The notes under the pieces are model-generated. The model ran no database searches, was not told the origin of the DNA, and saw only the letters and a list, made by a program, of their open reading frames with translations. From NCBI GenBank assembly GCA_036346225.1, contig JARFIW010001454.1, forward strand, positions 62,001 through 126,000: DNA of 64,000 nucleotides, read 5' to 3'. Origin of the DNA: Platerodrilus igneus. Taxonomy: Eukaryota; Arthropoda; Insecta; Coleoptera; Lycidae. The position numbers and the translations under genes were made by a program. This document shows, one piece after another, positions 1 through 64,000 of this stretch. Position 1 is the first letter of the stretch. Each line of letters opens with the position of its first letter.

Positions 1-339
1 ATATTTTAAACGTTATTGATATTTTTTTAAATGTATATACGTGTACTTGTATACTAACTGTCCACACCATTAAGTATTAATTTTAATTGCAATTGGTCAA
101 TTCTTATAAAAATTAAATTACTCTCTTAAATTATATACATCCACCGTATAATATTAATTTAATAATTTAATGTATTGCAAAAATTGAAAGCGATTATAGT
201 AACAGTATCTCGGTTATTATTGCCTGTTATCCATTTTAATTCAACTTTCTCAACTAAAAAATTAAGTTCTCTTAAATTAAAAAATTTACTAGTTCAGAAC
301 GCGTATGTGGTAAGCATTGAACACTTTAGTATCTATGCA
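1..339. other. AT-rich stretch without recognised feature
   Basis: No coding similarity, repeat end or RNA gene is visible. The broken edge of the minus-strand gypsy remnant lies somewhere near 340-400. Confidence 0.4.
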
Positions 340-1050
340 TGTACGTTACCGATTATGCTGACAAAAAAGCCAGCATACAACACACCGGGTATATGGTACC
401 AGGGTACGCCGCTGCATTTAGATCCGGATAGAGTGGCCAAGATGTCACCAATTCTGGGCAAAGAATTGCTGTCTTTCTGTGTGACATTGTTCTTCCATGT
501 CGGTGATAATTTGCTCGGTTTCTTTACGTTTTGCCAAAGGAAGCTGTCTGGGATGTTGTCTTATCGGCTGCGCAATTCCAGTATTGATCTTGTGTTGCAC
601 AACATTCGTCCTTCCTTTCTCACTATCATCCAGTGCAAACACACCTCGATATCGTCCGATCAGTTCTTTTACCTTGCTCAGTTGGTCGCCGTTTAATCTT
701 TGACACGAAGATATCAACATATTCAGCAATTTCTGTGAGCAACCGTTGGCTAGTTTGTCTTTTGTGTCGTCCACACAACGTTTAAAATGGCATACTGGAA
801 TGCAACTTCCCTCAATCATGTTTTTCTTCAGGGTCACCGTATGCGGACTAATGTTTAGCACCCTTACTGGTATCATATTTCTAAACTTTACCAGTGTTCT
901 TAAAATCTGTAATCCCTCCTGACCCATCCCCGATTCAGTTGCTTCCATCATGCATACTTGTCCTTCCCGGAGCGTACCATCCCGGCGTCCCATTACGATC
1001 ATTTCCGCCTTCTCGAGTATTTTCATATCACAAATTATTAGAACTTGCAT
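340..1050 (-). pseudogene. pol: gypsy-1 pol fragment: protease-RT linker and beginning of RT
   Basis: The first 201 codons read openly and include the conserved gypsy linker before RT, with motifs like IRQHPRQLPLAKR followed by a helix ending MEEQ. After MEEQ the frame shifts, and the next recognisable piece in another frame is SLPRIGDILATLSGSK, the region just before the first RT catalytic motif. About 30 residues normally found between these are missing. Beyond about position 380 similarity is lost, so RT palm, RNase H and integrase are absent. Broken copy of a replication polyprotein; family known, exact clade not determined. Confidence 0.75.
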
Positions 1051-1229
1051 CGTCTGCTTACTCGTCTCTTAAAATGGAATCATCATCATATCCGAAGCAC
1101 ATTTTCTTTCATGTTCACATGAAACCCATATTCTCTCGCGAGATCCATTACCAAGATAACGTCTTCCGTAATTTCAGCTATCAACACCCGATGGTTAATT
1201 AGTTTGTCTCCAATTCCCAACGTAACAGC

Positions 1230-1420
1230 AGTCTCTCCGTGAGTAAAAATTTACTCACCACTTGCCGTTCGAAGACATACTGATGCAGGTAGCACTTTTC
1301 CACGACCAACCAAATCTGCTGTCACAATAGTCCTTGTCGCTCCTGTATCCACGAGTAATCGGACAACCCTACCATTAATTCTACCATCAATATAAATGCT
1401 GTCCAGACTCTCCATCGACG
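1230..1420 (-). pseudogene. gypsy-1 aspartic protease fragment
   Basis: The minus-strand translation contains LLVDTGATRTIVTADLV, with the DTG catalytic motif of retropepsins (D-T/S-G). It is followed by a short beta-rich stretch as in gypsy proteases. It lies between the zinc knuckle and the pol linker, which is the expected place. The flanking reading frame is interrupted, so it is not part of an intact polyprotein. Confidence 0.75.
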
Positions 1421-1533
1421 ATGCAGCACGGATGATAATCTCCGGGCACTACGTTGTGCTGTCGACGTTCGACCCCTTACGTCAACTTGCTTTAGTTTTC
1501 CTGCTGCTCAACAGGTTGTTTTATTGGTTGAGT

Positions 1534-1575
1534 ACAGCGTCTCTGTATATGACCAACATTACCGCAGCTCCAGCA
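1534..1575 (-). pseudogene. gypsy-1 nucleocapsid CCHC zinc knuckle
   Basis: The minus-strand translation is CWSCGNVGHIQRRC, an exact C-X2-C-X4-H-X4-C zinc knuckle of retroelement nucleocapsid. It is in a different frame from the neighbouring open stretch and is separated from gag by the SINE, so it is a relic. Confidence 0.85.
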
Positions 1576-1604
1576 TCGCAAACCCTATCTTCGCTGTCGT
1601 CGTT

Positions 1605-1800
1605 TCTATCCGGCTCCGTGGCGTAGTTGGTATGTGTGTGACTACTACGCACAAGGTCCCGAGTTCGAATCCCAACACGGTCCGCTTGAAAAATGTTAGG
1701 CAAGCATTTTTCACAAAAATACACTCCTTGTTCGGATGATAGGTAAAATGGAGGTCCTGTGTGTGTGTTGTCACGCACGTTAAAGATCCCTACCTTGCTT
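1605..1800 (+). mobile_element. tRNA-derived SINE
   Basis: The 5' part looks like a degraded tRNA with an A-box-like GTGGCGTAGTTGGTAT and a B box GAGTTCGAATCCC about 40 bases later, the internal RNA polymerase III promoter layout. A non-tRNA body follows, ending near CACGTTAAAGATCCC. It interrupts the gypsy-1 gag-nucleocapsid region. I could not define target duplications or a clear tail, so both ends are approximate. Confidence 0.6.
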
Positions 1801-1997
1801 GGAACTGCAAGGGTTCGGCAAAATTCCAAATTTTCCAGGTAAAGAAAACTCGCTTCCTGGCCAATGTAGTACCTTCGGGGTGGAGTATTGGAAAATCACA
1901 CGTAAGGTCGACGTTTCTCCAGGCTTTCCGCAACACGTTTGATTATTTCTTCCATGCTGTTCTACAATTGACCAGGTTCTTCTAAGGCAGACCGAAC

Positions 1998-2894
1998 TTA
2001 CCCTGTGTGTTGTCTGCTTAGCTGCTTCAAATTCCAGCACATAAGCCTATCGTCATCTAACATTTTTGACCGTGCTAATCCTAGCGCTTTTTGTATTTCG
2101 CAATCTTTAACGCCATTCACAAATGTTTGAACAGTTAGTTGTTCGAGGAAGCTCTCTGGTGCCGTCGGGTATGCCAATCTAACTAATCTGGCAATGTCAG
2201 CTTCGAATTCTTGCAGGCTTTCATTTGTCTTTTGCGAGCGGTTTTTAACTTGTGCATGGTAAACCTGTTGAAGATGAGCGTCTCCATATCTCATGTCAAG
2301 CTTTGATGTTAAGAGGCCGTAATCATTCTGCTGGTGATCGGGAATCGTTTGCAAGATGTTAAGAGCTTTCCCCCGTAGGGCCACTATTAAGGAGATAGCT
2401 TTCCCTTTGTTGTACCAACCTTTGGCTATTGCAGCAGCATCAAATTGTTTCAAATATGTGAGCCAAGGTGTTTTACCATCGAACATGGGTGGTTTCACTT
2501 TAAATTTTAACGGTATTGACTTGCTTCCTTCCATGCTTTTTATTTCTGGAATGTTCTGATTTACAAGTTGGTTTGCTAATTCAAGTGACCGCGTTGTTAG
2601 TGAAATCATTCGTTCTTGCAACCTCATCACATCTTCTTCCATTGTTACCAATTTACTGTCCAACTCTTGCTCATCTGTTTTTACCTGTTCAGTGAAATCT
2701 TCCTTCAATACAATCGAGCTTTCCATTAATCTTTGTTCTAACGTGGCTGTATTTTCACTTAACTTTTCCATTTTCTCAGGATCTTCACTTAACTTTTCTT
2801 CCATACCGGATTTAAAATCTTTAAGAAAATTCATTAAAGTTTCTTTGTCCATTTTACTTTGGTTTCTTGTAACTGGCATATAGAAACTACTCAA
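1998..2894 (-). CDS. gag: gypsy-1 Gag-like protein (partial)
   Basis: A 298-residue open stretch. Residues about 1-115 are rich in E, K, L and M and look like a coiled coil. Residues about 130-290 resemble the retrotransposon Gag capsid domain of gypsy elements, including KPPMFDGKTPWLTYLKQF, ALRGKALNIL and LQEFEADIARLVRLAYP. Gag forms the virus-like particle. The start lies about 70 bases inside the presumed end of the 5' LTR, as expected. The frame ends before the zinc knuckle, where the SINE is inserted. A remnant rather than a working gene. Confidence 0.75.
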   Translation of the reverse strand: MSSFYMPVTRNQSKMDKETLMNFLKDFKSGMEEKLSEDPEKMEKLSENTATLEQRLMESSIVLKEDFTEQVKTDEQELDSKLVTMEEDVMRLQERMISLTTRSLELANQLVNQNIPEIKSMEGSKSIPLKFKVKPPMFDGKTPWLTYLKQFDAAAIAKGWYNKGKAISLIVALRGKALNILQTIPDHQQNDYGLLTSKLDMRYGDAHLQQVYHAQVKNRSQKTNESLQEFEADIARLVRLAYPTAPESFLEQLTVQTFVNGVKDCEIQKALGLARSKMLDDDRLMCWNLKQLSRQHTG

Positions 2895-2961
2895 ATGTCT
2901 TTAGACTTGTGTTTTTTTCATTTAAATTAATCACTATCCGCCCCACACAGCCTGACACCAG

Positions 2962-3215
2962 TGTAGCGGGCTACTATTAACGCGTTTCACTAATTTAAAA
3001 CAAGTAATAACAAAAGTCTTTATTACTCACTATTTACAAGTTTAATTAACAGTATATGCCCTATTTATATATGTTTTCAGTCCAATTAACATTAAGCACT
3101 ATCACAGTAATGCAATTAACAAGCACTAATATCTTCTTAAACTAAATTCTTAACCCTAAGTCTACTTAACAACGCTAACACTACTATAATTTATTTATTA
3201 CACTTTTGTCTATTT
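2962..3215 (-). repeat. gypsy-1 5' LTR, truncated by transposon insertion
   Basis: On the minus strand there is a TATA-like TATATAAATAGGGC (near 3066-3080), an AATAAA signal about 45 bases downstream, and an LTR-type end GCCCGCTACA at 2962, followed by CTGGTGTCAGGCTGTG and then gag. This is the U3-R-U5 order. The outer part is cut at 3215 by the DNA transposon. The sequence just beyond 5583 could be the missing U3 part, but I cannot prove it without a second LTR. Confidence 0.6.
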
Positions 3216-3252
3216 GGATGGTGTTCTGCAACAATGATCTAACCCACACTTG
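3216..3252 (+). repeat. left terminal inverted repeat of the DDE transposon
   Basis: Matches the complement of 5543-5579 with scattered differences, including the shared core GATCTAAcCCAC versus GGTCTAAACCAC. Confidence 0.7.
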
Positions 3253-3445
3253 GTTCACAATTGAGTTTTGTATAGAAAATTATTTATGAGTAGTAGTACT
3301 ACAATAAGCAAAAATGATTTAAACCACATTCAAGATTCTAGCGGCTTCTGTAAACCAATAACTGAACCACATTTTTCAAACGTATAATGATACAGAAATT
3401 TGCAACATTGATCTAAACCACTTTGAGGCATAGACCATTATTGCA
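3245..3445 (+). repeat. subterminal repeated motif of the DDE transposon
   Basis: A degenerate motif of the form GATYTAAACCACATTCAAG occurs about four times: near 3236 (GATCTAACCCACACTTG), 3317 (GATTTAAACCACATTCAAG), 3362 (CTGAACCACATTTTTCAA) and 3410 (GATCTAAACCACTTTGAG). Repeated subterminal sites of this kind often bind transposase; that role here is inference. Confidence 0.5.
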
Positions 3446-3639
3446 AAACTGACATTTTTAGTACATGGTTTGTTAAGCAAGCAAGACATGTGCATTGTAA
3501 GTTTCTGAGTTGTTACAGATAGCAATCAACACATTAAATATTTTAAAAATAAGCCTATTCTGCTACTACTTAAGGTATGTATGACATAAACCTAGCAATA
3601 AAAAGAGGTGTTATACAAAAAGTAAAGAGTCGAAAAGAA

Positions 3640-5131
3640 ACAAGTCAAGAATATATTCTATCAATAGCATTCAAGTTTGCAAAAACATGTTTCTAAACAC
3701 ACTGCAAATAAATGCCAATAGAGTTAAAGTGGCTCTGTGTAAATTAAAATGTAGTAGTGTACTGGATAAAAGAGGACGACGTAATGGCGGACAAAATGCG
3801 ATTAGCAAAAAACGAGTTGAAGAAATTAAGCAGTTATATACTTCATTTCCTAAATACGTGTCGCACTATTGTCGAAATCAAACAAACGCAAAGTTTTTAC
3901 ATCCAGATTTAAATTTGGCGAAAATGTATGAACTATATAAACAAAAAACAGATCAGCCTGTCAGTCTAACAAAATATAAGAATGTGTTTTATACTTGCTT
4001 CGATTTAAGATTTAAAACACCTCATAAAGACACCTGCTGGTTGTGTGATACATACACTGCTAAAGCCAGTTACGCACAAGGTATCGACATGGAAACCTTA
4101 AAACAATGTCATAAGACACCTCTTCAGATTGCTGAAGAATTACGCATGCAAATGACCTGAAAGCGGCACAAACAGATGAAACATTAGAGACATTGACATT
4201 CGATCTTCAAAAAACACACCCTATGCCAAAATTACCTACTGGAATTATTTATTACAAAAGGCAACTAAATTTATTCAATTTTGGCATTAACATTGGCAGT
4301 ACAGGTAAAGGCATTTTAATGCCTAGTTTGAATTTGAAGCAGGCAGAGGTACGCAAGAAGTTAGTTCTTGTTTGCGTAAATATGTAAATAAAAACATACA
4401 TGCTCCTGTTAAAAAACTTATTTTGTGGTCGGATTCCTGCGGCGGTCAGAATACAATAGCATCAAACATGTCTTGATGCTAATACATGTCTTGCAAAATC
4501 ATAATTCTATTGAAACAATATCATTAAATTTTTTGCTTTCTGGGCACAGTTTTTTGCCAAACGACTCGCATTTTGGAGAGGTTGAATGTGCTCTTAAATT
4601 GCAACAAAGATTGTACACAGACAATGACCATATCGAAATAATGAAGTCGTGTCGAAAAAAGAATAAATTTATTGTAAACCGCATTAAATCTAATGAAATG
4701 GTGTCGGTTAAGCTGTTGGAGAATTCAATAACAAATCGCAAATTTGATTTAATTACTAAAGATGGTATAAATTGGCTAAACACGCATACAATAACAATTA
4801 AAAAAGTGAGCCCACAATTTTATACATAAAGAATCATGTTACAGATCCCACCTTCTTCAAAGTTGACATAGAAAAAGGAGGAAAAGGAAAAAAATCTGTT
4901 TTGGGAAAAATAGAACTACCCCCTTTGTGGCCGGACGGTAAGAAAATCTCTGCGAAAAAGATCAAAGATCTCAAAGAAATATTAAACTTAATTCCAAAAG
5001 ATGCAAAGCTGTTTTATACTTTTTTAAAAGATATGCAATGTGAAAGCTTTCAAGAAGATCTGGAAGGGTTTGGACCTACTTTAGACTTTAATATTGATGA
5101 CGAGCTATTGGATTACCCAGCTAATAGTTAA
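3640..5131 (+). pseudogene. DDE-type transposase, frameshifted
   Basis: Four open pieces (3687-4160, 4193-4387, 4425-4829, 4901-5131) and the short joins between them read as one protein in changing frames. The N-terminal part has RVEEIKQLYTSFPKYVSHYC and a C-X2-C zinc-like pair. The catalytic part has FDLQKTHPMPKLP, then WSDSCGGQN (frame shared around 4420-4445), then SGHSFLPNDSHFGEVE. These fit the three acidic positions of a DDE nuclease (D, D, E). This family is widespread in insect genomes as uncharacterised proteins. At least three frameshifts are needed to read it through, so it is inactive. The superfamily name is uncertain. Confidence 0.7.
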
Positions 5132-5542
5132 AAATATTATGGTGCACTCAAAAAACGTTTCTGTACGCATGTAAAAGGTCGTTGTCCAAGTGATTGCTAA
5201 ACTAACTCAAGGTTAGAAGTCGCTCAGATAACAGAACCTTCACCAGTGCACATTAAACTTTTTTACGCGTAGGTGTGTCTTTTTGTAAAGAGTTGTTGCT
5301 AGTTTTGGGTATAGTCGAGTTTTGCAGAATGCTCATATATAAATCTTTCCAGTTTTACAACAACCGTCTATCCCCTTTTTTGTGTTTTTTGTACAAAAAT
5401 AAAGGTTGATTTATTGCTGATTAATAAACTTTTTGATTATATTCACTCATATTTAATAAAAAACACCAAACAAAAACCAATTTTAAGGAACTGTATCTTC
5501 TGTAGCACCCTATCACAATATGCTAATTTACTAGAAACTATA

Positions 5543-5579
5543 GATAAGTGGTTTAGACCAATGTTGAAGAACACCGTCC
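5543..5579 (-). repeat. right terminal inverted repeat of the DDE transposon
   Basis: Complementary to 3216-3252. The outer end at 5579 is followed by the ATTT target duplication. Confidence 0.7.
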
Positions 5580-5739
5580 ATTTATGTACAATTTGGCGGT
5601 ACAATATACACGTTCACATAACACAGCTTTATATTTACTATAGGACTTTCAACCATTTCGAATGGACCTGTACCTTGCCGAAGTTCTAAATTACTAGAAC
5701 AGGTGAAATGGCTTGCGTGTTCTAATGAGCTAAAAAGCC

Positions 5740-6060
5740 AAACTAAAGGTTTCAATCACAGTAGTAGGGTCGTTAGTGAGGAACCAGACTAAGACAGGTC
5801 CCCGAAAGAGGGCAGTGGCTCTTTCGGTACTTATATTGGCAGAGACCATAGGGGTCGGTATGGCAGTCTAAGACACACTACCGCGATGTGGAAGGCAACG
5901 AGAAACCACCACATTATCTCCCAAGTACACAGCATACTTAAATTGTAACAAACATGATGGCATTCTCTGGGGTAAAAGATTCCGGAGTTAAAATAGTCCC
6001 CATTCGGATCTCCGGGAGGGGACTACTTCGGAGGATGCGATCAGAAACTTAAAAATAAGA
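5740..6060 (+). other. 5' leader of the non-LTR element
   Basis: More GC-rich than its surroundings. It contains the blocks GTGGAAGGCAACGAGAAACC and CCCCATTCGGATCTCCGGGA, which I recognise as typical leader sequence of these elements in arthropod genomes. It runs directly into the endonuclease frame. Confidence 0.55.
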
Positions 6061-7025
6061 GTCGGGAACACTCCGCGAGTCGGAGTGTGGAATGTTAGAA
6101 GTATGAAGCAAGTAGGTAAGCTAAAAATCGAAACGAATAGGTTATCACTAGACATAGTAGGGATCAGCGAAGTTCGGTGGCCAGAGGCGGGAGATTTTTG
6201 GAGTGGAGACTTCAGGGTAATTCATACAGGAGCAGAGGAAGGAAATTTGGGTGTGGGGATAGTTATGCAGAAAAAGATAGGATACTGTGTAAAAAATTAC
6301 TTACAAAAGAACGAAAGAGTACTCATGGTTAGATTAGAATCTAAACCGGTAAACACAGTAATAATACAAGTATACATGTCCACCTCTAGCTACAGAGACG
6401 AAGAGATAAAAGCCATCTACAAAGATATCGAAGACATATTAAGATACGTAAAAGGACATGAAAATTTAATAATTACGAGGGATTTTAAAGCCGTGGTAGG
6501 TGAGGGTAGGGAAGGAGCGGTAGTAGGTTTATTTGGTTTAGGCACGAGAAACGACAGGGGAAATAGGCTGGTAGAATTTTGCGACAAGAACAATTTAATC
6601 ATCACAAACACATTATTTCAACATTATGCTAGAAGACGATTACGTGGAAGATGCCAGGAGATATAGGAAGATATCAAATAGACTACATTCTTGTTAGACA
6701 ACGGTTTAGGAATCAAGTAAAAGACTGTAGAAGCTACCTAGAAGCAGATATAGATACTGACCACAACATCGTAATTATGAAGGCCGCACTTAAATTTAAG
6801 AATGTGAAAAAAAGAAACGGAATAAGGCACTTGGACTTAAAGAAACTAAAAGATAAAGATATTCAAGAAAGATTCGAAAAAAAGTCAAATGAATTGCTGA
6901 AAGATATCCGGAAAATATCTGATACTAAAGAAGTAGAAACAGAATGGAATAACATTAAATACAGCCTAGACATTGCGGCCAGAGATATTCTGGGGTATAC
7001 ACAAAAAGAAAATAAGAAACCATGA
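6061..7025 (+). pseudogene. non-LTR element endonuclease domain
   Basis: An exonuclease-endonuclease-phosphatase (APE-like) domain in two overlapping frames, 6085-6666 and 6651-7025, joined by a frameshift near 6650. Visible blocks are WNVRSM at the start, GISEVRWPEAGDF with the catalytic glutamate region, IITRDFKAVVG (normally GDFNA), then RYQIDYILV and SYLEADIDTDHNIV with the final D-H pair. The enzyme nicks target DNA to prime reverse transcription. The change of G-D-F-N to R-D-F-K would damage the active site. Confidence 0.8.
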
Positions 7026-8346
7026 ATAACAAAGGATATCCTGAATTTAATAGAAGAAACACGAAAATACAAAAATAAATCAGACGAAACGGGAAATCAG
7101 AGATACAAAGCCATAAAATAGGAAATTATTCGAAAATGCAGGAAAGCTAAAGAACAATGGATTGATGAAAAGTGCAAAGAGGTACAAACGAAGATGGAAA
7201 TAGGAAAGCCAAACGAAGCATACAAAATAAATTAGAATGAATTTTAGGGATATAAAAATATATGGGACGCACAAGGAAACGCTATTATAGAAAACGTAGA
7301 GAAAGTGGGTAGATGGCAAGAATATATAGGGAATTTATATGCAGGAGAGGAACTAACTGCATTAGAACAGGAATCAGACATTGAAAATGATGACTTGGGT
7401 TATCCTATACTTTGAGATGAGTTTGAATTAGCATTAAAGAGTCTGAAAAATGGTAAGGCTCCGGGTACAGATAAGGTGCAAGCAGAAACTCTAAAAGCCG
7501 CTGGACAAGCAGTAACAGAACGTCTCTTCCAACTTGTAAGCTATATGTATGAGACAGGCGAGATACCCAAAGATTTCAAACGTTGCATCATAGTAACTAT
7601 ACCAAAAAAGAAAGGCTTCGATAGATGTAAAAATTTTCGAACAATAAGTTTGACAGCACACGTGTCAAAAATATTAACTAAAATTGTGCAAAGACGAATG
7701 GAAAAACGGGCGGAAGAAATACTAGGAGAAGACCAATTTGGGTTTAGGCGAAACAGGGGAACACGAGAGGCTATTTTAGCTCTAAGAGTGATAATGGAGA
7801 AAACAATAGAAAAAGAGAAAAGCGTGTATATAGGGTTTGTAGATCTGGTAAAAGCATTCGACAATGTAAAATGGAAAAAAAATGTTTGAAATACTCAAAA
7901 AGATTGGAATGAGTTATAGGGATAGACGAATAGTACATATCTTATACAAAGAGCAAACAGTAGTAATAGAATTAGAGCAGAAACGTAGAGAAGTAAACAT
8001 TAGGAAAGGGGTGAGACAGGGATGTGCCCTATCCCCATTAATTTTTAACTTGTACATAGAAGAGGCAATGAATACTGTCAAATGTAGGAAGACATTTGTA
8101 ATTACTATGCAGGGACAAAAAATTGATATGCTTAGATTTGCAGATGATATAGCGGTATTAACGTCTAGTAAGGAAGAATTAGAAGCTGCTCTTAATGAAA
8201 TGGAAACGGTTCTAACAGAGAGATACGGTATGAAAATTAACGTAACTAAAACTAATGTTCTAGTATACAAAGGTGGGGAAAATAAATCAAAAACAAGAAT
8301 ACAAGTATGTAACACGAACTTACAAGAGGTTAAGGAAGCCAAATAA
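7026..8346 (+). pseudogene. non-LTR element reverse transcriptase domain
   Basis: After several stops in 7026-7440, RT motifs follow: LKNGKAPGTDKVQAETLK, RCIIVTIPKKK, FRTISL, DQFGFRRNRGTREAI, FVDLVKAFD (motif A aspartates), then after a frameshift at about 7885, KGVRQGCALSPLIFNLYIE and LRFADDIAVL (the Y/F-x-D-D catalytic motif). The RT copies element RNA at the nicked target. The frame breaks at about 7885 and ends at 8346. Confidence 0.85.
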
Positions 8347-8891
8347 CGCAAGATGGGAAAAGCACAAAAGATATAAAACAAAGATTAGCACAAGGTCGTG
8401 CTACATTTAACAAGAAAAAGCAACTACTGTGCTCAAAGACCACAAACATAGAAACAAGGAAAAGATTGCTTAAAACATATGTGTGGAGCACAGCACTGTA
8501 CGGCTGTGAAGCCTGGAGAGTAGGAGAGCCGGACAAGAAAAAGCTAGAAGCCTTTGAAATGTGGTGCTACAGACGTATGATGAAGATATCATGGACAGAC
8601 AAAGTTAAGAACGAAGAGGTACTAAAATGGTAGGGGGAAGAAAGAAATATGTGGAAAACGGTAAAAAAGACGAGAGATAGGATGAAAGGCCACATACTAC
8701 GGCATGAGGGAATAGTGCAGAATATATTAGAAGCCAAGATAGGAAAAAAGAGAAGAAGAGGCAGACCTAGGTTAGACTACTGCACACAGATAGTAAAAGA
8801 AGTAGGCTGTAGGGGTTTCAGGGATATGTGTAGGCTAGCCCAGAATAGAAATCAAGGGAGGTACGCATCTAACCAATACCAAGATGGATAA
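8347..8891 (+). pseudogene. non-LTR element C-terminal region
   Basis: Frame-broken continuation of the RT protein. Recognisable blocks are YVWSTALYGCEAWR, FEMWCYRRMMKISWTDKVKN, then in the open piece 8649-8891 MKGHILRHEGIVQNILEAK and KKRRRGRPRLDY, ending RYASNQYQDG. This C-terminal order is typical of this element group. A TAG stop interrupts at about 8632. Confidence 0.8.
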
Positions 8892-8989
8892 ACTAATGAC
8901 GAAAAAATAACTGTGCTTAAACATGATGATTATTATAAGCAACTACAAGAATTGGTTGAGCAATATTCTCGAATAATGTTAGGTGTATG

Positions 8990-9290
8990 CAAGGATTTAC
9001 TGGAAAACCATTACTTCTTCAAATGTCTAAGTGTTGGGGGATCTTGGTAGCCACAGGTTGCTTAACCCCCTTCACTGAATCTCGCTGAAATAGGGCATAA
9101 AATTAGAAAACAATAGAAGGGGAACAAGCTGTATACACATGTTGTGTGAGGATTTCAGAGAACTATGTAGGCTAGCTCAGAATATAAATAAGTGCAGGTA
9201 CGTGTCCAACCAGTTTTGAGACGGAAAACTTAAAGACGAAAAAATAAGCGCAGATAAATCTGATGATTAGTATAAACAACTAGTTCTTGG
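8990..9290 (+). mobile_element. second 3'-end fragment of the same non-LTR family
   Basis: Contains a short decayed copy of the last codons (GATTTCAGAGAACTATGTAG ... CCAACCAGTT) and a 3' tail much like 8880-8990. It is preceded by a block, 9028-9125, that recurs at 9366-9464. Confidence 0.6.
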
Positions 9291-9960
9291 TTGCGAAATA
9301 TCTGTAACTAATGATGACTGTGCGAAAAGATATATTGGAGAATATATTAAATCGGTAAATGGTTAAGTGTTGCAGGAACTTGGCAGCCACAGGCTGCTTA
9401 TCTCCCTTCACAACCACTGAAGGTCGGAGAAATAGGGTATATAATTGTAAAACAATAGAAGGTGACCAAACTACATCTAACAAGAAAGAACAGCACCTAT
9501 GAGGAAAGACAACAAACATAGAACAAGAAGAAAATTGTTGAAAGCATATGTGTGGAGCACAGCACAGTATGCCTATGAAATACGGGCAGTCTGAAACGCA
9601 GACAGAAAAACGGTAGCAGCCTTTTGAAATGCTGTGCTTCAGATGTATGAGGACGATAGCATGGACAGACAAAAATAATAACAAATAGGTTATAGAAATA
9701 GTAGGGGAACAAGGATATCTGGGGAAAAAGATAAGAGAAATAGAAGGGCAGAATACGTTGTAAGTAATTTTTGGGGAATAGTATGAGATATATTACAAGC
9801 AGAGATAGGAAAAAAGAGGTAGATGTAGACCTAGATCAGATAGTTATAGATGCAGACTGTGGAAATTTCAGGGAAAGCTGTAGGTTAGTTTAGAATAGGA
9901 AACAAGGATGGTACGCGACTAACCAGCTCCAGGACTGAAGACCTAATGATGATGTCTTTT
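9291..9960 (+). mobile_element. third 3'-end fragment of the same non-LTR family
   Basis: Positions 9470-9940 repeat, with many changes, the sequence of 8400-8890 (codons around YVWSTA to the C-terminus). They are preceded by the roughly 100-base block shared with 9028-9125. The end carries GATGATG, like the tail of the main copy. Confidence 0.65.
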
Positions 9961-11296
9961 ATTTATAGCCTATCGGAGGTTGAAAAAAAAATGGCCCTCG
10001 TAGTATTCCAAACTTTAAATTATGTTTGCTTCAATTAAAAGTTTTTAATATAACATCACTTAGAAAAACGGCATTAAGTGCTAATTCATTCATTAATTTA
10101 ATAGCTGGATGTTAACATTGATGCGTGAATATGCAGATCATTCAAACATTTATAACCCCTCATCTGATGTTAAGTACGCCAAAATATTGAATTTTATTCT
10201 TTTTGCGTAAACGTATATTCCCATTAAAAGTATTGGTGTATGCTACACATTAGCAGATATTTCATATACATTAGATAAACTGCCACGAAATCCTTTCCTA
10301 ATTATTACTAATTCATACTAGACATTACTTGTTACTTAGAAAATTTTAACATTACTTAAATACATATTTGGAACAGATAAATAATAATAGTAGTGTCCAA
10401 ATTGAAATTGCAAACACAAATATTTAAATTTACCGCTAAAAGTGTTCCTCAAGTATATAGGCAACCTTTCAAGCATTTTTTTAAAAATATTTTATTTTGT
10501 ACATTGGGTTTTATAATTCAGTTCTCCTATTTAAAAAGCAGACTATAGTACAATATGCATGCGCATATTCCGAAAACTTATAAACAGATGGCAAACGAAC
10601 AATTTGGAGAAGATTATCTTCCTGTTTTAAGAAAAAAAAATTAGCAGTACTGGAACTCGAAACCCCGCATAGCAATTTAAAGAAGATATTGAATTATACC
10701 AGTAGATGAATATTTTAAGCGTAGAAATTAAGACAAATGTTTTTAAAAAATGAACAATACATAATGGAAAAAAGAGTTCTGTACGACTTTTGGCCGAATA
10801 TCAGCTTATAATAAAGCCGATTGATTTTGCCACTAAGCCATACAGAACCCTAGATAAAAAAGTTAATTTCTATTATTAGTATGATTAATATTCTAAGCAA
10901 CGAAGATAGAGCAAATTAAATGAGATAGCATGACATGTGACTAGACTAAACCAATAGCTACTCTGGACAAAACAACCAATAACTTCATTTTTTCGTTATA
11001 CATGATACAATTAATGTGTTCATGGTTTCTCTAATTACAACAAATGAAAGCTAAATACTATGGATATTTGTAAATCGGAATAAATAATAGTGCGTGACGT
11101 ATTATTGGGGTATCAGAAAGTTTAAATAAAAATTTTTACAAATTTAAAGAAAAAATGTCCGATTCTTAAAGTTCTATTGTGAGATAATGTACATATATAG
11201 TGCAGGCGTGTTAAGAACAAAAAACATATTAGTTTGTAACAAAGTGTTGGAATTACACGCGTTAGAGTAAACGGTGAAGGCCTAGAAAACATCACT
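9961..11296. other. AT-rich stretch, mostly unassigned
   Basis: No gene recognised. The only structured part is the dispersed repeat at about 10810-11095. Confidence 0.4.
10810..11095 (+). repeat. dispersed repeat, copy 1
   Basis: Aligns over about 280 bases with 60303-60600. Shared blocks include GCATGTGACYAGASTAAACC, ACAACCAATA and ATACAGT/CAATTAATG-like sequence. No coding capacity or clear ends; family unknown. Confidence 0.6.
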
Positions 11297-11304
11297 GTCA
11301 TTTT
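11297..11304. repeat. hAT target site duplication, left
   Basis: GTCATTTT, identical to 47629-47636. It immediately precedes the element end CAGGCCTGG. Confidence 0.85.
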
Positions 11305-11878
11305 CAGGCCTGGATTATGGAGGAGGACTAGCGGGGCTGCAGCCCCGGGCCCCATGACATTAAGGGGCTCCGCATCGATGAAGGTAATTTGTATTTTACT
11401 GATTTTTTTATACCTTGGCAGCATTCTCATCTAGTTTTTATTTAGTAGTAAGCAAGACAAAACCCTATCGTTTCAATTCACTTACATTTTTATTTAAAAT
11501 AAAAAAAGAATAATGTTCCTTGCTTTAAATGCACACCTTTATGTTTTATTATTCTGCTGATAGTCGTTTCAAGAGATAACTCAAAACTAATCTAATCGTG
11601 TGTGCGGCAAATATAATAGCGCACTGTCCACATTTTTGGGTTCTTTCTTTTTGTTGTCTGGCGGTACAGATACTTGGATTTGAACCTGGTAAGATAATTT
11701 TACAGTTAGAAGTTTCTTTCCCTTTTTTATATTCTTATTCTTACTCAGTTGTCCAAAAGCTATAATTGAACGCATATTTTACTACTACTGTTACTATAAG
11801 TGCAGTTAATTGAACACTACACGACGTTATTTAGCTTATTGCGTGTTTGCGTTTATAAACAGTTTGAAATTTACTAAC

Positions 11879-12184
11879 ATGAATAAAAAACAGAATCGTT
11901 ATAAGATTTCGCTCGTACTACCGTGATTGATTCAGTAACGCCTTCTACTTCTACATCCAGTAGTCCAAATACGGAAATAGTCGAGTTTGCAAATTTTAGT
12001 AATGATCACAACGTAAAAATTGAAGGCATTCTATCTAATATTTTTTTCGTATATTTAGAAAAGAGGTATTAATTTTTCTAGAAAATACAAGTGACGGCAT
12101 AAATAGCAGTGATAATCTACTTAGTTTAGCGAGTACGCGAAATTTGCAACCACGCGAAGGTAATGATTCTAGTTGCGGGTATAA
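11879..12184 (+). pseudogene. hAT transposase, N-terminal piece
   Basis: A short, frame-broken coding relic with a serine/threonine-rich stretch (STSTSSSPNTEIVEFANF) just upstream of the palindromic insertion. It is placed as hAT N-terminus because the coding sequence resumes at 26367 immediately after the insertion and leads into the TTF zinc-finger region. Similarity in this part is weak. Confidence 0.45.
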
Positions 12185-12190
12185 TTCATA
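12185..12190. repeat. Polinton-like element target site duplication, left
   Basis: TTCATA, identical to 26361-26366. A 6-bp duplication is the known signature of Polinton/Maverick integration. Confidence 0.8.
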
Positions 12191-13262
12191 AGTAGGGGGA
12201 GTACAGGCTTTCTGCCGCCACATTTGCTCCCAAATTTACATGTAAATTCCCATAAAGAGCAAATGTGGAGGAGTGACGTTCTGGACCCACATTTGCTCCA
12301 GCAACCACATTTGCTCCCAAATTTACATGTAAATCCCCATTAGGAGGAAATGAGGAAATCTCCTCATTTCCCTCCTCATTTTTCTCACTCATCTAGACCA
12401 AATAGTTTTCTTCGACGATATGTAAACCCCATAAGGAGCAAATGTGGAGATGTGACTCCCACCTTGCTCTCCGCCTTGCTCGGACACCCCACAACCATTT
12501 TGATTACGTCACACCCGCATTCTTTCCACCCGCGAGATAAATCTTTCTCCGCATTTCCACCCACAAGATAAATGTACCTTGTTTGGTATCAATTAATATT
12601 AGAATTTTCTCAGCTACCCGAATCTCTAAAAATTTCTTAGATATCATCATCCCCCAGGGAACTACCCCAATTTTTTGCTGGTAGCGATTTCTAACTGTCC
12701 TTATATATTTTTTAGCCATGCGATACATCAAACTAGTCTAGAATTTTCTCAGCTACCCGAATCTGCAAACAGATTTAAAATCCAACCACCCCTTACAAAG
12801 TTACACATATGCTCTCTGCGAGATAAATCTTTCTCCACATTTCCACCCACGAGATAAATCTATATTGTTTGGTATCAATTAATATTAGATTTTTCTCAGC
12901 TGCGCGAATCTCTAATAATTTTTAAGATAGAGTCATTCCCCAGAGAACTACCCTCATTTTAAGATTTTTTTTATCGGTAGCGATTTTTAACCGTCCGCAT
13001 AAATTTTTTTAGCCATGTGACATATCTTGCTGGTCTAGAATTTTATGCAGAATTTGAATCTGCAAACAGATTTGCAATAGGATCACCCCTTACCGTTTCA
13101 CACACGCCTTCTAAATTATAACTTTCCTGCCGCTCATACCTAAAAAAATCTAAAAACCATTCTTAAAAACTTTTTATTACAGACAATTTTTACTAATACA
13201 GTTTAAATTTTGTAAACCACATTTCTAAATACATATTCACAATTTTTATTCTTAACCTAGAA
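12191..13262 (+). repeat. terminal region of the left palindrome arm
   Basis: Outer 170 bases: two copies of a block with CACATTTGCTCCCAAATTTA and the perfect palindrome AATTTACATGTAAATT or its near copy. Next come two consecutive units of about 285 bases (starting near 12534 and 12819), each with GAGATAAATCTTTCTCC, TTGGTATCAATTAATATTAG and CTCAGCT. Related units occur at about 15586-15700 and in the second element at 55690-55860. No gene lies here. The region abuts the truncated polymerase N-terminus. Confidence 0.75.
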
Positions 13263-13266
13263 CTCC

Positions 13267-14053
13267 TTATATCGGTTTATACTTATTAATATTAATTTCT
13301 AAATAGAGCACCTTTTCCAAAGACCAACCGGGCCCACATGTTTCAAATTCCTCTGATTTTGTTCTTATGGTTTCGCTTAAGACCTCGTACATATTTTCCA
13401 GATTACTAGAAGACGTTATAACCATATTTTTTGTGTTAAAGGATTTCACATCGGTAGTCTCTTCCCCCATTTTGGTGTAAACACCGTAGAGTTCGCAATA
13501 GACTTTTATTGCTGTATGTTGTATTCTCTTTTAATTAATTAATCGAATAAATAAATCGCTTTTTCTGATTCCGAAGAAACTTGGACCCTCCATCGTCGAC
13601 ACTGGCGTTCTTTATGCGATAGCTAGCCATACGGTTGTTAAACGCAGTGCTAACCATTTCTACACCATCGTCGCTAGTAACGGTAACTGATGCATTTTTA
13701 TGTTTGTTGCTCCGTAGATGACCAGGGTATGCAGACTTTAACACTTCCATGTCGCACACTTTACACAGAATCCGTGACTGCTTCGTACAAGGCCCTTTAA
13801 CAGCTGGCGGAGTTGAACGTTTACGGCTTAATGACATGCCGTGCTGTTTTTCCTTGTGTCGCTGTAAGTTGTCCATTTTCGTAAAAGCGATACCGCAAGA
13901 CCCACAGTTTAAGTACTTTGCTGCGGACGGATGTATAAGCTTAACCGTAGACGATGCTACACCACGACATTTGTTCTGGTGCCGTTTGAGAGCATTTTTT
14001 CAGGTATAGGAGGCACCGCAAGAGTCACATTTAAAAACGTTTGCAGGTACCAT
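13267..14053 (-). pseudogene. polB: family B DNA polymerase, zinc-finger N-terminus, left arm
   Basis: Starts at 14053. Three zinc-finger-like units follow: CDSCG...RHQNKC, CGSCGIAFTR...HKEKQH and CKVCDMEVLK...HLRSNKH. Then comes a conserved NNRMASYRI block, and after a frameshift near 13500 the SFNTKN, SEEFETCGPGWSLEKVLYLE block. This domain order is known from insect Polinton-like family B polymerases, where exonuclease and palm domains follow. Here the gene ends after about KYKPI, against terminal-repeat sequence. An in-frame TGA breaks the first zinc finger, and the same TGA is in the right arm. It would replicate the element; this copy cannot. Confidence 0.7.
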
Positions 14054-14265
14054 TTTAGTACAGAACAAAATCCGCACTATAAGACTTTGGTTAAACTTGT
14101 AAGCAAACTAACTTATAACTAAAGAGTTTACTCTTGCGTACCTGCTTTATGTACCCTATAGAATGCAAACCGAAGGTTTCCAAAGACGGCCGAACGATGT
14201 TGAGGATTCAGCGGGAAACTAAATGACGTCATCCTTTGCCAATCCTTACTGCTCGTCTAGTACAT

Positions 14266-15141
14266 TTACCGCCAATGCATGCACCTGGTTCGCATCGTCG
14301 ATGGTGCGAATGCCGTTAGTAGAAACATCGGAAACGTCTTCCATGTTATACGGATCGCGTGCATATTAAAAATCCAAAAGGGTGGTAGCACACGCACACA
14401 AATTGTGTGCAAGTCGTGCTTTAGAAGACGCAGTGCTACTATAAACAAAAACTTAATAAAAACACTTTAAACCTTTACTAAGGAAATACCAAACTTGTTG
14501 TCTACAGAATACTTACTAATAAAGCAATTTAATTTTAAATAACTTCTACGTCATATTTTAGGAAATGGTAGGCTTGAATATTTTCTAAATGAATCACCAA
14601 GCGAAAGTATATGCTTAGCGGTATTAAAATTAACCATTAATTTACCATTTTTACGACCGTGGTTAATTATAGATTAAAATTTAATTTGTTCACGTTCGAG
14701 CTTCCCGTAAACTAACATATTTTATAGTAGCAGTGCGCTGTATAATACATGCATACCCCTTCGCCGCGCTACTGCTATTTTTGTAGTTGCTAGAAAAAAT
14801 CACTCTCCTTTTTACTGTTAGGACCGATGCAAAGCACCATTTTATACTTTCTATAGCACATCGCGCACTTTTTCGTCTGATAATTAAATTTTGCTTTTGT
14901 AGGCTTTTACACTTTCGCATATTTAAACATCTAATACGATCGATTAACCACTTTCGATTATTCTAACGGGAACCACCATACATTCCGCCGCACCGTTCTT
15001 TTTGAATACAACGATCCGATGGGCTTCCACACTAACACCTAACGTATCTTTCCTATTATTTGTTAAACAAAAACTACTGGTATCGCCATTCCCGTATGCG
15101 GACGCAAGCAGATGTTTGTGGATGTGTACGAGAATATGCAA
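14266..15141 (-). other. left-arm region with small mirrored ORFs of unknown nature
   Basis: Minus-strand ORFs 14944-15141 (65 residues) and 14690-14920 (76 residues, basic) are matched by 22868-23065 and 23089-23319 in the right arm with few changes. I recognise no domain. Conservation between arms is due to duplication, so it does not prove they are genes. Confidence 0.35.
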
Positions 15142-15391
15142 CCATATACATTAATCACTCTAAGCTATTTTATTTAGTCCAAGAAAACTACTATTTTTCT
15201 AAACCACAATTACTAATCGCCTTTTTAGGTTTAACACTTCTACCATTCCCCAATGACTGGTGCTACGTACATGAAAACTTTAATTTTTTATTGGAAAGAA
15301 TTCTTATTCTCCCACGCACTGTTGCGTTGTTGCATGCCCACCCCTTTTGGGAATATATGCTCGTTATTTATAGGTTGTAGGACCCTCTGTT

Positions 15392-15584
15392 TTACATAAC
15401 TACACTTCGTGTAACCCCTTTACTCTTTTTAATCGCGTCTTTCTTGCCTACAATACAGTAGCACTTAGGCTTACTACCAACAAATTCTAATACTGGACCC
15501 CCATTAAATTCGTCTTTAAATTTCCCTACAACTTTTTTGTCGACAAGTGTTATATTGTATTTATTATACGCGGTCTAGTCACTC
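15392..15584 (-). pseudogene. polB: family B DNA polymerase, C-terminal fragment, left arm
   Basis: Open to its TAA stop, with KYNITLVDKKVVGKFKDEF, LEFVGSKPKCYCIV and KKSKGVTRSVV. It resembles the conserved tail of the same insect polymerase family (kFkDE...EFVGLrsK.Y...KKaKGV). It lies on the gene-proximal side of the N-terminal fragment rather than after it, so the polymerase pieces are permuted. A degenerate terminal-repeat unit (about 15586-15700) sits directly next to it. The right-arm twin has an extra A and is out of frame. Confidence 0.6.
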
Positions 15585-15585
15585 T

Positions 15586-15700
15586 TTTAAGATAAATATA
15601 TCTTTTTTGGTATCAACTAATATTAAATTTTTCTAGGGACCCCAAATCTGTAAATAGATTTTAAATAGGACCACCCCATACAAAGGTATACCTTTTAAAG
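15586..15700 (+). repeat. internal degenerate copy of the 285-base terminal unit, left arm
   Basis: Contains TTGGTATCAACTAATATTAA and a block like the terminal units (CAAATCTGTAAATAGATT). Mirrored at about 22322-22440. Confidence 0.6.
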
Positions 15701-15956
15701 ACCCAAATCACTAATTTTTGCTCATCTTTATTAACTCCATCTTTAGAACCTTTTTTTGCTACGCAAGACATATGCCTTAGCCAACCATCTCCCGAGAAAT
15801 CTAAAACCGCTGTGTTCCGCGAACAGAACGTGGAGATAACGCGGATACTCTGTCAACCGAGATAGAAACAGGAAGGATTTGGAAGGTCGGAGAAGAACTT
15901 AAAAATTATGAAATTTGAAAACTAATATATACAATAGATTTACAAAATCTGTACAA

Positions 15957-16244
15957 CTATCTTATATCTTTATGCCTCCCATGCGTATGTTGATGTGCTT
16001 CCAGGATGACGTTACGCTTATCATCTTTCCTCGATAAACTAATTTTATTAATTATCTGCTTGTACAAATCGTATTTTTTACTCCGGATACATACGCAGGC
16101 AAGTACTCGATACCATCCAAATAAAGAATTGGATGCTTGGTGACTGTTAACTTCTGCATCCCTCGTGTACGCCCAAACACATCCCAACCCGTGTGCACTT
16201 CTGCCCATGCGCACCCCTGCGCGCGCACTCCTACCTATACGCAC
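15957..16244 (-). CDS. small ORF, unknown, left arm
   Basis: 95 residues. The N-terminal half is a low-complexity GC-rich repeat (arginine, glycine and alanine from GTGCGCATGGGC-like units). The C-terminal half, with SLFGWYRVLACVCIRSKKYD, is mirrored almost unchanged at 21768-22106. No function recognised; possibly the end of a decayed gene. Confidence 0.3.
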   Translation of the reverse strand: MRIGRSARAGVRMGRSAHGLGCVWAYTRDAEVNSHQASNSLFGWYRVLACVCIRSKKYDLYKQIINKISLSRKDDKRNVILEAHQHTHGRHKDIR

Positions 16245-16274
16245 TGCCCATGCGCACCCCTTTCTGTGCGACTG

Positions 16275-16835
16275 CTATTTCGTGGTAACGTCACAGTCTT
16301 TTGTAAACAAAGAGCAATGTAATACTATTTTAAGATGTTTATTCTGACATACATAACAAAAAGTCCTTAGTTCGTCTTTGTTATCTGCCATTTTGATAAA
16401 TACGTTTTTAGAATAACCTTTTAAAAAGTATACGGATTTAGCACCATCCTTTTCCGCAAGAACGCCTACATAACTAAAGGAGTCTTTTTTACTAACCGCA
16501 AATGCATACAGCTTGTAGAACCCGGATGTATTTAAGTCAGTCCATCGGCACATAAAATAATCTTTTAATTCTTCCTCATTTTCTCTAATAAGATGTTCTT
16601 TGTCTAACACAACTTTGTATTGTTTGCGTATTGTCGCAGTGTTTTCCATGTAGTCCAATTTTCGCCTTTTTCCATCCATTTCCTCTAATTCCAGTTGTCT
16701 TTTCCTTCCACTTACAGCGTATGGCATGCATAATGGGGCAATTTCCTTTAGCGTAAACAGATAGAGTTTACTACCACTATTTACGCGTTGTCGAACAACC
16801 TCTGGGCGAATGTTAGGCGTATTTATCAACCCCAA
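16275..16835 (-). pseudogene. unknown protein (MGLINT family), left arm, C-terminus deleted
   Basis: The first about 170 residues match the 204-residue ORF at 20561-21175. After NKDEL the left arm jumps to unrelated sequence because about 600 bases present in the right arm (21030-21605) are missing. See the right-arm entry for the description. Confidence 0.6.
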
Positions 16836-16946
16836 TTCCGAAATGACTATTTCTTTTGGAATTGTAGAATATGACGTTGCAGATTGTGTGAAATATGTAC
16901 TACCTGCTTTAATGTAGCACTTGTGTAAGATCTTTATTTTATCTTA

Positions 16947-18364
16947 GCTGTATTCCTCCTCTACTATCTCCAAATAATTTACAGGTAAATAGTTAAAACT
17001 AAAAGCCGAAAACACATACTTTATCAATTTTCCCTTTCCTTTGGTTTTCGGACAACAATTTGCAACCCCGTCAATTTCTTTGCATTGCCATTCCCCCAAT
17101 ACATGTACTGTAGTAGGTCATTATACGCTAAACAGCAGCTATTTTGTAGCTTGTACGATAGCTTACTCAACATTTTGGCAAGTGGTACCGAGTACATTGG
17201 CACCTTTAGGAAGTATAACATACTATCTTCTAATAAGGTTGAACAGTCTTTTAAGGGATTATACACCCGTTCCGCACTGACATAGCTTCCAATTGTACAG
17301 TTGTACATTGTCGCTTCCAATCGCGTAATACCATGTTCTTCGGCCAAAGTAGACGCAAATGTTCCCCTTAAACGTACATCTAGACAACGTAAAAAACTAG
17401 TATATGATTGCCAAGTTGTTTATTAACACCAGGACTTGTTATCTGACACACAAATTTGTTGTATATCTTAATTCTTGCATTGGTTGTTAGTTAACAACAC
17501 AAGGTACTTTTTAGTATGTCCTCGACTACGTACACTGGCCCGCCCGTCCGGCCGCCCACTAGCTTATCTAACACACAAATTTGTTGTATATCTTAATTCT
17601 TGCATTGGTTGTTAACCATGTTAAACAATCAATTCCCACAGTTTTATTGTTGTCAACTATAATATTGCACTTTTCTTCGTATTCGCCCTTATAGCAAAAG
17701 TTATGGTTTGTAGTTAAATAATTACACATCTCCATCTTGCTAAATATGCCCGCAAAATCTTGGGTTACATCCATCTCAAAAAAATAGTAATAATCTTTTT
17801 TGAGTTCGTCTAATATATCTGGTAGTTCCTACAATAAAGTTTCCAACTTAACATCTGCTAGTTCCACTTTGTATGGAACACATATAGGATTTTGGAACTT
17901 TTTTTCAATACCTTTGAGGTCTTCTTTTCCGATAATTTCTTTTACCCCCAGACCCATCTTGTTAGTGCTTTCCAGAGAAAACGGAAGCTTAGCTTTAACA
18001 CCATGCCTAGCGAAAACAAACCGGTCGAACTTTCTTTGTAGATAGCTGTTAAATGCACCACAAATTTCTTTTATAGGATAAACATCCTTTTGTTTGCAGA
18101 TGTAGGCTCGGCGTCGAAAAGGTTGCAAATTTTAACCAACATTATATTGCCACAAAATGGTTCTGTAATTGGTGTTTGTAGTCCACCAGTCAGCATCTGC
18201 TCGCATTCGACATAACAAATATTACCATAGCTTGATGCACTCGTACGCAGGTAGCACAACAACATTTCGATCTTTCGTAATTGAATACGAAAATTGCCCT
18301 TATGTACCCTACAGAGTGGGGGTGAATATTGCCGAAGATAACCGAATATGTCGGGCACCGTCAT
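16947..18364 (-). pseudogene. large unknown protein, left arm
   Basis: Four open pieces in mirror image of 19032-20452: 18364-18071, 18128-17829, 17774-17568 and 17347-17024. Here the second piece keeps an uninterrupted stretch (YLQRKFDRFVFARHG) that is shifted in the right arm. The same 125-base insertion as in the right arm, with its GC-rich core, breaks the frame at about 17455-17580. The left copy loses frame near 17050. Confidence 0.6.
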
Positions 18365-18670
18365 ATCGCTTACATTCTCTTGTTTAGGAACAGTTTTGTT
18401 ATCCGACCTAGATCGGATTTAATCCGACCTAGGTCGAACTGGGCAGGAGTGCGCATCGACATATGTCCGGATATATGTAGGATGTTAGGTTAGGATGAAA
18501 TTACCCCATAGGGTGAAATTACCCCATAGGGTAAAATTGCCTCCGACCTAGGTTGGATGTGGACTTGTCAGAAGATAGGTTAGCTAGTGTTGTCCGGAGT
18601 TAGGTTAGGTTAGCTGATCTTGTGTGGACTTAGGTTAGATAAACGTAAAAATTGATAGATTAGGCCGTTT

Positions 18671-18734
18671 TTAATGAGTTTTCTCATTAAAAAGCAATTA
18701 GTGCTAATGGGTGTTTAATGAGAAAACTCATTAA
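18671..18734. repeat. centre of the giant palindrome with nested hairpins
   Basis: TTAATGAGTTTTCTCATTAA (18671-18690) and its inverted copy (18715-18734) flank a 22-base unpaired centre (18692-18713). Each 20-mer is itself an 8-base-stem hairpin with a TTTT or AAAA loop. The centre could therefore form a large cruciform or three small hairpins. Confidence 0.85.
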
Positions 18735-19031
18735 AACGGCCTAACCTATCAATTTTACTTTTATCTAACCTAAGTCCACACAAGTCCAGCTAACCTAACC
18801 TAACTCCGGACAACACTAGCTAACCTATCTCCGACAAGTCCACATCCAACCTAGGTCGGAGGCAATTTTACCCTTGGGGTAATTTCACCCATGGGGTAAT
18901 TTCATCCTAACCAACATCCTACATATATCCGGACATATGTCGATGCGCACTGCCCAGTTCGACCTAGGTCGGATTAAATCCGATCTAGGTCGGATAACAA
19001 AACTGTTCCTAAACAAGAGAATGTAAGCGAT

Positions 19032-20452
19032 ATGACGGTACCCGACATATTCGGTTATCTTCGGCAATATTCGCCCCTACTCTGTAGGGTAAATAAGAGC
19101 AATTTTCGTATTCAATTACGAAAGATCAAAATGTTGTTGTGCCACCTGCGTACGAGTGCATCAAGCTATGGTAATATTTGTTATGTCGAATGCGAGCAGA
19201 TGCTGACTGGTGGACTACACACACCAATTACAGAACCATTTTGTAGCAATATAATGTTGGTTAAAATTTGCAACCTTTCTGACGCCGAGCAAACATCTGC
19301 AAACAAAAGGATGTTTATCCTAAAAAAGAAATTTGTGCTGCATTTAACAGCTATCTACAAAGAAAGTTCGACCGGTTTGTTTCCGCTAGGCATGGTGTTA
19401 AAGCTAAGCTTCCGTTTTCTCTGCACTAACAAGATGGGTCTGGGAGTAAAAAAAATTATCGGAAAAGAAGACCTCAAAAGCATTGAAAAAAAATTCCAAA
19501 ATCCTATATGTGTTCCATACAAAGTGGAACTAGCAGATGTTAAGTTGGAAACTTTATTGTAGGAACTACCAGATATATTAGACAAACTCAAAAAAGATTA
19601 TTACTATCTTTTTGAGATGAATGTAACCCAAGATTTTGCGGGCATATTTAGCAAGATGGAGATGTGTAATTATTTAACTACAAAGCATAACTTATGCAAT
19701 AAGGGAGAATACGAAGAAAAGTGTAATATTATAGTTCACAACGATAAAACTGCGGGAATTGATTGTTTAACATGGTTAACAACCAATGCAAGAATTAAGA
19801 TATACAACCAATTTGTGTGTTAGATAAGCTAGTGGGCGGCCGGACGGGCGGGCCAGTGTACGTAGTCGAGGACATACTAAAATGTACCTTGTGTTGTTAA
19901 CTAACAACCAATGCAAGAATTAAGATATACAACAAATTTGTGTGTCAGATAACAAGTCCTGGTGTTAATAAACAACTTGGCAATCATATACTAGATTTTT
20001 TACGTTGTCCAAATGTACGTTTAAGGAAAACATTTGCGTCTACTTTGGCCAAAGAACATGGTATTACGCGATTAGAAGCGACAATATACAACTGTACAAT
20101 TGGAGGCTATGTCAGTGCGGAACGGGTGTATAATCCCTTAAAAGACTGTTTAACCTTATTGGAAGATAGTATGTTATACTTCCTAAAGGTGCCAATGTAC
20201 TCGGTACCACTTGCCAAAATGTTGAGTAAGCTATCGTACAAGCTACAAAATAGCTGCTGTTTAGCGTATAATGACCTACTACAGTACATGTATTGGGGGA
20301 ATGGCAATGCAAAGAAATTGACGGGGTTGCAAATTAAGTTGTCCGAAAAACCAAAGGAAAGGGAAAAATTGATAAAGTATGTGTTTTCGGCTTTTAGTTT
20401 TAACTATTTACCTGTAAATTATTTGGAGATAGTAGAGGAGGAATACAGCTAA
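19032..20452 (+). pseudogene. large unknown protein, right arm
   Basis: Open pieces 19032-19562, 19617-19823 and 19940-20452 read as one protein of about 450 residues broken by a frameshift, a TAG (about 19560) and a 125-base insertion (about 19823-19947). Visible features are two Cys-rich spots near the start, [64 protein letters not shown] and a C-terminal YLEIVEEEYS. The order KIYN...hydrophobic...R-x-E-x-x-x-Y looks like proteins I have seen beside Polinton-like polymerases, and could belong to a replication protein. That is speculation, and I name no family. Confidence 0.55.
19778..19952 (+). repeat. 125-base insertion with about 48-base direct repeats, right arm
   Basis: A block beginning AACAACCAATGCAAGAATTA occurs at 19778-19827 and again at 19903-19952. 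Between them is a GC-rich core (GGGCGGCCGGACGGGCGGGC) unlike the AT-rich surroundings. The same structure is in the left arm at about 17455-17600. Confidence 0.8.
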
Positions 20453-20560
20453 GATAAAATAAAGATCTTACACAAGTGCTAAATTAAAGCAGGTAGTACA
20501 TATTTCACACAATCTGCAACGTCATATTCTACAATTCCAAAAGAAATAGTCATTTCGGAA

Positions 20561-21175
20561 TTGGGGTTGATAAATACGCCTAACATTCGCCCAGAGGTTG
20601 TACGACAACGCGTAAATAGTGGTAGTAAACTCTATCCGTTTACGCTAAAGGAAATTGCCCCATTATGCATGCCATACGCTGTAAGTGGAAGGAAAAGACA
20701 ACTGGAATTAGAGGAAATGGATGCAAAAAGGCGAAAATTGGACTACATGGAAAACACTGCGACAATACGCGAACAATACAAAGTTGTGTTAGACAAAGAA
20801 CATCTTATTAGAGAAAATGAGGAAGAATTAAAAGATTATTTTATGTGCCGATGGACTTACTTAAATACATCCGGGTTCTACAAGCTGTATGCTTTTGCGG
20901 TTAGTAAAAAAGACTCTTTTAGTTATGTAGGCGTTCTTGCGGAAAAGGATGGTGCTAAATCCGTATACTTTTTAAAGGGTTATTCTAAAAACGTATTTAT
21001 CAAAATGGCAGATAACAAAGACGGACTAAAGAATGCGGTTTTCGTAACTTTGGCGTACACCACACGTAAAGGGGTTCCGCTAAACATTGTATATTTGCCT
21101 AGTAAAGAACCTTTTGGATCATTTAAAACCGAAGTCTTACAACCTATAACAAGCATATATTTCCAAAAGTGGTGA
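20561..21175 (+). CDS. unknown protein (MGLINT family), right arm
   Basis: 204 residues from an ATG preceded by a long AT-rich leader; the longest intact frame in the palindrome. Residues about 40-110 are highly charged and helical with a basic SGRKRQLE / AKRRKLDYME patch that could be a nuclear signal or coiled coil. Residues about 120-200 look alpha-beta (FYKLYAFAVSKKDSFSYVGV, AVFVTLAYTTRKGVPLNIVY). It lies between the large unknown gene and ORF 21169, overlapping the latter by 7 bases. I recognise no family. It may be a structural or replication accessory protein, but nothing shows which. Confidence 0.55.
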   Translation: MGLINTPNIRPEVVRQRVNSGSKLYPFTLKEIAPLCMPYAVSGRKRQLELEEMDAKRRKLDYMENTATIREQYKVVLDKEHLIRENEEELKDYFMCRWTYLNTSGFYKLYAFAVSKKDSFSYVGVLAEKDGAKSVYFLKGYSKNVFIKMADNKDGLKNAVFVTLAYTTRKGVPLNIVYLPSKEPFGSFKTEVLQPITSIYFQKW

Positions 21176-21549
21176 ACATGCAACTACGCAACAGTGTGTG
21201 GGAGAATAAGGATTTCCTCCAATACCTACAAGGAGAAGTCGATCAAGCTAACAACATACGTATCCATGATATAGTGAGAAAGCTGCGATTAAAAGATTGT
21301 CACAAGCTGCAAGAATTACACGAAGGAATGGATCTGGTTGTCGGTGAAATCAAAGAGTTTAAATATAAAGGCAAACATCGGCACACTTTACAATTTGAAA
21401 ACCTAGACGGTCTCTATGTATCAAACTATTGGCTAGAAAAGGAGATAGAGGACTTTGGTGTCGATCTAAATTTTAAGCTGCGAATAAAATTAGATAAAAT
21501 TAAAACCATTCCATACAAACATAAAGAAAGGACTGTCTTCTGTGTATAA
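21169..21549 (+). CDS. unknown small protein, right arm only
   Basis: 126 residues, overlapping the previous ORF by 7 bases. Residues 50-90 (MDLVVGEIKEFKYKGKHRHT ... LQFENLDGLYVSNYW) have the alternating pattern of a small beta-barrel and faintly resemble single-stranded-DNA-binding OB folds of large DNA elements; low confidence. It is absent from the left arm, where the deletion removed it. Its first 90 bases have a decayed duplicate at 22650-22719. Confidence 0.5.
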   Translation: MVNMQLRNSVWENKDFLQYLQGEVDQANNIRIHDIVRKLRLKDCHKLQELHEGMDLVVGEIKEFKYKGKHRHTLQFENLDGLYVSNYWLEKEIEDFGVDLNFKLRIKLDKIKTIPYKHKERTVFCV

Positions 21550-21705
21550 CTTTGTATTAAAATTAAGTTTAAATGGCTCCATGCTTGGCATTAAATATTT
21601 TTAATTTTTGTTATGTATGTCAGAATAAACATCTTAAAATAGTATTACATTGCTCTTTGTTTACAAAAGACTGTGACTTTATCACGAAATAGCAGTCGCA
21701 CAGAA

Positions 21706-21830
21706 AGGGGTGCGCATGGGCAGTGCGCATGGGCGGAGGTGCACACGCTCAGGGGTGCGCATGAGCAGTGCGCATAGGTAGGAGTGCGCGCGCAGGGGTC
21801 CGCATGGGCAGAAGTGCACACGGGTTGGGA
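21706..21830 (+). repeat. GC-rich tandem repeat, right arm
   Basis: Several imperfect copies of GTGCGCATGGGCAG. The left-arm counterpart (16185-16265) is shorter, so copy number differs between arms. Confidence 0.6.
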
Positions 21831-22106
21831 TGTGTTTGGGCGTACACGAGGGATGCAGAAGTTAACAGTCACCAAGCATCCAATTCTTTATTTGGATGGT
21901 ATCGAGTATTTGCCTGCGTATGTATCCGGAGTAAAAAATACGATTTGTACACGCAGATAATTAATAAAATTAGTTTATCGAAGAAAGATGATAAGCGTAA
22001 CGTCATCCTGGAAGCACATCAACATACGCATGGGAGGCATAAAGATATAAGATTGTTGTACAGATTTTGTAAATCTATTGTATATATTAGTTTTCAAATT
22101 CCATAA
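21768..22106 (+). CDS. small ORF, unknown, right arm
   Basis: 112 residues. Mirror of 15957-16244. GC-rich repetitive 5' half (tandem GTGCGCATGGGCAG-like units, 21706-21830), then a conserved-looking SLFGWYRVFACVCI / KKDDKRNVILEAHQHTHGRH half. No function recognised. Confidence 0.3.
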   Translation: MRIGRSARAGVRMGRSAHGLGCVWAYTRDAEVNSHQASNSLFGWYRVFACVCIRSKKYDLYTQIINKISLSKKDDKRNVILEAHQHTHGRHKDIRLLYRFCKSIVYISFQIP

Positions 22107-22439
22107 TTTTTAAGTTCTTCTCCGACCTTCCAAATCCTTCCTGTTTCTATCTCGGTTGACAGAGTATACGTGTTATCTCCACGTTGTGTTCGCGGAACAC
22201 AGCGGTTTTAGATTTCTCGGGAGATGGTTGGCTAAGGCATATGTCTTGCGTAGCAAAAAAAGGTTCTAAAGATGGAGTTAATAAAGATGAGCAAAAATTA
22301 GTGATTTGGGTCTTTAAAAGGTATAACTTTGTATGGGGTGGTCCTATTTAAAATCTATTTACAGATTTGGGGTCCCTAGAAAAATTTAATATTAGTTGAT
22401 ACCAAAAAAGATATATTTATCTTAAAAGAGTGACTAGAC

Positions 22440-22621
22440 CGCGTATAATAAATACAATATAACACTTGTCGACAAAAAAAGTTGAAGAGAAATTTAAAGA
22501 CGAATTTAATGGGGGTCCAGTATTAGAATTTGTTGGTAGTAAGGCTATGTCCTACTGTATTGTAGGCAAGAAAGACGCGATTAAAAAGATTAAAGGGGTC
22601 TCACGAAGTGTAGTTATGTAA
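22440..22621 (+). pseudogene. polB: family B DNA polymerase, C-terminal fragment, right arm
   Basis: Mirror of 15392-15584. An extra A in the run at about 22470 shifts the frame, after which KFKDEFNGGPVLEFVGSKAM and KKIKGVSRSVV are read. Directly after the stop is a decayed duplicate of 21128-21222 (to about 22719). Confidence 0.55.
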
Positions 22622-22867
22622 AACCGAGGGTCCTACGACCTATAACGAGCATATATTCCCAAAAGGGGTGGGCATGCAACAACGCAACAGTGCGTGGGAG
22701 AATAAGAACTCTTTCCAATAAAAAATTAAAGTTTTTATGTACGTAGCACCAGTCATTGGGGAATGGTAGAAGTGTTAAACCTAAAAAGGCGATTAGTAAT
22801 TGTGGTTTAGAAAAATAGTAGTTTTCTTGGACTAAATAAAATAGCTTAGAGTGATTAATGTATATGG

Positions 22868-23743
22868 TTGCATATTCTCGTACACATCCACAAACATCTG
22901 CTTGCGTCCGCATACGGGAATGGCAATACCAGTAGTTTTTGTTTAACAAATAATAGGAAAGATACGTTAGGTGTTAGTGTGGAAGCCCATCGGATCGTTG
23001 TATTCAAAAAGAACGGTGCGGCGGAATGTATGGTGGTTCCCGTTAGAATAATCGAAAGTGGTTAATCGATCGTATTAGATGTTTAAATATGCGAAAGTGT
23101 AAAAGCCTACAGAAGCAAAATTTAATTATCAGACGAAAAAGTGCGCGATGTGCTATAGAAAGTATAAAATGGTGCTTTGCATCGGTCCTAACAGTAAAAA
23201 CGAGAGTGACTTTTTCTAGCAACTACAAGAATAGCAGTAGCGCGGCGAAGGGGTATGCATGTATTATACAGCGCACTGCTACTATAAAATATGTTAGTTT
23301 ACGGGAAGCTCGAACGTGAACAAATTAAATTTTAATCTATAATTAACCACGGTCGTAAAAATGGGAAATTAATGGTTAATTTTAATACCGCTAAGCATAT
23401 ACTTTCGCTTGGTGATTCATTTAGAAAATATTCAAGCCTTCCATTTCCTAAAATATGACGTAGAAGTTATTTAAAATTAAATTGCTTTATTAGTAAGTAT
23501 TCTGTAAACAACAAGTTTGGTATTCCCTTTGTAAAGGTTTAAAGTGTTTTTATTAAGTTTTTGTTTATAGTAGCACTGCGTCTTCTACAGCACGACTTGC
23601 ACACAATTTGTGTGCGTGTGCTACCACCCTTTTGGATTTTTAATATGCACGCGATCCGTATAACATGGAAGGCGTTTCCGATGTCTCTACTAACGGCATT
23701 CGCACCATCGACGATGCGAACCAGGTGCATGCATTGGCGGTAA
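22868..23743 (+). other. right-arm region with small mirrored ORFs of unknown nature
   Basis: Counterpart of 14266-15141. Plus-strand ORFs 22868-23065 and 23089-23319 are the best preserved; both lack recognisable domains. Confidence 0.35.
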
Positions 23744-23954
23744 ATGTACTAGACGAGCAGTAAGGATTGGCAAAGGATGACGTCATTTAGTTTCCCGCTG
23801 AATCCTCAACATCGTTCGGTTGTCTTTGAAACCTTCGGTTTGCATTCTATAGGGTACATAAAGCAGGTACGCAAGAGTAAACTCTTTAGTTATAAGTTAG
23901 TTTGCTTACAAGTTTAACCAAAGTCTTATAGTGCGGATTTTGTTCTGTACTAAA

Positions 23955-24737
23955 ATGGTACCTGCAAACGTTTTTAAATGTGACTCTTGCGGTGCCTCCT
24001 ATACCTGAAAAAATGCTCTCAAACGGCACCAGAACAAATGTCGTGGTGTAGCATCGTCCACGGTTAAGCTTATACATCCGTCCGCAGCAAAGTACTTAAA
24101 CTGTGGGTCTTGCGGTATCGCTTTTACGAGAATGGACAACTTACAGCGACACAAGGAAAAACAGCACGGCATGTCATTAAGCCGTAATCGTTCAACTCCG
24201 CCAGCTGTTAAAGGGCCTTGTACGAAGCAGTCACGGATTCTGTGTAAAATGTGCGACATGGAAGTGTTAAAGTCTGCATACCCTGGTCATCTACGGAACA
24301 ACAAACATAAAAATGCATCAGCTACCGCTACTAGCGACGATGGTGTAGAATTGGTTAGCACTGCGTTTAACAACCGTATGGCTAGCTATCGCATAAAGAA
24401 AACCAGTGTCGACGATGGAGTGTCCGAGTTTCTTCGGAAGCAGAAAGAGCGATTTATTCGATTAATTAATTAAAAAAAAATACAACATACAGCAATAAAA
24501 GTCTATTGCGAACTCTACGGTGTTTACACCAAAATGGGGGAAGAGACTTCCGATGTGAAATCCTTTAACACAAAAAATATGGTTATAACGTCTTCTAGTA
24601 ATCTGGAAAATATGTACGAGGTCTTAAGCGAAACCATAAGAACAAAATCAGAGGAATTTGAAACATGTGGGCCCGGTTGGTCTTTGGAAAAGGTGCTCTA
24701 TTTGGAAGTAAATATTAATAAGTATAAACCGATATAA
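23955..24737 (+). pseudogene. polB: family B DNA polymerase, zinc-finger N-terminus, right arm
   Basis: Mirror of 13267-14053. From the ATG at 23955: CDSCG...RHQNKC (with the shared in-frame TGA at about 24006), CGSCGIAFTR...HKEKQH, CKMCDMEVLK...HLRNNKH, then NNRMASYRI. After a frameshift near 24475 comes the 67-residue open piece 24534-24737 with SFNTKN and GPGWSLEKVLYLEVNINKY. The protein stops there and terminal repeats begin. In related elements this stretch leads straight into the exonuclease domain, as seen in the second copy at 55870-57082. Confidence 0.7.
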
Positions 24738-26360
24738 GGAGTTCTAGGTTAAGAATAAAAATTGTGAATATGTATTTAGAAATGTGGTTTACAAAATTTA
24801 AACTGTATTAGTAAAAATTGTCTGTAATAAAAGGTTTTTAAGAATGGTTTTTAGATTTTTTTAGGTATGAGCGGCAGGAAAGTTATAATTTAGAAGGCGT
24901 GTGTAAAACGGTAAGGGGTGATCCTATTGCAAATCTGTTTGCAGATTCGAATTCGGCATAAAATTCTAGACTAGCAAGATGTGTCACATGGCTAAAAAAA
25001 TTTATGCGGACGGTTAAAAATCGCTACCGATAAAAAAAAATCTTAAAGTGAGGGTAGCTCTCTGGGGGATGATTCTATCTGAAAAATTCCTAGAGATTCG
25101 CGAGTTATGTATCCCCCAATTACATATATATATATTGATATATTGAATCGAATAGGAATTATTAGAAATTATTAAGTAAAAGTATAAGTTCAATGCAACA
25201 TTGTAACACAAGGATAACCCAGAGAGGTTATCGACAGTTCATGTGAACGGACATGCAACTTTGCATCCGTGAGGGCAGTGATACTGCAGGTGGCAGGTCA
25301 CAGGCGGTCAACAGACCGCAATTACTTAGAATTAAGTTGTTACATTGTAATAAAGTGTACAATTAAAGAGAAACGCAGACATGAGATCTGCAAGTTCTCA
25401 CAGCCGTGTGAGGGGCAGGTTATTATAAAAGTCTTCAAACTCCATACTTCGTTGTTTGAGCTACTCACCAGTACAATTAATTATTTTTTTATTAAAGTTA
25501 TTATGAACCAGCTATTCCAAATTTCTTGTAATTTCTGTTTAACTTATTAAATAAAAAATTGTTAAAGTGTCGACGTTTTTTTTAAAAAACCAGCTCCAAA
25601 GGCCCGAACTTTAACTCGCGTAGCTGAGAAAAATCTAATATTAATTGATACCAAACAATATAGATTTATCTCGTGGATGGAAATGTGGAGAAAGATTTAT
25701 CTCGCAGAGAGCATATGTGTAACTTTGTAAGGGGTGGTTGGATTTTAAATCTGTTTGCAGATTCGGGTAGCTGAGAAAATTCTAGACTAGTTTAATGTAT
25801 CGCATGGCTAAAAAAATTTATAAGGACAGTTAGAAATCGGTACCAGCAAAAAATCTTAAAATTGGGGTAGTTCCCTGTGGGATGATGATATCTAAGAAAT
25901 TTTTAGAGATTTGGGTAGCTGAGAAAATTCTAATATTAATTGATACCAAACAAGGTACATTTATCTTGTGGGTGGAAATGCGGACAAAGATTTATCTCGC
26001 GGGTGGAAAGAATGAGGGTGTGACGTAATCAAAATGGTTGTGGGGTGTCCGAGCAAGACGGAGAGCAAGGTGGGAGTCACATCTCCACATTTGCTCCTTA
26101 TGGGGTTTACATATGATCGAAGAAAACTATTTGGTCTAGATGAGTGAGGAAAATGAGGAGGGAAATGAAGAGATTTCTTCATTTCCTCCTTATGGGGATT
26201 TACATGTAAATTTGGGAGCAAATGTGGATGCTGGAGCAAAATTGGGTCCAGAACGTCACTCCTCCACATTTGCTCTTTATGGGAATTTACATGTAAATTT
26301 GGGAGCAAATGTGGGTTTTGGGAGCAAATGTGGCGGCAGAAAGCCTGTATTCCACCTACT
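24738..26360 (-). repeat. terminal region of the right palindrome arm
   Basis: Mirror of 12191-13262: two 285-base units, then the CATTTGCTC / AATTTACATGTAAATT modules, then the CCTACT end. Interrupted by the solo LTR at 25103-25616. Confidence 0.75.
25103..25616 (+). mobile_element. solo LTR, errantivirus-like ends
   Basis: Starts AGTTATG and ends TTTAACT, flanked by the 4-bp duplication CGCG (25099-25102 and 25617-25620). The left arm has the uninterrupted target. AGTTA...TAACT ends and a 4-bp alternating duplication are typical of the gypsy/17.6 group of insect LTR elements. An AATAAA-type signal lies near 25350. No internal coding sequence. Confidence 0.7.
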
Positions 26361-26366
26361 TTCATA
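26361..26366. repeat. Polinton-like element target site duplication, right
   Basis: TTCATA, matching 12185-12190. Confidence 0.8.
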
Positions 26367-27978
26367 TTTAGTTCTGAATTTATTTTTAGTAAGATTTACA
26401 AAGAGCTTTCCAGTATCGACTCCCAATCGGGATGATTATTACCTACCAAACAGCGATCCGGCTTTATGGCCTGAGATAGTCAACGATAATTTAATCGATA
26501 GTTACCTAGGAAAAGGAGCCTAGTATTTTCAAAATTGTAAATCTGTTAAACAATATAAGGTTTCAATAAGATCATATAAATCACAAAATAGAAAGTTTTC
26601 CGATACAACATTGTACAAAACTCTCGTGATTGGAGAAACTGTTAGACGCCAGGGATTGTTATATTCTTCTAGCAATGGCAACATTTTCTGTTTTGCTTGC
26701 AAACTTTTCAATCGAAAAAAAAGCGTTCCATTTAACCGTGGATTTTCGGATTGGAAAAAGGCATTGAAAAAATCGCATCACACGAAAACAGCACTAATCA
26801 TAGAAAGGAGTAATTTCAAAAGTAGAGTAGATACAAATATTTGTGAAGCATTTGCAAAAGAAAATGCTTATTGGATAGAAGCACTTAAAAGAATTGTTGT
26901 GATTAAATTTTTAGCGGAAAGAGGTTTGCCATTTCGCGGCGATAACGAGATTTTTGGGTCCTAATCAAACGGTCTTTATATGGGAATATTGGAAGTAGTC
27001 GCAACATTCGATCCTTTTCTAAAGAACCATATTAATAATTTAGGCAATAAAAGAAAGGGCAATGTTTCCCACGTGTCCAAAACCGTATGTGAGGAGTTTA
27101 TTGAATAAATGTCCGCAAGAATTCGTAGAAAAATTATAAAAGATATTAAACTGGCGAAGTATTATTTGCTAATAGTAGACTCAACTCCAGATCTGTCGCA
27201 CGTGGATCAATTATCAATTGTTATTCGCTACTGTTCAACTGAAGGAGGCGTATAAGTGCATAAAAGATTTTATGTTTTGTACCTATTTTTTCTCATGCAA
27301 GAAAACCTTTAGCCGAAGTGGTGATCAATTTTCTTACTGAAAATGAACTTACTTTAAAATATTGTCGAGGACAGTCATACGACAACGCAAGTAACGTGGC
27401 CGGATATAAGGATCTACAGACTTACATTTGCGAAATAGTAGATGTTGCTTTTTATCCCATGGTTTACGTATTCACTTAATTTAGTTGGAGAATGTGCTGT
27501 TGGCGTAAGCCTTGAAACCACAAAAATTTTTCTTTTTTTGAAAAAACTGTATGCATTTTTTGGAGCCTCCACATACCGGTGGCATTTACTACAACAGCAT
27601 ATACAAAAAAACTATGCGGTAAGTCGCTTAGTAGCACTTTTTGGATCTGTAAGGAAGATGGGGCAAAAGCTTTAAATACAAGTTATTCTCAAATATATGA
27701 TTGTGTAGAAAAGATATCAAAGGATCCTTTAGAAAAAATTAAACAAAATTAGAAGCGCTGGGTCTGTCTAAACAAATGATACAAATACAAAATCTTGTTA
27801 TGACTACATTTTGGAATAAAATTCCAAGACATTTTGGTGAGGCTTCCAAAATACTTCAGAAACTAAGCCTTGATTTGTTATTTGGTGAGAATGTATTGAA
27901 AAGTCTCATAGCAATTACTTCTTCATACCAAGACCAATTTGATGTTTTTTAAGAGGCAAAAAATTTACTCGCACAGAA

Positions 27979-27983
<5 letters not shown>
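26367..27983 (+). pseudogene. hAT transposase, TTF zinc-finger and DUF4371 part
   Basis: In order: DPALWPEIVNDNLIDSYLGKG, an amber stop (about 26521), YFQNCKSVKQY, the TTF-type zinc finger with FCFACKLFN (open piece to 26964), then the DUF4371-like catalytic part KYYLLIVDSTPDLSHVDQLS and YDNASNVAG in several frames to about 27970. hAT transposases cut and paste DNA; TTF/DUF4371 forms are common in animals. At least eight stops or shifts are present. The sequence breaks at a (TA)n tract where the large cluster is inserted. Confidence 0.8.

Positions 27984-28012
<29 letters not shown>
27984..28012. repeat. (TA)n tract at left edge of inserted cluster
   Basis: Simple dinucleotide repeat between hAT coding sequence and the gypsy-2 LTR. 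Confidence 0.9.
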
Positions 28013-28016
<4 letters not shown>

Positions 28017-29932
28017 GTTTTAAAGGGTTAAAAGTAAATACAAACGAAGCAATTTCACCATGTATAAAGGAAACAACCAGAATTACGTGCGAAATTTATT
28101 CCAGTTAGTTCATTTTTAAGTAACAAGTAGTAACAAAATTTTACAAATAATGAATAAAATTTAGTTAAGTTCGTAAAGAAAAAAATGTTAGAAGCCAATG
28201 CCATTAATTTATTAATTTAATTGAGTTTAATTGAACGGTTATTTACGTATAATATGCATAAAAGCGTGACAAATCAATAATACCAAAGTGAAACGCGTTG
28301 CTAACAAACAAATATATCGGTGGGGTTGAAATACGCTGAAAATCCAACTCGTAGAAATGTTATTTAAAACGTTTGTTAAAACTAAACCCCTGCAGTTTTC
28401 TAAATGTCAAGTTCCAATTATTTTTATAGATAATAAACAAGTTTTAAAGAATATCGGGTAAACGGTCGAATGTGTTCGCAGTAAACACTAATGAGAGGTT
28501 ATTTAAAGCAGCGTTAGTATAGGCGGGATTTGTGAGACGTCAATGGATAGACTATTGGTGGATATTGTTAGTTGGACATCAGACAAACACGAGAATAGTG
28601 TAGATTAATTTTAAGAAAAGATCGCAACAATGCGCTGAATTTCGCAGATTTGGAAATCGGTTGAGATCAAAATTTTAAGAACGTGTTATTGTAAATAAAG
28701 GACTTCGGGTCGGCCAGAGGTGACATCGGAAATTGTATACCTTTTCAAAATAGAATAAAAGCCCTTAATATTTCGATCGCTTCAGACTACGTATGAAAGT
28801 TATCACGAGCTTGTAAGTATAATAAAATTATTTTAAATTATATTGCACGGTGTTAGCCTCATAATTTGTACGCGGGTTGTGCCGAGTTTAGATTTTATTG
28901 AGGTATTACCTATATTTTTACCAACTCGTGTAGTAACGTTATGTAACGAGGATTAAATTAAATAATTATGAAAGAAGTATAATTAGTTTGGATTTGGAAA
29001 TTGGATACACCGTGAAGGAAGCGCTAGCAGCTCAACTTAAATGGGGTTCTTCTACTAATAACTAGAAGCGGCCTGCAGAGCAGAAAGAAGTAAATACACG
29101 GCATCGTCAACGGAGCAGAAATCTTCTAGTAATTCCAGGTAACGCTTTGAAATTGTGTTGTTATAAACTATGAAACTATGAATATTGGGTGACGTATGAG
29201 AGTGAATTTTGAAGGTATTGTGCATTATTGTGGGTATTAAACATAATACGTATAACTAACTTTATTATGGTATTTAAATAGAAATCTGAATGTGTATATA
29301 AAGCTTATTAACGTTCCATCAGGAAGTTAAATTTTGTGAAGAGTACATGGGTTGTTTTTTTAATTTGTTGTATGAGTATGCAAAGTATAAGGGCATCATT
29401 ATTCGTTATTAACTGGGTTATCATGAGCTCACTATACTCCAGAGTTATGTAGATTCAAAATAAATTATAAAGAAGGAATGAGAAATAAGGTATTATTCAG
29501 GGCCCATTTACTCCGGGTACATTCTGTGTTTGATAATTTAAATTAAAATACAGGACATTGCAAAATAGGATTTATTGAGGTGTAACTTGATCACTGAAAT
29601 GTGGATAATATTGAATTTTATTTGTAAATAGTGATAAATAAAAGATTGTATGTTTGTTGTATTTTGTGGTTTTATTGGGAGTGTGCGTGAACGATAGAGA
29701 ATATGAAAGTGAATCTAGATATCCAAGAGGAGGTCCAACTGAGCTAGCCGGAAGCAGTTGAAGAAAGCAATTCAACCGAGGAAGAGAGGAAAACGGGTAA
29801 GAAATTATATTTTTTTGAATTATTTAATTTTTGAAAAATTTTCTATTATGTGCAATTTTCGAGTTTTGAAAATTTAAAAAATTTTCGAATATATTTTTGT
29901 TGGTGAGGTTTTTACGCGAGTTCCACGGCAAT
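28013..29932 (+). repeat. gypsy-2 5' LTR
   Basis: Starts AGTGGTTTTAAAGGG and ends CCACGGCAAT. Matches 41573-43595 throughout, apart from scattered substitutions and a 105-base block missing here (junction near 28508). The exact ends are uncertain by a few bases because both sides are TA-rich. Confidence 0.85.
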
Positions 29933-29934
29933 TT

Positions 29935-29955
29935 ATGGCGACCCAAAAGTGAGGC
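29935..29955 (+). promoter_or_regulatory. gypsy-2 primer binding site candidate
   Basis: TGGCGACCCAAAAGTGAGG lies a few bases after the 5' LTR. The TGG start complements a tRNA CCA end. The tRNA was not identified. Confidence 0.5.
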
Positions 29956-30084
29956 TCGAATTCCAAGTAGAATTTTAGTAATTTTACTCCAGGAAACTGG
30001 CGATCTGAGAGAGAGAGAGAGTTTCAGTTTTTTTTTTGTATAAATTTAAGAGTATTTTAGTGTGCGTGAGAGTGATTTGAATGT

Positions 30085-31358
30085 ATGCAGAGAAAGGAGT
30101 GGTTAAGGAGCCAAGGAGTGGAAATTGAAAGTGACGATAGTGCCTTGTGTGATAAAACTTCGAAAATGGAGGAAGCTGGAGGTAGTAGGGATCAGTCGAG
30201 GACGGAATCAGGAGATCAAGGAAACGAGATAATAATGAGGATGCTTGAAAAAATGAATGAGACGTTAAGCGGGGTTAGAGAGGACTCAAATAGAAAATTG
30301 GACCAATTAAGCCAGGAATTAGGGGATAAAATAGAAAAATCGACGAGAGAATTTTCTGAATTTAAAAATAGTTTGACGGTAAAAATGGGGGAAGTTGAAA
30401 ATAGGGTTGATAAAAATGAGTGTGATATTAGAGGTTTAAATCTGGGAATGGGACAATTAAGGACTGATGTAAGGATTTTCTGTGAGGACGAGATTAATGC
30501 AAAAATGACTAAGGTAACGGACTCGTGTAAGGATCAGTTAGGTCGGGTTGAGAGAGAAGTAACCGGGATTAAGCATAATGTAGCGACTTTAATGGGAGAT
30601 GGTCCAAGGTTTGTAACAGGTAATGTGTCTTTAGAGCAGCAAATGAAATTTTATGGGTTAGTAGAGTTAACCCGCAGATATTTATTAATAACGTTAGAGG
30701 TTTAATAAATAACGTATACGATGAACAGGCAAAGTTAAATGTTGTAAAAGCTTTACTAAAAGATCATGCTGAAGTTTGGTATAATTTAATAGGACAGGAA
30801 ATTGACACCTACACGGACTTTGAGGACAGATTTTTAAAGCATTATTGGAGTGACCACAGACAAGACCAGGTACGAGACGACTTAATCACGGGAAAATTTA
30901 AGGCAGAATTTTTAGGAAGTAGGGAGCAATATGCTATACGAAAGTATAGCATTGCGAAGCAACTGAACCCACCACTGACGGACCGACAGATTATAAAATA
31001 TTTGTCGCGACATTTCGAGGTTGAGGTAAGACAACACGTAGCACTACAAAACATAGTGGACAGGGAAATGTTTCTGGAGTACCTGCAGAGGTATGATGAT
31101 GTAAGCAGTGGACGACCTCGGGAACCTAGAGAACGACAGATAAACACGGTTAGATTCGACAGCAGACGGGACAATTACGCTAAACGGAAGAATAATTATC
31201 AATATCAGCGACAAAATTGGGAACCGCGACGGCCATATTATAGAAGCAACAGTGTAGGAAGGGGACCTGCACCGAGACCGGGACCTACAAGACAGAACAG
31301 TTCACCGGACATACGGGGGGACTTCAAATACAAACACGGAACGAGAGGAAACGTCTAG
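30085..31358 (+). pseudogene. gag: gypsy-2 Gag
   Basis: Piece 30085-30705 is a charged, likely coiled-coil N-terminus with repeated EKMNE / DKIEKS heptads. A frameshift near 30700 leads into a capsid-like domain (ALLKDHAEVWYNLIG, FEDRFLKHYWSD) and a C-terminal arginine, asparagine and tyrosine-rich tail to 31358. No CCHC knuckle is seen; the basic tail may do its job. One shift breaks the gene. Confidence 0.75.
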
Positions 31359-31451
31359 GACATACGCTGAAGTGACAGCTAGACCAGGACCGAGTAGGGA
31401 AAACAGATTTGGACAGGATTTTTAAAGCAGGACAAACCACTAGACATCACT

Positions 31452-31889
31452 GTGTACAAATATAAACATCCTAGGGAATTTTTGAAAATAGAAGAAGAAA
31501 TTGAGGCAGAAATAGTAGAAACATTTTGTTTGCCCATAATAGAAATTAAAATTTTTGAGAAAAATTTAGGAGCATTATTAGATTCAGGAGCTGAGGCGAG
31601 TTTGGTATCGGAGGAATTCGTCAATGAAATTAAAAATAAAGTGTGTGACAGGATAATGCCAATAAAAAGAAGTCACCTGGTTGCGCCGAATAAAAAACGA
31701 TTTGCTGTTGTAAATAGCGTAGTTATTTTGAAAGTAGAGTTAGGTTCAGTAAGCTGTGAACAAGAATTTATAATTGTACCTGGGTTAAAGTTTAAAGGGA
31801 TATTAGGGGTCGATTGCATGACGAAGTTAGGGGTTATAATAAATATGGAGAGGAAAATAGTTAGGATTGTGGATAGGATATTGCCCTGA
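31452..31889 (+). CDS. gypsy-2 aspartic protease region
   Basis: 145 residues. LLDSGAEASLVSEEF is the retropepsin D-S-G active site, and VPGLKFKGILGVDCMTKLGV is the usual flap-to-C-terminal region. It would mature Gag-Pol. It is separated from RT by a stop at 31889. Confidence 0.8.
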   Translation: MYKYKHPREFLKIEEEIEAEIVETFCLPIIEIKIFEKNLGALLDSGAEASLVSEEFVNEIKNKVCDRIMPIKRSHLVAPNKKRFAVVNSVVILKVELGSVSCEQEFIIVPGLKFKGILGVDCMTKLGVIINMERKIVRIVDRILP

Positions 31890-31984
31890 AAGACAAGTTA
31901 TGATGTCACAAAAGATGACATGGGGTTATGTATTAATAGTATAGAAGAAGATGATGAAGAAGTGAGAGAGATCGACACCATTAG

Positions 31985-33491
31985 ATGCCCGGAAGAAAAG
32001 TTAGGAGAGGTACAAAATTTATTACAGAAACATTCAGAGTTAGTAGGGGTAGAGGCAAGCACAGCGTTAAATTAGAACATGTTTTAGAGGTAGACAATTC
32101 TGAACCATTTCATGCAAAAGTATATCCAACACCGGCAGCATATAGGGAGCAAGTGAATCAGGAGTTGACTAGAATGTTAAATGATGGCGTAATTGAATTT
32201 TCAAATACGCATTTTATAAATCCGTTACTTGTGGTTAAGAAAAAAGATAATAGTATTCGTTTGTCTGGATGCTAGGAAGATAAATCAGAGGACGAAACCA
32301 CAATTCCATTGTCCACCGTCCATGGACACACTTTTGACGAGATTAAGTGGCAAATTTATATTCAGTAAGTTAGATTTAAGGAATTCGTTCTGACTAATTC
32401 CATTACACAAAGAGTCTAGAAGGTATACGGGGTTTTCCGTAGAAGGGAAAGTGTACAACTTTAAAATAGTACCGTATGGTTTGTCGACATCGAGTGCAGC
32501 ATTAATTAAAGCCATGCAGGCAATTTTAGGAGCATATGAGCAGTTTTGCATACACTATGTAGACGATATATTAATTTTTAGTGAAACCGAGAAGGAGCAT
32601 TACACTCATTTAGAAAGAGTTTTATTAGAATTGAAGTTAGCAGGTCTGAGATTGAATATTGACAAGTGTGAGTTTTTTTCAAAAACGGTAAAACTTTTGG
32701 GATATGTAGTGAATCATGAGGGTATGTGTATAGACAAGGAGAGACTATCCGAGATATTAAACTACCCAAGACCGAAGAATATCCGGAAATTAATAGCATT
32801 TTTGGGAGTTCTCAATTTTTATAAAAAGTTTGTACCGGCATTCTCAGAGAAGGCACGGCCGCTGTTCAAACTTTTGAAGAAAGGGGTCAAATGGAAGTGG
32901 TCGGAGAGCCAAGAAGCAGCATATTTAACCCTGTTGGAGCAGTTCTATGAGCAACTCATTTTAAGGCATCCCAGATTTGACATAGGGTATATTTTAAGAA
33001 CGGATGCATCGGATAGTGCCTTAGCGGCAGAGCTGTATCAAGTTCAGGATGGTGAGGAGGTTCCTATATCTTTTGCTTCACGGACACTGAAGCCGCATGT
33101 GCTGAACTACACTATTAGTGAGAAAGAGATGGCAGCGGTGGTTTTTGGCATAAGTAAACTTAAATTTTACCTCATAGGTCGACATTTTGTCATTGAGACG
33201 GATCATTCAGCGTTGTGTGCCCTGATGTATACCAGATTCTTCAACAATAGAGTATATCGGTGGGGTTTATTGTTACAAGAATTCGATTTTGAAATAAAAT
33301 ATATAAAAGGGGAGAATAATTTTATAGCGGACGCGTTCAGCAGAAGTAAGGATAATGTGAATAAGAGGCCTTGTGACATTATGATTGCCATCAACATTTT
33401 GAGACAGGATGGATCCATATACGGACATGAAGAGGTAATGAGGAATCAGGAGCAGAGTGAAGAGCTACTACGTGTCAAAAGATGGTTATAA
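31985..33491 (+). pseudogene. pol: gypsy-2 reverse transcriptase and RNase H
   Basis: 31985-32275: VKKKDNSIR and linker. A frameshift near 32265 is followed by DARKINQRT, KFIFSKLDLRNSF with a TGA at about 32390. From 32451 the frame is open for 346 residues: VPYGLSTSSAALIKAMQAIL, the catalytic YVDDILIFSE, LGYVVNHEGM, then RNase H with LRTDASDSALAAELYQ, EKEMAAVVFGI, TDHSALCAL and GENNFIADAFSR. RT and RNase H domains are both well preserved in this last part. Confidence 0.85.
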
Positions 33492-33525
33492 ACGGAACCG
33501 GGTTTTAAAAAGTATAGCATAATAG

Positions 33526-33529
33526 AGGG
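33526..33529. repeat. BEL/Pao target site duplication, left
   Basis: AGGG; the same bases follow the right LTR at 39790-39793. Confidence 0.6.
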
Positions 33530-33908
33530 TGTTTACGCCTTGCCTAATATAAAATAAAAGCATGCTCCTCTTATCTCTCGACTACGATTTGTTATTCGCG
33601 CATCGCAAGGTGAGCGCTGGTTACAACAATAAGATAGTCGACACAGCTCTCTCTTAGTACACAGTCCATTATTAAATGTCACACTCGCGCCGGTTTGTCG
33701 GCATTATCAGTTAATTAATTAAATAACAACTTGGGTACCTCTATTCCTTCCTTCAGAACCCTCTCCTACCTAACCAATTATGTATTTAGTGGTGAGTGTA
33801 AAGTGATAATTGAACACGGGGTAAGTTTTTTATGCAACCATACCTTATAAACATTTTATTACGCATATTTTGTTATTGTGAACCAGCCGCTACGCTTAGG
33901 CGTGAACA
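33530..33908 (+). repeat. BEL/Pao 5' LTR
   Basis: 379 bases, by eye identical to 39411-39789. Contains AAATAAAAGC near the start and many pyrimidine blocks. Confidence 0.9.
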
Positions 33909-33918
33909 TACCTTATTT

Positions 33919-33942
33919 TTTTTTGGTCCTTCGAGCCGGATG
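33919..33942 (+). promoter_or_regulatory. BEL/Pao primer binding site candidate
   Basis: TTTGGTCCTTCGAGCCGGAT directly after the 5' LTR, a sequence I recognise from this position in insect BEL/Pao elements. Confidence 0.6.
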
Positions 33943-34165
33943 CGTGATATAATTGTCGTCGTGGTTGTAGAGGAGCTTGCTTTAGGTTAAATTATTACAA
34001 AGTTGCTCTTAATAGTATTTGAAATAAATTCACTCTTATCGAAACCTGCATGTTGATAAACGGTTATCAGCACAGGTGTGTTTGTTTATATTTGCATTCA
34101 GTTTTAATTATAAAATACACTTTAATTCAATTACATATTTGCGTGTTGTTTAGGCTATTCTGAAA

Positions 34166-36500
34166 ATGTCTTTCAACAGCATTTCTTTGCAAGCTCAACA
34201 AGAAGCCTTATTTGGTCGCTTGCAAGGCATTTGGGATTATGCTGTTTCCGCAAATGTAAGTAAATTAAACTTATTAGAAGCAAAAATGCAAAGGCTTCCG
34301 ATTATTGAAAATGCTCTCGAAAAACTACAGGTAGCAATAATAGAATTCAACGCTACTAAAACTGACCCTAAACTACATGTAAAATTAAATCTAGCATCTT
34401 TCGACGACTTATTTGACGTAGTTCGTGCAAAATATTTAGAATTAAAAGAAAATTCTACAAAATCGGTTTCTGCGGATGCTCTGGCATTTAAGGGTCCATC
34501 CGTTGAATGTTTAAAACCCCTAGAAATTCCTGTTTTTGATGGTTCTATTGATAAGTGGAATAATTTCATTACTACTTACCGCAGTGTTGTACACGATTCC
34601 AGTCTCATTAAAATATTTATATTTTAGATCGTACCTCGATAAGGAAGCATTAAGTGTCGTCTCTGATCTAGCGTTAGATCCCAATTTGTATGAGCAAGTA
34701 TTTAAAAAACTGGTAGATCGTTATGACTCACCTCGCAGAATTGTTAATTTTTATTTGAATAAAATTCTTGAATTTAAATCTACTGGTTCCTTATCAAATT
34801 TCATAAATACACATTTCAACGCAGTAAGCACTTTGAAATCTGCTCCCGACGTTGAAGATTTATCGGACTTTATTTTATTTTCTCTATGTTATCGTAATTT
34901 GGATCCTAAATTACAACATGCATTTGATGCACGCGCGGATTCTAATGTGCCGACTTGTGCTAAGTTGTTCGAATTTTTAACCGCGCAGAATAAAACCTCA
35001 GAAATGCACGAAGATGTTCAATCTTTAAAACCCGCCAACGTAAATATGCCACCGCGCTCCAAATATAATCTAAATAAGTCTTTTTTTGTAAAAGAATCCA
35101 CTAACGGTGCGCAAGTAAAATGCGATCGTAATTCGTGTCCCTATTGTAATGAAGGGCATACAATTTACGGGTGCAAAAACTTTCAAAAATTAAATGTTTC
35201 CGATAGATACACCGCTGTAAAAAGAATGTTGCGTTGTTTTAAATGTTTAGGCAATCATATTAAGGGCTGCAACTCTAAAGGAAGATGCGGGTTATGTAGC
35301 TCCAGATACCATCACACCTTTTTGCATAATGCGTCGCCTGTCTCGACTTCAGGACCGATAACCCCTGTGACCTCTTCCACATCCGATAAGAAAGAAACAG
35401 TTTCTACATGCAATGTGTCTAGTAATCCTAAAAATTACACAGTGCTTTTAGGAACGATTCAAGCTAAGATTCGGGACATCAATGGCGATTTTCAACCTGT
35501 AAGGTGCGTGCTTGATTCAGGGTCCCAGATCAATGCGATCACTTCTGCTTGCGTGCAACGTTTGGGTCTTAAATATGTTCGCAATAACAGTAAGGTGTGT
35601 GGACTAGCCAATGCCGCTGTTAATTCTAAAGGGCTAGTCGATTGTTTTCTACTTTCCAATTATGCAGATCAACGAATAAATTTTTGTGCCTCTATTCTTC
35701 CAAAACTTACAGGTAATATTCCTGGTTGTTCTTTACCACGTGGAATTTATGAACGATTTAAACATTTACCCTTGGCTGACCCTAATTTCCATGTATCGGC
35801 TCCGGTAGAAATATTATTAGAAGCGGACATATGTTGTAGCATATTATTTTCGGATAACGCAAATAACCGTCTTGGTAAACCTCTAGCGATTGACACTATT
35901 TTTGGATACGTGTTATTGGGACAGGTGCCTTCTCCGCAAGGACCGTCAAACGCTACTTCGCTTTGTATAATGTCGCAACCTCTTGAAAGCGAAGTGAAAA
36001 ATTTTTGGGCGCTCGAAGAAGTCTCGCAACCTCCTGCTGTGAATATTGACGACAATTATTGTGAAGCACATTTTGTTAGTACCCACTCTCGCGATGAAAC
36101 TGGTCGTTACATTGTAGCCCTACCCTTCAAGGATAATGCCGAACCTCTAGGGCGCAATCGTGAAATTGCTTATAACAGTTATCTAAATTTAGAACGGCGA
36201 CTTCGGAATTCAACCGAAAATCAAAGGGTTTATGATTCATTTCTCAAGGAATATCTATCTCTAAATCACATGAATGTTGCTCTGCAACCCTCCGATTATA
36301 TTTTACCACACCACGGCATTCATAAAACCACAAGCAGTACTACCAAATTACGAGTGGTGTTCAACGGATCTGCTAATGATTCGACCGCTAAGTCCCTCAA
36401 TCAACGTCTTTACGCTGGTCCGAAACTGCAATCAGGTTTGCCCGAAATAATATTTTTATTTCGTTCCCACAAAATGCACTTTGTGCTGACATACGAATGA
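34166..36500 (+). pseudogene. gag-pol: BEL/Pao Gag and protease
   Basis: 34166-34627 is the Gag N-terminus, ending in LEIPVFDGSIDKWNNFITTY. A break at about 34600 (probably a deletion) leads into the long frame to 36500: capsid (RSYLDKEALSVVSDLALD), zinc-binding CPYCNEGHTIYGC and CFKCLGNHIKGC...CGLCSSRYHHTFLH, protease VRCVLDSGSQINAIT (D-S-G), then the RT N-terminus with STTKLRVVFNGSAND. The frame ends at 36500 just before the first catalytic RT motif. Confidence 0.85.
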
Positions 36501-37796
36501 TGTACCGCCAAATTTTAGTACGTACACAAGATAGAATATACCAACATATATTCTGGCGACCCGCCCTCGACAGCGGAGTTCAAGAGTACGAATTGAACAC
36601 GCTTACTTATGGTCTTACATCATCCTCTTTTATTGCGCAACGCGTGTTAAAACAATTGGTGATCGACGAAGGACAACAATTTCCTCTAGCATCTGTGGCC
36701 TTGCTGAATCACACGTATATGGACGATGTGATTTCAGGAGCCAAGTCCGTTGCGGCAGCTCAGAAGCTGCAATCGGAATTAATAAAATTGCTGTCTCTTG
36801 GCCAATTTCAGTTAAGAAAGTGGTCCAGCAATGACAACTCTCTTTTAAATCAATTCCAGGAATCTGAATTAGAACCCTCCGTAGCATTTTCTGATGAAAT
36901 CTCTGGTATCAAAATATTGGGACTAGTTTGGAACCCGAATTCTGATAATTTCACCTACTATGTTGTTCCTTTCGAAGGGAATATTTCAAAACGCTCCGTT
37001 CTTTCCTATATGGCTAAAATTTTCGACCCTCTCGGCTGGTTGACTCCGGTGGTGTTTTTAATAAAACATTTTTTACAGCAATTATGGGTACAACGTTTAG
37101 GTTGGGACGACACGCCGGACACCGACTGGTGTTTGAAGTGGGAGAAAATTTGTTCCCGCCTTACTGAATTATCAAATTTGAAAATTCCTCGCTGTTTGTT
37201 TTTAGACTCGGGACAGTACCGACTTTTAGGGTTTTGCGATGCGTGAGAAAGGTTATGCTGCATGTGTTTTTCTACATGGCACGACTTCAGATAACACGCA
37301 TTGCCATCTTCTACAAGCCAAAAGTAAAATTTCACCCTTAAAATTTCTTTCAATGCCCCGTATGGAATTATTAGGTGCTGTTTTGTTATCTCGTCTAGTA
37401 TATTCTATAATCTCTAATAAATTTCCTTATCCCTTGAAGGAAATAAAATTATTCACCGATTCTCAAGTGGTACTAGCGTGGATTAACACTCCTTCTTATT
37501 TAGTAAAAACATTTGTTGCCAACCGCGTGGAAATTATTTTAGAATACACTGCCATTCAACAGTGGTACCATATTTCTGGTGAAAACAACCCCGCCGATAT
37601 GGCTTCTCGTGGTCTTATTGCGCACCAGTTGATTGACAACGATATCTGGTGGCATGGCCCATCTAACTGTAGCGATCTAATTACGGCTTCCAGGAATTTG
37701 GAAACTCCCCCTTCTCTAGAAATTCTTCCAGAAATAAAATCTCCCCCTAATATATTAGTTACTTCTACACAAAAAGTTGCACTCAATTTTGGATAA
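36490..37796 (+). pseudogene. pol: BEL/Pao reverse transcriptase and RNase H
   Basis: A shift at about 36495 restores DIRMMYRQILV. Then come LTYGLTSSSFIAQRVLKQL and the catalytic TYMDDVISGA. A second shift at about 37240 splits GFCDA from EKGYAACVFLHG. RNase H continues with MPRMELLGAVLL, LFTDSQVVLAWI, NNPADMASRG, ending in the WWHGPSN block. The motifs themselves are intact. Confidence 0.85.
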
Positions 37797-39191
37797 ATTT
37801 TCTTCTCTCACCTTGCTTCAGCGTACTGTGGCATATGTAAACCGTTTTATTTACAATTGCAAGAACTCTGATAAAAAATTATCAGGCTCTCTTTCTTCTG
37901 ATGAATTGCATATCTCATTGATAACTATCATAAGAGTTACGCAACAGCAGTTCTACGCCGAAGAAATAAATCAACTAAATTTAAACAAGGGTTGTTCTAA
38001 ACAACTCCAAAATTGTCCCCTTTATTGATTCGCTAGGTCTTGTTAGGGTGGGCGGACGTTTGCGTCACTCCTGTTGTCTTATGATAACAGACATCCCTTT
38101 CTATTACCGAAACAAGCCACTTTATCGAGATTATTGTGTGATAATTATCATCTTTTATCTATGCATTCAGGTGCATTCATGACGCAATCACTTATTCAGC
38201 GAAAATTCTGGATTATTGGAATACGTTCCTTAGTTCGTCAGAGGATCCACAAATGCGTTGTTTGTTCGCGCTTCCGTGCGACAACTGCTCAACCGTTCAT
38301 GGCCGATTTACCCCTTTCCGTGTTCAACTGTCCAGAGCATTTACTCATGTGGAGTAGATTTCGCCGGCCCATTTATGATCAAGTCTTCTAATCGTCGTAA
38401 TGCCCCGGTGTCTAAAACTTATTTATGCATATTTATTTGTATGTGCACCAGAGCGGTGCACCTCGAGGTAGTGTCAGAGTTATCTACCGAAGCATTTTTA
38501 GCTTGTCTGACAAGGTTTACAGCTCGTAGAGGAATTCCTGATGTTGTTTACTCAGATCAGGGTAGAAACTTTCTTGGTGCCTCGCGGTCCCTTAAGGAAG
38601 CTATCATATTCCTTAAATCCAACAACGATAAAATTTTCGCCGCTTTAGCCTCCCGCCATATCAAGTGGCAATGTAATCCTCCATACGCCCCAAATTTTGG
38701 CGGAATTTGGGAGTCTGAAGTGAAATCGGCAAAAACCTTATTAGTTCGTACTTTAGGTACACGCCCTCAAACTTTTGAGGAACTATGTACAATTTTTCTA
38801 GGGTTGAAGCCATACTCAATAGTCGCCCTCTTTGCCAGTCTTCCGATCCTAATGACGGTACGGATTATCTGTCGCCCAGTCATTTTTAATAGGCGGTCCC
38901 TTTATCTCTACCTGAAATTACTATTCCGGAGGAAATAACTTTGCGTTCCGTTGGCAGCGATTGTGTCAGGTTACTCAATCCATTTGGCGTCGGTGGTCCA
39001 ACGAGTATCTCCACCAACTCACCCAACGTAACAAATGGCATTGCCCCACCATGTTGCCCAAGGTAAATGATGTGGTCATAATTAAAAATTTAAATACTGC
39101 CCCTTGTGTTGGCCTCTTGGCCGTATTGAAAATTGTTTTTGGTCGTGACGGTATACCACGAGTAGCTTCTGTAAAACCGCTGCAGGTTTAG
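37777..39191 (+). pseudogene. pol: BEL/Pao integrase
   Basis: Pieces 37777-38028, 38074-38391, 38258-38938 and 38961-39191. Visible: the zinc-binding H/C region near HSGAFMTQSLIQRKFWI ... CVVCSRFR, the catalytic core with CTRAVHLEVVSELSTEAFLA, YSDQGRNFLGA and NFGGIWESEVKSAK (D-D-E), and a C-terminal DNA-binding part PKVNDVVIIKN. Inserts the cDNA copy into the genome. At least three frame breaks. Confidence 0.85.
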
Positions 39192-39397
39192 TTGCACGTC
39201 CAATAAGTAAGCTTATTATCCTCCCTTTGAATGAATAATTTTTATTTTTGTTATTTTCTCTTATTTATGTTCCGTTTAATTTTAAAATTTTTAAGGTTGT
39301 ATTAAAGTTTTGTTTTAATTTGCCTAGCAACTTTAACATTTCTAGGGTGTATTTTTGAATGATGTATTTTATTTTGGTATAAAACTTATTCAGTTTT

Positions 39398-39410
39398 AGA
39401 TGGGCGGTTA
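39398..39410 (+). promoter_or_regulatory. BEL/Pao polypurine tract candidate
   Basis: AGATGGGCGGTTA directly before the 3' LTR, at the plus-strand priming position. Confidence 0.5.
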
Positions 39411-39789
39411 TGTTTACGCCTTGCCTAATATAAAATAAAAGCATGCTCCTCTTATCTCTCGACTACGATTTGTTATTCGCGCATCGCAAGGTGAGCGCTG
39501 GTTACAACAATAAGATAGTCGACACAGCTCTCTCTTAGTACACAGTCCATTATTAAATGTCACACTCGCGCCGGTTTGTCGGCATTATCAGTTAATTAAT
39601 TAAATAACAACTTGGGTACCTCTATTCCTTCCTTCAGAACCCTCTCCTACCTAACCAATTATGTATTTAGTGGTGAGTGTAAAGTGATAATTGAACACGG
39701 GGTAAGTTTTTTATGCAACCATACCTTATAAACATTTTATTACGCATATTTTGTTATTGTGAACCAGCCGCTACGCTTAGGCGTGAACA
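39411..39789 (+). repeat. BEL/Pao 3' LTR
   Basis: Appears identical to 33530-33908. Followed by AGGG and the interrupted gypsy-2 frame. Confidence 0.9.
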
Positions 39790-40886
39790 AGGGGTTTCTG
39801 TGTAAGAGAGTGCTGGATCTGGAGCTTTATGTAGTAGATAGGGTGCAAGCAGAGTTGATTGTGAAGAACCTTCATGTAAAATATGGACACATCGGTGTTA
39901 GGAAACTTTGGCTTATATTTAGGGAAAACTTTTTCTCCGTGAAAGACATCAGCATTGTAAAATCAGTAATCAAATTGTGTCATCTATGTACATTGGGGAA
40001 ATATAAAAACCACACAAGTCAGGATGTGATACAAAGTATACGTGTAGAAAACCCATTGGATTATATTGCCATTGATTACTTGAGCAACTTAGTGAGAAGT
40101 AGGAAGGGACACCAACACATATTAATAGTCATAGATATTTTTTCAAAATTTACTAAATTATACCCAACAAAAGAGTGTAGTACGGTGTAGACGAATAAAA
40201 CACTATAATTATATTGTAGAGAGGTTGGAAAATTTAAACGTGTGCTAGCAGATAATGCCACGTACTTTAATAATCAAAGATTTGTGACTTATTGGGAGCA
40301 ACAAGAGATTAAGGTTGTTTTCTGTAGTATCAGGCATCCTCAGGCAAACTTAGCCGAGAGATACATACAGGAAACTGTAAAATTTTTACGTCTGGCATCA
40401 TACAACGATCATCGATCTTGGGAGGACAATCTGTCTAGGGTTGAATCTTTTTTAAATGAAACCCCGAGTACGGTTACTGAAACCAGTCCCATAATGCTGA
40501 TGAAACAGCAATACCCTGAGAGACGTTGGCAGATTGTGCTTCGAGAGGCTGAATTCCAGCAATTGTTGTGTAATGCCAGAGAGAAACTAAGAAGAAGGTC
40601 AGACAAATACACGCGGCATATGAATGACAAAATTAAGAAGAGGGTAAAATTCAAAATTGGAGATTTGGTTATAGTCAGAAGTATGAGGGTAGGCAGGCGA
40701 GAACTGATGACGTGTGCTAAGCTACACTTACCCCACAAAGAACCATTTAGGATTGGGGAGGTCGTAGGTGAGTGTACCTATGTCCTGAAGGATATGGAAA
40801 CACAGGTGGAAAGGGGAAAATTCCACGTGAGTTTATTGTTTCCCTATTCGCCAGAGGTAGGACAGAATGGGCAAGATGAAGTGTGA
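39790..40886 (+). pseudogene. pol: gypsy-2 integrase
   Basis: Resumes gypsy-2 pol exactly after the BEL element. HHCC zinc part with VKYGHIGVRKLW ... CHLCTLG, core with PLDYIAIDYLSNL, a stop and shift at about 40190, then LADNATYFNN and HPQANLAERYIQETVKFLRL, and a C-terminal region KFKIGDLVIVRSM ... HVSLLFPY. The D-D-E residues are all present. One frame break. Confidence 0.85.
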
Positions 40887-40899
40887 TGACAAAAGGATA

Positions 40900-41530
40900 G
40901 ACATAGTTGAATTGTAGTATAGATGTAGAAGATAGAGATAGAGATAGGTATATAGAAAAGTAGAAGTAGAAATAGGATAAATATGGATAGGTGTATATAG
41001 AAAGTAGAGATAGGTGTATAATAGAGATAGGGATAGAAATAGGTGTATATAGAAGATTAGAAGTAAGTAGTTATAGAAAATAAAACTAGATATAGGATAA
41101 ATATGGGAGATAGTTAGATATAGGTATAGAATTAGGTAGGTATAGTAAGGATCAGAATAGATAGGGATAATAGGTGAAGTTAAAAGATATAAAAAGGGAA
41201 GATAAAGGGAAAAGTACAAAAAGATGTACGTAAAGAGTCAATAAAGGACTAAAGGGGTGAAATGAAAAGAAAAAATACAATGAAATAAGAGAATGAAGAG
41301 TTAATAATAGATAAAAATAGTTAGGTAAAAGATAGTGATAGGTGTGAATAGTTAATTATAAATAAAGATAGATAGAAATAAGTAGAGATAGGTGTAGAAA
41401 TAGATAGAAATAAGTAGATAAGTAGTGATAGGTTGGATAAATAGGTATAGGTAGTGTTAGGTGAGTAGATAGGTGTATAGAAATAGCAGATAAGATTAAA
41501 TTAGAATGTAGGTATTTAAGTTCAGAAAAA
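40900..41530 (+). repeat. purine-rich degenerate repeat in gypsy-2 3' untranslated region
   Basis: Strand-biased low-complexity sequence made of TAGATAG, GAGATAGG and GTGTATAGA words. It lies between integrase and the polypurine tract. No gene: minus-strand ORFs here are artefacts of the composition. Confidence 0.75.
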
Positions 41531-41556
41531 CAGGGAATGGTCTTTTTTAGAATTGA

Positions 41557-41572
41557 AATAGGGGGATTATAT
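41557..41572 (+). promoter_or_regulatory. gypsy-2 polypurine tract candidate
   Basis: AAATAGGGGGATTAT directly precedes the 3' LTR, the usual site of plus-strand priming. Confidence 0.6.
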
Positions 41573-43591
41573 AGTGGTTTTAAAGGGTTAAAAGTAAATA
41601 TAAACGAAGCAATTTCAAAACACCCTGTATAAAGGAAACAACCAGAACTACGTGCGAAATTTATTCCAGTTAGTTCATTTTTAAGTAACAAATAGTAACA
41701 AAATTTTACAAATAATGAATAAAATTTAGTTAGGTTCGTAAAGAAAAAAATGTTAGAAGCCAATGCCATTAATTTATTAATTTAATTGAGTTTAATTGAA
41801 CGGTTATTTACGTATAATATGCATAAAAGCGTGACAAATCAATAATACCAAAGTGAAACGCATTGCTAACAAACAAATATATCGGTGGGGTTGAAATACG
41901 CTGAAAATTCAACTCGTAGAAATGTTATTTAAAACGTTCGTTAAAATTAAACACCTGCAGTTTTCTAAATGTCAAGTTCCAATTATTTTTATAGATAACA
42001 AACAAGTTTCAAAGAATATCGGGTAAACGGTCGAATGTGTTCGCAGTAAACACTAATGAAGGTTATTTAAAGCACGTATTTTGGGTCCACATGGAGTTGT
42101 AGAACGCAAACGGGAATATCGATTTTCTACCACTCAAACAAGGTTAGAAAAAGACGTAGAAAATGCATAAACAAGGGACAGCGTTAGTATAGGCGGGATT
42201 TGTGAGACGTCAATGGATAGACTATTGGTGGATATTGTTAGTTGGACATCAGACAAACACGAGAATAGTGTAGATTAATTTTCAGAAAAGATCGCAACGA
42301 TGCGCTGAATTTCGCAGATTTGGAAATCGGTTGAGATCAAAATTTTAAGAACGTGTTTTTGTAAATGAAGGACTTCGGGTGAAATGCGGCCAGAGGTGAC
42401 ATCGGAAATTGTATACCTTTTCAAAATAGAATAAAAGCCCTTAATATTTCGATCGCTTCAGACTACGTATAAATGTTATCACGAGCTTGTAAGTATAATA
42501 AAATTATTTTAAATTATATTGCACGGTGTTAGCCTCATAATTTGTACGCGGGTTGTGCCGAGTTTAGATTTTATTATTTTTTAACAAGCTCGTGTAGTGA
42601 CGTTATGTAACGAGGATTAAATTAAATAATTATGAAAGAAGTATAATTAATTTGGGTTTGGAAATTGGATACACCGTGAAGGAAGCGCTAGCAGCTCAAC
42701 TTAAATGGGGTTCTTCTACTAATAACTAGAGCGGCCTGCAGAGCAAAAAGAAGTAAATACACGGCATCGTCAACGGAGCAGAGATCTTCTAGAAATTCCA
42801 GGTAACGCTTTGAAATTGTGTTGTTATAAACTATGAAACTATGAATATTGGGTGACGTATGAGAGTGAATTTTGAAGGTATTGTGCATTATTGTGGGTAT
42901 TAAACATAATACGTATAACTAACTTTATTATGGTATTTAAATAGAAATCTGAATGTGTATATAAAGCTTATTAACGTTCCATCAGGAAGTTAAATTTTGT
43001 GAAGAGTACATGGGTTGTTTTTTTAATTTGTTGTATGAGTATGCAAAGTATAAGGGCATCATTATTCGTTATTAACTGGGTTATCATGAGCTCACTATAC
43101 TCCAGAGTTATGTAGATTCAAAATAAATTATAAAGAAGGAATGAGAAATAAGGTATTATTCAGGGCCCATTTACTCCGGGTACATTCTGTGTTTGATAAT
43201 TTAAATTAAAATACAGGACATTGCAAAATAGGATTTATTGAGGTGTAACTTGATCACTGAAATGTGGATAATATTGAATTTTATTTGTAAATAGTGATAA
43301 ATAAAAGATTGTATGTTTGTTGTATTTTGTGGTTTTATTGGGAGTGTGCGTGAACGATAGAGAATATGAAAGTGAATCTAGATATCCAAGAGGAGGTCCA
43401 ACTGAGCTAGCCGGAAGCAGTTGAAGAAAGCAATTCAACCGAGGAAGAGAGGAAAACGGGTAAGAAATTATATTTTTTTGAATTATTTAATTTTTGAAAA
43501 ATTTTCTATTATGTGCAATTTTCGAGTTTTAAAAATTTAAAAAATTTTCGAATATATTTTTGTTGGTGAGGTTTTTACGCGAGTTCCACGG

Positions 43592-43595
<4 letters not shown>
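41573..43595 (+). repeat. gypsy-2 3' LTR
   Basis: Direct repeat of 28013-29932 with a 105-base extra block at about 42075-42179 and scattered differences. Followed by a (TA)n tract (43596-43626). Confidence 0.85.

Positions 43596-43626
<31 letters not shown>
43596..43626. repeat. (TA)n tract after gypsy-2
   Basis: Simple dinucleotide repeat between the gypsy-2 LTR and the Penelope-like fragment. Confidence 0.9.
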
Positions 43627-43630
<4 letters not shown>

Positions 43631-43639
43631 TTGCAAAAC

Positions 43640-44385
43640 TTTTCTTGGAACTGGTCATTAATAATTAATTTGAATGTTTTCTACATGTAAAATAAACACT
43701 TTTTCTTGCTTTTAATTTTATTATTCATATGACGCGTTTCGGTTAAACAACCATTTTCAAATATGAAACCTATAAACTATCTCTAATTAAATAATGATTT
43801 TTTAAAATTAAATTGCATACATACCACTTAATGCAAAGTCAAACTACTAAAACTTACAAACTAAATCAATTATTTCTAACATTGTAGGATAAGCAACAAT
43901 ACATCCTAATAATACTCTTTTGGGTATGTTTTTAATTTAAAACTTGCTTTCCTTGTCAATTTACAACTAACATTTAGATTAATAAAACTTTACCAAACTA
44001 ATACCTTATCAGTGATAATGCTATTGAATGAAACATATGAATTTTTACATGCTTATGCTAATATACAGTGTGAGAGGATATTAATGTATGTGGTATTCAG
44101 ATTATTTCTGTTGTATTAAATTGTAGTAAATATTTATAAATCCGTCTTGGTCTATTTTTGAGTTTATAGCTTTAGGGTTTTTTTGAATTTCTATTGTTTC
44201 AAGTATGTTTCTTTTGTTATCATTTATCTCCGTTCCTAAAATTTTAACATTACTAAAATCGAACTGGTGGACTTTTTCAATTGCGTGCGTTGCTAGGGCC
44301 GTACTTTTTTTATTATTAGTTTTTATAGTATATTTGTGTTCATAAACTCGTTTATGGAGGTATTGTTTAGAATTTCCGATATATA
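43640..44385 (-). mobile_element. Penelope-like element 3' fragment
   Basis: On the minus strand the sequence starts in a GIY-YIG-type endonuclease tail and ends in a 3' untranslated part with the GACGCGTTTCGGTTAAACAA-type block often seen at the ends of such elements. The 5' part is truncated in a TA tract (44382-44402). Confidence 0.65.
44115..44385 (-). pseudogene. Penelope-like GIY-YIG endonuclease, C-terminal piece
   Basis: Minus-strand reading: IGNSKQYLHKRVYEHKYTIK, TALATHAIEKVHQFDFSNVK, ILGTEINDNKRNILETIEIQ, ending with a stop. R-x-x-E-H and the later glutamate in the ETIEI block fit the GIY-YIG catalytic arginine and glutamate; the N-terminal GIY part is missing. It would nick DNA for insertion. 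Confidence 0.7.
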
Positions 44386-44400
44386 TATATATATATATAT

Positions 44401-46287
44401 ATACAGAGCAACGGTCGATAACTCCGTTATTATAAAAGTCACGTAAACCAAATTTGGAGGCATATTAGGCATACCTAAAGTGCACATTTTAAAAATATTT
44501 GGAAGCATACAGGGTGCTTCATAATTCCAGGGCATATTAAACTTATATTTTTTTAAATGGAACACCCTATATATTATTATATTTTTGAAAAGCCCATAAA
44601 AAGAGCTTTAATTTGATATTAAATTGTATCTGTCTATTCCTTTTAGTTTTTGAGCTATTCAACTGTTTTTAGAAAAAATAACCCTGATTAGATACATTGC
44701 CACTACACTACTACACAACTTATGTTAATTTTCAAGATGCAGAAAATTTTATTATATACCATAGTATATTTGTAAATATTACTCTTTTGAAATTTCTTCA
44801 CAGTATACAGGGTGTGTCAGGTTTTGCAAAATGTAACTTTTAAAATTTTTTTTAAATCATAACCTACAAATTTTATTGATACAATGGATAGTCCATTAAG
44901 TGTTCTTTCATTTTTGTTAAGCATTCCCTATACCTAAATCCATTACTTTCTGAGATATTTTTGATTTTCTTCAAAATTTAAGAATGTTTTTAATTTACAT
45001 AACTAAAAATAACTTACTATTGGAGAATATTATAAAACAATGAATACATTTGATTAACAATCAACTACACTTATCCAATAACAATTTTCACTAAAGATAT
45101 AACAGCATACAATAATAAGCTATCAAGAGAATTCTGCCAGATCAACAATATGCATTTTATAGAAAATGTTCAATCAGGAAATCAGGCAGGCTTTGGAAAA
45201 ATGACTATTACATGTAAAGTGTCATTTAGGTTTATTAATTGTAGTGTGTTGTCATTTAACAGGATATCTCTTTTGGTATATTCTTGATGCAAGTAGGCAA
45301 TTTCGTAAGCTTTCTCCCAATACCCAAATCATATCTATTTGTTTTTCCACGGTAAAACTCATTTTGAAAATTTCTTCAAAGATTACATTTAAAACAGAAC
45401 TGATAATGTGTTAAATGACAACACACTACAATTAATAACCTAAATGACATTTTAATTGCAATTGTTATTTTTTCAAAGCCTGCCTGATTTTGTGTTTGAA
45501 AATTTTCTATAAAGTGCATATTGTTGATCTGGCAGAATTCTGTTGATAGCGTATGATTGTAGATTGTTATATCTTTAGTGAAAATTGTTATTGGATAAGT
45601 GTAGTTAATTGTTAATCAAAATGTATTAATTGTTTTATAAAATTCTCCAAGTAAGTTATTTTTAGTTATGTAAATTAAAAACATTCATAAAATTTGAAGA
45701 AAATCAAAAATATCTCAGAAAGTAATGGATTTGGGGATAGGGAATGCTTAACAAAAATGAAAGAACACTTAATGGACTATCCATTGTAGCAATAAAATTT
45801 GTAGAATACCATTTAAAAAAAAATTTTAAAATTACATTTTGCGAAACCTGACACACCTTGTATACTGTGAAGAAACTTCAAAAGAGTAATATTTACAAAT
45901 ATACTATGGTATATAGTAAAATTTTCTGCATTTTGACAATTAACATAAGTTGTGTATTAGTGCAGTGGCAATGTATCCAATCCGGGTCATTTTTTCTAAA
46001 AAACAGTTGAATATCTCAAAAACTAAAAGTAATAGACATTTACAATTTAATATCAAATTAAAGCTCTTTTTATGGGCTTTTCAAAAATGTAATAATATAT
46101 AAAGTGTTCTATTTAAAAAAATATAAGTTTAATATGCCCTGTAATTATGAAACACCTTGTATGCTTCCAAATATTTTTAAAATGTGGACTTTAGTCATGT
46201 CTAATATGCCTCCAAATTTGGTTTACATAGCTTTTATAATAACGGAGTTATCAACCGTTGCCACATTAAAAACTCACCCTGTATATA
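44401..46287. repeat. 1.9-kb long inverted repeat (fold-back)
   Basis: 44401-45260 and 45410-46287 are inverted copies with many small changes, separated by about 150 bases. CACCCTGTA or its complement lies near both outer ends and recurs inside. No coding sequence. Flanked by TA repeats on both sides. Confidence 0.75.
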
Positions 46288-46310
46288 TATATATATATAT
46301 ATATATAATA

Positions 46311-46775
46311 GTTTGATAAATGTTACTGTACAATTGGAATATTTTAGTCAAAAATTAAAACGAAATAATATTTTGCATATGTTTAATTATAAATTGACGT
46401 TTCGGCAAGGGTTGTTGCCTTTATCAAGACTTTAATTGTTAGTGCATAAATATTAAAATTATAAACACAACCCTACACATCAGGGTTGTTGTTAGTTACA
46501 ACTGGTTAAAATACAAATAATGGAGTAATTTTATTAATTAAATTTAAATAATCCCCTTTTGGGTACTCCAATATTTGTAACCAGTTGTGACTAACAACAG
46601 CCCTGATGTGTAGAGTTGTGTTTATAATTTTAATATTTATGCATTAACAATTAAAATCTTGATAAAAGCAGCAACCCTTGCCGAAACGTCGATTTATAAT
46701 TAAATATATGCAAAATATTATTTCGTTTTAATTTTTTGGACTAAAATATGCCAATTGTACAGTAACATTTTATCG
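46311..46775. repeat. 465-base inverted repeat with GACGTTTCGGCAAGGGTTG
   Basis: Left arm about 46311-46512, right arm about 46575-46775, with a short centre near 46542. Each arm holds the GACGTTTCGGCAAGG block resembling the 3' ends of Penelope-like elements. No coding sequence. Confidence 0.75.
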
Positions 46776-46814
46776 AAAAAACACTATTATACTAAACTAG
46801 TCCATTGACTATAA

Positions 46815-46818
46815 GTGG

Positions 46819-46868
<50 letters not shown>
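46815..46868. repeat. (TA)n tract at right edge of inserted cluster
   Basis: Dinucleotide repeat; hAT coding sequence resumes directly after it. Confidence 0.9.
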
Positions 46869-46874
<6 letters not shown>

Positions 46875-47470
46875 ACAAACAGATCGAAACGACAAAAGAA
46901 GTTTGAAATGTTTAGGACACAAACTTTTATACTTATAATTGACAAACTCGTGGTCGAATTACAACGACGGTGTGATGCTTACACAAATATTGTTAATTTA
47001 TTTGGATTAATTTCAAAACTTAATTCAAACTTATCCAAAACCGAAATTGTAGAGTTTTCAGTGAAAATCAGCGACGTGTATAAAGATGATATAAATATTA
47101 ACTTAGTGAACGAGTTAGTACTTTTTGTGAACTACTTGCAAATTCCAAGGTAGAGTCTGATAAACTAAATAACCCCTTATAATGTTTAAAGTATATCTTA
47201 AAACATCACTTGATTGACACTTTTCCTAACGTATACACCCTTTTGCGAATTTATTTAGCTATACCAATTTCTAATTGCAAATCAGAGCGGTCATTTTCGA
47301 AATTAGCATACATAAAGAACAAGTATAGGACAACCATGCAGTAGGATCGCCTGTTTTCATTGTCTTTAATGTGTATTGAAAAGGACGTTATGAATCAGTT
47401 GACATTCGACGATATAATACTGGATATTGTAAGCAGCAAAGCGAGAAGAAAATTTTGTTAGCATTTTGAG
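46869..47470 (+). pseudogene. hAT transposase, C-terminal part with dimerisation domain
   Basis: DKLVVELQRRCDAYTNIVNL begins the block, then after a shift SNCKSERSFSKLAYIKNKYR (the hAT C-terminal dimerisation motif), a TAG, and DRLFSLSLMCIEKDVMNQL to a stop at about 47460. It continues the coding sequence interrupted at 27983. Confidence 0.8.
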
Positions 47471-47628
47471 AATTTTTACTGTAAAATTATAATTAAATAA
47501 TAGGAAGTATCTCGGATAGTATCCATACTGTAGAACATAATAAATGTTATGACTATATCTTTGTTTGATTAAAGGGCCCCCTTTCAAATTTTTAGCCACG
47601 GGCCCCACAAAAGCTTAATCCGGCCCTG

Positions 47629-47636
47629 GTCATTTT
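47629..47636. repeat. hAT target site duplication, right
   Basis: GTCATTTT, identical to 11297-11304. Confidence 0.85.
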
Positions 47637-48119
47637 ATACGAAGGAAAGTCGATTGTGGTTATGTTTACATTTTATTGTTATTCATTTTACAGCTAATGA
47701 TTGAATATAAATAGTATTATGCCGTTTACGAAATACTAAATCACCACTCAGTTCAAAACTGTAGTCATTTTTAATCAATTATTTTCAAAATCCAGCTATT
47801 TAATCAATAAAATCAATCCTGTGTTTAGATCGATCGTTTAAGGAAAACTTGAATATCTAGTTAGACATTGTTTTAAGTAGAAGAGCGTTTACAAAAATAA
47901 TTCAACTTTTATAATAATTTCTGGAAAGTGTTGTTCTTAAACTACCAACAGAAGAAACTACAATAGATTTTTTGAAATGGAGGAACAGATACTATTGTAA
48001 TAAGAATAAAACCCGATGCTTAACACGAACTAAAGTTGATTTCTTGGACATCCAGAAATAAAGAAAGCAAATCTATTGTATTATTAAGGTTTCAAAAAGC
48101 GTTATAGTCGTGGAAAAGC
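47637..48119. other. AT-rich stretch between elements
   Basis: No gene, repeat end or RNA recognised. Probably older flanking DNA. Confidence 0.4.
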
Positions 48120-48123
48120 ATCT

Positions 48124-49817
48124 TGTAACTATTTTTTTTTCTCTAATTGGCTCCGCTAGCCTCACGCATGTGTGCTAGTGAAACAAACTTACTAGAACTA
48201 CTAAAACACCAGCTCCACATTTGGTGTCAGTAAAACGAAGTCTTCCGACGTAACTAGGGGTCTATTCCTTGGGTAGAGCTATGAGCAATGGGGGGGTAAG
48301 TCGAAATCTGTTGGGGGGTCACACTCAAACTAAAACAAATAGGCGCCACCAAGTCCAGATTGATTCATGTTAAAAGCATAGCATATTTCTAAGGGCGGAC
48401 GTGGAGACCCAAAGAAAAAAAAGATCGCCTTCGGTGACAAAAACCTGTCTTAACAGAATAAGACGCTGTTCCTGTAAGAAAGAATAATAATTAAGTCAAC
48501 ATAGAAAATGGGAACACTGTTTGGGTCCCTCAAATATGCCTAAAAAAAATAAAAAGAATATTTTCTACATAAGGGTGGCATCAAAATTCAACTCTTATTG
48601 CCTTTTTGGGTTGCTAAATTTGATCACACTTGATCAAAATAAAAAACTTTAAACTTAGGTTAATAATTTACTAGAAAGAATTCCTTTAGCTTTAAATAAA
48701 ATTGAATGCAACAAAATTAAATAATTACTTGTAGTAGTTTGGAAATTTAAGATAAGGTTTATCAATCTGTTTCTAGATCAAGAATATTACAACAAAGTGT
48801 ACTTGTTACATTAATAGTTTTTAACCCATTCAGATCTGATTAGGTCTATTACATTGTCAAAATTAAAATACAAAATATTCTCGTTAAGTTACATGTGCTA
48901 ATTTCAGTTTAAAATGAAAATGTTCATAAAGATATTCTCGTTTTCAAAGTTGGTAGTAATAAAATACTAAGCATCTGCTTTCATAAATACAAGTGTCAGC
49001 AGTATATCTCAAACAAACAAATGACGTAATTACACATGTTATTTTATAGTGAAGCAACGTGTTGTTCTGACTAAATAAACAGTGAATTTTAAGTTTGGCG
49101 CTGGGAAATCCAGCTTAGCAACAGATAAAGTGAATAACAAAATCGTATTTATACGTATCAAAATAAAATAGCGTGTTTCCTGAGTGGAACACAATTGAAT
49201 TTCTTAAAATTACTACGAACCAAACAAAACTGCTTTCATAGGCTGAAATAGGATGTGCATCGTCATGCGGAATTAACTGCTTACATCCTAACAAAGTAGT
49301 ATCTTGGCTCGGACCAACAACTGATCTCCTGTTAATTAGATCTGCTTTCTATCCTCTAAAAGCATGTGTTAAATTGAAGTGGCTTCTAAACGTTGATTCA
49401 CAGTTCTAAGTTATTATTGTTTAACTTCTCATCGCCTAAGTGTTGTAGTGTTTCGTCGTCTAATCTTGGTTTGCGCGTTATTCAGAAAATGTTTCACTTA
49501 ATCAAACCGACCCGCAGGTCACTCGCCATTGTTCTCTTAAACATGCTGCTGTCTCTTTTACCTATGGCCGAGTGCCTATCTCGTGCTCTTGTACGATGGG
49601 AGGATCCCAAAGGGGGGGGTTGTCATTCCTCTCTACGCGCTTGCGACTGGGTGTGAAATACACCGCCATCCAAAACAACTAGACTAACGAGTCAAGATGC
49701 TGTTACAATGTAATATTTTAATTGTAAAATGTATTATGACTTTACTTAATAAAGGTGTTTAACTATTGTCGTACCTTAAATGAAGCGAATTATGAATTCG
49801 AAAATAAAATTGTTACA
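48124..49817 (-). repeat. gypsy-3 3' LTR
   Basis: Nearly identical to 53365-55052. A few single-base and short indel differences are visible, for example a 6-base block near 48520. An ORF at 49393-49656 on the plus strand is antisense to the element and broken in the other LTR, so it is not a gene. Confidence 0.85.
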
Positions 49818-49835
49818 CTACCCCTTTCCTAAAAG
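49818..49835 (-). promoter_or_regulatory. gypsy-3 polypurine tract candidate
   Basis: On the minus strand AGGAAAGGGGTAG directly precedes the 3' LTR. Confidence 0.55.
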
Positions 49836-50329
49836 AAAAAAAAAAATTTTTTCAAGGAATTTAGTATAACAAATACAAAAAAAATTTTTTTTTTTTTTTT
49901 TTAAATATACTAGCCTTTTCTACCTTCCTAAAATTTTTACGAATTAATTCAAACGAGGGAGACAAATATTTACAATTCGAGTGTGTTGGTAACTACGTGT
50001 ACCTGACGTCCATCGGGAGACAAAATCGGGGAGTCGCAATCGGTATTAGTCAAAATTGGGAGGGGTCAAATTAGAAAGTCTAACACTCCACGGAAAAAAT
50101 TAATCAAAATCAAACTCAGAATAATCCTTCAACTAGAGGTTCTTATTCTTACCAAGGCTAGTATCTACTAACTGTAACCAAACATTTCACAATTTATCAC
50201 AACTTCCACAAAAAAAACTTCACTTCCTGGAGCTCTATTAGCTCTATCTACAAAAAAAAGAATGCTACTACTTCAAAACAGCATAACCATTCAAAATATT
50301 ATCACTATAAAGTGACAATCAAAAGGAAG

Positions 50330-50668
50330 ACCCTACTAATAGGCCTAAATTTCAAACACTATTATCACAAAGTGATAATCAAAACAAAATTAACCCAACC
50401 AAAAGGTTGCACAAATTTCAAATACAAAAATCATCACTATATCGCAAAGAGACAATCAAAACTAAGGTAACCTAACCATAAGGTCACTTAACAAATTCAA
50501 ATACAAAATATTATCACTTTATCGCAAAGAGATAATCAAAACTAAGGTAACCTAACCATAAGGTCACTTAACAAATTCAAAAACAAAATATTATCACTTC
50601 ATCGCAAAGAGATAATCAAAACTAAGGTAACCTAACCATAAGGTCACTTAACAAATTCAAATACAAAA
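50330..50668. repeat. 80-base tandem repeat in gypsy-3
   Basis: ACTAAGGTAACCTAACCATA recurs at 50461, 50541 and 50621, exactly 80 bases apart, with more degenerate units before. Two to three near-perfect units. Noncoding, between integrase and the 3' LTR. Confidence 0.85.
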
Positions 50669-51109
50669 TTGAACCAGATAGGGCTGTAATCTCCTACACC
50701 CTACTGATTATCCTATCACTAATTTCCAAACAACAGGTCCCATCAGTGATGGACCAAATGGTGAGGCTCACCATTTTGACCTACTCAAACAAAAATATTT
50801 CGAACGGTCAAAACAAGGGAAAGAATAAATCAATATTCTCTCTACCTTGATATGTAGAAATCAGGACCAACAACTTAAATAGCCCACCTACTTCTACATT
50901 AAAAAGATATCTGTCAATGACATCTTCTAAACACATTTCCGAATAACGCGCGAACAAAACGACCAGCGTGCACATCAATGCACACCTCAACCCTACAAAA
51001 CCTACAAAATCCTTAACCACTTGTTCCACTTATCAAACAAAATACTCAAAATTAGTGAAACGACACTAAATCAAAAAATCGGAACAAAACAAAGCAAACC
51101 ACTACTGTA

Positions 51110-51960
51110 TTACTTAACATCAAAGAGATGACCAGACCGGAACCAATCGTCAGGATCATCACCCTCACCTGGACACGCTACATCAACGGGTTTCAAGTCC
51201 TTCACGTGCCATTTCCCGGCTCTTGTTCCATCTTCGTTCTCTAACTCATACACTAAATTGGAATGTTTTTTCCGAACTTTACTCATAACGAACTTTGGAG
51301 CTAACTTAGCGGAGAATTTATCACCAGCACTCGAGAGTACCTTATTAGCTCTCCAAACACTTTCTCCGACTTGGAACGAAATGTCTCTTCTTCTAAGATT
51401 GTAGCGTTTACTCGAACGTTGATAAGCTACATGCAAATTTTCACGGACATTTCCAAAAATATCAAACAAAAGTTGACGATCCAACACATAAGAAGGTCTA
51501 CTACTGGAGACGACATCAACATCCTCACCAGGTTTAAAATTATCACTATAAGCTTTTCCACTTAAGGGTACCTGACGACCAAAGACTAAAAAATTTGGAG
51601 AATAGTTGGTGGACTCATGTTTTGCTGAATTAATTGCGTACTGAATTTTTGATATTTCATTATCCCACGTATCATGTTCTTCTACGTATGAACGAATTGC
51701 AGTACCAACTGTCTTATTGATTCTCTCCACAAAATTGCATTGGGGAGCATAAGCAGCATTATACCAAATCTTTTGAATTTCGTACCTTGCACACAAGGCT
51801 TTAAAAACACGACCAATTAATTGTGGACCATTATCACAAATAACAAATTGTGGTACTCCGTAGACAAGAAATACTTTTTCCTCCAAAAACTTCTCAATCA
51901 AATGTGCCGTAGCACTACGCAAAGGTTGCAAAATCGAACACTTCGAGAACCAGTCACCAA
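51110..51960 (-). CDS. pol: gypsy-3 integrase (partial)
   Basis: Open for 273 residues, with upstream residues GDWFSKCSILQPL in the same frame bearing the first core aspartate. Then VPQFVICDNGPQLI (second aspartate) and APQCNFVERINKTVGTAIRS (glutamate). The C-terminal part has FQVGESVWRANKVLS and VYELENEDGTRAGKWHVKDL, as in gypsy integrases. It inserts the cDNA. The N-terminal zinc part and all upstream pol are missing. Unusually well preserved for this window. Confidence 0.8.
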
Positions 51961-52900
51961 CAACTAAAAGTCATTTACCTGCTTATGAATCATCAATAAA
52001 AAAACTAATCATGACAATAGCTAACAAAAAAATCAGTGTTCAGGTACACTCTCATCCTACTACCAATCGAACTGTCGAAACAACTACAACTCTTCACAAC
52101 GCCTAAATATGCTAGAGTGACAAACCCTCTACGAGTCTCACCTAGACTAACAATACAAAAATTTACATCAACCTAAAACAAAATATGATGCAAAAATTCT
52201 AGAGCGCCTAACTCACCTCGAGTCTCGTCTAGACTTACGCAATGCCGAGCGACCAACTCTTCCTGAGTCTCGTCTGGACTGACATACTGCTGAGCGACCA
52301 ACCACGACGACAAGTTCCGCCTAGTCTAAATTGCGTTGCAATTCTGATCTAAACAAAATCTGCTAACAAAATCAAAAACGTGCTTATGCACAAAGAGCAA
52401 TTTTCAAATGACACGACGACAGCTCACTCCAATGTACCCTCAAATAAAATCTCTAGCCTTATCATCAAATTTGGACAAAAATGTTCTTTATTGACTCAAA
52501 CAAATCAAACTCCAGGCTTATCAGCTTCTTTAACTGACAGTCTTCCTAAAAATTTTCCTTTTCTCCAAAACTGGCCTCTCACTCACTACTCCAGTTCCTC
52601 TTTAAGTAGACAAACAATTTGGAATTTCTCCGACATGACCACAAAAGCCTAATGGAATCAAACTGAAAGATCTAAATGATTTAAACCTTACAAATATTAT
52701 CAAAACAAATTCGGGCAACCAAAGGTAAAAGTCAAAAGGTGTTTTTGGTAAAATAATTTTTGCCAAAACAATATCAAAAAAATTATATTGGGTCAAAACA
52801 GAATGAAAGCCAAAAATAAATTTAACTAAGTTAATTAATTGACTGAACGGGGGTTATCGTTACAACCAATCTTTTAAATAACCAAACCTAATTATCACAT
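51961..52900. other. gypsy-3 internal noncoding region
   Basis: Decayed or rearranged internal sequence with a few related GAGTCTCGTCTAGACT-like words (52120-52330). I recognise no gag or RT motif on either strand. Confidence 0.5.
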
Positions 52901-52904
52901 AAAC

Positions 52905-53343
52905 TTTGAGCAAACAAATTTCGATGCAAAACTATTTTTGAACAAACAAATCTCGAAGCAAAATACTTTTCGAACAAACTAATTTCGAAGCAAAATAATT
53001 TTTGAATAAACAAATTTCGAAGCAAAATAAATTTTGAACAAACAAATTCGAAGCTAAATAAATCCCGAATAAACAAATTTCGAAGCAAAAATAAATTTTG
53101 AACAGACAAGTTCAAAGTAAAATTATTTTTGAACAAACAAGTTTCAGAGTAAAAATAATTTTTGAACGAACGAATCTCGAAGTAAAATTAATTTTGAACA
53201 AACAAATTTCGAGGTAAATCAAATTATGAACAAACAAATTTCGAAGCTAATCAAATTATGAACAAACAAATTTCGAAGTTAATCAAATTATGAACAAACA
53301 AATTTCGAAGCCAATCAAATTATGGACAAACAAATTTCGAAGC
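52905..53343. repeat. about 30-base tandem repeat near gypsy-3 5' LTR
   Basis: About 14 imperfect copies of GAACAAACAAATTTCGAAGC plus a variable AAAATAATTTTT-like part. Unit length drifts between 28 and 32 bases, and the end nearest the LTR is more regular. It lies where a leader would be. Minus-strand frame 52888-53136 only reads through the repeat. Confidence 0.85.
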
Positions 53344-53364
53344 CCCAAACGTTGCCGGCGCCAG
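53344..53364 (-). promoter_or_regulatory. gypsy-3 primer binding site candidate
   Basis: Minus strand: TGGCGCCGGCAACGTTTGGG one base after the 5' LTR. The TGGCGCC start is the type used with lysine tRNAs, but the rest was not matched. Confidence 0.5.
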
Positions 53365-55052
53365 TGTAACTATTTTTTTTTTCTCTAATTGGCTCCGCTA
53401 GCCTCACGCATGTGTGCTAGTGAAACAAACTTACTAGAACTACTAAAACACCAGCTCCACATTTGGTGTCAGTAAAACGAAGTCTTCCGACGTAACTAGG
53501 GGTCTATTCCTTGGGTAGAGCTATGAGCAATGGGGGGGTAAGTTGAAATCTGTTGGGGGGTCACACTCAAACTAAAACAAATAGGCGCCACCAAGTCCAG
53601 ATTGATTCATGTTAAAAGCATAGCATATTTCTAAGGGCGGACGTGGAGACCCAAAGAAAAAAAAGATCGCCTTCGGTGACAAAAACCTATCTTAACAGAA
53701 TAAGACGCTGTTCCTGTAAGAAAGAATAATAATTAAGTCAACATAGAAAATGGGAACACTGTGTCCCTCAAATATGCCTAAAAAAAATAAAAAGAATATT
53801 TTCTACATAAGGGTGGCATCAAAATTCAACTCTTATTGCCTTTTTGGGTTGCTAGGTTTGATCACACTTGATCAAAATAAAAACTTTAAACTTAGGTTAA
53901 TAATTTACTAGAAAGAATTCCTTTAGCTTTAAATAAAATTGAATGCAACAAAATTAAATAATTACTTGTAGTAGTTTGGAAATTTAAGATAAGGTTTATC
54001 AATCTGTTTCTAGATCAAGAATATTACAACAAAGTGTACTTGTTACATTAATAGTTTTAACCCATTCAGATCTGATTAGGTCTATTACATTGTCAAAATT
54101 AAAATACAAAATATTCTCGTTAAGTTACATGTGCTAATTTCAGTTTAAAATGAAAATGTTCATAAAGATATTCTCGTTTTCAAAGTTGGTAGTAATAAAA
54201 TACTAAGCATCTGCTTTCATAAATACAAGTGTCAGCAGTATATCTCAAACAAACAAATGACGTAATTACACATGTTATTTTATAGTGAAGCAACGTGTTG
54301 TTCTGACTAAATAAACAGTGAATTTTAAGTTTGGCGCTGGGAAATCCAGCTTAGCAACAGATAAAGTGAATAACAAAATCGTATTTATACGTATCAAAAT
54401 AAAATAGCGTGTTTCCTGAGTGGAACACAATTGAATTTCTTAAAATTACTACGAACCAAACAAAACTGCTTTCATAGGCTGAAATAGGATGTGCATCGTC
54501 ATGCGGAATTAACTGCTTACATCCTAACAAAGTAGTATCTTGGCTCGGACCAACAACTGATCTCCGGTTAATTAGATCTGCTTTCCATCCTCTAAAAGCA
54601 TGTGTTAAATTGAAGTGGCTTCTAAACGTTGATTCACAGTTCTAAGTTATTATTGTTTAACTTCTCATCGCCTAAGTGTTGTAGTGTTTCGTCGTCTAAT
54701 CTTGGTTTGCGCGTTATTCAGAAAATGTTTCACTAAATCAAACCGACCCGCAGGTCACTCGCCATTGTTCTCTTAAACATGCTGCTGCCTCTTTTACCTA
54801 TGGCCGAGTGCCTATCTCGTGCTCTCGTACGATGGGAGGATCCCAAAGGGGGGGTTGTCATTCCTCTCTACGCGCTTGCGACTGGGTGTGAAATACACCG
54901 CCATCCAAAACAACTAGACTAACGAGTCAAGATGCTGTTACAATGTAATATTTTAATTGTAAAATGTATTATGACTTTACTTAATAAAGGTGTTTAACTA
55001 TTGTCGTACCTTAAATGAAGCGAATTATGAATTCGAAAATAAAATTGTTACA
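53365..55052 (-). repeat. gypsy-3 5' LTR
   Basis: Partner of 48124-49817; followed by the ATCT duplication at 55053. Confidence 0.85.
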
Positions 55053-55056
55053 ATCT

Positions 55057-55495
55057 TAATACTCCACGATACAACGGTAATTTCGTAGCGCTCTAATTTA
55101 ATTAGCCATTTTGATACACATTGGATAATACTTTTTCTTAATTCATACACATTTGCGTAACTTGTTAAAATTCACGTCAATAACATGGTTCTTATAAACA
55201 ATTCCTAGAATCAATGTGTTACGATTGTTGCGTGGTTTAATTGTTCTGTGTATGATTATAGTCCAGGAATATGCCCAAAAGCTCACGATGCTCAACTGTT
55301 AGTTGGAGTCTTTAAGAGGTTGCCCATTTATTAGTATTCGTGCTTAAAATAGGAGAGCTTAGTTGCAAAGGAAGGCACCTATTGGTAATTATGACTCAAT
55401 CAATCAAGAATTGAGCAATTAAGGGCAACAATTATTATAATCAAAAGTTTATACTGAAAATAATCTTCCTTGAAAATGAGGTACTTGAATATGTA
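55057..55495. other. AT-rich stretch between elements
   Basis: No feature recognised. Confidence 0.4.
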
Positions 55496-55865
55496 AGTAG
55501 ATGGATGACAGGTCTTTCAAAACCACATTTCCTCCAGCATCCACATTTCCTCACACATCTGGACCAAATAGTTTTCTTCGACTAGCCATTTTTATCTTTC
55601 GAGATAAATATATTTTAAATTTTCATCTTTCGCGATAAATGAGCATCTTCATTTCCTCCTACATCTGAACCAAATAGTTTTCTACGACTAACCATTTTTC
55701 ATCTTTCGAGATAAACCTATCTTGTTTGGTATCAATTAATATTAAAATTTTCTCAGCTACCAGAATCTCTAGGAATTTTTTAGATTGCATCATCCCCCAG
55801 GGAGCTACCCTGATTTTAAGATTTCTTACCTATTGCGATTTCTGAGCGTTCTGGACTGGTGCCAT
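55496..55865 (+). repeat. terminal repeat region of second Polinton-like element
   Basis: Shares TTGGTATCAATTAATATTA, TTCTCAGCTACC and CATCCCCCAGGGAGCTACC with the units at 12534-13110 and their mirror copies. Also two ACCAAATAGTTTTCTWCGAC blocks. Confidence 0.75.
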
Positions 55866-55869
55866 CTAA

Positions 55870-57082
55870 AAATTCAAATTCTCCATATGGAAGATATTCA
55901 GACATCGCAGTCCTAAAATAAATTACTAATATTAAAATACAGTAAATATTTGGAATCGAAATTCGGATCATAATCTGCATTCATATATTTGTTATTTGCT
56001 TTGGCATATCTATTCGAACATTGAGAAACCTCACCACGAATTCCCCGTTCTAAAAAACATAATTTTTTTAATATCAGTAAGCAACTTGCGTTTAACGTTC
56101 GTTGTTTTTTAACATTACGGCTAGAGCTATACCAGGAGCCGTAAAGTAGTGAAATGGATCTAACTTATACGTAAACATGCAAGTTTTTCTAAACTTTTCA
56201 AATATGACAGCCAAGAGCACATCTGTTTTCAAATATAGGTCTGAATAGTTCCCTAGTGTTTTTATACTAAATGTTTGCCAAACGTGTTAATGCGAATCGT
56301 AGCCTGATAAGTTATGAAAAACTACTGGTATCATATAAGAATTATGATAATTGATGCTGCAATCTTGATGAACCGCTCCTCGAGATTTACCTGTAAAGTG
56401 AGTGTTCGCGAACTCTAATATCATCTATACTAAAAGGTTTATTGCAAATTTGACAGTAAACGGCAAATTTAAATGCTGACCTTTGTTCTTCTGTTAAAGG
56501 GTTCATAGGTTTTGGGTTACAGAAAATTTTATTCGTCGTTTCTGAAATTAGTTTCAATTGAGCAACAAACCATTCTATACAATCTTTTCCGCGACACAAT
56601 TGAAATTTGGAATATTTATTATCATACGAATATTTCAAATAGTACGCCACACTAAAGGGTATATGTCTTTGGTAACGGACTGTGTTTAATATTACCTCCG
56701 GTCCATTGCATGGTTCTAATATACTTTCGAGATCTGCATAAACTACTAATGATACCATTTCTTGGTAGTGGAAATGTTTAAATATTAGATACTTTTCAGA
56801 TTCTTTGGGGTAATATTATTGAGCAAGTATTCTGTTTTTCACAATGATTCGAATGATGCTTAAGTAACACTGCTGTACTAAAATTATTTAAACATCACCG
56901 GAACAAACGTTGAACACCCTCCTTTAAGCGGATCATGATTGGTTATATTTACCTTCAAGTGTAAAACTTCTTGGATTGCCCAACCTGAATCCTTTTCGCT
57001 AAATTCTTTCAATCGCTTCGATATCTTGTCCAATACGTTTTAAAATATCACTACTAACTTCAGCCAACTTTTCAGAATTCAT
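55870..57082 (-). pseudogene. polB: family B DNA polymerase, decayed fragments
   Basis: Read from 57082 downwards: a KDSGWAIQEVLHLKVNI block (equivalent to GPGWSLEKVLYLEVNI in the palindrome); an open piece 56758-56387 with VVYADLESILEP (exonuclease I, D-x-E), CQICNKPFS; then [13 protein letters not shown] sequence (exonuclease II region); [10 protein letters not shown] and [34 protein letters not shown]; a degraded palm stretch; and EYLPYGEFEFL near 55880. This order is known for insect Polinton-like protein-primed polymerases. Several shifts, stops and deletions separate the pieces, and the catalytic palm is damaged. The gene then meets terminal repeats, so its C-terminal third is missing. 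Confidence 0.8.
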
Positions 57083-58590
57083 GATGGTGGTTCTTTACAA
57101 TCACTAGCTAAATTACTTAATAATTACTATCTGTAGAGATTTATTGACTATTTATACATAAATATGTTCTGACGTCAGCAAAACAACTGTAAAAGATTTT
57201 ATTCCTATGTATACAAAAAATATGCAAAATTGCAAGAGCATTTATTCCTATGCAATCAAAATAATTGAATAGCGAATTACTTTTGGAAGCATTTGCTAAA
57301 ATCGTCTTTATTTTACGTTTTGATTCATGACCTAAGGTAAATAAAGACATTTTTGAATTATGAGTGGTTTAATTCCTAAAGAAGGTTCAGTCAAAAAGTA
57401 GCAAGGAATTTATAATTTCCAACCGTGAGCAATTACAAATCTAGTTCTATATATAAAAGCAAAGTATCTAATTAACAGTAACGTCGACACGACCTTGTTT
57501 ACGGAAAATATGCAATTTTACATAAAATAAAGCAATTGCTTGCAGTATTATTTTTTGCTAACGTGCCGTTTCTTATTTAATGTATTTTATGGTTAGCTAT
57601 AAAATTAGACATTTGCAATTTTTTCAGAAAATAAAGCAAATTCGAAATCTTGCTGACAGTTTTTTACTATTTCTATTTTAATATAAATACCCTTGCATAA
57701 TTAACTATAAAAAATGCATATTTGCAATTTTCATGTGTCGATTGCTTTGAAATCTTTAACATTTATAGCAATTCTTGACATATTGCATGCATTATACTTA
57801 ATACCTATGGCTATTGCAGATTTTTTTAAGTGCAACCTTACAGCTAGCAATTCTCCTCTGAAATTAACTAAATTTCATTTATTATACGTGACCTGATTCG
57901 TAGATATATAATCGTAGGTGGGCACTCGACAATCTTAAAACCTGCAGGTACTTGAGGAAAAAATTGCGGTTATCCTACAATTAACGTTGAAAGAATTTTC
58001 TGTTGTGTAATTTAAGTACTTGACTACAAAAATTACACACCACAAGCAGTTTTCCTGTTCAACGAAGGTCTAGTTTATTGAACTTTTGTTGGATTTATGC
58101 ATGCAATTGCATTTCCATTACGTACTGAAAAAGCCAACGCTATGCAATTAGATCAGATGCATTTCTAATTTCAGCCACAAAAAATGAGAGCATCTATAGG
58201 AAATGTTAAATAACTCAGAGCACGTTTAATGCTAAACTCAGATTAAAAGTCAAAATTGTTTTACACTGTTCTGTAAACTGAGATTAAATCCGTCTAATCC
58301 AAGATTAAATTAAACTGTCAATTTTGAGGGTTTAATAATTTAAATCTCACGTTTTTTGTTTATCTTACTTTAATAATTGCTGTTGATAAATTAAATCTAG
58401 TACCTTACAAATCAACCACATCTTAATCATAGAGTAAAATAAAACCTAGATTAGTTAAACGTCGTTTAAAGTAAATGCGGTGCAAGTGGCCCTTAATAAC
58501 TAATACAGTAATATTGAATAAGTTTTAGATTATTAGGGAAATAATTTACTTTTCAGTAAAACTGAAAAAAATTGACTTTTATACATTTAA
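57083..58590. other. AT-rich stretch, mostly unassigned
   Basis: No gene recognised. Between about 57490 and 57770 the words TTTGCAATTTT and AAATAAAGCAA recur on both strands, suggesting an old decayed repeat. The zinc-finger exon expected upstream of the polymerase was not found here. Confidence 0.4.
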
Positions 58591-58603
58591 TTAAATTCAA
58601 AAT

Positions 58604-58606
<3 letters not shown>

Positions 58607-58669
<63 letters not shown>
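58607..58669. repeat. (TA)n microsatellite
   Basis: About 60 bases of perfect TA dinucleotide. Confidence 0.95.
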
Positions 58670-58672
<3 letters not shown>

Positions 58673-59172
58673 GGTAATTGCGTTTACATCGAAAGCAGTT
58701 TGTATTTTATTTCTGATAACAGAGTTCATTACATGAGTCACGCAACGTCAGGAATTTTTTCATTGTCAAGGTGTTGCAATATAGCTTATGAACGAGTTGT
58801 TTATATATAAAAAACTTGCGGTCAACATTAGTTTGAAATTCTTAAAGAATAGCACTTTCAAAAAAAATTTTAAACATGGTATAATAATGTGTTTAAAATC
58901 TATGTGAAACTAGCTAATCTTAGGTTGCGTTGATCAATTATGTGGAACATCTTTAGGATTTATTAACGTTTCTGAAATATATGTCCCAAAGCGAATAAAA
59001 TCTACAATTTACCAATCTTCGTAGCAAATAATTTCAATAGAAATTCATACACTCCTTCATTCAAGTTTAATTATCTCTGAAACCGTTGATTTTTTTGTAT
59101 TCAAATGTAATGCGTTTTTTGAAGAAAACTTAATAAAGAATCGATACAAAATTGAAAAATGAAGATTGAGTC

Positions 59173-59230
59173 AGTGGCGTAGAAAAATGAGGGGGTAAAA
59201 GAGCATTGCTACCCTTATGTACCGCCACTG
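59173..59230. mobile_element. possible 58-base hAT-like mini-element
   Basis: CAGTGGCGTAG at the left and CGCCACTG at the right are inverted ends of a type common among hAT elements. The inside is too short to code. No convincing 8-bp duplication is seen (GATTGAGT versus AATTAGCA). Confidence 0.35.
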
Positions 59231-59476
59231 AATTAGCATATTGAATTAATTTTTACAAAAAATTAAAGCACTTTAGACACAAAACCTACTGCTAAAGTTT
59301 CATTGATATATTTTGAGAATTTTAGGCGTAGCGACAAAAATCAGTTTTTTCATTTGTAACTTTAACACCCTGTATACCTGAAACGGTGCATTTCCGAACA
59401 CTACTTCCCTACTTAGTTTTTCATTGTTTTTAGGAGAGTCTTCCGTACCAATTTGGTGGTCGAGTTCTGAATCACC

Positions 59477-59479
<3 letters not shown>

Positions 59480-59525
<46 letters not shown>
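59480..59525. repeat. (TA)n microsatellite
   Basis: Perfect TA dinucleotide directly after a CACCCTGTATA word. Confidence 0.95.
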
Positions 59526-59530
<5 letters not shown>

Positions 59531-59637
59531 TTATACATCATCGATTATTCTTCATTCAGAAAAATAAAAAATTTATTAAATACACAGTTACTGAAGCGGC
59601 GACAAGTAGTTATCACTTATCCTTCATTTAAACTTCA

Positions 59638-59724
59638 ATATACTCCACCCCCAAACTTAAGCAAAATCTCACGACTATTTTTATTTTCCAGTTGCTTAAC
59701 TACCTCATCGTTACTGGCCATCTT
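59638..59724 (-). other. short minus-strand ORF, possible host first exon
   Basis: 28 codons from ATG: MASNDEVVKQLENKNSREIL then LKFGGGVY. The composition looks protein-like and a GTATAT that could be a splice donor lies near the end. No family recognised. Could equally be chance. Confidence 0.2.
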
Positions 59725-60302
59725 TCACAACACCGTTGAAGTTGAAGTGTATAAACAAGGTAGTTACGCTTTTGTTTAATTTGCCATGCCACTTTCACAC
59801 ATCAGGGTTACACACAATACCTATTTCAGATTGTAGCCACTATATTACCCCCTTTCTTACTAGAAATACAACCTGTAGTAAGAAATGGCACCAATAGACC
59901 TAACCTTTTTTCAAAATTAGTTAAACTATAGTTTTTGGAAATATCTGTGGAAAAACAGTACTTTCTTATTAAATCTGCAGTAAGTTATATATGACCTTAC
60001 TGCATGTATATTGTCAACCAGTATTACAAAACATTTCTTATCATATAAAGCAACGCCAAGCCATTACATCATTTTTTTCCAATATGAAACAACACTTACC
60101 ATAATTATATTAAAATTACAAATAGACACTTTGTGCCTTTAAACCCCCACTTACCAAGCAACAATATTTAGGAAAAATTCCTAATTATACCTTGAAATAG
60201 ATTTTTCAAAAGTAAAATTTAAAACAAACATTTGAAGAAATGGACAAAACATAATGCAAAAGAATTCCGCAAAGCCGCCTGGCAGAATATTCACATTATA
60301 AT

Positions 60303-60600
60303 GAAGCAGGCTGATTAGCCCAGGTAGTCATATGGAATCCTTTATAAAGCTTATTTATGTCATTAATACGATTATTATTCTAGGCAAGTTTAAGTATACA
60401 AAAAGTGATAAGTTGGCATGTGACCAGAGTAAACCAATAACTATTCCCAACAGAACAACCAATAGTTTTAATTTTGCCATTAGACATGATACAGTAAATA
60501 AGTTCACGATTCGTCTAATTAAAATAAATAATAAATAGAAGTTAAATGTTAGGCATATTTGTAAATTGATATAAATGATAGTGCAAGGTAGCACGGTGCA
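60303..60600 (+). repeat. dispersed repeat, copy 2
   Basis: Aligns with 10810-11095. The short ORF inside (60332-60538) is not conserved in the other copy. Confidence 0.6.
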
Positions 60601-62646
60601 ATAACACTTACCTCATAGCCTATTTGCTGAGCTTTTGACGTTGAATTGGAACTATGCCGCAAGCGCCGTGGACCCAGCTTTAGTCAGAGGCGCATGCAAA
60701 GGTCTACCGTATGCACAAAGATCAAAACAACATAGTAAATATTTTTTGGCACCCTTATAGATGAATTATATCTATTTAGTTGATATTAACAAAACATACA
60801 GTTTAAACTAGCTTTGCAAACGATTTTTGTATAATATTAACCTATTCCCAATTTGTAGACCCCCTACAAGATATCCGGCGTCAGAGGAACTTTGCCATTA
60901 GAGCGCCCACTCTTAGATATGCATCTGATAGCGCAAATCAAAGAATGTCGTAATATTATACGTAAATACTACCAAGCTAGACTTAACTGGTGCCTTAGTA
61001 AATCATCGTCAGAATAGAAATGTATGTCATAGACTAAAATTTATAATAACTACGACATTATATAACAGAGTAAACCCGGAAATAGTGCAGCGATATTAGG
61101 ACGACTGCGAAAACACTATTTATGGCATGTTACCTAAACGTAAAAAAAAAACATGAGAGGTGGGGCTCGACTAAAAAGTGTCCTTGTAGTAAGTAACCGA
61201 TTCGTTCTGCCTTTGTAGTAAGTATTCGAACAGATGGACCGTTGCCCCCGCAATTGCATAAAAAGAAGCTCTCACAATTACTTACTTGACCTGAGATGTA
61301 CAGATACATCCAAAATAGTTTTGATGATTATCAGTTTGCAGGAGAAATGGTTGTCAATTTATAAAACTGAAAACCCTTCAAATCAGCTGATTTACATATA
61401 TTTTAAATTCAGGCGATTAATTATATTGTAATGCAACTAAATGGTTACGTCATGACTCATCTAAATTCTTCATCACGTCTATTTGAGCGAAGTCCGGTAA
61501 AATTGAGGTCAGTACTTATCTGAAAAATACATATTCGGTTGTACATACACACAAAAATGTTAATCGCCAGATGATGGTGTCTAAAGTAGATATCTCCAGT
61601 TTAGAAGCCTATAAAATTTAATTCATATACAAATTTTTAATACAAAGAACAAAAGGGGCAAAAAATAGCCGAGCGCCTGCCTATATGCAACATTTATTAA
61701 AACGTGTATGCAACGGTCATATTAAAATACCCGTCTGGCAAATACTAAACACCTAATTAAGCTAAAATGGGTCTTTTAAACATGCATCGTCATCATCTGA
61801 AACAATGTTCTGTTAAAATATGGCCACAAAAATTAGTTTACTTACCTAGAGCGACTTCACAAAACTCGATACCGTAAACTGAAAAAACTGAAAGGCTGAG
61901 CACTTTACATTAATGTATCAGCATATGGCATAACGAAATGCTCCGGGAGTAAACACCAGGTGACCATCTATGAGAAAAATATTTAACCAATACTATTATT
62001 TTGCTATTCATTAGCAGAAATCTGCATAAATCTGCATAAATATTACGTCCAACGCTCGATTGGATTGCATAAAATTAAACTTGTATCTGTTTTTGTTTGA
62101 GGTCCGAAAGCAACTAATTACAATATTGCATCATTTGTTTCAAATAATTCACATCTGAAAAATTTGTAAACATCCAATATTTGTACAATTTAAAGGAAAA
62201 ATAATGCTTTACATAATTAAATGGGTTATTTTCATTATACAATACAGTAATAATTATTACAATAGGTAACCCTATTTCGACTATTAAAAAAAACAATGCC
62301 GATGTGGGGGTTCAAACGATGTCACTTGATAATAACTACATATTCTCGAGGAATATTTAATGTATTGTGACTGTGTGAGCTAACGGTGATCGAAACGATT
62401 GGTTGTAATTTCGACCTTGGCTTGCAGAATACATTTATTCCTGCAATTTAAATATATCAATATCAATTAGTTATTAGAAAAATATGTAAATTAAACCGCT
62501 TTTTTTTAAGCCTAAACAATATTAAAGTTAAACAAGTAGGATGTTTAATTTATCATAGCAGAATATTTATATTTCAACCATATGTAAACTTTGAGAAGAT
62601 AGCGCTTACTTAAATTTTATTATATTAAAAAATGGATTTTTGTATG
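60601..62646. other. AT-rich stretch, unassigned
   Basis: No gene recognised. GAGCGAAGTCCGGTAAAATT (about 61486) recurs in altered form near 62845 (GAGCGAAGTCCAGTAAATTT). Confidence 0.4.
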
Positions 62647-63193
62647 ATGTTCTTTAAACCTTAAGTTGTAATTTAAATCCAAACACAAAATTTTGTATAA
62701 CAATTACAAGAGCGTAAAAATCTATACACTAAATCGATTCATGAATTTTCAAAAAAAAAGAATAGCTCATAAATATTTCTAGGTTTCGCTCTCTGTAGAT
62801 TGCAGAAATCTAAATTCTTAGACACGTTTATTTAATATATTCGCAGAGCGAAGTCCAGTAAATTTAAGGTCAGCACAGCTTTTATTAGAGCTCAAATATT
62901 TTCAGTGGATCTTATTGTTATCGAATTAATAATTATTTTATAAAATAAACTATATATGAAACCAGCACTCGTATTTTCAAGTTATATATTGACGGATGTA
63001 TTTATCTTCTTATAAATCGTGAGGATTGCAGTCATTTCTGCAATTTACAGAGAGCGAAACCTAGAAATATTAATGAGCTATTTTTTTTTGAAAATTCATA
63101 AATTGATTCAGTGTATAGATTTGTACGCTCTTATAATTGTTATACAAATTTCGTGTTTGGATTTAAATTACAACTTAAGGTTTAAAAAACATC
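62647..63193. repeat. inverted repeat, 165-base arms, at the Penelope-like fragment
   Basis: 62647-62810 is the inverted copy of about 63032-63193, with a spacer of about 220 bases. The right arm includes CLDLNYNLRF-type codons that lead into the Penelope-like protein, so the left arm is probably an inverted piece of the same element. Confidence 0.7.
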
Positions 63194-64000
63194 AATTAGA
63201 AATGGTAATAAATTAGAATTTGACATTTATAGAAAAGAAACCAATGTAAATCGCTTTATTTTGTCTTCCTCTAAACATAGCATAAAACATAAGTTGTCTT
63301 CATTTAACTTTTTAATTAATAGATTATTGAATTTCCCTTTAAATAAAAACAGATTTAATAAGGAATTTGCTCTTATTAAACAAATAGCGAATTACAATGG
63401 TTTCTCTTCTGATATTATAGATAATATTTTTAGAAAGTGTAAAAATAGGATCAACATCCGTAAATCAACGACTTTGCAATCAACCACCTCTAACGATAAT
63501 GTTAAATATGTTAAACTTCCGTTTCACAAAATCACAAAGGGTCTTGATAAAATATTCAAACAGTGTAATTTCAAAATTGCTTTCACTAATACTAATAAAA
63601 TTAAAGATTTGCTAGGTAATCCAAAAGACAAGGTGGAAAAATTGCAAAAGTCGGGGATTTATGAAATTAGTTGTGCAGGGCCAGGGTGTTTTCAAAAATA
63701 TATTGGTCAGACCAAGAGGAATATAACAACAAGATTTAAAGAACACATTGCTCACTTCAAATATGGTAAATATGAAAGGTCTCAGGTCGCCAAACATATA
63801 TTTGAAACCAGCCACCCCGTTAAACTAGAAAATGTTAAATTGTTAAAAGCGGTACCAACGTTTTCCTCCTTAAATGCCTATGAATCAATTAAAATTGTTA
63901 AACATAAAGTACCCCTCTTAAACACCGATAAAGGGCCAATAGCGCCATCTGCTTTGCTTTCCCTATTGGTCAACAACCAATGAGAAAGCAAGATTAAATT
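63120..64000 (+). mobile_element. Penelope-like element, C-terminal coding part, runs off the window
   Basis: The end of an RT domain joins a linker and GIY-YIG endonuclease with an intact frame to its stop at 63983. The 5' part is replaced by the inverted-repeat structure. The right end lies outside the window. Confidence 0.75.
63199..63983 (+). CDS. Penelope-like protein: RT end, linker and GIY-YIG endonuclease (partial)
   Basis: The open frame begins upstream of 63261 with NKLEFDIYRKETNVNRFIL, the usual end of the Penelope RT domain, followed by SFNFLINRLLNFPL, a linker helix region, and the endonuclease with GIYEISCAGPGCFQKYIGQT (GIY and YIG motifs, with a CX-type insert), TRFKEHIAHF (catalytic R and H), and NAYESIKIVKH (catalytic glutamate), ending LLSLLVNNQ. 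The codon at 63261 is TTG, not a true start; the piece is 5'-truncated. The endonuclease itself looks intact. Confidence 0.8.

Follow-up and report, generated by a model that had tools for sequence, protein, structure and literature searches.

The stretch of DNA analysed here (the window, 64,000 nucleotides from the 2.7 Gb genome of the beetle Platerodrilus igneus) contains, at positions 12191-26360, one element of ~14 kb that was inserted as a unit and whose two halves are inverted copies of each other. The available evidence supports the presence in this genome of a family with such whole-element inverted repeats. In our reading, to which we assign a probability of about 0.6 on the strength of sequence comparisons, the element would be an integrated snap-back (copy-back) genome of a Polinton-type element, remade from one arm.

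Results

The element starts with AGTAGG at 12191 and runs to CCTACT at 26360, and exact copies of the duplication TTCATA abut it on the left (12185-12190) and on the right (26361-26366), as a preliminary description of this DNA had stated. One duplication encloses the whole element, which upholds that description's view of a palindrome integrated as a unit in fold-back form with Polinton-type ends and duplication. The left arm (12191-18666, minus strand, about 6.5 kb) and the right arm (18738-26360, plus strand, about 7.7 kb) both have genes that point outward, and their junction is at 18702, where the axis had been placed correctly: in the window self-comparison, 14 collinear inverted-repeat blocks make up the two arms, and a single self-alignment of 4,688 columns (16364-21032) passes through the centre without a break. 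Multi-kb arms together with an exact 6-bp duplication exclude a chance origin.

The arms differ by 163 substitutions in 6,488 aligned sites (2.5%) and by 24 gaps, the largest being 518, 571 and 45 bp; the left arm is without 518 and 571 bp of the right. The first of these, an insertion at 25103-25620 found in the right arm only, interrupts a 118-bp repeat and is missing from all seven other copies compared, whereas the 571-bp segment (21033-21604, also right arm only), which takes in the last part of ORF C and the greater part of ORF D, was probably lost from the left arm, given that other copies also have these parts. The terminal repeat beginning AGTAGG (12191-12234, plus strand) pairs with 26317-26360. 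Self-comparison also revealed two subterminal repeat units (12532-12960, plus strand) whose starts lie 286 apart; their mirror images on the right side are at 25038-25705, split there by the insertion, and at 25848-26000. A unit related to the subterminal repeat is also present at 55707-55824 of the window.

At the centre lies a 71-bp unit, H (18667-18737), an imperfect inverted repeat with a short spacer, whose hairpin, folded as DNA (18668-18737), has an energy of -22.8 kcal/mol and a z-score of -10.6. H is flanked on both sides in the window copy by matching halves that resemble P, a 110-nt palindrome of other copies with a folding z-score of about -20. The left half (18619-18666) was assigned by eye against P of other copies and the right half (18738-18783) by a BLAST match of right-arm positions 37-80 to P; the duplications, H and these halves carry no strand.

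Right-arm genes, all on the plus strand, include ORF A (18978-19562), ORF B (19901-20452, with a longer, 250-aa relative in L038) and ORF D (21127-21549), none of which has a family match, and ORF C (20483-21175), for which no homologue was found. They are followed by a gene whose C2H2-like part (24009-24473) falls under Pfam cut-offs and whose end (24474-24737) resembles the N-terminal part of PolB, matching PolB remnants just upstream of their exonuclease part. Left-arm counterparts on the minus strand are, from the ORF list, the C2H2-like frame (13535-13999) and ORF B (17024-17419), as well as ORF C (16275-16943), its end changed at the missing 571 bp. In many copies the C2H2-like/PolB-piece gene forms one uninterrupted frame of 276-278 aa, and in L092 the 278-aa frame stops at the PolB N-terminal-like piece. 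This piece matches 57030-56926 at 34% identity across 35 aa (E 1.7e-4) and a stretch of L087 at 42% across 33 aa (E 1.3e-6); the PolB piece of the second copy matches PF03175 weakly in Pfam (E 0.059).

The PolB body was not found in the arms, each of which has only the one N-terminal-like piece; an encoded protein-primed polymerase is thus not supported. No integrase match was obtained among the 13 frames of at least 86 aa in the window arms, and capsid, ATPase and protease had no Pfam match in those 13 frames and no convincing PHROG match in eight; ORFs A-D, which have no assignment, could be divergent genes of these types. Neither ORF C nor the C2H2 frame had a match in searches for protein homologues, scans of viral contigs gave none either, solved-structure searches with the arm ORFs gave weak matches (E 0.4 or worse) or none, and structure prediction for ORF C was uninformative (mean pLDDT 35.6). 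Between the window copy and five other copies, the pN/pS of ORF C is 0.27-0.43. All frames pooled give 0.44-0.55 between copies, more constrained than the near-neutral 0.77-0.84 between the window's own arms, a contrast that depends on pooling since ORF C alone gives 0.40, from 10 changes, between those arms; gapped or stop-containing codons were skipped throughout. The near-neutral 2.5% difference fits decay after insertion.

Searching the genome for the same ends yielded further copies, and multi-kb inverted arms are present in all eight two-ended copies from this query (window, C139, C405, C1146, C1721, C990, C909 and C1608), as they are in C646 and C1147. Counting only copies other than the window that were read on both sides, the figure is 9/9, which bears out the suggestion of a whole-element inverted-repeat family; the shortest inverted arms measure about 1.9 kb and the longest 7.7 kb. 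All nine two-ended copies start with AGTAG and end with CTACT, and the left end of C646 agrees. The duplication is exact in six of the nine (window, C1146, C1721, C990, C1608 and C1147), matches at 5/6 positions in two (C139 and C405), and is 6/6 in C909 only when the right end is given 3 extra bases. C1397, left out of the two-ended counts, has a fold and a 0.6 kb inverted arm, its second end being absent from the 16 kb read. In a search with an arm gene, 150 of 16,234 first-look candidates were scored and all 150 passed; these include 21 pairs in which two hits to the gene are neighbours, and of these pairs 19 point outward, none inward and two the same way. The arms of a copy are each other's closest relatives in 8/8 copies tested, with 96.5-99.9% identity within a copy against 91.9-97.1% to the nearest other arm, in a tree that omits the short-segment loci C650, C891 and C975 and further loci.

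The preliminary description was right that the element is palindromic, but copying of a single fixed palindrome is not the whole picture: three loci share the window copy's centre, while most copies examined have their own, mostly asymmetric, fold point. Twenty fold positions mapped on one reference arm are all distinct (K376-K6580), some of them located only to within the 12-147 nt that separate the arm match from P. In C1721 the fold lies at about 998. The fold is at a conserved hairpin in five of eight end-paired copies; P was not found at the fold in the other three (C139, C405 and C1146), so folding can do without it. The far-side ends (n = 40) lie at most 8 nt from the P edge in 16 cases, within P in 15 and beyond it by at most 51 nt in nine. 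At 32 loci picked for containing P, an inverted arm follows P in 28 (one a partial match), the exceptions being a direct-orientation arm in C1527, LINE-like sequence at C1667:9.498M, and unmatched sequence past P in C958 and C1040. A 200-bp query over the C1147 junction, the one junction whose copy-specificity was examined by whole-genome search, matched end to end at its own locus alone among 40 loci scored of 1,413 candidates, the other 39 matching one side only at 96-100%.

Discussion

Polintons have AG...CT ends, 6-bp duplications, and terminal inverted repeats that measure between some hundreds of bases and about 1 kb. The family described here shares the termini in every two-ended copy and the 6-bp duplications to the extent given above, and its PolB N-terminal-like piece resembles the pre-exonuclease stretch of the genome's PolB remnants. 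It differs in that the inverted repeat is nearly the entire element, both termini are the same end, the PolB body is absent, and integrase, ATPase, protease and capsid were not recognised in the 13 frames scanned. On these sequence features we regard Polinton membership as partial. A dimer of a whole Polinton is likewise not supported: each arm carries just one known terminus. A Ginger-type element was rejected: PMC2836005 gives Ginger 4-bp duplications (5-bp in TDD-4/5) and TGTNR ends, against 6-bp duplications and AGTAG ends here. The window's second Polinton was rejected as a parent, since 9.9 kb of sequence around each of its PolB relatives, in C1284 and C1142, has neither arm DNA nor any of ORFs A-D.

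Long inverted arms and variable middles are also found in Foldback/Galileo-type transposons, but those are known for other ends, duplication lengths and genes, and here the arms make up almost all of the element and many folds adjoin a conserved hairpin. Snap-back genomes are known as by-products of the replication of linear DNA viruses. Those described for AAV (PMC8235507) are self-complementary, symmetric or asymmetric with a loop, as are the arms of the copies here; they are, in that account, packaged subgenomic parvovirus molecules, whereas the present copies are integrated, with target duplications and Polinton-like ends. Template switching also produces inverted duplications with hairpin caps, ODIRA among them (PMC4689423, PMC10766183), but those are rearrangements of the host genome, whereas the copies here form a mobile family that has termini of its own. 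Among the titles and openings of abstracts listed from open-access papers, no palindromic Polintons appeared.

What is observed is the insertion as a unit, the self-complementary copies, the sister arms, the varied folds, often beside a conserved hairpin, and the near-neutral decay of the window arms. In the snap-back reading, a Polinton-type polymerase would begin at the AGTAGG end and copy one arm inward, and the new strand would fold back near the inner hairpin (P, or H in the window copy) and less often elsewhere. Outward copy-back at once would give a symmetric product such as the window copy, and copy-back after a switch to a more outward position on that arm would give the asymmetric forms of most copies read. 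The product would have an identical end on both sides, which a Polinton-type integrase acting in trans would insert with a 6-bp duplication, after which the two arms would decay independently. It is tempting to go further, although we think it rather unlikely, and to suppose that the monomer which replicates carries a Polinton-type end on one side and a terminal hairpin (P/H) on the other, and integrates only after snap-back has provided two Polinton-type ends.

The main rival, possible although on the unlikely side, is that every copy enters as a perfect palindrome centred on P/H and that one-sided deletion by the host near the centre leaves the varied folds. Palindromes are reported to be able to cause breaks and deletions (PMC7999016); full palindromes exist (the window copy and C646), the far-side ends cluster at the hairpin, a pattern that could arise if extruded hairpins were cut close to the tip, and the joins have overlaps of 1-4 nt in 11 of 12 cases, or a 2-nt insert, traces that would equally be expected from the end joining of broken DNA. 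Yet loci 99-100% identical to C1147 over 100 bp of arm lack its junction, so that erosion would need great speed, whereas the window copy and C646 are still symmetric after at least 2.5% arm divergence. Moreover, copies with P retain its dyad and have lost sequence on one side only, and neither C1108, with an additional partial P in direct orientation, nor C1261, with two facing P ends and a 278 bp spacer, is a simple deletion; both are as template switching would give.

We consider it improbable that the palindrome is instead inherited, a hairpin-like genome replicating as a palindrome whose arms are homogenised at each round, with fold differences as secondary noise. The centre common to the window, C646, C1027 and C943 (found by search, C646 also read) is symmetric on both strands across 288-301 query bases, and the arms of C646 share rearrangements missing from the window arms, an indication that arms evolve in concert; these symmetric copies could reflect an inherited palindrome. 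However, remaking from one arm also accounts for concerted arms, and most copies read have asymmetric folds of their own. Two adjacent insertions in opposite orientation, or a misassembly, are very unlikely: beyond the inverted arms themselves nothing speaks for them, and against them stand the single TTCATA duplication around the whole unit, the sister arms, the outward gene pairs, the near-neutral 2.5% arm divergence and the recurrence of the design at loci with their own duplications.

If the monomer does have unlike ends, this high-copy family could not complete its life cycle without fold-back, which would then be no accident, and its proviral state would normally be the integrated palindrome. 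The P. igneus genome seems to contain a large fossil record of snap-back genomes (16,234 first-look candidates, 150 of them scored). If so, copy-back replication and the chromosomal fate of long palindromes would be measurable from sequence, and a fold-back step may belong to a Polinton-like life cycle.

The palindromic element and its surroundings

The element extends from 12191 (AGTAGG) to 26360 (CCTACT) between copies of TTCATA at 12185–12190 and 26361–26366, which bears out the AG...CT ends and 6-bp duplication of the preliminary description. The near-perfect palindrome reported there also holds on self-comparison of 12191–26360: the two arms align continuously through the centre and differ at 163 of 6,488 aligned sites, with 24 gaps and 1.2–5.0% difference per 500-column block. 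Two extra stretches are confined to the right arm. One, of 518 bp, splits a repeat unit and is absent from all seven other copies compared, and is therefore taken as an insertion; the other, of 571 bp, contains ORF parts present in other copies too, and is thus taken as having been deleted from the left arm. Five open frames carry 17 synonymous and 49 non-synonymous changes between the arms (dN/dS 0.77), and counting again over six frames puts the ratio at 0.84. Both values are close to neutral, so the arms diverged mainly after joining and insertion.

In the right flank, 26524–26964 holds a frame that we take to be hAT/ZMYM-type transposase-like, its only Pfam match being a weak one to a GATA finger; the insertion site may lie within or next to an older transposon. 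Frames at 5992–8945 presumably resemble LINE endonuclease and reverse transcriptase, and those at 30076–40886 are, we assume, LTR retrotransposon-like, including a BEL/Pao-like one at 34154–38938. Tandem arrays of 80-bp and 32-bp units occupy 50357–50669 and 52899–53343. A second, different Polinton-like end lies at 55493–57039 (minus strand), with its terminus AGTAGATGGATGACAGG at ~55493 and a subterminal repeat (55707–55824) that the palindrome also carries. Its PolB pieces are broken, one having five database relatives (best E 1.5e-14), and it stops shortly past a piece that we read as polymerase motif A. This PolB piece gave 6,608 first-look candidates in the genome, of which 150 were scored; in two relatives (reads L086 and L087, at 9.4–9.9 kb with PolB oriented plus), unassigned frames on the minus strand, 145 and 163 aa long and similar between the two copies, lie downstream of PolB.

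A family of palindromic copies

Other copies with the same ends, a point raised in the preliminary description, do occur in the 2.71-Gb host assembly: among 40 loci scored of 7,277 candidates for the left end, eight, including the window, have both ends in inverted order. That description had left open whether other loci carry the palindrome or a single arm, and all seven other end-paired copies, each read as two pieces, contain multi-kb inverted arms: 6,810 bp at 99.0% (locus C1608), 6,332 bp at 98.7% (C1721), 4,341 bp at 98.0% (C139), 1,957 bp at 98.9% (C909), 2,577 + 838 bp (C990), 2,099 + 329 bp (C1146) and 1,570 + 318 bp (C405). Another query yielded two further copies with inverted arms, C646 (4,064 bp at 97.4% and 1,183 bp at 92.4%, the right end lying outside the read) and C1147 (4,354 bp at 98.5%). 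A tenth copy, C1397, has the fold and, for 612 bp, inverted arm sequence, with no second end found within the 16 kb read. In a 28-row tree of a 1.1-kb segment, the arms of one copy are sisters, with starred support, in 8/8 copies.

The copies inserted as units. Exact duplications differ from copy to copy (TTCATA, AATATA, CAAGTT, CATACA, GCTGGG, GACGTT), those of C139 (TGTTTA/TGTGTA) and C405 (GACGTG/GACGTC) have a one-base mismatch, and CACAGT at C909 fits only if the right end has three extra bases.

The arm's PolB-N-like piece, used as a protein query, gave 16,234 first-look candidates, a figure not equal to the number of copies; all 150 that were scored passed. Neighbours less than 20 kb apart make up 21 pairs among these, of which 19 (the window being one) face outward, none inward and two the same way, with outward spacing of 4.9 to 14.1 kb.

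Arm genes and relation to Polintons

Arm frames A–D and the C2H2-like gene face outward. For ORF C, pN/pS is 0.27–0.43 between the window and five other copies and 0.40, on 10 changes, between the window's arms; with all frames pooled it is 0.44–0.55 against seven copies and 0.84 arm against arm. In many of the 150 scored hits (e.g. read L092) the C2H2-like frame continues into the PolB-N-like piece as a single open frame of 276–278 aa, which stops where the genome's PolB remnants run on into the exonuclease part; we take its product as a putative stand-alone PolB N-terminal domain. ORFs A, B and D gave no match; a role as replication initiator is conceivable for ORF B, but only as an impression drawn from the wording of its sequence.

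AG ends and duplications of 6 bp are features of Polintons. Both are present here, and a polymerase body, integrase and virion genes, sought in part of the frames, were not found; for these reasons the element is Polinton-like, or Polinton-end-bearing, and not a Polinton. The portions of PMC6431247 and PMC2836005 consulted concern polymerase and integrase content, and Ginger.

Fold points

C1608, C1721 and C990 each have one complete arm, reaching inward to a repeat array, the hairpin unit H and P, a 110-nt near-perfect palindrome with a GC-rich core, and the second arm joins at or near the P edge. On arm coordinates running outward from 18702, these joins fall at ~468, ~998 and ~3760–3790, respectively. 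C909 retains the P core (join ~5035), the fold of C139 (3076 to 2515) lacks P, and no P was found at the folds of C405, where the short arm begins at 5110 and the centre is a self-inverted, simple-looking stretch, and C1146, where it begins at ~4700 and the centre is ~5 kb of other DNA, partly LINE-like. P or H stands at the fold in 5/8 end-paired copies. Twelve joins could be placed exactly: 11 overlap by 1–4 nt and one has a 2-nt insert.

A P+H query gave 1,198 candidates, of which 40 were scored and short stretches of 32 read. Of these 32, which, having been picked for holding P, are uninformative on the frequency of P at folds, 28 continue past P into inverted arm. Twenty of the 28 were placed on the C1608 arm, at 20 distinct positions; five match the arm of a longer-interior subfamily (C899 only in part), and two (C1408 and C1667:10.66M) are re-oriented. 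At C1261 a 278-bp spacer and then a second inverted H-P end follow P. The arm beyond P is direct at C1527, one of four exceptions among the 32; sequence beyond P is unmatched at C958 and C1040, and at C1667:9.498M it is LINE-like and also present in the window. Window positions 8275–8945 are 92% identical to the P-adjacent sequence of C1667 (read L054) and are found inside C1146 too.

The window centre is of a second type, an H unit flanked by two P-like halves, with both arms complete. This 301-bp centre is symmetric also at C646, C1027 and C943; C646, which was read, is a palindrome whose two arms share rearrangements peculiar to that copy. In the centres of reads L045, L046, L048 and L049, a short tandem array of type GGTCATATG/GGTCATGTG lies between arm and H hairpins; none was seen in the window copy.

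The arm sequence of C1147 is common to many loci; its junction is not. With 200 bases across the junction as query, 40 loci were scored of 1,413 candidates: C1147 alone matched throughout, 35 matched on the arm side only (34 at 99–100%, one at 96%) and four on the P-H side only (100%). Since any shared junction would rank first, this one is copy-specific. Ten arm-side matches form five inverted pairs 3.3–7.3 kb apart, and the 35 therefore represent fewer copies. C1147 (reads L088/L089) and these loci belong to a palindromic family with only patchy similarity to the window arms, both C1147 arms carrying a 169-aa frame different from those of the window; the family is probably recent, as many loci are 99–100% identical across 100 bp.

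Origin of the palindromes

We favour a copy-back origin for the family, with a probability of roughly 0.6: a strand would copy back from one end, folding at or near the inner hairpin. That full palindromes were instead eroded after insertion seems rather unlikely to us; erosion accounts for most of the same features too, but it would need to have been very fast within a near-identical family and yet absent in the window and C646. Inheritance of the palindrome as such we regard as improbable. Copy-back would yield identical ends, sister arms, differing folds, forms with and without a loop (the latter symmetric), and repetition of parts of P. Snap-back genomes of AAV, as described in section 3.1 of PMC8235507, likewise may be symmetric or asymmetric, as are the copies here. 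The window element is a member of this family, not an isolated oddity.
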